DNA of 64,000 bases from Tubiluchus corallicola (Eukaryota > Priapulida > Priapulimorpha > Priapulimorphida > Tubiluchidae). Of this stretch, positions 1-64,000 are shown in pieces. The notes under the pieces are model-generated. The model was not told the DNA's origin. It was given only the letters and a program-made list of their open reading frames with translations, and searched no databases. The DNA lies in assembly GCA_030141605.1 (NCBI GenBank), contig JAQGDQ010000809.1, positions 1 through 64,000 on the forward strand, in the 5' to 3' direction. A program made the translations under genes and the position numbers. Positions within the stretch are counted from its first letter, which is position 1. Every line of letters begins with the position of its first letter.

Positions 1-510
1 GGGTGGTGCGGTGTGCTGCAGTGGTATGGTGTGGTGCGGTGTGGTGCGATGTGTGGAGTATTATGGTGTGGGTGGTGTGGTGTGGTGGAGTGGTATGGTG
101 TGGTGTGGTGTGTGGGTGGTGTGGTGTGCTGCAGTGGTATGGTGTGGTGCGGTGTGGTGTGATGTGGTGGAGTGGTATGGTGTGAGTGGTGTGGTGTGGT
201 GTGTAGGTGGGTGGGTGGTGTGGTGCAGTGTGGTGTTATGGTGTGGTGCTGTGCGGTGTGATGTGATGGAGTATTATGGTGTGGGTGGTGTGGTGTGGTG
301 TGTGGGTGGTGCAGTGGTATGGTGTGGGTGGTGTGGTGTGTAGGTGGTATGATGTGGTGCGGTGCGGTGGTATTGTGTGGTGCAGTGTGGTGCGATGAGG
401 TGGAGTGGTATGGTGTGGTGCAGTGTGGTGTGATGTGGTGGAATGGTGTGGTGCAGTGTGGTGTGATGGGGTGGAGTGGTGTGGTGTGGGTTGTGTGTTG
501 ATTTGTGCAC
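1..510. repeat. GGTGT-type low-complexity DNA
   Basis: The plus strand is almost entirely G and T, built from degenerate GGTGT/GGTGC/GATGT pentamers with recurring short phrases such as gtggtgtggtg. No unit is kept exactly. Open frames on either strand here are composition artefacts (runs of Val/Trp/Cys one way, His/Thr/Pro the other). A similar but shorter GT-rich tract lies at about 12500-12665. Confidence 0.85.
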
Positions 511-514
511 AAAA

Positions 515-2085
515 TTCTTTTTGTGGGGTTTGGCTAGTCTCTTATATTAATATTCTTGGTATGTTTTATATATATTTGGGGATCATTTGGGGATCATATA
601 TGAGGGCACCATTTGCAGCGATCTATACATCAAACGAAAGGTCTCGATCTAGTGCCGTGCCATTGATGCTTTATTTTTCGAATTGGGCCCACCGGAAGGA
701 AGGGGGGGTGAAAAACCTCCAAAAATGGCCATTTTTCGGTCGTTTTTTGCAAAACTTATACCTCTTATTTCTGAAGAACTGGAATGGGCCGAGGGTGGTG
801 TTGGCTATGGATAGGTAACCCGTTCAGCGGTGGGTGTAGTAGGCATATTTAGAATTCCCGAGAGGAGAGAGCCAGGGCGCCCCGCAACGGGTGTTTTCAC
901 GGACTCAACTCGCGATTTTTTCGAAATTTTGACCAAACAGCCTGCGGAAAAAACGTTCTAGCGGCGCCCGGTGGGACTCTCGGAAGGAGATATACGGCTC
1001 TTTAGAAAGAGGAAGGACGGGGTTACACGATGATGTGGGCTATATTTTAGGACAGGTCCACCGAGAGGAGTACCGAGGAGTTAATTAGGTGTTCTATTTT
1101 CGACGATTTTCGCTTAGAAAACTGTTGTGACGCATTCCATTGTTCTGACGTCATCCATTGTACTCTGCCTATAACTTTAATTCAGTAAAAGCTGTAAACA
1201 AACAGTAGGCAGGATGTTACGGGCTTTGTGTTATAAATGAGGACTTGGTAGGACGTTCGCGTATTATTGATTACACGTGGATTTATACGCAAAATCTTTT
1301 GCGGGGCCTTTGCTAGTCATTTATATTAATTTCGTTGGTATGTTATATATAAGATTTGAGGCTGCAGCTCCGACAACAGCACCATTTGCAGCGATCTATA
1401 TATCAAATGAAAAGCTTTGATCTAGTATGGTCTCACTGGGGGTTTATTTTTCGAATCAGGCCCACCCGGATGAATGGGGGGCAAAAAACCTCCAAAAAAC
1501 CTGCAAAACTTTTACCTCTTAGGGTGGTGCTGGCTATGGATAGATGGCCTGTTCAACGGTGGATGTAGTAGGCGTATTTAGAATCAATGGAATCCCACAA
1601 TAGGCGTTTTCCCGGACAAAAGTTTGGCCAAACGGAATGTAGAAAAAATATTCTAGCGGCATTCGGTGTGACTCTTGGAAGGAGATATACAGCTCTTAAG
1701 AAAGAGGAAGAACAAGGCTACATGATGATGTGGGCTTTATTTTAGGATTATTGATTATAAGTGTTTTTATACGCTATTTTTGCGGGGCCTTTTCTAGTCA
1801 TATATATTGATTTCCGTGGTTTGCCAAGGACAATGGACAGTGTTGACAATGGTCGAATAGCCTATTCAATTTTGGGTGTAGTAGGCATATTCAGAATGTG
1901 TGGGAGGCCCACGTCTTCTTGCAATGAGCGTTTTTCCGGACCTAATCCTTGATTTTTTATCATAATTTTGGCTGAAAACCCTGTGAAAAAAGCTTTCTAG
2001 TGGTGCCAGGTAGGACTCTTGGAAGGAGATATATAGCTCTTTGGAAAAACGAGGAACGGGGCTACACGATGAGGAGGGTTTCTTT
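515..2085. repeat. Three diverged tandem copies of an unknown repeat
   Basis: Three blocks share an ordered set of phrases: about 515-1070, 1262-1747 and 1748-2085. Shared phrases are a gcggggcctttgctagtc-like start, caccatttgcagcgatctat (first two copies), tgtagtaggcatatttagaat, tctagcggc, ggactcttggaaggagatat and a closing acacgatgatgtgggct. The third copy lacks the middle part and 1070-1260 is a spacer. No coding frame is conserved between copies, so this reads as a non-coding tandem or nested repeat rather than a gene. Confidence 0.7.
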
Positions 2086-2089
2086 AAAG

Positions 2090-4030
2090 GGGGAATGTCA
2101 TGAAACTTATCTTATAGTTGCCTTCACCGGGAACAACTTTGCGAAATTTTTTAGCAGTACGTTACAAAGTTGAAATAAGTATATGTAGTACAAAATAATC
2201 TAATACAATGCTCTTTGTGCTACACAATTTACCAAATACATTGAAGTCATTGTTTATAGTGTAAGGATTAACAACTTGCAGTTGTCGGTTTACGATTTAT
2301 GTTTTTTCTTTAGTTAGTATTCAAAATTCAGGAAAAAGCATCATAAATAAAATTCTAGCACAAAAAATTGCATTAAGAGATGACTAAACTGCATCGATAA
2401 ACTATGCACTTGGGTTTAAAATGAAACAAGAAAAAGACACTACAAAAAAACTGCATCTGACTGAATCTCTGCGAAGTGTAAACATAATATTTTTAACACT
2501 AGAATTCATCATGTTCTAAACTCATGTTTCAAAGCAAACAGCCGAGAAATTATCACACAGTTTGTAGGAGGGAATCCAGGTTTTCAGATCGTACTGTCAT
2601 TGCTTCAATACTTTTCTGTTGGTCATTGGAAACTAAAAGTTACTATATTTTGGTTCGTATTTCGATACTTTCCGTCTGACTGCTGCATCCGGTCTAATTG
2701 CTGAATCCTAGTGTAACACATTCCACGACCGTTTTTCAATAAGAACAATAAAGACAGAAACCTGGCAAATCACTCATTCAATTCACAATAAGCTAATTTT
2801 TATCGTGATACCGTCACTAGGTATAAACTGCGTAAAAGTACTATATGCTGACGCTACTCGTCGATGTAAACAAATACTCAAACAAGTGTTGCGTACAATC
2901 GTTCTCCCCTTGTGCATTTTGCCAAGTTTCATCTGTAGTACGACAATTTCGCCACCAGAGGCGCAGGCGCAAATGCATGCTCAATGGTGGCCTAGTCAAA
3001 TGTTCGTTTTGTGTAAAATTTTATCCAAACTTTTGCCAAGGATTTTTAAACACAAAATTTTCGTCAAGAATAAGGTACATATTTCTATTCACAATATAAA
3101 CGCGAGTTATTCAAGCTCAATGAGCTTAATAACCTTATTAGAGTTATTCACAGCTTAATGATCAACTTCCTTCTCTGCCCTGCAATTATTTTGAACTGGT
3201 CCTTGTAGTTGCTTGTCTACAGTATTGCTTGTGTTTGGTGCAAAGATTCCCCTTATTACCCCACATAGGCACTATTCTGAGAATAAATTGTGTACAGCAA
3301 TCAATGACTGCCATATTCCAACTCAATATTGTAGTGTTTTATACGTCATTTCGATTAAAAAATAAAAAAGGCCATTTTACAAATTTGCATTTACCTTAAG
3401 GCTGCGATAAGCATCGTTACGTTCGATAGTCAAATTAATCAACTTTATATTAAGCTAAAATATCAAATTAACTGAGCTCAGTTAGACCAGTAAACTCGGC
3501 TGTAATGATTTGCCTATTTTTGCATCACTAATTCTGTACTTCTAGACTTTACTAAACACAAAATCATGCAGTAAATAAAACTAATTTGGTAATTTACTAA
3601 TTTATACGACATTCTATCAAATTGATAAGATTGTCATTGATTAAGCTAAAATCTTCAAAGTGATCAGTTCATAATGATACAAAATGATGTATTTACTTAC
3701 ATCGTATGTCTCCATAAAGCAAATCTAGTATTTACCAATATATCTGACAAATTATCACTATCATACTGTGAAAAACTACTTTTAAAGAAGCCTGTTAGCA
3801 TCTACCAACTGACTCGCTTGCCCAGGTAGAAACAGATCTGCACAGGTGATTGACCGTGGTCACACGGCCAACGAGATACTTGGCTAAATTCATTTTAAGA
3901 ATTCATTTCTCCAATCGACAATAAATTAACCCCGAAATTAAATTAAAAGTTAATTATTAAAATGTACCACATAGTGGAAGCTAGTTTATACTAGTTGAAT
4001 GCTTGACAACTTACATAATGACTTGCTAAT
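2090..4030. other. No recognisable gene
   Basis: AT-rich sequence without a protein domain, RNA gene or clear repeat that I can recognise. The 3' exon or exons of the minus-strand EGF/WSC gene should lie here or further left, because its last recognised exon ends in a splice donor. I could not pick one out. Confidence 0.5.
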
Positions 4031-4073
4031 TAATGATAAAGGAATTGGTAGTGTAAAACTTTTGCAAAATTAC

Positions 4074-6515
4074 CTCCAGTATCATAAACGGCAAACACTT
4101 CAGAGTTACTGCCGCCGAAACCTCCTTCGATCGTGCCTATCTTGCACGCCGCCCTGGCGGCTTTGGTGTCAAACAATGCTCCTAGTCCACCATCGCAGTA
4201 ACAATCGCCCGTATTGTACGTGAAGCGGTAAAATGCCAAGTGCGCAAGTGTTTCCTTAAATTGAGCGAAACCGTTATTCTTTTCGATGATACGCTCAAGA
4301 CAAAGTTTGAAACAGCGGTACGGCGTCTTAGCTGCATAAGAATAGTTCCAACTAGAGTACCCAGATGGAATGTGCCAGCATCCTCGGAATTCGTGTCTTT
4401 CCTTTTGCCAATCAGCAAGAACTGAAAAAAATTCATACAAAGCTATAATGTCACTCAAGCAGTAGAGTAAAAAGCCACAGTGATTTCTAAACTAACTAGA
4501 CAGACCAACATATAACTGTTACAAAAATAAATTCATCGACTTAATTATTAATCAAGAGCAAAAATACTGTGATGCTGCCGGGCACTTGAAAGGGGATAGC
4601 GAATCCCTAGCCAATTCAGGATTTCTGGAAGCCAACAGGTCCTGGTTCGGTATTTACTTGAAATTGTGTTCAGCATAAGTACAAAGTGAGGCAAGTTTCT
4701 AGTAGAACAACAAATGCTATGACTAGCTCAAGTAGAACGTAAGTCGAAGAATAGAAGCTCAAGCAGAACATAAGTCGAGGAATAGAAGCTCAAGCAGAAC
4801 ATATATCAAAGAATAAAAGTTCAAGCAGAACATAAGCCGAAGAATAAAAGCTCAAGCAGAACAAAAATCAAAGAATAAAATCTCAAGCAGAACATAAGTC
4901 GAGGAATAGAAGCTCAAGCAGAACATAAGTCGAGGAATAAAAGTTCAAGTAGAACATAAGTCGAAGAATAAAAGCAGAACACAAGTTGATGTGTTAAACA
5001 AGAACAAAACCGAATACAAATGAATCAACTTACATGAAGTTTCATAAACTTTCGTTGCCCGGTTTTTACACACGTTGCCTGTAGAGTCAAATCCTGTACA
5101 CTTCGTGTCACAAGTGTCAATTCCAAACCTCCCGTAGGAGTTACCGCAGAAGCAGCGATGTGGAGGGTTCTTGTTTCTAAATATCAAACCGTAGTATGGA
5201 AAACTTTGGTTGGAGCATTCGTTATTGCAAACATCTCTCACCTCTTCTTCAGAACGACGTACATCAATGTCGAAGCTCTGTGGAAAGTCGTCTTCATTAC
5301 GAGCGCTTGTAACATAGCAACCAAGAGAGTCGTCCTCTAAAAAGAAGCAAGTGCAGATCGATGAAACGAGGTCACACAGTTTAGAAAGGGCAGTAAAGCA
5401 ATATTTTAAGAGTAATTTTGTAACCACGTGCAAAATGAATAACAGAAATTGTGCTGTACATGTGAATGGGTCAGCATTAAAATGAAAAGCAGGCAGGCCA
5501 AGCAATACTAGAAAAATGAGAAATGTTCACAAACTGTGCTGCATACAGGCACTAGGCGAACTACCAATTTATTTTGCAACTAATTCTTTAACTCTGGAGT
5601 TTAGTATAAGTAATAATATAACATGATTAAGTGTATTACAAACGGGAATTTTATAACTTTTTTGGTACATTCATATACTTACATGATGCAGTCATACAAA
5701 AGCATATTTTTTTAAATTTAAAACGTTAAACGCAATAATTATATAACATCGTTCTTTCGGGGAACGCAAGATGTGGCCACATTTTTCAACGGCTAACTCT
5801 CAGCCACTTTGTTTGATGCTCAATGTATTGGAGGCTAAAAAGTGTCCAAATTATCAAGTAGTGTTGCCGCTTATGCCATAATTATCAGGACATCATACAC
5901 ATTCATGATACAAAAAAGAGACTATAAAATAATCGATAATTTAGTATAATTTAGTGAAACTAAAAAACAAAGCGGGAAAACTTTGATTTAAACTGATTTT
6001 AAATATGCCACCATTCAGTTTTAAACATTTACAAAGCTTTAAAAATTCTTTTTAAATTTTGAAAAAAATACCCCCACCCTATTAACATTTTTTGAGTTTA
6101 ACGGGTAAGGCAGAAAAAAAATTTCTGGTCAGTCTCTGTCTCGGTACTAATTTAGAACTTTAATATAATTTGTTGTGAATAAGTTACAACGTACAAAATT
6201 TACCTGTACTGCAGTTGCGTCCCGTATAGCCAGCATCGCAGACGCAGATATAGTTATTTACTCTATCTTCGCAAGTACCATTATTACAAGGGTTAGGTAA
6301 ACAATGATCAATACCTACAACAAAATAAAAAGTAGCAGTCACTGTTTGCCAAACTAAAATGAAATTTGCTATTACAGTCGGTCTCTGTCTACCACTAGTG
6401 AGTGTGTAACTGATATAGTATGTCTATAAAATAACTCACCTTGTGCGTGGATATGCACTATGTCCAGTAACTTGACAGTGAGTAGTACATATGCTATGTT
6501 TTTCAACCCTTGCAT
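4074..6515 (-). CDS. Secreted EGF + double WSC-domain protein (3' end not found)
   Basis: Four minus-strand exons join in consistent phase 1: 6440-6515, 6204-6314, 5034-5336 and 4074-4421. Exon 1 encodes a 25-residue signal peptide (starts [18 protein letters not shown]). Exon 2 is one EGF module with six cysteines spaced C-x4-C-x4-C-x8-C-x-C-x8-C. Exon 3 is a WSC domain with eight cysteines and the landmarks LGCYV, CNNEC and RCFCGNSYG. Exon 4 is a second, degenerate WSC domain ([32 protein letters not shown]). WSC domains are known as putative carbohydrate-binding modules of secreted or membrane proteins, so the product is probably an extracellular glycan or matrix binder. Exon 4 ends at a good donor (GGAG|GTAATT). 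Without splicing the frame continues 14 codons to a stop at 4030-4032, so either more exons follow or there is a read-through end. All introns being phase 1 is typical of shuffled extracellular modules. Confidence 0.8.
4715..4990. repeat. 31-bp tandem repeat in intron 3 of the EGF/WSC gene
   Basis: About eight to nine imperfect copies of a 31-bp unit containing agcagaacataagtcgagga and atagaagctca. Exact neighbours are spaced 31 bases (aagtcg at 4741 and 4772). It lies wholly inside the intron between the two WSC exons. Confidence 0.85.
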
Positions 6516-6598
6516 TGCTTTTCACAATCAGCCTAAACAAGAGATCATTTAGAGGTTATCCTTAACTGAAAATCATTTCAAAATTTCAATCTTTAATC

Positions 6599-7081
6599 CA
6601 GGGGTGTGCAAATTATCTGACTAGCCGGGCCACATTAAACTTTCCCACAATTCCTGCGGGCCACAGGCAGTTTGATCAAGGAGCCAAGTACAGAAAGGCC
6701 TAATAACGATTTTTTTTGCATCCGACCTGCGTACATCATTACTACTACACTCAAGAAACTATTTTAGAAGTTAATAAAATTTATATTACAAACAATATAT
6801 TTCTACTTTCAGGACAGATAGTGGTATTTTAATTATAATGCATATTAGTAATGTGTATCACACACTCTGTGTAGTACAGTGCTATTAAGCTACAACCGTC
6901 TTGTAAGGGTTAATGGCAACCGATCTAGTAGAACAAACTACCGGCACTATCTTTGGAATCGTGGCACGGACTTCAGCTGGATACACTCAATTAATCGCCC
7001 GGGCCGCACTTTCATTAGGTTGACAAATCTCTTTGCGGGCCGCAGAAATTCTCTCGGCGGGCCGCAATTTGCACACCCCTG
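6599..7081. mobile_element. hAT-type non-autonomous element (MITE), 483 bp
   Basis: The left end CAGGGGTGTGCAAATT is mirrored by the right end AATTTGCACACCCCTG. These are terminal inverted repeats of at least 16 bp of the CAGGGGTG class seen in hAT elements. Flanking 8-mers are ctttaatc (6591-6598) and ctttagtc (7082-7089), an 8-bp target duplication with one mismatch. Subterminal GC-rich motifs (gggccgcag, gcgggccac) recur on both sides. There is no transposase frame, so it is a deletion derivative. Confidence 0.85.
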
Positions 7082-7689
7082 CTTTAGTCAAACCTATCGA
7101 ACGTGTGATATTAAAATTGTAAATCTTCTATTTTGACTCACTGACCATTAAGGACATAACTCTGCAATGTTAAAGTCAAACTTGTGGGTAAAAGTATAAG
7201 GAAGGTGTATGTGACATTACTGAAGCACTGGTGATATGAAACCATGCTACACAATTTCAGGAAATTTAAACTGCACAACTTCATGGGTGTATTAATGTAT
7301 TAAAAAAGTTACGAGTAAGAGTATTTAGCTGTATGATAGTATATAATAGGCTATCAAGTTTTGACTGTTTTAGAGTTTGGTAAATAACCTCTACTAAAAT
7401 TTCTGGTCACTCAGTTTATTATTTTTTAATTTTCTTCTTACCATAGAACAAGTCTCAATAGAGACATAATAACGGGCTAATTTTACTCCAAAAGCTGAGG
7501 TAAGGTAGGTCAGCCGGATACCCAAAAAAAATTTAGGTGACCGTAAAAGTTGTTTGTTGTAGGGTTATTGATTTTTTCGACAAGTACATTTCCTAGTTCT
7601 TTGTTGGGGTTGACACTAACCCAACAACTAGGACACTGATCTAGTAATTACCAGGCTTCGTGAATTCTGGCTGTTAATATTGAAACTTA

Positions 7690-7990
7690 GCCTTCTTCTA
7701 TTAGACGTTAGCATTGCACTACAATGTCTATGTCTATTCTTGAACAAAGACGTAGTACTATTGATTTGGCATATGCATATAAGATTTTGAATGATGATAT
7801 TATGCTGCTGCAATCTAGTGGACTTTTGGCGAAATCATTTGTTAGGCTTTTTCGTTAGGTTCGGGGTCATTCCGATTAAATATTTTAGTCCTTGTGCTAG
7901 AACATTTTTAGTCACCGGGTAATTAAGTCACAGAATTCGTCTCCCAAGTAACGTAATAGCTTCTAAGAACACCAATAAATTTATTTAGTA
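7690..7990 (+). mobile_element. LINE reverse-transcriptase C-terminal remnant
   Basis: One frame reads SILEQRRSTIDLAYAYKIL. This fits the post-RT region of CR1/L2-like non-LTR elements, where a LExRR...YKIL motif is usual. After a frameshift a second frame reads FGVIPIKYFSPCARTFL and RIRLPSNVIASKN, matching the following R...SPxxRTxF...LPxxV stretch. Stops and shifts show that it is dead. The call rests on motif resemblance only. Confidence 0.55.
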
Positions 7991-9150
7991 AAAGTTCACA
8001 ATAACATTGGCGCATTCAATGGCAACTATTGGGTAGCGTCAAAACCATTCAATGTCATAGATTCAGTACAAGAGGAAAAAACAAACATACTGTCAAATTT
8101 TAATCCAGCTATTTAAAGCTAAGTATTCGCTTCTTTTCTTAACACTTCGACTTCGTCATTCTGGTTACGTACACAACGATGTTAATGGATTTACTTTTAT
8201 AATTCTTTCTGCAAAACAACAATCACGAATGACGTTGCCGACGCGAACCTGCTTACCGCTATGAATAACATACCGCCATCTATAGTCAGAAACATTGATC
8301 AAGCGTTATGCACAAAGTCGACTCGCCACGACCACATCTAAGCTCTACAAATATGATAATTAGAACAATTACAATAAGTTAGTATTTCTGAATAATTAAT
8401 GAATTGGATGGCACATTTTACAGTGTAACAAAATTTTGCTGATAGTTCAAGAGCCCTGATGAAAACACCTCGGGGTTGTCAGGGTTTCTTTCATTCTAGT
8501 TTACAAATGAATCTGTCTCAGCAATAAAACTTCCATTTAAACAAAATTTGCAAATGATTTATAACAAGAACAACATCGGTTTCCAATACAACCCTCTATT
8601 ATAACAAATTTTATTCTATTTTTCTATTTCATTGAGAAAATCCAATATTTCTACTGCTCACTAGCAGTCTTTTCATATTTCTCAATGATAACTGACACTA
8701 TGCATTAGAAACGTTCTAATGAGAATGTAATAAAATTTATTATAGTGGGTTAGTTGTGAAAATCTAAATTTTTACAACAGGGATTCTAAATAGGTTCCAT
8801 AACTATAAAAGCATTCTAACAAATAAGCAAGCGTGGTGGACCTAAACACATTAGTGCTTCTATCTCTATTTTGCTATATACTATGTACATAGACATATTT
8901 AAGAGTTGTCTCTTGTTGTTCTATGTAAATCTTTTATAATTTTATTTGAGGTGACGTTTATGTTAAAGTAAAAATAAATCAGGATTGTCTAATTACTATG
9001 TTGCTAAGAAGAATTATTCTGTAAACATAATAGCTTTCTCGTCAGAGTTGGCCTCTGTTAAAACGGAATTCAATGCTAATATCATCGCCACTGAAATATA
9101 TTAACAATTTCATTTAAGCCACAACTTAAACACTCCATTGTAACACATTT
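7990..9150. other. No recognisable gene
   Basis: AT-rich sequence with no domain, tRNA or tandem array that I can see. Confidence 0.5.
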
Positions 9151-9165
9151 AGAAACTCAACACTC

Positions 9166-9326
9166 ACTTCCACGATTGGTCCCAATTATTATTACCCACA
9201 TGTTACTTAGATCAGCCCTGCATGCTTGGTGAAAAAACCAGTGGTATCCTTTTTGAATCTTTGGTAATTTTGAGCCAGGAACCTGTAGGATAATGTTGCC
9301 GGTTCGTGGAGCAGCTGTCACATTAA
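9166..9326 (-). other. Possible orphan exon, minus strand
   Basis: An open stretch reads VNVTAAPRTGNIILQVPG, then HWFFHQACRADLSNMWV. It is bounded on the minus strand by an AG at the upstream side and a GTGAGT donor (cgtggaa|gtgagt). GC content is higher than in the flanks. No domain is recognised and no partner exon is proven, so it may be chance. Confidence 0.2.
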
Positions 9327-9839
9327 CCTCTGCTCCCCCCTTCCCTACAAAAGAATATTCGACTAAACTTCGTAAGGTGCATAATTTCATAAATCAATGT
9401 TACTGGAGGTCACATGACAGAAACCTATCACCCGCTTTGCTGCTCTGTGGACCAATAAACGACCAGCATCGAGTGCCGTGGCAACGCTCATATCAATATT
9501 ATTTTAGATGGCGCCTTTTTTACAATAACTTTGCTGGGGGATTTCCAGTTTATTGAGATGGAGGGAAAAGCTTATTGCACATACAATATGTGCACACTTT
9601 TGTTTATATGAGAACTGTGTAAGAAATTTCGTGAGTAACTACAGTGAAATTCGCTCTTCCACTGGCAGCTCAGTGTAAAATAATGTAATAATTGTGTAGA
9701 TCATTATACATTTATAGAATTAGTTTTAATAGTATTACCACTCAACCCTACTGATATTTTACAAATAAAAATAATTCAACTTCTGCAAATATGCATATAT
9801 ATTTTCTTGTACCCATTTAAACTGCTCAAAACAAGACTG

Positions 9840-9990
9840 CTTGGAAGATGGGACAAAAGGAACTATGTATTCTCCCACTACTAGTTAACTGCCGAGTCCA
9901 CCAGTTTAGCTCAATTTAAGGCTTGTTTGGATAAACACTGGCAAAATCACCCAGCAAATACATTGATTGTAACAGGTCTTCTCGGCAGCA
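9840..9990 (+). mobile_element. Possible LINE 3'-terminal coding remnant
   Basis: A short frame reads AQFKACLDKHWQNHPANT, resembling the FKxxLDKHW motif that closes ORF2 of many CR1-like LINEs. No longer context survives. Confidence 0.35.
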
Positions 9991-10182
9991 GCAAAACCTA
10001 GCTATGGCATGAAGTCCTCTTCTCAACTGGTAGTGTCTTCACAAATTTTTGGTTTTTTACAGTCTGCTCGGAAAAGTAGAGGGATACATAGGCAAAAATG
10101 CTTTATCCCCATCAGTAATATGGATCATGAATTAATTACACTGGACCGCCAAACAAACTAACCCAAGTGAGAGTACTTACAA

Positions 10183-10276
10183 ACCAAAGCTATCCATAAG
10201 TTGGCATAGTTAAAACTCTGTTATGGTACTTCAAAGTAGAATGCACCGAGATTTGGTCAAGTGTCAATTTTTCATT
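10183..10276. repeat. Dispersed repeat copy (partner at 30316-30412)
   Basis: It shares a phrase order with 30316-30412: aaaccaaa, tccataagt-ggca, then acttcaaagtagaatg-acc, then tcaaat/gtatcaattttt. The two copies lie 20 kb apart in the same orientation and are clearly diverged. Probably an old transposon fragment of unknown class. Confidence 0.6.
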
Positions 10277-10579
10277 TTCCCCCCTGTAACGCCGTGTAAT
10301 AATTAAGTCAGGACGTTAAGAAATCAGAGTACTGTGTTCAAGGTTCTCGAGCGTTTCCGTCACTTCTATATGCTAAATGTACAGGATAATCATTTATTTG
10401 TGTAGGCTACGTGAATTCGCGTCACTGGTGAAACACTTGTGTGCACGTGCAAATTATTTAATCAGAACGACAACGGAACTAAAAGCTAATATTTAGATTT
10501 AGAATTTAATCAGTGAAACAACAATAGCAAATTAAATTGATAACAATTTCCAACAATACCTAATTCCCCCAAAAGTAAC

Positions 10580-11050
10580 GTTGGCCGGCTACGCTTCTGT
10601 CTCTCATCAGGCTCTATCAACCACGCTCTTGAGTCTCCAACCATACCACATCAGCTTTTCATCTCCAGCAGTCAGCCACGTCCTTGCCAGCAACTCCTTG
10701 CCAATGGTCACCAATCCAGCCTCTGCATGGACCACGCTTTAAAACTGCTCCAGCAATTCAGCGGTTGAACTCGTACCTGGTTGCCTCGGGATTGAACTCT
10801 CGCCTGGTTGCCTCAGACTCCCAGTAATAAAGCCAGATATCGTCCTTTTTGCAGGGTGACAAACAGAACCTTCAGTTTCAGACTAACAGACAGACCATTG
10901 GTCCAGGTAGAACTGGTTCTCGACTGGTTTTTCCACTACTATTCAGCGAGAATTCGAGTCCTATTCTGCAGGTAGAAATATGGTTACCAAACACTTGCTT
11001 CTTGGAATGTCAAGACAGTGTCATCACAGCAAACAACGAATAAACAAAAG
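10580..11050. other. GC-richer block without recognised gene
   Basis: This 470-bp block is richer in C and in dinucleotides such as CCA and TTG than its surroundings, and includes an imperfect duplication (ctggttgcctcgg / ctggttgcctcag near 10780-10820). It could be a transposon fragment, a promoter region or an exon. Nothing in any frame is diagnostic. Confidence 0.3.
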
Positions 11051-11162
11051 TAGACCAAACCATTGCCTTTATGACAAATCATCTCACTGCATACGAGTAC
11101 CATTAAAGACAGGTTCACACCAAACTTGGTGTTCAGCCATATAAAATAACCTCAGGATGTGG

Positions 11163-11293
11163 ACTAACCAGCAAAACTCCACCACCCTGTAACTTTGACA
11201 GTCAGAACATAACTAGTGTAAAACACGAACTCTGTAGTAAGATCCCAGAACAGGTTGAAGCCATTTGGTATTCGAATTTCAGGTAACCTAATT
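11163..11293 (-). other. Possible orphan exon, minus strand
   Basis: The minus frame reads LPEIRIPNGFNLFWDL and TSYVLTVKVTGWWSF. It is bounded by an attag acceptor and a gctg|gttagt donor. The alternation is reminiscent of a beta-sandwich such as fibronectin type III, but no diagnostic motif is present. It could pair with the open stretch at 9166-9326. Confidence 0.2.
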
Positions 11294-11748
11294 ACAGGTA
11301 AGCAGCGAAATAAGCGGCCAGAGCCATCTACTGTCAAAATCTTACAAAAACACACAATGTCATATAAGTTTAAATAAACAGTGCAACAAATCAATCAGGT
11401 AATTAGGTCATTGATTATGTACGTACAACGTCATAGGAAAGATATATCAAAATAGGTGTTGCGACAATGATGGGTGGTATAACCGATCATCACACTAACA
11501 TACTAATATCCATAAAGTAATGACTGCTTTCCTGTAACATGCGCATAGCTGTCTATTTTGCTATATTTGGATAATTGGGAACTGTAATACAGCACTCTTG
11601 TGTACTTACATGAATTATTTGTTGAAAATAAAACGAAAACAATTTACACTTCCTTTAACATCTTGACTTTAGGACTACTAAAGGAGGCTCGTAAAGTAGG
11701 TTTCGTTTCCTATTTATAGTTATTAATTGTACCTTTCTGATTTTGAAG

Positions 11749-13485
11749 CTCACGTTTCCATATTAAACAGTTAAAACCTCTGGGATTCACAAACATCGAT
11801 GCCTCAGATGGTTCACAAGGAATGCTGAACGTAGCAAAAGTACAAGGCTTGTATAACAAGTACATATGCACGTTAATCAATGCGGATAGAACACCAGGCC
11901 TAGATACTGATAAGTATAACCTGTATAACAATATACTCTAACAGTATTGTTATAACAATTATAACAATAGACTTGTTTTAGTTTGCAGCAGTATACAATG
12001 TCAGTTATTGCATGTTTTCATCATACAAATCGTGAGGCACTCGAATGAGCGACGTCTTTACTGAAAAATATGTCAGTTGGTACTTTGAGACTTTGCGTCT
12101 CCAGTTATTTAGGCCAAACGTTTCGTTTCTGGTATGCACCCCACATCATCATCAGAGAGCAAAATTTGAGTCTGTTTTTGTAGAAAAATAACTAGAACAG
12201 TATAAAAAGATTTTCATTCTTATAACAGATTTCTACGATGTCGTAACCTGCGTTGGAGCTTTAGGATTAGATCATGTATCTATCGATAGTATCTTGGAAA
12301 TGATCAGAATTGCAAAACCAGGTAAGTTCCCGAACAAAAACACAATCGACTTGGTTATAACAACAATTTAACTCGTGTTTATAAAGAAAGTTAGAGTAAA
12401 GTTATTGCTGGGGGAATCCTTGAATAATGTCAAAATAACACAGAAGCTACAGCTGTTTTGGCTTTATAAAACTAGTCGTTTAGGTTTACTGTCTTTGTAT
12501 ATTGTGTCATATTGTGCTGTGTTGTGTTGTGTTGTGTTGTGTTGGGGTTGTGGCGTGGTGTGGTGTGCTGATGTTGTGTTGTGTGGTGTGGTGCAGTACA
12601 CGGCTGTTGTGTTGTGCCGTGCCATGCCCTGTCCTGTCATGTCATGTCGTATCGTATCGCGTTGTCTGTCATTTTCTCTCATCAATAAACTTTTATAATT
12701 ATATAAATGTGTCATAATAATGTTATAATAGTTATGAACTGATGTAAGCTATACAAACTATCTAAAATTAGGTTTACGCTTACTTTGTTTTTTGCTCAAG
12801 TTTGGCACTCTGCTAGTCGAGATCCACCACTCAATAATTTAATGTATATGCTTGCGACGGCACCGGAACATAGTTTATAACCGAGAATAGACCGCTAGGC
12901 TAAAAACCTGAACTGATAGATATGTCTCAGTCACTATATCCTTCTTGTACAAGATCAACTGTATGCATGTAAGATGCCCAGATGCAGTTTTCCTGATGGT
13001 CACCCATCACCGTTGAACAAGTGACCACTCAGCCATTCGCATGCATTATGTGCTTATATATTGCGATTTTGTACCTCCAATGACTTAGGCCAAACATTTT
13101 ATTTTTGGTATGCAGACGTTATTATCTAGCATGCACACCATCAAAAGAAAGCAAAATTTGGGTGCTTTTGTAGAAAAATAGTTACTTGACCAATGTAAAA
13201 TGATTTTCATTGAAATTCTTACACACTTACTGCTTAAAAGGTAACAGTGAGAGAATTGTATTTCTTCTAGTGTAACTCATTCATGTTTCAGGTGGGTTCA
13301 TATTGATCGTTTACGTGGATGACCTGAAAGAAGCAAGACTAGAAGACTTTCCAGAGTTTCAAGAACGTTTAGTGAAAAATGGTTCGTTGGAAATTGTGAA
13401 GGAACAGAAATTTCTAAAAATATATCCCAGGATGCCTGGCGCACTTGTTGTGTATAAAGTAAACGTGTCCGAAGCCAGAAAATAA
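11749..13485 (+). CDS. METTL27: METTL27-like SAM-dependent methyltransferase, C-terminal three exons
   Basis: Exons 11749-11909, 12229-12321 and 13292-13485 give a continuous C-terminal half of about 149 residues. The first exon carries GFTNIDASDGSQGML and NVAKVQGLY, equivalent to the post-motif-I acidic loop of class I methyltransferases. The second carries FYDVVTCVGALGLDHV and the third KPGGFILIVYVDD across the splice. Order, spacing and the GLY/CTL/YDxV/GAL/KPGG landmarks fit the METTL27 (WBSCR27) family, which is predicted to transfer methyl groups from SAM; its substrate is unknown to me. Exons with the N-terminus and the glycine-rich motif I lie upstream of 11749 and were not found. The first join would use G|ATAAGT as donor, not GT; the second join (G|GTAAGT ... 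cag) is canonical. The TAA stop at 13483-13485 lies inside AATAAA (13481-13486). Confidence 0.72.
12500..12665. repeat. GT-rich low-complexity tract in methyltransferase intron
   Basis: A run of tgtgt(t) pentamers passes into tggtgtgg and then ctgtcatgtcatgtcgtatcg. The plus strand is almost free of A in its centre. It sits in the intron between 12321 and 13292 and resembles the tract at the window start. Confidence 0.8.
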
Positions 13486-13486
13486 A
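13481..13486 (+). terminator. AATAAA overlapping the methyltransferase stop codon
   Basis: The sequence aaaataaaatg places a canonical polyadenylation hexamer directly across the TAA stop. If used, the 3' UTR would be only about 15-30 bases long. Other signals may be used instead. Confidence 0.35.
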
Positions 13487-13685
13487 ATGTTTTCAACAAC
13501 AAATGCGGAAAGTTAGAAGCAATAGTAATGGTAGTGATGACGGTGGCGACAGTCACACTATGACAGAGCCTTCACATATTTAATAGAACAAAATGCCGTA
13601 TAAACTTATAGGCAGTACAGTTGTGTTTATTAAGTATTTTGGTATTTACATATCTATGTACAAAATAAGTTATAAAAGCAGGATT

Positions 13686-15049
13686 CGCCTCCAAGACCCT
13701 ACACGGTGACTTAGTCCTTGTATGCTGGAGGGGTTGACCTATGTACGCCGCCCCAGATGTAATTCAAAACCAGAGAAAGTGCAAGAAGTGCAACTAGGTG
13801 AAGCCATACCTTCGACTTCAACTCAACAACCAGAAGTTTTCATGGGACCATCAGGAATGGAAGGGTATGATCGAGTTCAAAACCTTGCAAACTACCTCGT
13901 TGCGATAAAAGGTTCAACTCCCAGGTGACAACCATTATTACACTGTGGAATGACCTCCATGATGTGGACAAGAGGCGGATCGACTATCCACCACGGCATA
14001 AGCCCCAGGTGATGAAGGGCCGCTTTGCACGCTCCAAATCTCAAGTTGTACCTGGACAGGAGAGTATTAAAATGTATATTATATTATATTTCATTTTATT
14101 TTTATTTCTTATTTCTTGTATTTTCTCTTGTATTTTTTGTGATTCCATGTGATTGAATATTTGTGTTTTTTATTCTCTAGGTGCTTTGTTGGAGGCAATG
14201 TGGGGCCAGCTCAGTGGCCAAGTGCAAGCAGGCTAGTTGAAGACATCTGCCTGAAGCTGTGCATTCTCCATCCACGCCCACTAAAGTCTCCAAAAACTCC
14301 GTCCAGTCCACGTAAGATGATTACCAGATGGAGGCTGATTCTAGAGGATTATGGCCAAATCCAGGAACTGCTATCGCCGAATCCAAAGGTGCAAGCTCAC
14401 ACCACGCTGCAGCTGTTTTACATCAATCAGAAAATGCTGATCGACTGGTAAGTTTACAGTGCATTTTTATTATTGACAATTTCACTGTTTAAAGCTGTGA
14501 CTTACACTGTATTTGTGATACACTACATTATTGTAACACTGTATATTGGTCCTTGCAGGTTCAACAAGAAAATGAGAGCGAAAGAGCAGGACACACTTGT
14601 ACAGGGTATGGACCTGCCATCACAGCCATTAACATCACCGCGTCCACTTCCACCGGCAAGTCAGCTTCCCGATGCACCTCCAGATTAGAATACCGGGAAA
14701 GGCAGTTCTACCTCCGAATACAGCTGGTGAGGCATCTGTAAGAAAGCGGAAGTTGCCTGATGATGGTCCTGGTGATGGTGACAAACCACCAAGTGCGCCT
14801 CGCTCAACAGCGTACCGCCATCAGTGCATGCGAGAAGAGAGGCAAGCTCCAAAGTACAGGCGCCTGAAGGCTTTCAACTGTTGCAAGAAATGTGGCTTGG
14901 AACGGTGTCAGCGTGGATACCTTTTTTGCCCAAATGAAGGTATCCCCTACGAGCAATGGTTGGAAGACGTCCTTGTCCGTATATCTGCAAAGAAGAAAGC
15001 AAAGGAGGAGGAGAAGCAGAAAGACAAGGACGAAGGAGAAGGAGAATGA
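13686..15049 (+). pseudogene. Frameshifted three-exon gene, probably transposon-derived
   Basis: Coding blocks are about 13686-14073, 14181-14447 and 14559-15049, joined at good sites (AAAAT|GTATAT...ctctag, ACTG|GTAAGT...ttgcag). Landmarks are GYDRVQNLANYLVAIKG, TTIITLWNDLHDVDKRR, YPPRHKPQVMKGRFARSKS, CFVGGNVGPAQWPSASRLVE, LQLFYINQKMLIDWFN and LPPNTAGEA. The C-terminus has a metal-site-like CCKKCG...FCPNEGIPYEQWL followed by a Lys/Glu-rich tail. From memory, similar multi-copy uncharacterised proteins exist in fish and invertebrates and look transposon-associated; I cannot give a family name. Two frame changes interrupt it, near 13905-13925 and 14660-14690. Either it is decayed or the assembly has indels here, which the ragged array just downstream makes plausible. 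The stop at 15049 is directly followed by the 120-bp repeats. Confidence 0.55.
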
Positions 15050-15055
15050 CCTGCA

Positions 15056-16078
15056 CTTTAGAGCTTGCCTCTATAGCCAACTGTTGGCTATATGTGTTTT
15101 GTGTGTCCCAGCTGATGAAAGAACTAATCGTTTTGGTGTAAAAACCCGTACCATATGGAATTAAATGTACAAAGGCCACACGTTTGAGGTTGCTGGGACA
15201 CACGTTGTGTATTTTTTGTGTGTGTCTCCACTGGAGAAAGAACTAATCGTTTTGGTGTAAAAACCCGTACCGTATGGAATTAATGTACGAAGGCTGCACG
15301 TTTGAGGTTGCTGGGACACACGTTGCGTATTTTTTGTGTGTGTCTCCACTGGAGAAAGAACTAATCGTTTTGGTGTAAAAACCCGTACCATATGGAATTA
15401 ATGTACGAAGGCCACACGTTTGAGGTTGCTGGGACAGTTGCGTATTTTGTGTCTCCACTGAGAAACTAATCGTTTTGGTGTAAAACCCGTACCGTCTGGA
15501 ATTAATGTACGAAGGCTGCACGTTTGAGGTTGCTGGGAACGTTGCGTATTTTTGTGTGTCTCCACTGGAGAAAGAACTATCGTTTTGGTGTTATATGGAA
15601 TTAATGAAGGCTGCGTTTGAGGTTGGGAACGTTGTATTTTTGTGTGTGTCTCCACTGGAGAAAGAACCGTTTGGTGTAAACCCGTACCTATGGATTAATG
15701 TACGAACTGCGTTTGAGTTGCTGGGACACGTTGCGTATTTTTTGTGTGTGTCCCACTGGAGAAAGAACTAATCGTTTTGGTGTAAAAACCCGTACCGTCT
15801 GGAATTAATGTACGAAGGCTGCACGTTTGAGGTTGCTGGGACACACGTTGCGTATTTTTTGTGTGTGTCTCCACTGGAGAAAGAACTAATCGTTTTGGTG
15901 TAAAAACCCGTACCTATGGAATTAATGTACGAAGGCTGCACGTTTGAGGTTGCTGGGACACACGTTGCGTATTTTTTGTGTGTGTCTCCACTGGAGAAAG
16001 AACTAATCGTTTTGGTGTAAAAACCCGTACCGTATGGAATTAATGTACGAAGGCCGCACGTTTGAGGTTGTGGAGCAT
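15056..16078. repeat. 120-bp tandem array, nine units
   Basis: The unit contains aaagaactaatcgttttggt, gtaaaaacccgtaccgtatg, gaattaatgtacgaaggc, gcacgtttgaggttgctggg and gcgtattttttgtgtgtgtc. Landmark gtaaaaacccgtacc recurs near 15138, 15258, 15377, 15481, 15676, 15782, 15901 and 16019, with one unit near 15590 that has lost it. Outer units are 118-120 bp. Units between about 15430 and 15740 are 86-109 bp because of many scattered small deletions. Open frames on the minus strand are artefacts of the repeat. Confidence 0.9.
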
Positions 16079-16079
16079 A

Positions 16080-16985
16080 CATGAAGAGTACACCTGTATA
16101 CTATGTATACTTGTAAATAATTTATATATAATATTTATATATTAGCTAGCTAGTTCACTTGTAAACTTTGTATTGTATTTTTATATTTTGTATTTATTTT
16201 TTGCTGTGCACAGTTTTTGGGTTTTTTTTAATATTTTTTTCTGCCCCTACCAATCCAACTACCAAACACTACTAACTATAACTCATTTTCATTCCCTTCC
16301 TATCCATGCAGTTTTTATTTTTTTCCGCCATAAAAACTGTATACTGGTTTTTTGTTTTTGTACTGTGAACTGTATAACTGTGAACTGTATAACTTGTATA
16401 TCTGTATTTTTTCTGCACTGTATTTTTGTTTCAACATGTAATTTTGACTGTAATGTTTCTGTAATTTGTGGTTTTCATTTATATTGTGATTGCGGTTTCA
16501 TTCTAACCAGAAGTACAGTTTTTTGCTTAAACATATAGTATAAATGTAGTTTTTAAAACTGTCTATCTTGTTCTATCAGATAATAAAATAGAATAGTAAA
16601 ATAAAATAATAATAAAATGGAAAATAAAATAAAATGAGTAGTATAGTTATAAAAATGTTTAAAACCTTAAAAATAAAACCTTATAACCTTACAATCTTGT
16701 TTTCTTGTCTATGTTAGAATTGATTTTGCTGAATAAATAAATTATACACAGTATGTAAAGTGCCAAATAACATCAGAAACTTGTGAAAAGTAGTTTATGC
16801 ACCTTCAATTATGCATTCAAAAAATTACAGACATTAACTGAATTAAAACATTACATTCTGATTATGTTGAATGAGTTGCAAGGCACAAACTGTTAAAAAT
16901 GAATTACAAGGTGAATTAGTGTGAGAATTACCACATAAACAGGTATTCAATGCATCTACTAAACGTACGAAAAGCTATACTATTG
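16080..16985. other. AT-rich, no gene seen
   Basis: Mostly T-rich and then A-rich sequence, including an (AATAAAAT)-like low-complexity stretch at about 16570-16640. No domain or RNA gene is visible. Confidence 0.55.
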
Positions 16986-16994
16986 CTTATGCTC

Positions 16995-17265
16995 AATAAA
17001 TTATCTTGGTCTGCTGACACGCCCGTGCTGTAACGAGGGGCCCCGGGTTCACACACCGCTGCGGCGAAACTTTTTCACCTCGCACAAAAGTAGCGCGATT
17101 TTTTATCAACGTGCGTACGGGACGAAGGAAGGTTCGAGCATGAAGTTCCACCGATTTCGGCTCGAATCCGCGCGAAAAAAAGTGACCTCGGCGGGACGCG
17201 AACCCGCAACCCTTTGCGTGCGACAGGGAAGATTGGGCGGGTGCCTATGCGGGTCTATGAAATGT
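16995..17265. mobile_element. Two tRNA-derived SINE heads in inverted orientation
   Basis: The plus strand has a tRNA T-arm-like block around 17040-17057 (ccccGGGTTCacacaCC) followed by TTTTT at 17071-17075. The minus strand has a second block at 17193-17207 (gcGGGTTCGCGTCCCGCC) followed by a T7 run at 17175-17181. Both have pol III B-box character (GGTTC-NNNNCC), and the sequence before them (ggtctgctgacacgcccgtg, and gcgtgcgacaggg on the other strand) fits degenerate tRNA bodies. The two run towards each other, making an imperfect GC-rich palindrome in an AT-rich setting. Confidence 0.6.
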
Positions 17266-17504
17266 TCTTCTGGTTTGCAAATTATACCGCGTGGCTTATA
17301 GTCTTCTCTGGGGGTGGGGGGCGGGGAGTGGGGTAAAACAACAAATAATTGTACGGATTGACCTGTTACATGAAAGTACTACCCATGTATTAGTGGATCA
17401 GTCATACCGTCAAATTTTAATGTGCGAATGTCGTGGGTTTTGCCAGCTCGTAATCTTGGGAGTAGACCTAGATAGGTTTGAGCAGTGAGTTGAAGAAGTC
17501 AAGA

Positions 17505-17575
17505 TCCCTCAACAAGATCCCTCCTCAACAAGATCCCTCAACATGATCACTCAACAAGATCCCTCAACAAATTTT
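17505..17575. repeat. Short tandem repeat, aacaagatccctc unit
   Basis: About five imperfect copies of aacaagatccctc in tandem. No coding sense is apparent. Confidence 0.75.
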
Positions 17576-17579
17576 GCAA

Positions 17580-18475
17580 ATGTCTCACAAGCTTATCCAT
17601 CTGAATGCTGATCAATGTAATGTTTCTAAGCGGCCATTTTGTCCTTCAAGAAAGTTTTTTTTACAACATAATAGATTCGCTATTCAACAATCTTTTGATG
17701 CAATAATTTTTTGTACCATGAGATAGTTTTGTGTCTATGTTAAGATACATGTGTATATTACCTCTATGCTATGTTTATTTTAGATAAGATTCTACTTGTA
17801 AAAGTGTGCTTTAGTTTTTTTAGATAGGTGTATTTTGCTGTAGCTAATATCATTTTTTACTTTATTAGTTGTGTTTTTATTCACTCCTACTGCACCGTCA
17901 ATGACTATAAAAAGCTTTAGTACGAAGTGAACGTCAAGCTCTGAACAGAATAAAACCTCCAAGAATGACAAATCAGGTGCCAATAACCAGTTTGTTCAAT
18001 TCAACTGAGGTTTATTTGTCTTGTGCAATTGAAAAATTTTTTTTGATGATTTATGCTAATATGATGGATAAAAGCTAGGTCATAATTTTTTTCATACACC
18101 CGTTTGAGTAGTGAGTTCGCACTTAAAACTAAGTTTTTAAAAAATCGTTTTACGTCTTTTGGTTTTAAAAAACTTTGTATCAGCTTTACACTGTAGCAAC
18201 GGCACGGATTCTGTGCATTACTTTAGTTGCTTCAGTTATTTATTATTAACAGAGTTCTACTATTCCAGCTTTTTTATAAAAAATGCTGTAGATTTAAATG
18301 TCAAAAATCCAAGACGAAGTGTATTTCTCTTTGATTTAAAAACATTCATTTATAAGAATGTCATTTTAAATAATCTCAGTCAATAATTTCAATTATAAAT
18401 GCTATGAAATTATCCAAAAACTGCACTATGCCTGCTGAAGTATAAATGTAGCAGACTTAGCTTTTTTTGTTAATC
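17580..18475. other. No recognisable gene
   Basis: AT-rich sequence with no conserved frame, RNA gene or array that I can recognise. Confidence 0.5.
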
Positions 18476-18489
18476 TTACTTACATATTC

Positions 18490-18700
18490 GTGCACGAGGC
18501 GCCATCTGTGGCGGGAATGTAAAGCTTTTGGTTTTGGTCAGTTTTTCACCTGCTAGTCACCTGTCTGTTTTACTCACCTGTGCTCTGAACAGTCAGGTTA
18601 ATCCACTTTATGGGATATGTGAGACATTTATGTACTGATTATGTTACAATAAAGCATTCTTTGGTATTAACCTCTGTTGACAGTGTTTCTGTAACTACAA
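18490..18700 (+). mobile_element. Possible degenerate LTR fragment
   Basis: The block begins with gcgccatctgtggcgggaat and contains ctagtcacctgtctgtttta and ctcacctgtgctctg, then an AATAAA (caataaagc) near 18650. The ctagtc...acctgt...acctgt order is shared with the presumed 3' LTR start at 22189. It could be the 5' LTR of the same retrotransposon, but the likeness is weak. Confidence 0.25.
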
Positions 18701-19165
18701 TAAAGTACTAATAAAATGTTGTTCATTAAGTAACAGCATGCATGTAGTACGATATGTTTAACTCTTATATCAAAATTTCATTTTTTTGCATTAAAGTTGT
18801 ACCAGTTTGCTAAATATCCAACAATAATTTAAATAATAATTAAATTTAAATTTAAATTAAAACAGGTTAGTAAATTGGTTATTGTGAGTTATTTAACAAA
18901 TTGATGTCATCCTTGCAAAGTTGCTACATTAAGAATTTGACAACTGCATACAGTGTATGACATGTTCTTTGGCTTTTACGATTGTTTCTTTACTTTTATT
19001 TCACAAGGATGGCATAACTTTTCTCTTCAGCACATAGACGCAAAAAAACTACAGATTTTTGAACTTTTTCGATGATCTGTTTCCATCCTAGGGACGAACT
19101 CAAGGCCATGTGTTATCTTCATAGCAGGCCAGAAAGCAAGAGCTGCAAAGCTTTATAAATAATAC

Positions 19166-19372
19166 ATGCTTCTCCGGAGCAGTATTTACTCCATGTACTC
19201 TATGCCAGCCTCCGGACAGAAAACCGGAAGTGCTCCTGCCAAAAAGACGCCTCCACGAGAAGTTATTGAGAAGGAGAGCATCCGTTCTCATGTTGGCACA
19301 CCTGTAATTCTCTGCAGAGAATTTGACTCAAAATTTGTGATACATGTCCTGCTTGTTTTTGTTATAGTTTAA
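19166..19372 (+). other. Possible exon, unknown product
   Basis: The frame contains MPASGQKTGSAPAKKTPPRE and IEKESIRSHVGTPVILCREF. The composition looks coding (basic, Ser/Pro-rich then mixed), and it may precede the open stretch at 19690-19791. The exact exon borders are uncertain and no family is recognised. Confidence 0.3.
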
Positions 19373-19691
19373 AATTTTATGTATCATTTTTGGAAATAAA
19401 AAGTACATTGTTATGTTGATTGTTTACGCTAAATGTGTTTCTTTTTTTATAAAAATATTGTATCAATACTCCTAAGGTCGAGCATACTGTGAATTATTTC
19501 ATTTATTTATGTATTTTATTTTCATTGAATAAGTTTTTCGTAATTTTTATAAAGAAACTAAAACATCAGAATATTGTCACGTGTAGTTTCCAAAAATATG
19601 AGTACGTGTAGTTTCCAAAACTGAAGCGCAAAAAGCCATGAATGTTCACGAAATGAATTTTTGTTTTATTAACTATATTTGCTGTTAACAG

Positions 19692-19791
19692 AGGGCAGCA
19701 CGACAATGAAAGCACGTGCAAGAATGCTGTAATCTCCTTCGTACATCAGTATGATCCAGCAGCTGATACCGCGCATGAGCAGTACAACAAG
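19692..19791 (+). other. Possible exon, unknown product
   Basis: An open stretch reads GQHDNESTCKNAVISFVHQY and DPAADTAHEQYNK. It is bounded by a ttaacag acceptor and an AACAAG|GTATCC donor. The amino-acid mix is protein-like for its AT-rich surroundings. I do not recognise the family. Confidence 0.35.
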
Positions 19792-20186
19792 GTATCCTTG
19801 TATTTTACGTAGCAAATGTTATAAACGTGAATTTAGGTTCACTTATCTACTATTTATAAGTAGTTATTGTATGCAATTTATGTATGTTCCAATTTCATCA
19901 TGAAATGCTTATACATGTAACAGTGCAAAATTTCTGTTAATGTAAGACATGTGTCCTCAACACCAGCAAACACAGTGCTCAGTTAGCCTATCAGTCACGA
20001 GGTACTCTTGTTTTTGCTATGGCATCTAGTACTAAAATTAAGCAACACGAAGCTTGGTCAGTAAATGGATGTGTGACGTGAAAGGAAAACTATTTCTATT
20101 TTAGCGCAATAACATTTTAAGAACAAGTCATATCATTTCATCAAGCAATTTATTTGCAATGGAGAAAAAGAATATCAAGTCAAATA

Positions 20187-21690
20187 ATCAATAGCAGGCC
20201 CTCTCTACACACACTATTTTGTATAGTGGAAAACATAATCAATAGCAGGCCCTCTCTACACACACTATTTTGTATAGTGGAAAACATAATCAATAGCAGG
20301 ACCTCTCTACACACACTATTTTGAATAGTGGAACACATAATCAATAGCAGGCCCTCTCTACACACACTATTTCGTATAGTGGAAAGCATAATCAATAGCA
20401 GGCCCTCTCTACACTCACTATTTCGTATAGTGGAACACATAATCAATAGCAGGCCCTCTCTACACACACTATTTTGTATAGTGGAAAACATAATCAATAG
20501 CAGGCCCTCTCTACACTCACTATTTTGTATAGTGGAAAACATAATCAATAGCAGGCCCTCTCTACACTCACTATTTTGTATAGTGGAAAACATTATCGAT
20601 AGCAGGCCCTCTCTACACACACTATTTTGTATAGTGGAAAACATTATCAATAGCAGGCCCTCTCTACACACACTATTTTGTATAGTGGAAACATTATCAA
20701 TAGCAGGCCCTCTCTACACACACTATTTTGTATAGTGGAAAACATAATCAATAGCAGGCCCTCTCTACACTCACTATTTTGTATAGTGGAAAACATAATC
20801 AATAGCAAGCCCTCTCTACACACACTATTTTGTATAGTGGAAAACATAATCAATAGCAGGCCCTCTCTACACACATTATTTTGTATAGTGGAAAACATAA
20901 TCAATAGCAGGCCCTTTCTACACTCACTATTTCGTATAGTGGAACACATAATCAATAGCAGGCCCTCTCTACACACACTATTTTGTATAGTGGAAAACAT
21001 AATCAATAGCAGGCCCTCTCTACACTCACTATTTTGTATAGTGGAAAACATAATCAATAGCAGGCCCTCTCTACACACACTATTTTGTATAGTGGAAAAC
21101 ATAATCAATAGCAGGCCCTCTCTACACTCACTATTTTGTATAGTGGAAAACATAATCAATAGCAGGCCCTCTCTACACACACTATTTTGTATAGTGGAAA
21201 ACATAATCAATAGCAGGCCCTCTCTACACACACTATTTCGTATAGTGGAAAGCATAATCAATAGCAGGCCCTCTCTACACTCACTATTTCGTATAGTGGA
21301 ACACATAATCAATAGCAGGCCCTCTCTACACACACTATTTCGTATAGTGGAAAGCATAATCAATAGCAGGCCCTCTCTACACACACTATTTTGTATAGTG
21401 GAAAACATAATCAATAGCAGGCCCTCTCTACACACACTATTTTGTATAGTGGAAAACATAATCAATAGCAGGCCCTCTCTACACTCACTATTTTGTATAG
21501 TGGAAAACATAATCAATAGCAGGCCCTCTCTACACACACTATTTTGTATAGTGGAAAACATAATCAATAGCAGGCCCTCTCTACACACACTATTTTGTAT
21601 AGTGGAAAACATAATCAATAGCAGGCCCTCTCTACACACACTATTTTGTATAGTGGAAAACATAATCAATAGCAGGCCCTCTCTACTACA
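20187..21690. repeat. 51-bp minisatellite, about 30 copies, integrase-derived
   Basis: The unit is 51 bases, beginning aatcaatagcaggccctctc and continuing tacacacactattttgtata then gtggaaaacat. It encodes 17 residues on the plus strand, IINSRPSLHTLFCIVEN. Variants differ by single bases (tacactcac, tttcgtat, ggaacac). One base is missing near 20690, which shifts the frame. Because 51 is a multiple of three, both strands stay open. The array runs in frame into the BEL/Pao pol C-terminus at 21690, and the repeat motif INSRP is the residue signature found at that point of BEL/Pao integrases. The array therefore seems to have expanded from pol sequence. Confidence 0.9.
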
Positions 21691-22085
21691 CACACTACTA
21701 CACACACTTTCTGATGATCCTGCAGACTTTAACCCTTTGACGCCAAATCACCTTTTGTGAAACCAGCCTACCACCTGGCAAATTTGTTTCGGCAGACATC
21801 TACAGAAAGAAGTGGCGGCAGATTCAGCATTTAACAAATGTCTTCTGGCATCGATGGCGAACTGAGTATTTGCCAATGTTACAGTACCGCTCTAAATGGA
21901 ACAAAGAGAGAAGGAACATCCAAGATGGAGATGTCGTTCTCATCATGGACAATGCTCCCAGAAATTGCTTGCTGCTAGGGCGCTTGATTGAAAGACATTT
22001 TAGCAATGATGGATTAGTTTGAAGTGTCACCCTCAAGACCATCATGGACTTCTACGAAGACCCATCCACAAGCTCTGCCTGATAG
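21690..22085 (+). mobile_element. BEL/Pao retrotransposon pol C-terminus (DUF5641 region), decayed
   Basis: Landmarks in order are LSDDPADFNPLTPNHLL, YRKKWRQIQHLTNVFWHRW, EYLPMLQYRSKWN and GDVVLIMDNAPRN, then LLGRLIERHFSNDGLV. These match the integrase C-terminal extension of BEL/Pao elements (typical phrases LTPNHLL, WRxxQxLxxxFWxRW, YLP, DGxVR). The frame is shifted between the first two landmarks (near 21760), and a TGA follows NDGLV at about 22018, so the gene is non-functional. Everything 5' of the INSRP motif (protease, RT, RNase H, most of integrase) is missing and replaced by the minisatellite. Confidence 0.8.
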
Positions 22086-22163
22086 AAAGTGTATATGATG
22101 ATTAGTTTTGTTAGTAACTGACACATTACTTAAAATGTTAATTAAATGGGATAATGTAAATGC

Positions 22164-22188
22164 TAAAAGGAAGCATTTAAGGGGGCGG
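22164..22188 (+). other. Candidate polypurine tract
   Basis: The stretch aaaaggaagc...aagggggcgg lies about 100 bases after the pol remnant and directly before a TG that could open a 3' LTR. Placement and composition are those expected of a retrotransposon polypurine tract. Confidence 0.45.
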
Positions 22189-22420
22189 TGTGCTGATTTA
22201 AACTTGTATAGCCCCCTGTTAGTGATATAAATTGGTTTCCTTTTAAACAGGTCATGTGACTAGTCTTTTACCTGTACACTTACCTGTAGATTGGAGTAAC
22301 TCAGGCATTCACGCACTGCAGTGACAGATTGTTTAGCGTCATTCATTGATTCGTTGTTATAATTTCATAATTACACTTATAGAAGATCACCATGTAAGTT
22401 GATTTATTAATTTCTCAAAT
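22189..22420 (+). mobile_element. Candidate 3' LTR of the BEL/Pao remnant
   Basis: It starts TGTGCTGATTT right after the candidate polypurine tract and contains tataaattgg, repeated acctgta phrases and an att-rich end. The right border is not determined because no matching 5' LTR or target duplication was identified. Confidence 0.35.
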
Positions 22421-22429
22421 CTTGAACCT

Positions 22430-23190
22430 TTGTTTAGTAAAAAGACTAGATTAATTAGACTAGAGATTAGATTTTATAATTTGTGTAAAACTTCGCTAAA
22501 GTTAATTAGATCAATTTGGTTTAGATTTCGCTGTAAAATTGAGCAAAATTATATAAAATTATCTTATTTGTTTTCAGATTAAACGATACAAGCTACACAA
22601 TTATGTTGTTGGAGATTTTTTTATAAGAAGGTAGCATACAGTGATTAAATTCTGCCAACACTTTTTACATTTAGTTTCAATCAATGCTAATATTTCGACA
22701 TATTTTGAGATGAACTGAAAACTGAACAACGACATACGTAAGCTCTATCTTGACCTAAACAGACATTCTGCCTCAAGAAAAAAGACTGCGGACTTTAACC
22801 TAATGAAGCGGTCATTAGCGACAATAACGTAGATTAGCTAGAACTCAGTTAAAATAAGGTTAAGTGGCAATAAAACAGGTAAAATGCTCTACGCTGTGTA
22901 GATTTAAATTACTGCACACTTTAGTGTTTACAGCTATGATATCAGTGAATAAAAACCGAAACAGAATATGCTAAGTACAATCACGAGACTAAGACTAAGA
23001 CTAAGACTACCATTGTGATTGAGATTGATAGAACGTGTTCAATCATCACGATAATCAATGATGAAATGTTAATGTTGTGTTCGTGGAATAATCCTGCAAT
23101 TATTCTCCACATTACTGTGTTTCCTTCGGGCTTTCGGAGTTTATCAAAAATAAAGTGAATCTGTGTGTTTTAGACTGCAAAGTCATATGA
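22430..23190. other. Intergenic, presumed upstream region of the sulfotransferase gene
   Basis: AT-rich sequence. The only structure seen is a short (ACTAAG)n run at about 22987-23011. Promoter elements of the plus-strand sulfotransferase would be expected here, but none stands out. Confidence 0.4.
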
Positions 23191-23196
23191 ATAGCG

Positions 23197-26100
23197 ATGC
23201 TTAGGTATTCGCATAGAAAAACCTTTTTTGTTTTCATAATCTGCGCTGCGTTTTGCATCTTGAGTATTATTACACGTGCGTTGTTCTTCGATGATGGCAG
23301 AAGTGAAAATGTCCACGTATCAACTCATGAAGGCTGCAGAGAATCGGGACATCTTGGAAACAAAAGCATCGTGACGCAATCTGAACTATATTCTATATCA
23401 AGGCAGCTAATTCCAGCTACTATGAACAGAGCACTAAGATGCTCTAATGTAAGTGATACAAATATAAAAAAAAAAAAAAAAACACCAAAAAACAAAACAC
23501 AAAAAACACAAAAACAACAAAAAAAAACACACCAACAAACCAAACAACATATTAGCACTCTTTGTCAACAATGCAGTTTCTAATATTTATTTTAATATCT
23601 TCTTTATCAATAAGCATGCATATTTCCTAATTTTTACGCACAAAAATGTGCACTTTTCATTTGACCTTGTTGTTTTCTTTGAAATTTAACTAACTAAATC
23701 TAACTTTTTGACATTACATCACTATATTTAAAGAGAACATTTATGCCGCAACGTTTGTACATAGTTGTGGATAGGAATCACAGGACAGTTTAATAATAAA
23801 CCTATAACACATGTGAACACTAATAAACCTATAACACATGTGAACACTAATAAACCTATACCACACGTGAACACTAATAAACCTATAACACACGTGAACA
23901 CTAATAAACCTATAACACACGTGAACACTAATAAACCTATAACACACGTGAACACTAATAAACCTATAACACACGTGAACACTAATAAACCTATAACACA
24001 CGTGAACACTAATAAACCTATACCACACGTGAACACTAATAAACCTATAACACACGTGAACACTAATAAACCTATAACACACGTGAACACTAATAAACCT
24101 ATAACACACGTGAACACTAATAAACCTATAACACATGTGAACACTAATAAACCTATAACACACGTGAACACTAATAAACCTATAACACACGTGAACACTA
24201 ATAAACCTATAACACACGTGAACACTAATAAACCTATAACACACGTGAACACTAATAAACCTATAACACACGTGAACACTAATAAACCTATAACACACGT
24301 GAACACTAATAAACCTATAACACACGTGAACACTAATAAACCTATAACACACGTGAACACTAATAAACCTATAACACACGTGAACACTAATAAACCTATA
24401 ACACACGTGAACACTAATAAACCTATAACACACGTGAACACTAATAAACCTATAACACACGTGAACACTAATAAACCTATAACACACGTGAACACTAATA
24501 AACCTATAACACACGTGAACACTAATAAACCTATAACACACGTGAACACTAATAAACCTATAACACACGTGAACACTAATAAACCTATAACACACGTGAA
24601 CACTAATAAACCTATAACACACGTGAACACTAATAAACCTATAACACACGTGAACACTAATAAACCTATAACACACGTGAACACTAATAAACCTATAACA
24701 CACGTGAACACTAATAAACCTATAACACACGTGAACACTAATAAACCTATAACACACGTGAACACTAATAAACCTATAACACACGTGAACACTAATAAAC
24801 CTATAACACACGTGAACACTAATAAACCTATAACACACGTGAACACTAATAAACCTATAACACACGTGAACACTAATAAACCTATAACACACGTGAACAC
24901 TAATAAACCTATAACACACGTGAACACTAATAAACCTATAACACACGTGAACACTAATAAACCTATAACACACGTGAACACTAATAAACCTATAACACAC
25001 GTGAACACTAATAAACCTATAACACACGTGAACACTAATAAACCTATAACACACGTGAACACTAATAAACCTATAACACACGTGAACACTAATAAACCTA
25101 TAACACACGTGAACACTAATAAACATATAACACACGTGAACACTAATAAACCTATAACACAGGTGAACATTAAAAATTACTCATGATAGCAGTGTCTAAA
25201 ACTGTCTTATCTTCGTTACTTAGCGTTTGTATTTTGTTTGGACAAATAATTTGTTTTAACTTTTTCAATTTTAATAATTGGTTTAAATCAGCTTATTTTT
25301 CTACAGGCAGGAATTCGCTACTTAGACAACTACAAAAATCCGTGTTTTTACGTTTCAAGTGAAGGTAAGATAAACAGACAAACAGAAATAGTGGAACTCT
25401 AAAACGTCTGGGAGTTGGAGTGGGAGTGGGAGCGGGAGTGGGAGTGGGCCTAGATACTGAGCAACATGTTTCTGTAAAGATGCAAAGACTGCAAAAACAT
25501 CACGTCGTGTTTTCACAACTGGCTGTTAAACTTATCAGTTCATGTTTGTTCACTCAGTTGGATTTAATAATGAATTAAAGATCTCAAATGAATGGCTCAG
25601 ATGTAACAAATTTGGCTGAATGTTGAAAACTAAAACTTCAGTAGCAGTCAGCGTGGCAGAAACATTTCACTTTGAACTTTAAACGTGCGCGAGTGTAATT
25701 GAGATCGTAGAATCATCATTATCAATTTCTTTCTTAGACTTTACTGCAGACGAACACCTCTCTTGGTACAATAATATTCAGTGGGTTAAACTCATTTCCC
25801 AGAAGAGCCTTATCTTAGAAAAGTTTTTTGGTCATAGACATTTTCGTCGGAAAATATTCACAGAAAAGTTTTTTGTCAGAAAAATCTGCTTCCGAGAAAA
25901 AAATCTTCACAGAACAGATTTTTCCTAGAATTGCCATTTCGCAGAAATTTTTTGCCAAGTCCGTCATTTCATAAAATAAAAAAATAAAATTTGCAGAAAA
26001 TGTAATAAATCGTTTTAAAGTTGAGTGAGATATTACGCAAAGAAAAGTTTGAGGAAAATATTGCCGTTTATTTCCTTTAATGCGTACTATTTGATGTGGA

Positions 26101-29100
26101 TCACATGTTCAGAAAATTTCAAACTGTTTAGTGGAAAGTAGATTTGTAACATCAGAACGATTAGGAGGAAGCCATGTAGATCTTTTTCACGTATGGGTAA
26201 ACTTGCACTAAATAATTGGCTTCAGTATAAATTAGCCGTAAACAGTCACAGAATCGTCTTGTTATTGCTGTTAATTTTATTGATGTAGCTGCTAACATTG
26301 ATTGCCAAGCTTTATCAACTTCATCCCACTTCTGATACCAGTTATATGACGACAGCCAAGTAGGATTGGATTAAAATTCGTGTTGTTACACCATGTCGTA
26401 GAGTTTGTCCCAAAACCGTGCAGTGATGCCACAGAATTGAAGAAGAAATTAAAAATAAACCTGCCAGCACTTTTGTCCTGCATCTTTCACACTGGCTTAT
26501 GGAACAGGTGCTGAGATCGTAACCACCCCTGCCCGTGCTGCTGCTGTGGAAGCTCTGCATATTAGACTACTTGTAGGTGATAGTAGGTACAGGCTTCGTA
26601 ATGGACAAAACCAGGACAGACCAGGGGTGCGGGTGAAAACATCAGTATGTAATTTATATATAAATGCGATTATAATGTTTCAAAATTGTGATCTGGGTTG
26701 AATAAAAAATAAAAATTAGTTGCACCTTAGTAGTAAATCCAACCAGCATAACCGAATTCGAAAACGACATAGTACTGCTCATTTTTCTTTTCAGAAAACA
26801 TGAAATTTTTGAGATGTCTGCCATATGTTTACCTAATCGGTGCTCAAAAATCAGGAACAACTTCGATTTACGAGATATTAGCAAAACATCCGGATTTCAT
26901 AACAAGTGGTTTAGGGAAAGAAGTTCACTGGTGGGAGAATTTCAGACTTACAAAACGTATTAATGTATTGTAATTATTTTGATTCTGAGAAAAGATATAA
27001 ATAGTTAATTTTGTTACATTGTGCAAAGTGTGATTTTTCCCTTGTTAATGTGATCCTCGTTTGCATAGTAACTCTGTAAAGATGTTCACTTCGCCGTGGT
27101 GTGGGTCACGTTCACGTAATGAGTGTTTAGCCAGTTTTTATATTGCGAACTGAAAATAAAGTTACTCTGTATTTTAAAATTTCATGATAAAACTGATGTC
27201 ATGGCAAAGATAAATGATGTTCTAACAGAAAAGAACTGATCCTAGCGCATCATATGCAAGCAATGTCCACGCTTATTGTTCGTCTGTGTATTTTACATGC
27301 GAGTAAAACGTGCGTGTATTCCGGACTAACTCTCGACAAGCAATAGCTGGCAAAATAATGTTTCTGCACCAAGAAATGGAAATGCATATTACGTTCGAGC
27401 AATAGCATTTGCAGTTTATTTAAATGTTGATGATGTTTTCTTATAGAACACGAGCTTATGGCGAAAAAGAAGTCAGGATTTCTACCTAAGCTTAAGTTTT
27501 CAAGAAACAATCTTTAATTATTTTGCAGGTAAAAGTGTTTCTCTCTATAGTAGGCTTATAGATTAACAGTACTTAGACAAGTCGTGCAATTTGTAATCAT
27601 AGCCACATTATGAGAACTGGCAAGACTTCGCGTGTAGTGTGTGATTTTTTTATACGGCTTGGCAATCTGTAGATCCATATTTAGCATTACTCATTACACT
27701 GGCGTTTGTGGCATGACCAGTAGGTAGCTAGTTGTCAAGGATAGTCCTCTAAGATGAATTCTGTAACACTAGAGGTTTTAGCTATGTTCACGTGTATACA
27801 CCTGTACCAGCGATGTAGCTGGAGGCAGCATCACAGAAGAAGTCATCAATAAACAATAAATGCCCTGCCATCATTCAAAAATTTCCTAGTGTCCGTGTTG
27901 CCTAATTTAGGTCGCTAAGTTCACTTTGTCAGAAAATTGCGCTAATGTTAATTTACTTTAGTTTGGCTTAGTTGACTACCTTCTGCAATGTTTGTTACTG
28001 ACTGGTCTATGGTCTGCGGCCATAGTGGTAGTTCTAAATGGTGCGTCGTGTTTTAGTTCAGAATTCATATTAGAATAGTTATTTCTATCTGCATCAGCTG
28101 AACATCGGTTCGAACTGCAAACCAAATAAGTTCAGTTTTATCAATTTACTAATATTATTAACTAAAACTACTTTCCAGACCATACCTCATTTTGATTTAT
28201 GGTGTAAAATATATACATGATTACTGTACACAGTATCTAAATCCTTCCGATCATTAAATGTGATCTATTCCGTACTTTAGTTTAACTAACAGCCAGCAGT
28301 ACTGAACTGACAATGACGTCACTGCTATATACAGTTTTCCAGCAGAACGTTTTATAAGCGATTTGCACTTTGGAAACTATACGAATTTAGGCTTGAGAAA
28401 TAAAAATTCTGTAGTGTGAATTATTCTTAATAGGGTAATCGTTTTCCTTTCAACATTTTGGATGGTTGATAAATTTCGAGCTGTTGAGTGCTGCTTGCCC
28501 TTAACGAGAATTAGTTTCAGATTAACTTTGATTATTTTTGACCTGAATTGTTGGTGATCTTTGGCAAGAAAAGCCTGTTATGGCACAAAAAACAGGTGCT
28601 GTACCTCTCAGTTCAGATGTGTTAGTTTGCGACGAACTACACACGTTCGACAGCTCATGAAATTTAAATTTTTATCTTAAAACTTGCCTAGTTTTAGTGC
28701 AACACTCTGAATATCTTACAGTAACACTGTACTTGAGTTTTCGCTTTCACAAACACGAGCAACAAGCTCGCCTGGAATATTTTTGCTGATGAAAATTATG
28801 TTAGTTTGTGATGTCATCAATAGTTGGGCTCGCACGCCGTTAATTAAGTTTTTAATCAATTATTTTATTATCAGAAACACTTTTGCAGTATTAATTGTGT
28901 TAAAATGTATACTTTTTATCGGATTTGAAAATGGGGTACTATATGAAAAATCATCATCCGTCTTACTTGAAACTTTACTCTCTTTTTATTTGAACAGATT
29001 CAGGTCATGGGAATACAAGTTTTGAGCAATATTTGAATGTTTTTGAACACGCGAGCAAAGAAATAGAAAAACAGAAGAATGTGGAAGATTCATTTCACAC

Positions 29101-32100
29101 CAAATTCACAGGTATGCCAGAAAAATAAGTTGCACATCTTTTTATCTTATTAATTGTACAGAGTGAAATCTCGTCAGAGAATCGTTGTATTTGATGGATG
29201 TGTCTAACCTGAAGCAGGCAAGCGTCGCTTTATGACTTAATGCTACACCAAATATTACAGGAAGTCCATCACAACGAAATTCACAAAGCAATGCATTCAT
29301 TGATTCACTGATTACACGGCATCAGTTTCTTCAGAGACTTTTGGGAACTTCCTCTAGAATAAGAATAGGTGTATCTACCATGTTCCGGTACCATGTTCCG
29401 CGTTATAAGTTGTATCGCTTGGATGAAAGATTACAGTTTATTTTTGATTAATGTAAAAATGAGAGGTACATATAGGTTATGATCGTAAATCAGTGACATC
29501 ATAGCGAACAGGCAACAGTCAAAACGCTGCATAGATTTTGCTCTTGTCGAATGATTTGATAAATAATCCAATTCGTATTCCTAAAGTTTTCTCAAAGCCA
29601 GTGAAATAACCAGAGCTTTCTGGGAATATTTTTGGGTATTCTTACCGATGATGCAACTAACCACTTGTTTGTAACTGTTTTTAAAATGACAAACCTGATG
29701 TAAATAATGTAACTCAGCCACCCAGAAGAAACATTTTACTAGCCAGTTTGCTAAACAGTACAGACTGTAAATAGTTTATTAGCCTGAAGGTAATGTGCGT
29801 CAATTGCGTGAAAATTATTTAAATTTCTTATTAAATTGATTTTGGTGGCTGGAAAACTTAATCAAAATTAGCTGAAAATGCTAATAAACATTTGTTTTAA
29901 TAAATATTACACTGTAAAACATGCTAAACATTTAAAAATGCAAAAACTTGCACACCCCTTTTATTTGTTCCTTGCTTGACTCAAATTAGAAACTGCATTG
30001 CTAATATACTTTAGTATCATTTACAGATTATAAAGTGTTTAGATCTTTTTTGAGTCATTAACAGTACAGGTACCCCTATGTTAATTTAATTGTATTTCAG
30101 CACTATGTGAAGGCCCGTGGACTTTCCCTACCAGTGGACAACCCTGATTAGATAGGTGTAAATGAGGCATTATAGTGACCAGGCCCACTAAACAGGTGGT
30201 CAGCCGGGGCGGCGCCCGGGCTCCATGAGTTGAGGTGGGGCTCACAAACCAAAGGAGGAAAAAAAACGACGGTGTACCTTGACCAATGCAAACAAGATAA
30301 AATGTGTGCTTGTTAAACCAAAACCGTCCATAAGTCGGCAGTTGAAAACCACGTTTTCCTGCTTCAAAGTAGAATGTACCAAAAATTCTGTCAAATATCA
30401 ATTTTTTGTTTTTTATAAAAACAAACACTAAATGTATTGGCCTTATATATTCTATTATCAAATCGTCTTTAAAATGTTAGAGAAATACTGAAAATCTAAG
30501 TTTGTATCACCTTACCGACTTCTCTGCCTAAAAACTGGACTGCAATTGTGGAGTATCATTATTTGGAGAACTGGAGGAGGAGTCCAAGTTTCCTTTTGCC
30601 CTGGAGCGCAGCAATTCTTTTGGCGACCCTAATAGTGACGCAAGGGCAATAATTATCCCATTATGTAGTACTAACGTTCGACTTCGTAGTAAGTGGTATT
30701 AGTCATGTAAGATTCTTTTTTGACGTTTATTATCTAAGGTAAATGAACTTAATGTTTTGGCTTTTTCTTAAAGTGGCCGCACAGAACATGGAAGCAACAG
30801 ATTTTGCATTTAGATACAGAATGATGCCTCAAAATTGCATAATGATCACGAGAACTCTTATTTTGCTGATTTTAAATTGCAGGAGATTTTACACCCAACT
30901 ATATTTCCGATGAAAGAGCTCTTGGCGTGAATCAATACATAGCTGATGACATACACTGGTTAACCCCATCTGCAAGGCTTATTGTCATTTTGCGAAATCC
31001 AACTGATAGGTATGAACCTATATATGTATAATTTTTATTCGTACTCGTGATACAATCACATCAAATAAACAAAGAGATCAACAAACAAAGTAACATTAAT
31101 TAACAAGATTAGTAAGCAACGCGAATATATACAATTAAGTGAGAGTAAAATATGTTAGTATGGCGTACAACTCATTCCAGTCAAAAAATCAAAACAGTTA
31201 CCTTCTAGAGCCCATATAACTTCCTTAATGAAATTTACAGTCTGTATTTGTTCTTTGCTACCATTACTTCTTACATCTAATGAACAGTAAAAAACTTTAG
31301 AAAAAAAAATTTAATTTGTGTAAAAAGATTTGAACTTATTACAAATAGATAACAAATTATAACTTATCATAGCAGACTCATGAAATCGGGAATTATGTGC
31401 AAAGAAATTGGCAATATGATTTTCGCTATATGTAAGCAACTGTGGTAAAATTTAACAAATCGTTTCTGTAACTGTTAAGTGGGGGAACAATATCACGTAT
31501 AAAAGGAATATAGAACAATATCACATGTGTATATATATATATATATATATGCGTGTGTATCATGGGTATGGTCACCTTGAAGAAGGTGACTTTATAGTTA
31601 CCTACAAGTTGGATGGATCTGTGCACAATAATTACTGTGTTTCAGAAAAAAAGTAGTCATTGAATTCAGTGGCAAAGTCGGGTATGCGGGTTTGACGATC
31701 TAATTCTAATACAAACCCCCACTTTCAGAACCTAATAGAAATGCTACAGCCGTGGAAAATGGTGATTATTAAAGTAGTTTCACGTCGTTTATCGAGGATG
31801 CGTTTATCGTCTAGAAACTCAAGTACTTAGTTTTAACACAATTTTGTTATGGGATTGGATCAGACAGTTTGAACAACATGATTTAGGAACCTCACCACAA
31901 CAAACTATATACGCTATTTGCAAAAACATTTACAGTAAGAATTGACTACATCTACGCTAGCTGAAAAGTATTACAATATTACGTTAGATATTAGTACCAA
32001 ATGATAGTTAAAAATATTAATGTAGGAATATTTAAGACTGGCGTATCTCATATCAGATAGAAACTACTGGAAGTGTTTAGTACGTAATATAAAGTCATGT

Positions 32101-35100
32101 ATACATTGGAATATTTTACAGTTAGCAACATAGTTAAATTCATCTTTTCCGGATAATAACAACTTCAACAGATCATTAGTTCCTAAGGCAGCTATATTAA
32201 GGTTTTCAGGCAGCAGTTTCATTTAGTTTATTAAACAGAATAACCCTAGTTTGTTGACACAATGGGCAGTGCAACAAAAAGTGTTCAACAGACTCAAATA
32301 CACAGTTACCTTTCGGCAATATTGGATGACCGTTATTATCTTTACAGCCTTTAGAGAAAAGGTCATAGTTCAGCTGAGAAAATCCGATTCTTATGCGCGT
32401 ATGATGCACAGAAATTGGCGGTTTACCAAATGAAAAATGCTTCTTACGCCGTGAAAAACCCAAATGAGTTTTGAGCTCTCGTTTGAAATGTGAAATGGAT
32501 GTAATTTCACGAATGTTCTGTGGCAAGTTGTTCCACATGTTAATTGTCGATATGAAAAATGATTTTTCGCAGCTGACAGAACGGCAGTTAAAATTTCTGT
32601 ATTTAGTACCACTGCGTACATAATAGGGGGTAACTTCGTTTACCTTTGGTGGCAGAGTTGCACTTAAATAGTGTGGCGTTAAGAATTTGATTATTTTGAA
32701 AAAAGACGACATGGGCGATGATAATGAAAGCGTGTCCCTACTTTAGTGAAGCCGCTGTCAGACAAGATGCTTGCAGGGGAAGATCAAAACATAGCGCCAG
32801 AACAAATTCTAGCAGCAGATTGCTAGGTATTTTCTAATAAACGTATACTGTTTTCACTGCATCCTGACCGTACTAGGTTGCCATACTCAATAGCATGAAA
32901 ATTAGTCGTAATGAATCATCGCTCGCGCGTAACTCTGGGCATATTAACTGACATACGTCGAAAGTTGTTTAGCTTAAATTACTTTGTCTACAATTTTTGA
33001 GACGTGATAGTTCCAGTTCAGATCATATGTAAGATGGATACCTAAGTGTTTTTGAACATTTACTGTTTTCAGTAGAGTATTAGATAAATATAGAGTGGGA
33101 TATTGAGGAACTTTGGATTTAAGGGAGAAAAGCATGACTTCGGTTTTATTTGTTTAGATCATGTATGGGGAAACCACGGAACTGTCAGCAACAAACGCTT
33201 ACTATACAGTGTTAAACAGAAACTCCAATACGTATATCTTAAAAAATGGAAAGAAGGAATTAAAAAAACACACAGCACTAATGACAACGATGGAAACAAA
33301 TTAAGAATCTACTACAAAGTTAAAGAATGCTACGAATTAGAAAATTACTTGCAAATTAATACTGTGACCTACAATGCTAGAATTGCTTTCACGAAATTCC
33401 TACTGAGTTCCCACTATCAGTTCCTACTGACTAGCAATAAAAACCGGTAGACATCATAAACTTAACAAAATACCAGCCAATAAAAGATACTGTATGCAAT
33501 GCGACCCAAACAAACAAGGAATAGAAGACGAAACCCATTTGCTCTTGCACTGTCGTAGATACGAACAACTAAGAAATACCCTTAATACGGAAATTAGCTC
33601 TATATATCCAAAGTTTACCTACTGATTAGATGATGACATACTAAAATTACTAGTATGCTCAAACGATTGAGAATTTCTCCAAATTGCTTGTAATTTTGTT
33701 TTAAAATGTGTCAGTTTTCGAATGTAATTGTTATAAATTGAAAATAAATGAACTATGTATATATAACTAACATCACGCATGTAAACTAAATACTACATGT
33801 GTATGCAACTATCTTAAATTTATGTTTATGTATATTCACGTTGTACCATTAGGTTAATACATCAAAGTTTGATGTTGTGTCTTTGGTTTAAATTGTTGAA
33901 TTTTTTCAGATGTTTATTAAATAATCCAAAGTGTGGAATTTAAAAGTCTATTGGGTATTTGGCAGGAATAACTTCTTGAATGTGTTGGGTGTGTCAGCAT
34001 GGCAAAGGCAAGCTTGTATCTGTTGAGATGGCAGATGAACCTCGCATTTCCTCTGTGTTGTTCTAAGACAAATTATCAACTACCCTGTTTACGATTATCA
34101 GCTTGTATTCGGTTTGCATTAGAAAATTCAGCACTATAAAAGAATAACGTTTTTAACTCGTTTAGATTGTTTGACTGTTTGTAATAATCCCATTCACTTC
34201 ACATAGACTCATTTCGTGGTATGGCAGCAACTTGGCTCCGGATTCCATCACTCCACAAAAAATTCATGAAGACATTGAGAAGGGAATTGCCGCTTATCGC
34301 AATTGCACCACGATAATGAAGCCAGACAGTTTCGAGAAATACCCATGCGTCTATAATAAAAATTTTAGAATTCAGGTATTTCTGCAAAAGGTTATTTATG
34401 AAATCATTACGCGAATATGAAATTATATTATAATGGACTGAATTCGACTTGGCTCGAGACTCAGTGAGTCGAATTCCAGGATAGCACGGTGGTCTTTAAA
34501 TTCGGTATTATGTTGGTTCATTTTGTATACTTGTTTTCTACTGTATTTATTTAACTAATGAAATTCTCTTAATTACAAATGCTATCTAAATTAGTAATTA
34601 ACTATTTATGAACTAACTGCATATACCTTTTGTAACAAGTCATCTAGCACACACAAATGTCACAAAATAGAACACTAGAATAACACTATAACAAGTTTTA
34701 TTGTCCGCATTAATAACAAAAATAGGAAATAAAATACACAGAAAACACTAACTTAAGTAAGTGTTTGGAGCACCTGTGTCAGAAATCCAGGCTGTAGTGA
34801 CCTCTACGCGCTTTTACACTGGCATTCCAGGTCAGCTGGCTTCTCACACCACGTGTAGGCACAAACAAGACGTCTGGATCTACAAGGAAGAGATGAGTCG
34901 CTGCTGACGTGGAAGCAGGGCGTGCAGAGGATACCTGATCCGACAACAGGTGCCTCCGTAACAATATGAAAACCGTATTTTATAAAAACGCAGTAGCTTT
35001 GCAAAAAGTCATGCGTCAGCAATTTTTTTACTGGTTTATTTACCATATTTGTTTATTCATTTGTTAATTTATTATTATTTTTTTAGGTTATTCGGATCTT

Positions 35101-37240
35101 TATTCGTACTTCTTCGTTTGTTTTCACAAACTTTTTCATCATTAATTTGTGCATTAATTCGTTCGTTTAGATCGTTTCTTTTAAGGAACATTGTTCAAGT
35201 CAAAGCATTTTATAGGGATATGTTTTTGTGTGTTTGACCATTGTTGTTTGTTATAGGCTATTCAGTTTATTCAATACAGTGTTTCTTGACAGCTGCATTA
35301 TTTTGCCTTGCCATTATATTGCCTATCCTAGCTCTGCCTTACTTTCTACGCTCAACATGCGCTGGGCTGCCTTGCTTGCCCTTGGTTTGTGTTGTATTAC
35401 CTGACCTTGCTTTGTCTCTCCTGTCTTATCTCGCCTTCCCTTCCCAATTGCCTTGCCCTGTACTCGAGGTCTTGAATCGCTGCTACCTGTGCTACCTTCT
35501 CATCTAACTTTGCGTCACTTTTGGCTAACGTCACGTTAAAGACGCTATGAACAAGCCCTAAAATTTTGATTTTTACCTCATTCTGGTTTAATTCTTTTTT
35601 GACATACTCTCTCTTTTCTACACAGGGCCGTAGCATGTACAAAGGTTGCTATGTGGCATATCTACGGCATTATCTGCGTGTTTTTCCTAGAGATCAGATA
35701 CTGATCCTCCGCTTTGAAGACACAATAAAAGACTTTCAGTCCACGATTCAGCGAATCTACAAGTTTTTAGAACTAAAAGGTGAAAACGTTATCAGGTCAA
35801 TACAAAGTTTTGCTGCACCTATAAAATGAAAACTTCTGTTACAAATGAACAAAAATGCGCACATTTAATTCGTTTAAATATTTTCCTTTTTATAGGCATT
35901 TTTATTTTTCCTTTACACTAAAGGTTTTATGTCATATTTGTTGCACTATGCCGTGAGACTTGATCTTGATCTTGTAAAATAAGTTAGGAGATGCGGGAAC
36001 GTTAGCATGTTTTGCCCAACTAAAGTTACCATCCAAAACTATCATGTTTTCTAGAAACACCAGTTTACCATCTTGTACAAGATGAAATAAAACAGATTGT
36101 ACAAAAATATCAAGTAACAATGTAAAACATAAAAGTACAGTATTGCTGAATCAATAATGGATTTTTGAAGCCCTCGGTATTCCATATTCGTTTGTCTCAC
36201 TATCATGAGCCAGCAGTCTTGAGAGGTGTGATGGGAGCAGATGGGGTCTAGAAACTCACTCGACTTGAACACCGATGAATATATATAGAGACTGTGGTGA
36301 AGGGCAGAGTGGGAGCTAAAATGATCCTAGACCATAGCTATCAATTTGATGGGTATTCAAAAGAGAAGCTTATGAGACATCTACAGGATGTGTTGGAGGA
36401 CCTTGATTTTGGCTCTGATCTCTTTAAGTCTCCGGTTGTGCGAGACGCGCGAAGCTTGCAAACTACATAAGAAAGAATACTAACTAATAAGCCTTTTCAC
36501 AGTTTCTTTATGTGCACGCGCAGTTACTGTAAGTCAAAGGTTAAGTGTACCACAGCAACGCGCCTTAAATACATCCGTCACTTGACATGTGTGAAAACCA
36601 AAGTCTACTAAACCAATGTTCAGTAACTTCAGTTGTTTTACGTGGACTTTCCATAACATGCATTGGTCTGTGAATAGAATGATTTACTAGCAGGATATTG
36701 CTTGGGAACAAGAAAAAATGAACTTGGAAAGGTTCTAGCTAGTTGTTAAAACTGTTACTATTACAGCAGCTTGGGCTGCGAGGCGTTGTCAAGTGCACAC
36801 AAATTCGTTGTGTGATACAATTAACCTTTGAACTTTTCACGATCATCATCAATCACTGGAACTGTCAAAAGGCTTATCCAACAATACTTTAATGTAACAA
36901 TTGGTTGTGTGCTATTCGAATCCTTGCAACGGTTATATTTTATCCTGTAGTAAGCTCTTTGGTTGCAACCTGGACAACCTATCCACATTACCTGTTGTTA
37001 TGACTTACCAAAACTTTTCTGACTCAACAGGTATTCGTTGCAACGAGTGGTTCTCACCAAACACATTTTATAAAATTTCTTTTTTTAGATAACAATGTGC
37101 AGACAGTAAGGGCAAACAAGTTCAGAAGGAAGGTGAATTTGTTTAATTCTACCAGGCTGTTACTTGACGATTTCTATTCTTCATTTAACAAAGATTTAGC
37201 TGAGCTGCTGGGTGATGAAATGTGGCTTTGGAAACAGTAA
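23197..37240 (+). CDS. CHST15: Carbohydrate sulfotransferase 15-like, complete, 8 exons, 395 aa
   Basis: Exons 23197-23448, 25307-25364, 26795-26956, 28998-29111, 30883-31009, 34207-34375, 35626-35779 and 37089-37240 join in phase to 1188 bases with one terminal TAA. All introns are GT-AG. Residues about 10-31 are a single hydrophobic segment after a short basic tail, as in type II Golgi enzymes. The 5'-phosphosulfate loop is YLIGAQKSGTTSIYEIL (residues about 116-132). The 3'-phosphate motif is LIVILRNPTDR...S, with R233 and S241 at the usual spacing. EVHWW after the first loop, CVYN, ILRFED and the C-terminal DEMWLWKQ fit the CHST15 (GalNAc 4-sulfate 6-O-sulfotransferase) branch rather than HS sulfotransferases. 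Known family role: transfer of sulfate from PAPS to chondroitin/dermatan sulfate in the Golgi. Human CHST15 is 561 residues, so the stem is shorter here. The exact acceptor sugar is inferred, and lophotrochozoan paralogues may differ. N-glycosylation motifs include NKS, NVS, NTS, NCT and NST. Confidence 0.88.
23795..25172. repeat. 27-bp minisatellite with CACGTG in nearly every unit, about 51 copies
   Basis: The unit is 27 bases: cctataacacacgtgaacac followed by taataaa. Homogeneity is very high; changes are limited to a few units (cacatgtg in the first two and one later, accacacg, aacatata near the end). It lies wholly inside intron 1 of the sulfotransferase gene. All three plus frames and the complementary frames stay open because 27 is divisible by three, so long KPITHVNTN-type or VFTCVIGLL-type translations are artefacts. 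Each unit carries the palindrome CACGTG. Confidence 0.95.
25409..25450 (+). repeat. G-rich (GGGAGT)n tract
   Basis: Six GGAGTG/GGAGCG hexamers give regularly spaced GGG runs (gggagtgggagtgggagcgg and so on) shortly after the exon 2 donor of the sulfotransferase gene. Four or more G3 runs with short loops could form a quadruplex in the transcript. Confidence 0.75.
30316..30412. repeat. Dispersed repeat copy (partner at 10183-10276)
   Basis: Same phrase order and orientation as the copy near 10.2 kb (aaaccaaa, tccataagt-ggca, cttcaaagtagaatgtacca, atcaattttt). A GC-rich stretch at 30178-30250 (gccggggcggcgcccgggct) precedes it and may belong to the same insertion. Confidence 0.6.
31529..31550. 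repeat. (AT)n microsatellite
   Basis: Eleven AT dinucleotides followed by gcgtgtgtat. It lies in a sulfotransferase intron, in the likely 3' region of the minus-strand LINE. Confidence 0.9.
32206..33130 (-). mobile_element. CR1-like LINE fragment, RT palm to C-terminus
   Basis: Reading the minus strand from about 33130 downwards, the frame gives NKTEVMLFSLKSKVP, VQKHLGIHLTYDLNWNYHV and then, after stops and shifts, MWNNLPQNIREITSISHF, VHHTRIRIGFSQLNYDLF and SVEHFLLHCPLC. This is the RT palm/thumb followed by the ARIRxG...E-HFLLxCP cysteine/histidine motif typical of the C-terminus of many non-LTR elements. Its 3' untranslated part probably continues to about 31030, close to the 31009 splice donor. 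It is truncated at the 5' side at about 33140, where a plus-strand fragment begins. Confidence 0.75.
33165..33770 (+). mobile_element. LINE fragment, ORF2 C-terminus
   Basis: The plus frame has QKLQYVYLKKWKEGIKKTH, CYELENYLQINTVTYNARIA and FTKFLLSSH. After a small frame change near 33440 it continues NKIPANKRYCMQCDPNKQG and EDETHLLLHCRRYEQLR. The C-x2-C...H-x4-C arrangement and THLLLHC close a LINE ORF2. It probably ends in the AATAAA-bearing stretch at about 33740-33770. It belongs to a different subfamily from the minus fragment beside it, because both cover the same C-terminal region with different sequence. Confidence 0.7.
34440..34476. other. Perfect 10-bp inverted repeat (potential hairpin)
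   Basis: Arms GAATTCGACT and AGTCGAATTC are separated by 17 bases (tggctcgagactcagtg). It lies just after the sixth sulfotransferase exon. The core may be a relic of an insertion end or of a tRNA-like sequence. Confidence 0.6.
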
Positions 37241-37801
37241 GAAAATTCCACCTCATGAAGTCATGTGACAAGTTTAGCATTGCAAAAGGTCAAGAAATGT
37301 GTCATCTGTGAATACAACATTATCAAAATTTTTTGATGAGTTCTCATTCCGGCTAGTTAAATGTATAATAACTAAACTAATCCGCAATAACGTCTTGGCC
37401 ATTATAAAAAATAAGGATATCGGAAACAGTAAAATTAGCACTAGGCCTAAGTAAAATTAAAGTTGTATGTCAGTTGCGGCTGCAGTAAAGCCTACGTAAA
37501 GTTTACGTGATCCGAGTTTTGTTGACCAACAAGGTCAGATATTGTTGGAGAAGAGTTGGAAGATGTCAGATTCTTCGCTTACCCGGTCTGAGCTGTTAAA
37601 CTATTCTACTTTAACATTGTCAACTACAAATAGTTCAACATTTATAAATGCGATATTCAGTTGCTCACAAATGGACAACATAGAACTAATGTTTTACCTT
37701 AATTTAGACAACGGCATTCTCGTAAAAAGTTGGTAGATCAAAAATGTTTAACTGACAATTTTATTACTTGTGCAAACCCAACTGTGTTAATTTTTGAAGA
37801 A

Positions 37802-37807
37802 AATAAA
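37802..37807 (+). terminator. Candidate poly(A) signal of the sulfotransferase gene
   Basis: AATAAA lies about 560 bases after the TAA stop. No earlier canonical hexamer stands out between them, though variants could be used. Confidence 0.4.
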
Positions 37808-38389
37808 TCATGTTTTGGGCAAAATCTATAAAATCAATGTTTTTCTCAAACGTACTACACATGGATTAAGATGCGCAGAACACAGAAATAGTTAACCATT
37901 TGATATTTGAATATGTTATGAGGTGTTAGCATATCAGTTAAACAGATGTGCAAAATACAGAATAATAATTTAGATTACCTTAGATTGGGCTACGTTGATT
38001 TGATCAGAAAAGTTTATAAAAGTGCACATCAATATAAATGCAAACGCAAACATTATATTATTTTATTTTACATGAATTAAAATATACACCAAAAGAGTAA
38101 ACTGCAAAACAATAAAAGCGTGAATATTGGGAGAATCGTAAATAGATAAGCCAAGCCACAGAGGCCTGTCGTACGCGACCCTTTTACCGAAATTCAAAAA
38201 CTGAAAAAGCAATCAAGAAATATTGAATTATGATTTTACAAGTCATCAAAGACACCTGGATGATTCTAGCTTGTCTGATGCACGCAACTTTACGGGTGCA
38301 GTGAATATTGTCAGATGTTTCCCCTTTATTACCCTTTAATACATTTAGAGTTCTAAACGTTTTTATTAATCACTAATGTTGTTTCAGGT

Positions 38390-39530
38390 AAAATTATAAA
38401 CTTTATGTAGTTGCTCAATAGCTCAACATAAACAATTATTTCACACGTATTGTATTTTAAGTGCTTAACGTTTTTCTATATATTAGTACAGTAAGGTAGT
38501 ATATATCTTTGTCGATCTTTTGTTTATTTTTGTTTGTGAATGCCGATTATGTCCAAATTAATACCCATGTTTAGACACAACTTCACTCCGATAAGCTATT
38601 TCCTAATCACAGCAACATGCATGAGTACACAACTTACACATATTTACATACATCTATCAAACACAAGGTATCTAGCTGAACATAAACAATTAATTCACAC
38701 GTATTGTATTTGAGGACAATTTAGTTATTTATTTCGTTCATACTCATGGTACACTTCCTCATAAAATGGCGATTAGCATAAACCATATGCATATATACAC
38801 ATGAAGTTACGTGATATGAACAATCCTGCACATTTATGCTAAGGTGTTTTATTAATTAGATATTTTGCTAAAATATTTGATGTTTCTACATAAATTTCTA
38901 CAATATATGTTACGAATTATTAAAATAGATTTCACCTGAAGTGCAGTAACAATATTTAAAAACTTATTGCAAACCTTGTTGTTAATAACAGATTTTAAAC
39001 ACTTTGATGCTAAAACATGGCGATTTTAAAAAACCTATTTGCGAATATTAATCCAAAATACAGAGATTTGGTTAATTTTCTACAAATTCAAAATGCTTTA
39101 CTAATTTACGGCACTAGTTTGCACTGATCTTCTCGCAAAACTTATGTTCTCTGCATGCAGTACGCATTTAGAAATACATATACAAACATTTGGTATATCA
39201 TTTATTAGCCATTTGTTTATATGTCCCAATTAATACCAAATATTTAAACATGACTTAAATCCAACAAGCTGTTTACTATTCCAACTCGTTACTATTATAA
39301 TTATATTGAGAGAGAGAGGGTGAGCACACTGTGACTGTATGGCCTGAATAGACTTTTCTCTACCCTGTCTCTCAATAACTCATTTATTGTGCCTATAATT
39401 CTGTTGCAGTAGTTGAATAACATGAACGAATTTTAAATGCTAATTCTAATTTTAAAGCAGCTCTACAGTAAAGCTGTTGCTGCTCATTGCAAACTTAACT
39501 CGTTAATTTTGCAAAACTTCTATAACTTCG
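38390..39530. repeat. Diverged internal repeats, AT-rich
   Basis: Paired phrases recur: aacataaacaatta-ttcacacgtattgtatt near 38425 and 38680, gtcc-aattaatacc and gataagctatttcc / aacaagctgtttac near 38550 and 39225, and attgcaaac-tt...gttaat near 38970 and 39487. This looks like an old tandem or nested repeat. No gene is visible from 37240 to 39540. Confidence 0.45.
39383..39388 (-). terminator. Candidate poly(A) signal of the pentraxin-like gene
   Basis: TTTATT on the plus strand is AATAAA on the minus strand, about 155 bases beyond the minus-strand stop at 39544-39546. Confidence 0.4.
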
Positions 39531-40679
39531 AACTACATAAGGATTACCAGAATCGATTCCTATACAGAAAGTCGTTCAAGATATGCTTAACTTCATCGAA
39601 CAGAATATAAATAAGAGAAGTTGTTCGGTGCGCGTTGTCAAGTATGAAATGAAATAGAGTATTTAATTCATCTTCTGTAAGAGCGCAAATTCTTTTTTTC
39701 GTTGGCTCAGGTATGCAGGTTGAAGGAGACTCCTCGACACTTACAAGCATCATAGCCGGCAAGTCACCCCAGGAGAAAAGATTTCCCGTGTTTAAGCACG
39801 TCATTCTCATTTCATCTGCAAAATAAAAAAAAATGTTTGGATTACACCTTCTATAGGTGGACAGTGATACCAAATTAATATTCTTATGCAGGTTGGCGAT
39901 ATGTAATTATAAGTTACATACAATTCCAGTAAATATTGTGCTGTCGGGCATTAGATCATTAGAACAGTTGTGCCTAGTGACATACACGGGATTACCAGAG
40001 TTACTGGGACTTCATATCACAGATAAATTAAAATGGTCGGAGTCCAACGGCTTCATTTCTGTTTCGTCTCAAAAAATTGGGTATAAACTGGAGGCACTCA
40101 ACATGCTATTTATTTGACTAAGAGTTTCAGCTATTTTTTTGCGCCAGTGATCTGCGTCACAGCCGAAGACCACAGGTTATTGAAAACATATGGTACCGTG
40201 CGGACGAACTGGCTTTGAAATTAATCCGTTGAGGAAAGTATTAACAGACCTTGCCTCAAGTCAGGCCTCAATCACGACCAGTCCTTCGTTCCCTTAAAAC
40301 TTTTCTAATTTTATCTGTGATCCAGCCGTTGCTTGTAAATGGGATCGTTCAAATCCTTCCTGAAATTTCATTCTCTTTCTGTCTGGCTTCACTGAACATT
40401 TACTTGTTTTTATTTTTACTGTATTAATGGTTGGGTATGCGTTTGAGTTGCCAAATATATGGCTTCATAGTTTGGTTAGAGCTTTTAGTTATTTTGTAAC
40501 TATTTGTTCCTTGTTACTAAGAAGATTGAATTATACTTGCGTTTTTCTCAGTTATAACTTCATTTTAATTTGTAGTTTGATAGTGGTTTTCTTTATTTAC
40601 CCAAAGCCTCACTCTGTAACCAGCCAGATTAAAGGACGTTATTTTCAACCATAGCTGCGGTTTTAGTCCAGTCGTTTTT

Positions 40680-40737
40680 ATATCATTATCATTACCAATA
40701 TCATTACAAATATCATTATCATTATCTTCACCATCAT
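40680..40737. repeat. Imperfect (ATTATC)n microsatellite
   Basis: Runs of atcattatcattaccaat and atcattacaaatatcattatc repeat a hexamer. It lies in the last intron of the pentraxin-like gene. Confidence 0.75.
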
Positions 40738-41796
40738 GACCTCCAGTGGTTAGACTACTGGAAGTAATTCTTAATGACAAGAAATGGAATTGGAATCATT
40801 TACGTCAACGTCGTAGTACTTCTATTAGGCCTAATTGCTAAGTGGGGTGTTGTAATTGACAAATATACATATATTGGTCTTACAATGCGACACGTCGCAT
40901 GTAATAAGAGACTAAAAGGACTAGGGAAATGAGATTAGCACATTATAGGATCCAAAGTCATATACCTATAGAGTTGATATCTAATTTACTGTCAGATACT
41001 GTAATTCCCGTGACCATTCCTCTAAAGCTCAAACTAGCTGTACCAATTGCTCCTGCATCACTCTGATCTTGTCCGAATATTAAAACTCCATTAGGTTGTA
41101 TAGGCCCTGGATCTGATGTTAATAATCCACCTAAACAAAAGAAAAAAGATTCATAATGAGCGCATCTGAGTACAAGTTAACTGGCTACGTTCAAATTCTG
41201 ATGTGCAAGGTGGTTTTCTTATTAACCTTTCTTGCCAGTGGCACAGCTATTTTGCAAGTAGATCACTTCGCGAATCATAAGGAAGCAGTCAAGTTCAAGT
41301 TATACACCTATGATTATTACATGCAATTAATATTTGTTATGCAATCGCGGTATTATTTATATGCAGTCTCAATTTATTCGTTTCAACAGTTTGAAGTGCA
41401 GTTTATATTTGTCCAGTTTTTACAAAAAGTTACTTTCTAGCTTATGTATTTATGCATTAGAATAACATCAGCAAAAAAGTCATCCTAACCATTATAACTG
41501 GGTCAGGAGTCTGACATATAGACCATATTATAAAAAAAATTAATAGTGCTTGTAAACTAGTGTTATTTAAATCATATAAAAGTTAAGTAAACATGGTGCT
41601 AGCGTGTCTAAAGGATGTGTAAATGTTTATTGACATATTGTATCCGTTTCTTCTCATGAAAACAAACTATGAGAAAATGATAAAACAAAATAAAGAATTA
41701 CAGTATGACTAATACGACAAAGGAGAAAATGGGGTTAAACTAGCCTTACAAGTAATGTATACAAGAACAATGGTAAAAAGGTGGTTAAAAACTGTT

Positions 41797-42470
41797 AGAA
41801 CTCGCGCTAACCGTTACATTCCTAACATTCCACTGACTTGACTCGTACCGCTAGGTGGTATGTTTACATGGTGTCAAGTTTCACAGCGCCAGCTGTGTTT
41901 ACATAACATTAAGTTTCACAGCACCAGCTGTGTTTACATAACATTAAGTTTTACAGCACCAGCTATGTTTACATAACATTACGTTTTACAGCACCAGCTA
42001 TGTTTACACAATATTAAGTTTCACAGCACCAGCTATGCTTACATGGTGTCAAGTTTCACAGCACCAGCTTTGTTTACATAACATTAAGTTTCACAGCGCC
42101 AGCTATGTTTACATAACATTAAGTTTCACAGCGCCAGCTGTGTTTACATAACATTAAGTTTCACAGCACCAGCTGTGTTTACATAACATTAAGTTTCACA
42201 GCACCAGCTATGTTTACACAATATTAAGTTTCACAGCGCCAGCTATGTTTACACAATTTTAAGTTTCACAGCGCCAGCTGTGTTTACATAACATTAAGTT
42301 TCACAGCACCAGCTGTGTTTACACAATATTAAGTTTCATAGCGCCAGCTATGTTTACATAACATTAAGTTTCACAGCACCAGCTGTGTTTACATGGTGTC
42401 AAGTTTCACAACACCATCTGTGTTTATATAATATTAAGTTATACAACACAGCTGTGTTTACATTTCTCAT
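41797..42470. repeat. 35-bp tandem array, about 17 copies, many with CAGCTG
   Basis: The unit is about 35 bases: aacattaagtttcacagcgc, cagctgtgtt, tacat. Some copies read atggtgtcaagttt and others acaatattaagttt at the start, giving two or three unit subtypes. About half carry the E-box CAGCTG; the rest have CAGCTA. It lies in a pentraxin-gene intron directly upstream of a CCAAT/TATA-bearing segment. The left flank begins tgttagaactcgcgc, which would suit the edge of an LTR. Confidence 0.85.
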
Positions 42471-42504
42471 GTGAGCATGACTGACAGCTGATAGGCTCTG
42501 CTTA

Positions 42505-42640
42505 CTGGACCAATCAGGCTGAATCAACATTCAACTGTACTGGCCAATCAGTAGCATGACTAGCAAGTCATGTGAGGAATGTGCTAAAATAGACTTGTCG
42601 TCATGTGCTATAAATAGATGTTCCAAAAGTAGAATTGATG
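42505..42640 (+). promoter_or_regulatory. CCAAT/CCAAT/TATA promoter-like segment, possibly of a solo LTR
   Basis: CCAATCA occurs at 42510-42516 and again at 42544-42550, and TATAAATA at 42609-42616, with spacing typical of a pol II core promoter. The downstream 42730-42800 stretch is GC-richer (gctctgctcgctctcggcgt). No plus-strand gene follows, so an LTR promoter is a likelier owner than a host gene. Target duplications were not found. Confidence 0.4.
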
Positions 42641-42933
42641 TCATGAGCTAAAAATAGCAAGCTCGCTGAAACGCATGTAAAGAGCTGCTGAAGTGACAGC
42701 AGAGACTGGTGTACTAGACTTACTATGTGTGATTTAACTTGAGGTCTAGTGGGTTTGCTCTGCTCGCTCTCGGCGTCCGTTAAACTCAGCGTTGCTCTTA
42801 GATTATTTGCTGATGTTACTATAAATCCACTATACGATCACACCATTTCAGTTTATCTTTGAACTTTGTATTGTTGTTGTTGTTGATGTAATTCATCAAT
42901 CCGATATCGCGTGTATAAATTCAAAGAAGCCAT

Positions 42934-43075
42934 CGTTATAACTTTACTGCAACTGAAACAGGTTTCTTAGGTTCAACTGGCCTGGTTATCACCTCTTTAT
43001 AGCGAGATGACCATTTCGTTATAACGACTTATTAAGGTATTATAACGAGGAATCTACGTCGTTATAACGAGATAT
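42934..43075. repeat. Cluster of CGTTATAACG palindromes
   Basis: Perfect CGTTATAACG occurs at 43017-43026 and 43060-43069, with near copies at 42934-42942 and 43038-43047. Sequences such as ctcgttataacga are found in termini of some pogo/Tigger-like DNA transposons, so this may be a small or nested MITE. No boundaries or target duplications were established. Confidence 0.4.
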
Positions 43076-44169
43076 ATTTACGATATCAAGATAGCTATGG
43101 CTAACGATTGTAATAAGCTATTGTTATTTTAAATATGTAGTGATCTACGATGCTTAAGTTCTAGAATGCTGCTTGTAATATGTTAAACTTTAATGTTTAG
43201 ATGCTTGAAAATGAGTCTGTAGACGAAGCATTTATATTCATGTTAATGCAAATATTTACTGTAAAAATTTTCTGAAAGACAGTGTAAATAAATGAAATAA
43301 AATAAAACTAAGAAGTATCATGAAAAATTATGTTACCTGTGGACATTCCATCCACCGAAAGCCAGTATTCGGCCGTTCCTGAACTAGTTTTAAAAGAACC
43401 ACATACAAAATGCCATTAAGCATTCCTGAGGCACGAAGTTGCGACAAGAGTGTTGTCCGTCCTAAAAGTAAAAGATTCAAAGATATTATTGTTGTCCTTA
43501 ATGCTACTGTTACCTTTATCATTTCAGCAGAGAAACAAAGAAGTTCGATTCCAGTTATTGGTCGAGGGCTCGCTGGACTCGAGGTCGTAGATGGCAAAGT
43601 CGCCATCTTTTCTTTAGAACGGGAACAAGAAAATGAAGAACAAGCAGACGAATAACGGTTTGCGTCGAGTCCCTAGAGCTAAAAGCTTGCACGCATAATC
43701 CCGAATCAGTATTACCCAATAACTTAGACCTAACCCAACGGCATGGGCAACGACAATAACATTTCTCTTCAATAACGGTAGCCAGGTGCATTAGTGCCAC
43801 CCCTAAAATACTTAACAGCGCGTAAAACATACGGCAATTGTAGGACGTAGTGCATCTATCTAGATTGCTTTTAGGCTCGAAGAAACGGCATTTCACATTA
43901 TAGACGCTGGCATAAAAGAATATCTTTTATCGCATTACAAACTGCTAATAAAACCGCAAAAGACTGTTGCAATGACAATATAGCTAATGAAAAACCGGAT
44001 GAAACGGTTTAGCATCGTGACATACTTCAGTTGTTACAGAAAATTAGGCTAATTATTTTTACAATTTGCCGTTCAAATTGAGATAAAAGCCTTGTTCTGT
44101 TCACTTATCAAATTAATTAAGTTTACGTGTGGCAATTTGTGTCTCCAGCTGTGGTGAAACAAGTTCTAC

Positions 44170-45030
44170 TCAAACTACTGGTCAAGGGACTCGCTGAAAT
44201 CAAGATCGTTAATTAGAGATGACGTTAGTACCTCCATCTTGAATTTAAGATGGCAAATCGTAAATTCGACTCCGTTAGTCGTTGTGGAATTCGTTCTAGT
44301 GTATATAATGTTTCATGATGATCCACTGCGAATTAACAGAGCCTTTTGTCAAACATAATGCTTCTTTGGTTTCATTATTTTTGCTGATCACAGATAGTCA
44401 TTAGGCTACACTGTATCTCATTTAAAATTATTTTCATGCTATTTATATATTGTATAATGTATTAGATATTATATACACTTAATGTATAAGGTGCAATTTT
44501 GTAAACTGGGATAAGTATGGCTCTTGGATAAGTAAAAAATAAACAAATGAAAAAATGGAAGATCGAAAATCCATCTCAATCAATCGATGCTAAAGTAGCT
44601 CTATCATTCTAAAATTCAAGATGGCAGATCAAAAATCTGAGTCTGTCAATCGAATTTATTCTAATATCTTCCTGTAACGCTTCATGCCGATCTGATGCTA
44701 ACTTTTTGGACTTTTTTCGAAAATAATATTTATGCTGCAATCTTTAATTCAACATGGCGGAAAGGAAATCTGACTTTCTAAACGATGCGGAATTCGCTCG
44801 TTCCTCCAAAGCTACGTCCGTTGCAAATTTGCAGAGCCGTAGGCTTTTTTCGACAATGATCTTATTGCCGCCATCTTGAATTGAACATGGCGGGTGGAAA
44901 ACATAGCATGACTCTGTCAATCGATGCACAATTCGTATTAGTACATTTGTGTCGAGTTTTATGACGATCCATTGGAAATTCACGGAGCTTTAGGCTTTAA
45001 CAGACCCTTAGCCTTTTTTCAAAAAGTTCT
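44170..45030. repeat. Diverged repeat array with CCATCTTGAAT / AAGATGGC cores
   Basis: At least four related blocks start near 44215, 44605, 44735 and 44870. Each has a (c)catcttgaatt...aagatggc/acatggcgg core, then a phrase like gactctgtcaatcgatgcggaattcgt, then gacgatccattggaaattca and gagc-ttaggcttt in the better copies. Copies are 130-260 bp and diverged. No coding frame is conserved. Confidence 0.6.
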
Positions 45031-45401
45031 TCCCTCAATAACAACAACAAGAACAATATCCAGATGAGTAGCGATTTTGATCGAATCCTTGACCAATAAC
45101 GTAGAATTGTTCAGGTTCAAGTGCAAGTTTTCTACATATTAGATATTTGTAAGAGAAAATTTCTACAAGAGTTTTTAGCAGGTGCTTTAAACTTACTGAT
45201 TGTCCTTTTAACTGAGATGGACGAGATTAGATTACTAAAAAACTCGTTCTTACTTACGATTTTCCCGGACCGACATATAATCGAAGAGAATCCTCATTTA
45301 CCCAAAGTACATACTGATTGCCGCCATTCGCTGTACTGGTCGAATAAGATATCATCACAAACTGATCATCATCAATATCACTTAACTTTATCCACTGAAA
45401 T

Positions 45402-46130
45402 TTCAAATTCAATTCAAATTTATTAATTTGATTTCCTCAACATTAGTTTCAAATACAAAAACAGATGACGTTTCAAAGATTTTTTTTTAAATATTTGTAG
45501 ATTTGCTACTTTTTATGTTTGGAGGAATATTGTTCCATTATAAGGCTTGGAATTTAAGAAAAAGTCTACCAAGACTTGTTCTACAGTAGGGTATAAGATA
45601 TTCATTAAAACGTGTGCTATATTGTGTTTGGTTACGTAATACTAGATTAATGAAGGTAGTTGGAAATAAACTGAAATGTGTTTTGTACAGATACGTAGAG
45701 AAGTTCAGTAAATTTACATCTTCTACAATTAAAATATTGCTGTTTCGTAAAAAATGATTTTAGTACTGTTGTATATTTTAAGAGGCCATTCATGATGTAT
45801 GAAATTTTCCTTGATGTCTATTTAAGATAACCAGGTTTCGTAGGATAAGTTCTGCCTCATAACACCAGCGGTGAGTCAAGTAAGACAAAATTAATGTATT
45901 ATATAAAGATAATAAATGAAATTTACATAGTTTGTTTTTGATAAATAAAATTATTTCAATGTTTTTTTGCAATTTTTTGACTTATCATGTTTATATGAGA
46001 CTTCCAGTCTAAATTTTCGTGAAGGACTATTCCCAAAAATTTGATAGTATTTACACGCCCAATCAACGATCCTTCAATGTTTATATCATTTGGAAGTTTT
46101 TCGTTTTTGTTTAAACTACAACGTATTCAT
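45402..46130 (-). mobile_element. CR1-like LINE fragment with (AATTG)-type tail
   Basis: The minus strand reads NKNEKLPNDINIEGSLIGRV, NTIKFLGIVLHENLDWKSHI and NMISQKIAKK, the RT palm/thumb motif (KFLGVxxDxxLxWxxHI). It then continues, with stops, FHLLSLYNTLILSYLTHRWC. A final stretch has YSTRFNEYLIPYCRTSLGR then LKFQALYNGTIF, the usual C-terminal end. It closes in aaattaataaatttgaattg-type repeats at 45402-45430. The fragment is on the same strand as the pentraxin-like gene, and its tail ends within about 10 bases of that gene's exon at 45394. Confidence 0.75.
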
Positions 46131-46449
46131 GGTTTGAGGCTCTGAACAGTTAACGTTCGAACCTGAACGACCGTCTCATGAAAACTAGTGAATTGATTTT
46201 CTTAAAAGTACGATTTAATAAAACTAGTAAATTACCAGGACATATTAAATTATAATTTGTCATCTTTCACAGTTGAATAACATAAACTTTGGCAGTAAAC
46301 ATGTGGCTTAACAAATTTCTCAAACGTAAACGACCATATCACCACCACAAGCTATCGCAACACAAATAATTCGACTCGAATTAAGTCATCTTGTATGTGA
46401 TTTTAAGAAGGTATACAAAACTTGTCATAAAATAGTGGGTTACGTTTGA

Positions 46450-46725
46450 TGTTTTTTTTCAGTATGCGTCAACCAATCATTTGTGTTGTCATAACTTTAA
46501 ACTGCATCCGTCTTTTTCGAGATTTAACGTTTCAAAATTTTCATTTGCTAACAGAGAGGTGAACACTTGTAATGTACTGGATTCTCGTGTAGATCTCCCT
46601 ACCAGAATGTCAGTTTTCACTAAAAAATTAGCTAATGTTAATTTACTGCCCTATTTGCAACTTCATCCGAAACATGTAATTGTCATTGGCTTAATTGGTT
46701 CTCTTCAAACTGTATGATTGTATAA
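46450..46725 (+). mobile_element. LINE ORF2 C-terminal remnant
   Basis: The plus frame reads FSRFNVSKFSFANREVNTCN, then VLDSRVDLPTRMSVFTKKLA. This resembles the KxxFSxRVVNxWNxLPxxVVxxxSVxxFKxxL close of CR1-like LINEs, with the WNSLP core already decayed. Confidence 0.5.
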
Positions 46726-47339
46726 AGCGTGTTGTATATAGTATATAATTCATGTTTAGGTATATTTCATTAAGAGCTTTTTAATGAGAGATATTCGATT
46801 TTTGGGTATTGTTTTTACAGATTTTATTTTTGTGTATCTTTTTGTGTCATAGGGTCAGCGAAAGTGCGCATGCGCCTGCTGATTCTTTCTTTTACACAAT
46901 TTTAATATATGTATGAATGTCAATAATAAATATTAAATAATTAAATAAAATCCTTGCTGTTTTTAAAGCGTTGAATTAACAGTCTGACTGCACACATGCA
47001 GGCAAATACTAAAAAATTTAAATAAATTCTCTTACCATGCATGTTGTTAATTCATTCAAGGCAGTTGTGATGACATTGTCTAACTTTATGTAGTCATTCG
47101 GTTTGGTGATACTAGGGAAAATTACCATTGTTCCTTTTGGGTAATCGGTCGGAAGTTCGGCGTCGAAGCAAGTTGGAATTATATCTGAAATTAAATAGTA
47201 GTAATAATAAACAAATGCGCGCGAGTTTGAGTTATACAAGAATAAAAAGTTTTCCCGCAGGCGTATTCCACGTTTCAATTATTAGTTACGTAGAGGGTTT
47301 TTCATCGACTAGATTTAATTAAACCTTTGCGATTGTTTG

Positions 47340-47400
47340 TTTATTTACTTATTTTTTATTTATTTGTTTGTCTGCTTGTTTCTTTGCTTGTTTGCGTCGC
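47340..47400. repeat. (TTTG/TTTA)n low-complexity tract
   Basis: Tetranucleotide-like tttatttg, gtttgtctgcttg and gtttctttgcttg repeats. No gene. Confidence 0.7.
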
Positions 47401-47404
47401 ATCT

Positions 47405-49300
47405 CCTCCTAGCACTTTCAGCATAGTTTGAAATTTTCAATTTTTTTAGTATTTGATATTGTGGAGCAGGCATTTGTGTGCCTGTAGTTTTACAAAGCTT
47501 CCTTACAGGAAAAACCAACTCTCGAACAACATTTGTTGTCTTTTAATATGAACTTAACATACAATATACACGCATAAAATGTCTTGTTTAAAGATGCAAA
47601 AGAAACTTAAATCATTCGTATCTTCCGGTAAACGAACCTCGCTGTGGACATATTTAAAAAATGACGTAAGCTGGTGGACAGCACGAAGGCATGCGTAACA
47701 AAACTTCTGCAGTTCACTCAGAAATTTCACTATTATGGCTGACTAAGCATTTTTGTTTAACAATGTTTATGTAACAATGTTTATGTAAAGTCGCGGGAAT
47801 AATTAACAGTAACTTAAAGTGCTTACATAGCTTTAATCTACAGGCTTATACCTCACAATGGGAAAGTTGTATAAATATTCTAATTACAGATAAGCATGGA
47901 TGCCATGGAATTCTGCGGGGGCTGCAAGCACATAGTAGGTGCCAGGCGAGTTTCTTAGATTATGGAGTTCAGGTTTAGCTTGTTAAGATAATTATTATGT
48001 TACTTTGTCGGGGTTAACTAGCCGAGTGGGAAGTGTAACTGATTTTCATTGCACCGCCTGTAACGGGATTCTTTAAAAACCAAACAGAATATGACTAGTA
48101 ATCTCTCGTTTAACGTTTTGGGTAAATTTGTAATTGATAATAGTAACTGCAGCTGCAACTGCACCTGGCGGGGTAAGTGTTCATGTTGCACGGTAACCGG
48201 ATGACATCATTCTTCGCTCAAGTGAGCGCGCCAAAGCTTGAAGTGATCGCGACTTTAATTTGATTTTATTAATTACAGGAGGCGCTTATCACAGTTTTAT
48301 TTCTGAAATTCTATTATATTTTTCTCAAATACTAAAATAAACCCAACTTCCCGAGATCCATGGCTTTTGTTTCAACTAAAAAAACATTGTATATTCAAGA
48401 GTCAAATTAGGCGGTCAAATAAAATAAATGATTATAATTTGATCTTATATATATATATTTCGATACATTCATTCGCAGTACTAAACTGAGTAAAGGTGAG
48501 CTCAAAAATAAGAAAATAAATAAAATAAAAAATCAATAATATCGGTGCGGCAATGTTAGCTCTTCAGTGATGAACCAGAACAGCGCACATGTAGCTTCTT
48601 TACTGATGACCTGTCTAGACTATCATTAATCAGACTCAAAGTTGTCATTCGTGCATTTTTTTGGTGAGTTTAGTGTGTTGAGACTATCACGCCTTCTAAA
48701 TGGAAAACAGTAAGCAATCAAAGTTGTGCAAATATTCGGGAAAAATTTCATCAGGACAAAATCGCCGGGAAGGCGTGCTAATCGCATAAGATTATTTCTT
48801 CAATATCGCGCAAATTTGTTTTGTCTGCATTTTCAACTTTTGCGTGTCACTCACTCGTGTGCACAACGATTTATCATGGATGCATAATAGTCTAGAGAGG
48901 GCAAAAGAATTCTTTGCTCAAAATTGATTTACAAACGCTTATCTTTCTTAGAAATTTATGAACGTATAATTGTATGTTTACAAGAATGTGTCGTATTAAA
49001 CGTTTCTTATAGAAAATAACGATAATGACGAGAAATGAAGAATGAACCATCTGTTAAAAACATTGCTAACACATTTAATTTTATTTACTTCTATTCAACA
49101 TTTATTCTATTTGGTCTGTAACTGATCAGATCTTTGTGAACTGGGGGTTAAGCAATGCTGGTTTTATGCGCAGAGCTGTCACAAATATTATCTTATTATA
49201 TTATCGTATTATATCGCATCGGCGTAGAACGTGAGATAAAACGTACTAGCTGTCGAGCAACATTATTCAGTGTGACTTTGTTGTTAGCGCACATTATTTC
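47405..49300. other. No gene seen; upstream region of the GPCR
   Basis: This lies inside the large minus-strand intron. It contains a short (TA)n at about 48446-48460 and a GC-richer stretch near 48150-48250. An in-frame TGA at 49307-49309 shows that the GPCR does not extend further 5' in the same exon. Confidence 0.45.
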
Positions 49301-49318
49301 ACATACTGAAGTAACACT

Positions 49319-50881
49319 ATGCTCTCGACACAGGCAATTGCAACTCTAATTATTTGGTGCAGCGTAGAGGCGGCAACATTACTTCCCATTGCTGGTGGCG
49401 CCAAAATTCACGAACTTACCAATAAAACCGAACACGAGTATTCTAAACACAGGAGTGAAATTTTCAGGCAAAAGAAATCGAACTTGCTTATATGCACCCC
49501 TGAAGTCATTGAAGAAGACCGCGAAGTAAACGAAAGAAACCATGATTTTATAAGCGATTGTATTAAAACAAAGACCGCAGGACGGAGAACAAAATACCAA
49601 AACAACAATGGTATTAACTTAAGTAAATATGTTGATGTCTTAAATGTCACTAGCAATGTGATGACTGGGCAACATGAAAATCACACTGCCAACCATATTG
49701 TAGATGATGATAATACAGATGAGAATGCAAAAACCGACAATGAAGGAATCTCGCACGGAAAAGAAGTTGCTGAGTCTATTGAATATTTCTTGAACCACAT
49801 AGCATCGCAAATCATTTTTGTTTTTGGATTCGTGGGAAATTCGATAAACATCATTGTTTTCAGCCGTAGTAACCGTTTCCACTCTATTTCTTACCGTTAC
49901 CTGCTGTGGATGTCAGTGGCTGATTTCACTTCTATTCCTTTCTTCTATTCCGTGCGTCTCTGCAGGACCCTTAAACCTTGGAATCATGTGAGGGCTTGGT
50001 ATCTTGGACATATTGGCGTCACTTGTCTTAACTGGTTTAAATTTACAAGTAACTATTTAGTTGCTGCTTTGACGCTGGATAGATACATTGCCGTAGCTCA
50101 TCCATTTTCAATCAAAACAGTCAGGAATAAAAAAACTGTCAATTTCATCATCATCTTCGCTTTCACTTTTTCTCTTGTTTTGGTGTTTCCCGATTTTTTT
50201 CGAAACATGGTTGTTGAAACATATTCGGATCCGGCAACGGGAGAGACTACATATGTTTACAAGCCAGTCCGCTACTATGTTAACCATCCAGCATACAAAT
50301 ACTTCTACTCTTGGGCAAGAGCATTGTTTGGACAAATTATTACCACCCTGTGCGTTGTCATTTTCAATCCGCTAACAATGTGGTCGTTTCACAAAAGGAC
50401 TGTCAGGCGCGTCCAGATGGTGAATGAAGTCCGTCCTGTTGGGCAAAAGAAGATCAGCCGTGATGAACGCCATCTCTTGATTCTCTTGGCAACAGCATCC
50501 ATCATCTTCATCATTTTCACCTTGCCAAACACCATTGTCGCACTGGCACGTAGGGCCGACCACTCGCTGTTGAAAGATCCAGTTTTTGCCTCTGTCAGAC
50601 ATGTGGCCAACACACTAGCATTCATAAACCAGGCCATGAACATGTATATGTATACTTTCATCTGTAGAGATTATAGGAAAAGTCTCGTGGAAATCATTTG
50701 TAGAAAGAAAAATGCTGTAAGCGAAGTATCACGTACTTCAGAACCTTCACGTCTCGCTGGAACTAGTTCCAAGTTCACGCTTTCTGCAGGCAAGACTACA
50801 AAGATCGGGCACAGTGTTGATAACTTGGAAAAATCTGACCAACCAGGCAACAGTAAAAAAGTTTTTGTCCATGAATTTTGA
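49319..50881 (+). CDS. Rhodopsin-class (class A) seven-transmembrane receptor, intronless, 520 aa
   Basis: A single uninterrupted frame. Residues 1-20 look like a signal peptide (AIATLIIWCSVEAA), followed by a 140-residue hydrophilic ectodomain with N-glycosylation motifs (NKT, NLS, NVT, NHT). Seven hydrophobic segments lie at about residues 162-185, 190-214, 237-259, 270-294, 332-357, 384-410 and 426-450. TM1 has GNSINIIVF, TM2 MSVADF, and TM3 ends with DRY (D254-R255-Y256). TM6 has FTLPNTI in place of CWxP, and TM7 has NQAMNMYMY in place of NPxxY. The tail has IICRKK, a possible palmitoylation site, then many Ser/Thr. The second extracellular loop has no cysteine, so the usual TM3-ECL2 disulfide cannot form. 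It resembles peptide-type orphan GPCRs expanded in lophotrochozoans; the ligand is unknown. The start is supported by an upstream in-frame TGA at 49307. It lies antisense inside a pentraxin-gene intron. Intronless structure suggests an old retrocopy or a family habit. Confidence 0.93.
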   Translation: MLSTQAIATLIIWCSVEAATLLPIAGGAKIHELTNKTEHEYSKHRSEIFRQKKSNLLICTPEVIEEDREVNERNHDFISDCIKTKTAGRRTKYQNNNGINLSKYVDVLNVTSNVMTGQHENHTANHIVDDDNTDENAKTDNEGISHGKEVAESIEYFLNHIASQIIFVFGFVGNSINIIVFSRSNRFHSISYRYLLWMSVADFTSIPFFYSVRLCRTLKPWNHVRAWYLGHIGVTCLNWFKFTSNYLVAALTLDRYIAVAHPFSIKTVRNKKTVNFIIIFAFTFSLVLVFPDFFRNMVVETYSDPATGETTYVYKPVRYYVNHPAYKYFYSWARALFGQIITTLCVVIFNPLTMWSFHKRTVRRVQMVNEVRPVGQKKISRDERHLLILLATASIIFIIFTLPNTIVALARRADHSLLKDPVFASVRHVANTLAFINQAMNMYMYTFICRDYRKSLVEIICRKKNAVSEVSRTSEPSRLAGTSSKFTLSAGKTTKIGHSVDNLEKSDQPGNSKKVFVHEF

Positions 50882-51033
50882 GATTTTACAGATCTTGGTG
50901 GGACGTGAGATTTGTTGTTGCTCCTTGCTTTTTCTTTTTTTCATTATCTTTTTTCTTTTCTTCTTTTTCCTTATTTTGCTTTTTCAATTTTTTCCACAAT
51001 ACTGATATTCAGTACGTAATACAAACACAATTG

Positions 51034-51039
51034 AATAAA
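51034..51039 (+). terminator. Poly(A) signal of the GPCR gene
   Basis: AATAAA lies about 155 bases after the TGA stop, beyond a T/C-rich tract at 50930-50990. Confidence 0.55.
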
Positions 51040-51044
51040 TAAGC

Positions 51045-54000
51045 GAAGTTCATCAAATGAAATGTTATAAAAAGCATTGAGCCTCTATTCCTATACTTTT
51101 ATTGATCTCATTATGTTATCTAGAACATAACCTGTAAACTGTTATCAATAGCAAATTGCCCTAAGTGTAAAAACGAAATGAACAGATACTTGATTACTTT
51201 ACTATCACTAAAAAATTTGACTGGTAACTTGAAGATTTTCATGGTATTAGTGTATAAACTGAAAGCAGAACGGCTTAAACTACATCAAATTCACATTAGA
51301 GTTTTTAGCTAAACTTACAGGTGTACATGCAAATTCGCTCTGGTTTTTGATTTTTTAAACTTTAGACGAATCAGGATTTAGAACTGGTTAAGAATGGGAT
51401 TTTTTAAATTCAAGATATTCTGTTCAATGAAACAAATAAGTATCTCTGTGTAGGTGATGATAAGGTGTTTTTTGTATACATGTTGTAAGTGTTTTAATAG
51501 GTATCATTTAAGAAAGTCGTTAGCTTAATATTGTTTAATTCATGTGTTCCTTTCTCTTGAACTGTTTTTCAGCAGATTAAGGGAGTTCCTACAGGAGATA
51601 ACTGCAGCCTGTTGTGTTACCGTGAGTTTTCATTTATGCACCAGCTGCTTAAATTAGCTAGGATATTAAAACCCAGGATAAAAAGTTTGGTTTGTCTAAA
51701 ATGCTTTCACTCACATGTAGATACACTCACTGACGACGTGTATCTGGTTAATTATAAGAATTATAAGTTTTTTTGGCAACATTATTCACAGTAGTTATCC
51801 AGAAGTGGTGGCATTGATGATGATAGGCATTGAGCTCATTTGGATATAGCTGGCGAGGAAGTGCATACTATCACGGAAGTCTTTCATATAGTAGACAATT
51901 TTCCATTTTCTCTGGTAAATTATATTTTTCTTATAGTAACTAACTTGACTACTTGAGCTGCTTGACTTTGCAAGGATTAGTTAAAGTAAAGAAAAATTTT
52001 TATTGAGAGTCTTAAAACTGATCGAGGTTATGTCAGATACTGGATACTCGAGACCAGGTCCATTGAAGGCTAGTGATCGTATGTTTCAAGATAATCGTAA
52101 CTTGCAATGTAAGTTCTAGTTGATTTCTGATAAGGAAGTTTCTTTCGGGTAGTAGTATATATACGACTTTTCAATCCGACATTTGCTGCCATTCAAATTA
52201 TTTCACTAACCTAACTTTACTAATTCCCATCGTCAGCTCTCTGCATTATCATTTCCATCTTTTTTACCTTCGTTTTTTGCACCCTAAAAGCTGCACCACT
52301 AATTTCATTATAGTAGCACAAGCAATGCTTCTTGACTATAATAGTGTAAGCAACAATTTAGGTAAATATTACACCATGTTCATTTTATTAAATATTACTA
52401 TAATTATGAAGTTCTACGTACTGTGACTTATATCGTGTTTTGTTGTATACCATATTGTTGTGTGGAGTTGTCGTAATAAAAATAAAAAAGATGCTGTTAT
52501 CCCGTTTATTTATTTATTCATTTATTTATTTTATTTTATTTATTTATTGTTGTCATTATTATTATTATTGTTATTTGTTTTCAATTTGTTTTCTAAATAT
52601 GTTTATTATTTTGTTATTTATTTCCATATTGATTTATTTATTGCATTCAGTTTGCATACATTTATTGTTGTAATTACTGTTAATTGTACTTTAACGTTGT
52701 TTTAGCTTTGGAAATTTAAATGGGTAATTACTGATTTTTTGAAGTAATTATTGGCATGTATTTTATGGAATGACAAAGCACGCTAGGAAAAGTCTCTGAA
52801 GTTTACCCTTCAACGCTTTTCTTAGGCATTATATATAATGCAAAAGTCTGTTTGGGCAAAGTATGTAAGTGTTGAGTTTTGGACATGCTTTTTCTCGGCA
52901 TTTTGTAGAATGTTGAATAAATTTTAGTTAATGTAAAAATAAAATAAACTGTCAGCTGTTTTATATAATTTTCATATGCAATTTAATGCCAATTTTGTGC
53001 CAATCTAAGATTGAGTCCAGAAATGCCAGAATGTCAGTAAAAATTGGACAGTTGCAGCTTGATCACCGAATAAACTTTAAACATTAAGACGTGTGTACAT
53101 AACTAGTAGTCTAGTAGTAGAAAAGTAGTCTAGCTCGTAATACTACAGTCTAACACACTGTGGCTTCTAATGCATACTACCGTGGGAAGGGGTAATGGAG
53201 CAAAACGTTTATACCTGCAACATTTACAAAGTCATAACGCGCTTCATGTATGTCCGTTTCATTTATTCCTGCTAGTGCCGCTCTTCTTCCGTTGTAATGA
53301 CGTAATGACTCAGGAGACCAATTCTTGCATTAACCATGTAGACGGTATTCGAGAGTTTGTGGGACAACAGTTAAGCTTTTCGAATCTGCCGCTTTTCTTG
53401 GGACTTGGTCTTCTTGAGTCAAAGCAAAAGCTGTTAAGCTTTTGAATTTGAATAATGTTTATTTGAAAGTGGACTTTAACTCGTCTTTGTGGCAACGAAG
53501 AAGACATCGTTATGTTCTCGGTGCTCTGGGTTTCTGTTCATTCGAGGACAGTAATATTGGGGAAGCAGTAGTGGCATTTCATGTTCGTGATGGAGCGAAG
53601 CTTTTACTAATGAAAACCTTCGAGATCTTTGGTGTCACAGTAATAGTGAGTCTAAGATTTGCTGCCATAGGGGAAGATTTAGGTTACGACAGCTTGATCA
53701 TTATTTCACTTTTAGCTTTATGTCTTTGTTCTTAAAAACTCGTTTCGTAAAAGCCGTTCCAATTTATGCTCAATACTTTTTTTCGGAAATGCATTTGCAG
53801 AAAGTAGGCCTATAACTTCCTAGGCATGGAAAATGCACGGTGAGCGGCTTGTCAGAGATGAAGATGTGCATCCGTCGCCAATTGAACCACTTGCTTACTA
53901 AGTTGTTTTATGCATACTATACAACGCCCGAGGAATGTATTGTACATCCGGGGAACGTCAAATTCACTTCGAATTATGTTCATTTTGCACTTAATCAAAA

Positions 54001-54240
54001 TCACATAAATTTACGCATTCTATGTAGAATCTAGCCATTATAATTATACAAAACATCTAGAAAGTGTAAAAATGTCAAAATGCCATAGGTCGGATATCAT
54101 AAAAGTGTATCTTACAATTTAAGACTCAATATTGGCAAACCTAGTGTCACCTTGAAACTGGAAGATACTGTCCATAGCTACAGATATTAAAATTTATAGT
54201 GACATTGAAAAAATGTTGTAATCGTATACAGTAGTGGGGC
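51045..54240. other. No recognisable gene
   Basis: AT-rich intron sequence of the minus-strand gene. It includes a TTAT/TATTTAT low-complexity stretch at about 52500-52680. The block 53160-53740 is closer to average GC and has several medium open frames, but none shows a domain. Confidence 0.45.
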
Positions 54241-54369
54241 CGCCAGTTAACTCACTTGTAGTCCTTTTACGGACACTATCACAGATCTTGTTGAAGTTAC
54301 ACCAAGATAATACAAAAGCTCACCAGTCGCCATTGTTAACACAGCCCATAGAAACTGAAACGGATACAG

Positions 54370-54433
54370 TATAAGGTATCCACGCATCATGTGGTTACCG
54401 TGGTCGTGGGTTCGACACTCGCTTTGGGTGTAC

Positions 54434-54479
<46 letters not shown>

Positions 54480-54490
54480 ATATATATAAA
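54370..54490 (+). mobile_element. Possible SINE tail with (TA)n microsatellite
   Basis: A pol III B-box-like gtGGGTTCGACACtc near 54408-54420 follows tggttaccgtggtc and is directly followed by a (TA)n/(TGTA)n run at 54435-54488. A tRNA-derived head followed by a TA-rich tail is a common SINE layout. The 5' part is not clear. Confidence 0.4.
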
Positions 54491-54904
54491 TGAATCAGAC
54501 TCGAACCACAACGCAATCATCTTGTTGTAAAGGAAAACCAGAATTGGGAAATCTAAAAAGCCGGCGTATTAACAATGTAAGACAATCGAAATTTTGACAA
54601 AAGCAGGTGCCATTATCAGAAAACAAAAATCGAAACACGAGAAGCAGAAATTTTATGGCCGTCTGTACCCACAAAACTGAACATTTCACAAGTTCACAAC
54701 CAGTAATTTCTATTGCTCTCTTCTAGTGGCGGAACAACTGGACAATCAAATTTACTGCTAGATTGCAAGGACTTGTGTGGTCTAGATAGGTCAGACATTG
54801 TTTATGCGAAGAAAAAACCTCATGATGTATTCTGCTCACAAGTAGATGGTATATGCACTATGTTTTCATAAATTTGAATGAATGTACCTTAGGAAAAAAC
54901 AGTT

Positions 54905-55200
54905 ATTTCGCCAGGGTATATTCGACCATACGTGACGCTTGACTTAGAGGAAAAGGAAACCTCGTTAACTCCACCAACAAAGCCATATGTTGAAACAAAT
55001 TAGTGTTGATGTGCACTTCTTCAAAAAGTAGCATAAGTGAAAAATCTAATTTAGCTGATGCACACGCAGGTGAAGCTGCTATTGAGTTAATATCTTGTAA
55101 GTATTCCGGTAATGTCCGTAACGTGCTAGGAATCATCTTGCCTGTGTTTGAAGAATTGCGTTATCTTTGCAAACAAGCAATATCTAAATCAATTTAACAA
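54905..55200 (+). other. Open stretch of unknown origin
   Basis: The plus frame contains SNLADAHAGEAAIELISCKY and SGNVRNVLGIILPVFEELRY, ending in a stop at 55197. It looks like the end of a helical coding region, possibly from a transposable element, but I do not recognise it and the region before it has no clear exon border. Confidence 0.2.
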
Positions 55201-55204
55201 AAGT

Positions 55205-56040
55205 TATCAGATGGGGACATTTTCGAAGAGAGGCCATTACTTAGACAGTAAAATGGCGTTAAGGTAACAGCAAACTTTATTAGGTTAACACACAAACAGG
55301 AACGTAAAATCCCATACACAATCCAAAAAAACCTGCATCATTGCGTGTCGGAAATCCCCATCCAGGCGGTAAATTAACATCGCCATCTACAGGTAATAGC
55401 AGTAAAACATCATGGCTTTACCTCTTACAATTTGTGATAAAAATTAATGAAACGTAAACTACAAAAGTAATGATTTTTATTGTAAGACAATCAAACTGAG
55501 TAACATAAAATATTCCATAGTTTGTAAGTCGAACAGTTAACCGCCAAGTCATGAACTGTACCATATGGGAATATACATGTACTAAAACGAACTCGACATT
55601 GACTGACAGAGCAGGACTTTCGACTCGAGTCGAACTTGTTCTTTTACTCTTCTTAGTTCGCTGCATTTGTAACTAAGTTTAAGACAGTTGGCTAAAACTC
55701 GGCTTTTAAAAATTTATGGAAAATGTGGACATAGAATGTAGTGCTGTGTTCAGATTAAACTTATTTTTACCGGTAGGGCACATATAATTATCTTTTGAGA
55801 CAATATACAGGCCTTAATTAAAGCCTAACAGGCCACCAACCAATTTAGCATTTTCAAGTATTAGTTTACTCACATTGGACCAGTTCTCAACTAGCAAGAT
55901 GAATTTGCAATTAATTAAGAGCCTGAATAAAAATGTAATGAAATAGTTAAAAATAATGTACGAGATAACGAATTAATGATGGATAAATCCAGTGTTTTAA
56001 CTTGAAACCGAATTAAATCGAAAATAAGAAATATGGAAAA
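55205..56040. other. No recognisable gene
   Basis: AT-rich; no domain, RNA gene or array seen. Confidence 0.5.
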
Positions 56041-56048
56041 ATCTTTAC

Positions 56049-56113
56049 TAAGCTTGGATTTGAACAGGATTCCTTGAGTGGTCTCCCATCATTAACACCG
56101 GACCACACAGTCC
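56049..56113 (-). mobile_element. tRNA-like (SINE) fragment
   Basis: The minus strand reads ggactgtgtggtccggtgtt, then aatgatgggagaccactcaa, then ggaatcctGTTCAAATCCaag. It has an A-box-like start, a possible anticodon arm and a B box (GTTCAAATCC). The match to a real tRNA is too poor for a functional gene, so it is probably the head of a degenerate SINE. Confidence 0.4.
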
Positions 56114-56119
56114 TGAAGT

Positions 56120-57140
56120 TTATTCCTAATAATATTAATTAATGATCGAGTGAATACACATTTATCAAATTTTCGAAAAGTAGAAACAGTCGGGACTGCC
56201 TCTCTACGTGCTCCGAGATCTTCTGGATTAAAATTCCGGCACAAAGACCACTAACAGAAATTCAGTTGAAAGTCATTCGTAGCCTCAAGCCTTTACATGC
56301 AAGCTTACCTTTAATCTCTTTGGTTGAGTAACGCAATTGTCCTTTATGCTCGCCAAGTTCTCTACTATAATATCCTAAACAAAATATCATTTTAAATTAT
56401 TTACAGACTGCATAGTCTAATACGCGAATTCATGGAAGAGGGACGTTCCTGGCAAAGCTGAGGCCGATTCTAGCACGACATGTACACCACCTGTAATTTT
56501 ATCGTTGTGTAAAAGATTCTTAGTATTAACTTAAATGGGACGGGCAAGTTGCAAGATAGAACTTTCGTCCATCGACCTAACATTCCCAGCTAGATCGAAT
56601 GAACGCAAGTACTATGAATATTGGTGACTAAACCTGCTCATTTGACTCTCAGAAATCCTTGCTTCAGCTTATCAAGATATTTGAATGCATACACCTGTAA
56701 TATACAAGATACAAGGTACAAGATACAATACAAAATAATATGCCCTTATACTTAGAACTGAAGGCGAAACAGTCCTTCACAGGTCATAAAATTATATTAT
56801 TTAGGCGACAATTTTGAAATGGGACATCTGGGCGTCTTAAAAACTATAATATATGTGAGAATGAAATTTTCTGAATTAGTTTTTGTATAAGAGGCCTTTT
56901 TTAGAAAACGTGTTTACAATGTTATTCCTTTTTTGCAAAATTTCGTTTCGCTAATTCTGAAAGTATAATTTTTTATTATGCAAGACACTCTAAGCCAATT
57001 ATACGTAATGATATATAACACCCTAACATATGGATCACCGTAACCGGCATTGGAGTCTAGAACTGACGTCTACAGGTGATAATTATAGGACTTGGCGCTA
57101 GAAGTCTTGGAGCCAGTTTCAAGGCCTTGCTTTCTATTCG
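56120..57140. other. No recognisable gene
   Basis: AT-rich intron sequence of the minus-strand pentraxin-like gene. Nothing diagnostic was seen apart from a short tacaagatacaag repeat near 56705-56730. Confidence 0.45.
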
Positions 57141-57599
57141 TACTTACCATCTTCTATACCAGTCTGTGTTATCAAAGCCATGCCAAAAAGAATTCCAGCA
57201 ACCAAAACCTGTAAAGTGAAGATAGCATTATCACAGTTAGAACCGCATTAACAGATTTTTTACATAACAGCACACTTATGTTATCATGACATCAACATCA
57301 CAGACAAACAACAAAAAGAGACAAACTATTGCAAATCACCTAATCTGTAACGGCACACACATGCAAAATTACCGCCAAAGGAAAAGGGTCATCAGGTGAG
57401 TCACCGGGAAAGATTCAGATTTTGGTCCCTACTCATTATCCTCAAACTCTCCTGGCGAGAGCCAGTCACATTGAATGCCCAACCTTAGATGTCAATGTGA
57501 TAACTACAGACAACACGTAACACAAAGCACACACAGAACATCAACGTAAACCAACTGCAACAATGACAAAAGAAGAGAAGGGGTTCCTACAACAAGACC

Positions 57600-58620
57600 A
57601 CAAAGCGACAAAAGGCTAGACAAGTTTCTCATTACCAAAATCGCATCAAGGCAACAGCCACTTGCTTAACTGAATACCAGCCGAACTCATACAAAAGAAA
57701 GCGGTGGCTTTTAAAAACATTTTCACAAGATTGAAGAGACTCGTCGTAGAGCAGTGGTTCCCAAACTTTCTCGGACCGTTACCCAAATCGGGAAACCCGG
57801 TCGTGTCCATTACCCCCCACCTAGTACTACTCTCCAAATCAAAAAGTAAACACACGTATATGCCACAAGAAAACTACGTAAAATGCATTCCGAGCGAAGT
57901 TTTAAAAATTTAACGGGTGCCCGTTACCCCCCCCCCCCCCAAAAAAAAACCATATTACCCCCGGGGGGTAATTTACCCCTACTTTGGGAACCACTGTCGT
58001 AGAGTAACCACTGTTTGATATAATTTTATACAACCTAGATGCCCTAACTAAAAACCCCTCTTTACTTGCACATAACCCGGCATACCTAAGTAATTGACCA
58101 GAAACCACATTATAACCTATCTTAAGTGGAACATTACTAAAAGGAAAAGAATACATAATGATAGGAAAGGAGAAATCAGCAACTTTATGAAAAATATTTG
58201 TTTCATAACCTAATAACCTACCAGTGATTGTTACTGAAACATCCAAATAATTAACAGACTTATCATTGCGCTACTAAGTGTTGCAATTAAACTCTGGGTA
58301 AATGTCAGAAATCAAAATTTCAAAAAATTCACAATTAACCATACAAATATCATCGATGTATCTACAGGTATTAGAAAGTGTTTTAGTCAGACCAAACTTT
58401 TTCTGTTTTAGTAATTTCTGCATAAACTTACAGAATATCATCTAATATTGGACTACAATTTACCACCAAATATATTTCACTTAAATTTGATAAGACTTAC
58501 CAGCTTATTTATTAATATCGACAGCATAATTCATGGTAGTTGGAATGATCTAAATATCTATTTGTGATAGTCACTAGGCAGAAACGCAAGAGAAGAGTAA
58601 CCATGCAGCTTAGAAAAATC
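57600..58620 (-). mobile_element. YIDD-type reverse transcriptase remnant (Penelope-like?)
   Basis: The minus strand reads, with stops and shifts, SNTCRYIDDICMVNCEFFEI, then LISDIYPEFNCN, NYLDVSVTITGRLLGYETN, FSFPIIMYSFPFSNVPL and VSGQLLRYAGLCASKEGFL. The catalytic YIDD, the SDIYPE and YLDV strands and the FPxxNxPFxxSNxP...QLxRYxxxC stretch fit a family common in invertebrate genomes, often described as Penelope-like or DIRS-related. The class is uncertain. The region at 57752-57996 is a later hAT MITE insertion, and coding relics continue below it to about 57660 (LFNLVKMFLKATAFF). Confidence 0.6.
57752..57996. mobile_element. hAT MITE, 245 bp, with perfect 8-bp target duplication
   Basis: The left end CAGTGGTTCCCAAA is the exact inverse of the right end TTTGGGAACCACTG. 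Flanks are tcgtagag at 57744-57751 and tcgtagag at 57997-58004, a perfect 8-bp duplication as made by hAT transposases. The interior has a (C)14(A)9 run at about 57930 and repeated accccc/ggggta blocks that would fold as a long imperfect hairpin. It encodes nothing. Confidence 0.93.
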
Positions 58621-60811
58621 GTTTTTTCTTAAAATGGCTCAGAGCTAGTTTGTCTGCGATATCTCCAAAAGTGTCACTTGACAAATAGCTGTTACGGTTG
58701 CAGTGGCCAATTGACAAAGTTTTTCTTGCCCGTTAGCACCAATAGAAGGTTGTACGACTTCCTCGTTTAAAGAAACTTGCTGCCAGTATGGTAAGTATGA
58801 GGGCACATTGTGTTTACGACAACATTTAGAAACGGACTTCGCACACGAGGCTATAATAATATTTACATCATCTTTATGGCTGCGCAATTAAAGCTCCAAT
58901 CTGAGTATAGGCCAGCAGTTAAATCCACTTTTTCCGAAATATTTGCAAGCCAACTGTCTTTAACTAAAGGACGAAGTCTTCAAGCTATAATGCTTCAATA
59001 ATTTAGGATTAAAGTAAAAATGAATTTTTTCTCCTGGATAAAATTCGTTTGATGAAACACAGATTTGCCATTGCGCATCTCGCATGAATTGATTCAGCAA
59101 ACTCCTAATACTGGAGCCATGAGTTTGCGTGCCAGAATACCATCCCCAAAACTCCATGTGTCACACATTTTGCGAAAAATAAAATTACTATGTTAGGTTT
59201 TGTGATTTGATTAGGTGTTAATGCTTTACCGTTTGAAATAACCTATCCTTCATATAAATGAAAAAACTTACCGGAAATGTAATTGATACTCATCATAGTT
59301 TCCATAGTCTAATATAATATGTGTAATATGTGCCCTAATAATGATCTTCTTCATATATATATATATATATGGGAGAATGTATGGTGTGTTCTTAATTCTG
59401 CTTATTTTGCTTAAAATTGGTTTAGTTGGACTTTTATTTTAAACTATGTCACTGTGCGAGTGTGTCATCTCACAAAGCTTATTGTTACGTAAGTTCAAGG
59501 TTAGATATTCAGTATAATTCGTGGCTAATAGCTAAGCCGGGACAATGAGCTCTGGCTTTAAGAACTGCTTTCTTCACATTTATTATAATAAATGTTATTA
59601 ATAATTATCTACATTAATTTCATATTTTTATTAAAGCCTGGGCTCATTTGCCCAATATTAGCCAGTGTAAGACATTAGCCCATTTTTATCCTATAATTTG
59701 TAAAGTTAATTTAAAGATTGTAAACGATTGTTTTGACATGGCTCAAATGACATGAGCCATAATAAGAAACGGAGTCCGTCTGCGCAAGAAGTTAGTAAAT
59801 AAGGTAAGGGAAAAATAGATTAACTAAGATGTGTTAGCAAACTATGTTATAGAACTTAAGCATTACTAGAGACGAATAAGCAGCATTTTGATTAACTGTG
59901 TTGTTCAGTAATTGCGCGCTATTGTGTGCACTGAAAAAAAGTTAAGCGAAATACACAAAATACTTTAAATAACGCTGTTTTTGTGCAAACCTGTTAGATT
60001 GCCTGTTGAACATAACTCCAGAAGAAGAGACGTCGGCTTTGATGAAGTACATACTGGGCTAGACTGCATTCAGGAAATCTTAGTCCCTCAATGGGAGTAT
60101 ATTACCCAGGCTTATCTAATTCCTCCTTCTTTAATTTAAGATAAAATAAATACAACAGTCACTGAAAATATGATCCTTTCATATTATTATATTACTCGTA
60201 ATAATATGTAACATGATTCTTTTATTGTATTGTATTGCTTCTAAAATATTTCTACATAATTATAAGATTGATATTCAAATGGTGCTAGTAAAATTAAGTC
60301 CTAAATCCTATAGTATTTAACTTAGACTTTTCAAGCTAGACAGATTGGACACAAACTAAACACTAAAAACATCAATTAATCGACATCTGCCAATATTTAT
60401 CACATTAAAGGTTAATTTTTGCATATCCCTAACTATATTATTTATTTGTTGGAAATTATCCCTTCTAAAAGCCGCTTAAAGAAAATTTCTAGATGTTCTG
60501 TCAACCAAACTGCAGGGCAAGAATACAATTAGTTTTGAAATTAAATAATCAAAAAAATTTAACGTTATTAAGGAATAAATTTAATTACAACCCGGGTATT
60601 GTAATTCGAACTCATTAACAGCAGGAATTCCTTGCACAAATTGTCTAAAATCCACAAAATATTACTGGTGTTTAAATTGCCATTAAATGATTAGGAATTT
60701 GTTAAACAAATGTTTTTAGATCATTAATCGTGCATTTATTTTACAGTTAAAGTCGTGTTAGTCAATGACAATTTCATAAGAGTGCACTTAATTTCAGAGA
60801 TAGGTCTTTCT

Positions 60812-60815
<4 letters not shown>
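58620..60815. other. No recognisable gene
   Basis: AT-rich, with a (TA)n at 59352-59370. An upstream first exon of the pentraxin-like gene might lie here or further right, but none could be recognised. Confidence 0.45.

Positions 60816-60905
<90 letters not shown>
60816..60905. repeat. (CT)n microsatellite, about 45 units
   Basis: An uninterrupted CT dinucleotide run of about 90 bases. Long pure runs of this size are usually polymorphic. Confidence 0.97.
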
Positions 60906-60908
<3 letters not shown>

Positions 60909-60909
60909 C

Positions 60910-61935
60910 TCTGTGTAATATGTGTTGTTTGATTGTTTCGTTGCTTGTAATGTATTCAATTGGATGTAGAGCAATAATAATGGTTCAGCCAGCATAAAGT
61001 TTTCGTCCCGCTTTTATATGACAATCATTTAATTTGCTCGGGAGTGATGCTGATAAGCCACTAGCTGGCATAGCAGTGTCTAGTTTTTTTGCTGGGTTAC
61101 TGATGTGTTTACATTTGTATTTATTTTATTTATTTGAAAGTTCTGCCTGCCCAGAGCTTACAATAGACGTAATGGGTATCATGATGATGATGACGATTAA
61201 AGGAATTTTGTTACGTCCTGTATAATAGGACTTCCCATTTTAATTCGGCTTTTCCTACATACCATTCTTTGCCAAATGAGCATTCTTCGAAAATTTTAAT
61301 TAATTTTTGTCATCATTTCGAGTTTTATTTTATGTCTTGTTTTCTAGCTCCTAGTCGGTTTGTAATCATAAAATTATGAAATAAAACCAGCTTGAAATAA
61401 CATTAAAAAAGCGAATGAAGGCGTGCCATATTGTAAGAAGGTGTTTAAGGCAAAATAAATTTTGCGTCGCTATGATAAACAAAGAAAGGAAATTGTTGCT
61501 TTTTGGTTTCAAACACTCCTGTGCAAGAAGCTGTTGAGTATCGAATGGCCTGAAAAAAATTTCAGAGTGATCTATTCGGTGTGATAAAGAAAGTTTTTCT
61601 AAAGTAAGCAAACTAGATGGCTGCATTGGAACATGGAAGGAAATTGCATTTTAAGGTGTCCTGCAGAGTCTGCACTTCACGTGGGATTACCTATAAATCT
61701 TAAGAATACTAATCCATTGTTTAATAATTGAGGATTACGTGCCGGCTTAAGACATAATATTATGTAGAATCTAGTTATAAGGCCTATAATTTGGGTGACT
61801 TTCTCACTGTTATACTATAGTCCCCACACGATACTAGCGCCCTTTTGCATGAACAGCATACAGTAAAAACACCAACCAAGTTTATTTTGCAAATTGCTCA
61901 ATTCAGTGGCATATTACAAAAAATTATTTTTTGTT
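60910..61935. other. No recognisable gene
   Basis: AT-rich, without a domain or RNA gene that I can see. Confidence 0.5.
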
Positions 61936-61940
61936 GCTTT

Positions 61941-63150
61941 CAATTCAATTCAATTCAATTCAATTATTTATTATCTCCGTTAGAACGATAAAAATACAGT
62001 ATAAAGAATACATGGAATATTTTGAAGCAAAGGAGAAGGGCAGCGAAGAACCCGTAGGTTATCAAGTCAGCCACCCTTAAATAGTTATGATTAAATAAAC
62101 TTAATTATGGCGTCGTTATCAATTTAAATTTGTATTCAGTTGATGTGTGTTAATTTGGCAATTGAATGATAGGTATCGTAATACTGTAGAACATATAGTT
62201 TAAATAACGAAAGATTTACAATTCTAAAATACTATGAATCATGCGAAGCAAACACAATAAAAATAACTTGAGATTTTTAAGATAACAGAATATGCATAAT
62301 TTGAGCATTAACTAAAAAATCCGGCAAAAACAAAAAACAGTAAAATGATCAACCAAAGCTGTCGAGAAAAAATATAATAGATTAAACCAAGGAAAAATAA
62401 GGCAAATATAAATCATACAAAACAAAACAAGAAACAGAAGCAAATAAGAAAAACAAAACTGAAATGTTGTAATAATAACATCAATGACTGAATTTGTTGA
62501 GAAAGAAAATATAATAAATTAAACCATCGAAAAACTACTTCAACTGTAAATTAGACAAAATGAAATCAAAATATAACAAAAACTTAAACAAAATCTTTAA
62601 GTGTCGTAGCAATGAAAAAAATATGTATAGTATTACAAGTATATAAGCAAAATGTCTCATTTATTTGTATCCTGCAATAAGTTGTTTTTTATAGTTTAAA
62701 ATTAACTTTTTGTATTTACTGGACTTTAACTGGTCTGGTAATGAATTCCACAGCAAAGATCCTTGGTGTTTTAAAGAATTCTGGCCTTTAGATGTGTTGA
62801 ATCTTTCAATAAAATAAGATTGGGTTGTAGCAAACCTAGTAGAGTGGTGATGCATGTGACATGCTAAAGTATAATAATTGCTGAAGAGATCTGGAAGTGA
62901 ATTATTTTTGAATTTATGTACAAACTTGAGCAATTCTAATTTATACAGATCATGAACTTTTAGTAGATTTAGTTGCAAATACAAAGGTGTTACATGTTCC
63001 CTTTTGCTAGTAAATGTTATAAGTTTGATAATCTTGTTTTGTTTAGAAACCAATGATTTTAAGACCGATGCTGAAGCACTACCCCAGGCTTTGTTCTACA
63101 TTACCACTTGGTAAACATAGCGTTGTTATGCAGATGGTCTCTGTATCTAG
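61941..63150 (-). mobile_element. LINE fragment: RT thumb, C-terminus, 3' UTR and (AATTG)5 tail
   Basis: On the minus strand an open frame reads KAWGSASASVLKSLVSKQNK, LITFTSKREHVTPLYLQLNL, KVHDLYKLELLKFVHKFKNN and SLPDLFSNYY, then GSLLWNSLPDQLKSSKY, ending at 62661. This is the post-palm and C-terminal part of a CR1/L2-like non-LTR element. About 700 bases of 3' untranslated sequence follow, ending in five CAATT units on the plus strand (AATTG on the element's strand) at 61941-61965, a microsatellite tail as used by such LINEs. The 130-residue C-terminal frame is intact, so this copy is fairly young. Confidence 0.78.
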
Positions 63151-63199
63151 CGGGTGAAACTGCAAATGGGTGGATTTATTTCACACTATGATTAAGTAA

Positions 63200-64000
63200 T
63201 AAAGATGTACTTAAGTGCTGCAGTGAGTTTGGTGACAGATTACGTCTAGCGATCGACACTTATATTCCATTACATGTAACAAATGGACCCCAAACCAAAA
63301 TGGTTCAATAGCAAAATAAAGTTTAAGCTTAAAAGGAAGAAAGTTACCCGGAGAAATCATGAAACTATGAAATTATGACTTTGAAATGTATGTAAGAGCC
63401 ATGAAAGAGGCAACATTGACAGTGATAACAGCAAAACCGAATTTCGAACAGAACCTCTGCTATGAATCCAAAGGAAATCCCATACTTTCTGGGCGTAAAC
63501 TCCAATATGATTAAAAGGGAGGGAGTGTAACCACTAAAAAGAGCAGATGGAAGTATAGCATTTAAGGAGCAAAAAATGGCTAATGAATTACGGAAATTTT
63601 TTTCTCAGTTGCCACTAATTACAGAACACAAGCTTGGTGTGCTATATGTAACAGAAATGGAACTACGAACTAAAATTAAATGTATGAAGGGAAATACTGC
63701 AATGGGAACAGATGGCATACATGCTACTGTTATTAAGAAGAACGAAGACTGTCTAATTTATCCTATGCTATTTATTATGAATCTAAGTTTAGCAATAGGT
63801 ATTTTACCTACAAGCTGGAACTTGAAGTGTGCACATGTGTCTGCTATCTTTAAAAAAGGGGATCGGGAACTAGCAAAAAATTATTGACTTATAACTATAA
63901 GCCTTACTTCAGTTGTTTGCAAATTGGTTTCAAGGAATGTCAACGGATAAGATTTTTTGACCATCTTATAAAATACAATTTAATCAGCAATAAGCAGTAC
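63200..64000 (+). mobile_element. LINE fragment: linker and RT N-terminal part, decayed, runs off window
   Basis: The plus strand reads DRLRLAIDTYIPLHVTNGP and, after shifts, LKRADGSIAF. It then has an intact block ANELRKFFSQLPLITEHKL, TKIKCMKGNTAMGTDGIHAT and LSLAIGILPTSWNLKCAHVS, ending AIFKKGDRELAKNY. These are the pre-RT linker and RT fingers of a CR1/L2-like element (Lx3KxxKAxGxDGIxxxxLK, PxxWKxAxVxPIFKKGDRxxxxNYRPISLT). A stop follows NY where R would be expected, and ISLTSVVCKLV and NLISNKQY follow in frame. It continues beyond 64000. Confidence 0.78.

Follow-up and report, generated by a model that had tools for sequence, protein, structure and literature searches.

How does a minisatellite come to read, in frame, into a retrotransposon gene? 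The question is raised by a 64-kb window (the whole stretch of Tubiluchus corallicola DNA analysed, 64,000 nucleotides, C1384:1-64000), in which TRF identified a 51-bp period at 20184-21693 on the plus strand with 29.6 copies, 96% matches and a score of 2787. A table of individual units contains 30 unit starts, comprising 28 complete 51-bp units, one 50-bp unit and a 3' partial unit; a 30-copy array with 96% match is not a chance feature. A preliminary description had reported about 30 tandem 51-bp units running into a BEL/Pao pol segment within 20187..22020. Both the array and its passage into pol are real, as evident from TRF, the unit table and the open frame, but the array ends at 21693, and position 22020 marks the end of the DUF5641 reading frame. 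The locus comprises the following features, where L003 is an independent BEL/Pao-like contig and the relatives are copies of the element elsewhere in the same genome, all described below.

20184..21693, plus strand: 51-bp minisatellite array of 29.6 units (TRF; unit table)
20183..20184, no strand: 5' edge of the array, a breakpoint inside a unit, with no pol found upstream (sequence; unit table; searches with polyprotein pieces and with the relatives' upstream 1.4 kb)
20643..20692, plus strand: 50-bp unit that breaks the reading frame (unit table)
21662..21709, plus strand: final, incomplete unit followed by a 3' junction that is rearranged and contains 2.2 copies of a 12-bp motif (TRF row 21683-21708; alignment)
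21710..21757, plus strand: pol segment SDDPADFNPLTPNHLL, continuing the frame of the array's 3' part (frames; unit table; tblastn)
21741..22019, plus strand: C-terminal tail of pol in another frame, with DUF5641 at residues 23-93 (PF18701, E 8.7e-20; tblastn)
22179..22188, plus strand: purine-rich stretch, putative polypurine tract (sequence; a similar G-rich stretch follows pol in L003)
22189..22640, plus strand: putative 3' LTR of the form TG...CA (ends of the matches of four relatives)

Each array unit encodes IINSRPSLHTLFCIVEN in the plus frame, with a few replacements and one stop. An open frame of 368 amino acids (20654-21760) reads from the array-encoded IINSRPSLHTLFCIVEN on into LSDDPADFNPLTPNHLL, to 21757; upstream, the array frame is interrupted by the stop in unit 3 and by the frame shift at the 50-bp unit. 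Eleven kinds of change were counted among the window units (2 silent, 8 replacement and 1 stop), compared with a silent share of ~23-25% expected without constraint, so that there is no sign of coding constraint. Eight Pfam families matched the array at E <= 1, two of which passed their whole-protein curated cut-off (the TMEM132 Ig domain with 28.8 versus 27.6 bits, and an exotoxin A targeting-domain model with 25.6 versus 25); these matches were taken as artefacts of repetition, because no single stretch passes the cut-off alone. Adjacent window units are no more similar than in shuffled order (lag 1, P 0.41), and no higher-order pattern was found among them, the longest repeated unit string being reached by 1248 of 2000 shuffles. 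A lag of 17 units gave P 0.014, uncorrected and for a lag picked after inspecting the units, among six lags. The hairpin potential of two units does not exceed that of shuffled sequence (z -0.50). The best unit match in the window outside the array, near 59.3 kb (32/51), has no pol context and was taken as chance.

Downstream of the array, the pol tail is frame-broken, since 21741-22019 reads in another frame than the array and SDDPADFNPLTPNHLL. It ends in DUF5641, which we take to be the C-terminal domain of BEL/Pao elements, and the segment joined to the array corresponds to the integrase part between core and DUF5641 by tblastn, protein alignment and comparison with same-genome copies. The similarity of relatives to the window stops at 22636 (three of four) or 22640 (one of four), at the end of the putative LTR. 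Neither gag, protease, reverse transcriptase, RNase H nor the integrase core was found in the window copy with 300-aa polyprotein pieces and the relatives' upstream parts. The pieces, taken from the polyproteins of L003 and a second independent contig, L002, gave only two isolated weak matches beyond array and tail (E 0.28 and 0.97), and no window match at E 1e-5 was obtained with the 1.4 kb that precedes the segment in four relatives. A second copy of 22170-22760, as expected of paired LTRs, was not found in the window above shuffle level (best score 32, shuffles up to 37). The window copy is thus a BEL/Pao remnant that, compared with an intact element, keeps only array, pol tail with its DUF5641 and putative 3' LTR; the unmatched upstream 1.4 kb of the relatives confirms that upstream pol is gone at this locus, in line with the earlier proposal that the rest of the element was lost.

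The surrounding region is rich in tandem arrays, with further minisatellites found by TRF at 41876-42463 (35 bp, 16.8 copies), 4725-4975 (31 bp, 8.1 copies) and 15097-16070 (~118 bp, 4.4 and 3.8 copies). Other features of the window include a sulfotransferase match at 35551-35826 on the plus strand (E 2.1e-9), a WSC domain at 4948-5526 on the minus strand (E 3.5e-6, just below cut-off) and a rhodopsin-type GPCR frame of 523 aa at 49310-50878 on the plus strand (E 3.4e-18), the last of which suggests an animal genome. Searches for tRNAs and Rfam families gave no match in the window.

Proteins from other sources place the unit within pol. A collection of bacterial genomes was searched with two patterns, the first of which matched none; the second, a DUF5641 motif, retrieved L002 and L003, BEL/Pao-like retrotransposon contigs that had been filed under bacterial assemblies (Planctomycetia TMED53 and isolate Cli_8). 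Both carry long pol-like reading frames, and the two ends of L003 are identical over 141 nt. Above the curated cut-off, their integrase pieces match Integrase_H2C2 and DUF5641, and a weak match to rve stays below it; the predicted structure of the integrase piece is poor (pLDDT 45.9, pTM 0.26). Read as SLHTLFCIVENIINSRP, the unit aligns gap-free to ILQTYLTEAENLINSRP of L002 and TLSTVLCEAENILNNRP of L003, so that all 17 residues find a counterpart at one site in each polyprotein, with 9/17 identical each. These alignments score 41 and 52, respectively, compared with 17 and 18 at the next best places in the same polyproteins, and none of the other five unit frames scores above 26. Without INSRP, 4 (L002) and 6 (L003) of the other 12 residues are identical, and their alignment score is reached or exceeded by 393 and 10 of 100,000 shuffles, respectively. 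The 12 residues before INSRP alone single out the L003 site (31 versus 17) but not the L002 site, where another place scores 17 versus 15. In tblastn with 300-aa pieces, the tail was matched at E 4e-18 and 2e-23, and joined matches that include the last unit together with LTPNHLL reached E 3.8e-8 and 1.7e-11. No BEL/Pao relatives were found in viral contigs by protein, motif patterns or alignment, nor was the exact unit DNA; a single motif-pattern match there lies on a contig with phage-like genes and was rejected. Likewise, the tail protein had no match in phages and the tail DNA none in plasmids.

The state of the segment before amplification is preserved elsewhere in the genome. We searched the assembly (343.5 Mb, 2344 contigs) with a 401-bp probe from the tail, counts of places being lower bounds, and obtained matches at no fewer than 14 places, window included. 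Five of the other places are nearly full-length (92-94% identity), four hold the 3' part only (from base 245 or later), and four distant ones have 66-68% identity and start at base 80 or later; among the tail-probe places listed, only the five near copies reach the junction. In four of these five, on contigs C608, C2, C970 and C1974 (loci L005, L006, L007 and L009), the segment is present once, in place inside the integrase frame, and shares 93.6-97.9% identity with the unit across 47-48 bp. Its reading is EGLHTLFCIVENIINSRPLTTLSDD in all but C1974, which carries two replacements. Where two units meet, the unit bases not covered by these 47-48 bp are CTCT. Position 3 of the unit is T (ATTATC) in each of the four single-copy relatives, a state found in window units 9-11 only, the others having A. 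In C2, C970 and C1974, a 46-bp segment lies between two AGGCCT hexamers, the first of which is AGGTCT in C608. Two partial tail copies (L010 and L011) resemble each other around base 1440-1500, just upstream of the match start, in sequence other than the pol tail, which suggests that both stem from one derivative of the element that had undergone internal deletion or recombination.

The array is built head to tail from units of some tens of base pairs, whose homologue is an internal transposon segment. Because four of five near copies hold this segment once, in place and 94-98% identical, nearly the whole unit is pol sequence amplified inside one element copy, as the preliminary description had supposed. 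The comparison of same-genome element copies with the unit that it had proposed extends the match to 47-48 bp, well beyond INSRP. Two details of its account did not hold. The coincidence of the unit start with the position of the conserved integrase motif is a matter of TRF register only: since the relatives align over 47-48 bp, with CTCT at the joint, the duplicated segment starts at LHTLFC, and the window array mid-unit. An amplification in multiples of three bases is not indicated either, as a period of 51 bp would keep the frame by chance in one case of three, and both the 50-bp unit and four 49-bp units on contig C2190 break the frame.

C2190 (loci L008 and L012) harbors the fifth near copy, which carries the same 51-bp array with ~51 complete units, four of them of 49 bp. 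This count refers to 51 unit starts, of which the last passes into pol, a 98-bp stretch being taken as two units. Of the near copies, four thus carry one segment and the fifth ~51 units. The contig ends inside the array, and the 5' array edge is seen in the window contig only. The last C2190 unit runs directly into pol (TCTAACGACACTTT), as in the single-copy relatives, whereas the window 3' junction is rearranged, with a repeated CTACTACACACA motif; its extra bases are missing in C2190 and in all four single-copy relatives. C2190:44462-64790 is colinear, in pieces, with window 20184-37357, over ~17 kb that extend past the LTR into host DNA. Elsewhere on C2190, all pieces of which were compared with C1384, matches (>= 250 bp, E 1e-20) are scattered and not colinear. 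Because host DNA beyond the element 3' end is shared and colinear to window position 37357, C2190 is a copy of the window locus and not a separate insertion, either through a segmental duplication spanning at least 17 kb or as a haplotype with a structural break. The simpler notion of C2190 as the other allele is not settled, as colinearity stops at 37357. A 27-bp array lies ~2.1 kb downstream of the 51-bp array (window 23794-25173, 51 copies at 99%), and its exact anchors number 18 in C2190 versus 50 in the window, so that its length differs between the loci, too.

The majority unit is identical in the two arrays, which differ in length (29.6 units in the window versus ~51 in C2190, as two loci or haplotypes of one assembly). 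The first two complete C2190 units match window units 3 and 4 exactly, and the first of them has two changes that occur in no other unit listed from either array. Because rare unit types occur in the same order, the two arrays thus have an old 5' part in common, and the array predates the duplication or haplotype split, its length having changed since. We compared divergence, counted as substitutions only, in pol tail and LTR (the first 880 alignment columns). Window and C2190 differ by 5.12% (42/821 sites). The four relatives are at 5.1-5.7% from the window, at 5.4-6.1% from C2190 and at 3.5-4.2% from one another. Judged by the tail alone, C2190 does not fall with the window; what groups the two loci is the common flank and array. 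The host flank differs by 6.55% (717/10952 sites; matches >= 250 bp, with the 27-bp array excluded and a few overlapping pieces counted twice). Units deviate from the majority by 2.10% in the window (28 units, 50-bp unit excluded) and by 1.39% in C2190 (45 units, 49-bp units and 98-bp stretch excluded). As half the inter-locus divergence amounts to 2.6-3.3% per lineage, the split can be younger than most of the array, some turnover having followed. The recent expansion earlier read from the homogeneity of the units is therefore only partly right: an array common to C2190, whose host flank has diverged by 6.55%, did not expand very recently, and some turnover may have followed.

These data bear on several other explanations. 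An array that arose in an active element and was spread by retrotransposition would be carried by several family copies, and a second locus with the same array, whose tail is as far from the window as other copies' tails, is what such spread would leave. Yet the host DNA of C2190 remains colinear past the element 3' end, pointing to a locus copy instead of a new insertion, and the other four near copies have one unit, which makes this course very unlikely. That the array or its length is an assembly artefact might be suspected given that C2190 ends inside the array and that tandem arrays are often mis-sized, but two contigs carry the array with different unit variants and different 3' junctions, and we regard an artefact as highly improbable.

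Still less can be said for an unrelated satellite that adjoins a pol fragment by chance: adjacency alone would allow for it, but in four relatives the pol segment aligns with 47-48 of 51 bases, at precisely the corresponding site, and the last C2190 unit is continuous with pol, leaving this idea scarcely credible. We attach equally negligible weight to a coding repeat retained for protein function. The 368-aa open frame joined in frame to the pol segment is what such a repeat would look like, but the stop in unit 3, the 50-bp unit and the four 49-bp units in C2190 contradict it, as do the changed frame of the tail and a pattern of changes without sign of coding constraint.

The best explanation of the whole locus, to which we assign a probability of roughly 0.93, is insertion of a BEL/Pao element, in-place amplification, 5' loss and a locus in two forms. 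A BEL/Pao element would have inserted at the locus, where the integrase segment LHTLFCIVENIINSRP, located between integrase core and DUF5641 and observed as a single copy in the relatives, would have been duplicated with a few filler bases into a 51-bp head-to-tail unit. The duplication would then have grown to dozens of units by slippage or unequal exchange, and the 5' part of the element would have been lost up to a point within a unit, presumably through a deletion ending there, so that array, pol tail and putative 3' LTR remained. Finally, the locus would have come to exist in two forms, C1384 and C2190, which keep the same majority unit while their array lengths diverge; the second array, the unit order shared with it and the difference in length are direct observations. 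Minisatellite birth by slippage or unequal exchange between short flanking repeats has been modelled by Haber and Louis, as cited in PMC3389668 and PMC6947457, and the AGGCCT flanks would fit this model. The first step may accordingly have been slippage at these short repeats, a suggestion we make with reserve because their spacing is 46 bp (three of four relatives) versus a 51-bp unit, and five extra CT-rich bases must be assumed. A further idea, that the integrase-derived unit has become a self-standing VNTR family that spreads by locus duplication, and that the identical majority unit despite 5-6.6% diverged surroundings reflects inter-locus exchange and not only slow turnover, seems doubtful to us.

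Similar events have been described in other genomes. Among human minisatellites and satellites, 7,276 (23%) are transposon-derived according to the parts of Ahmed and Liang 2012 (PMC3389668) consulted here, so that calling such an origin rarely documented, as in the preliminary description, was an overstatement. These cases likewise involve a short internal transposon segment amplified in place, including an AluJo-derived 52-bp unit that grew locally to 17 copies, and short flanking direct repeats were reported for 300 of the 7,276 (PMC3389668). The present case differs from the human ones described there in that its source is coding pol of BEL/Pao, and in that single-copy relatives as well as a second array locus are available for comparison. 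Satellites derived from Ogre Ty3/gypsy elements in Lathyrus and pea, as treated in passages of PMC7004042 and PMC9659126, also represent an LTR retrotransposon segment turned into a tandem array; the Lathyrus arrays lie downstream of gag-pol and recur in many copies, whereas the array described here lies inside pol and was observed at a single locus and in its duplicate. Satellites can derive from coding parts of transposons as well, listed sources being LINE-1 ORF2, gag of rye and wheat-relative elements and CACTA transposase (PMC9659126, Table 1). A BEL/Pao or integrase source is named neither in that table nor in Table 1 of PMC6947457, the passages of PMC4580426 on a BEL/Pao family contain no claim of a BEL/Pao pol-derived minisatellite, and titles and abstract starts of open-licence papers yielded no report of one.

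The process is thus a known one, unusual here for its source and for the completeness of the evidence, and with the kind of event already well known, its general interest is moderate to low. The locus nevertheless provides a clean case of minisatellite birth from coding transposon DNA, in which a single genome shows the segment as a single copy, the junction, the array itself and another array that differs in length and has an unrearranged 3' junction, and it could be used for measuring how minisatellites originate and turn over.
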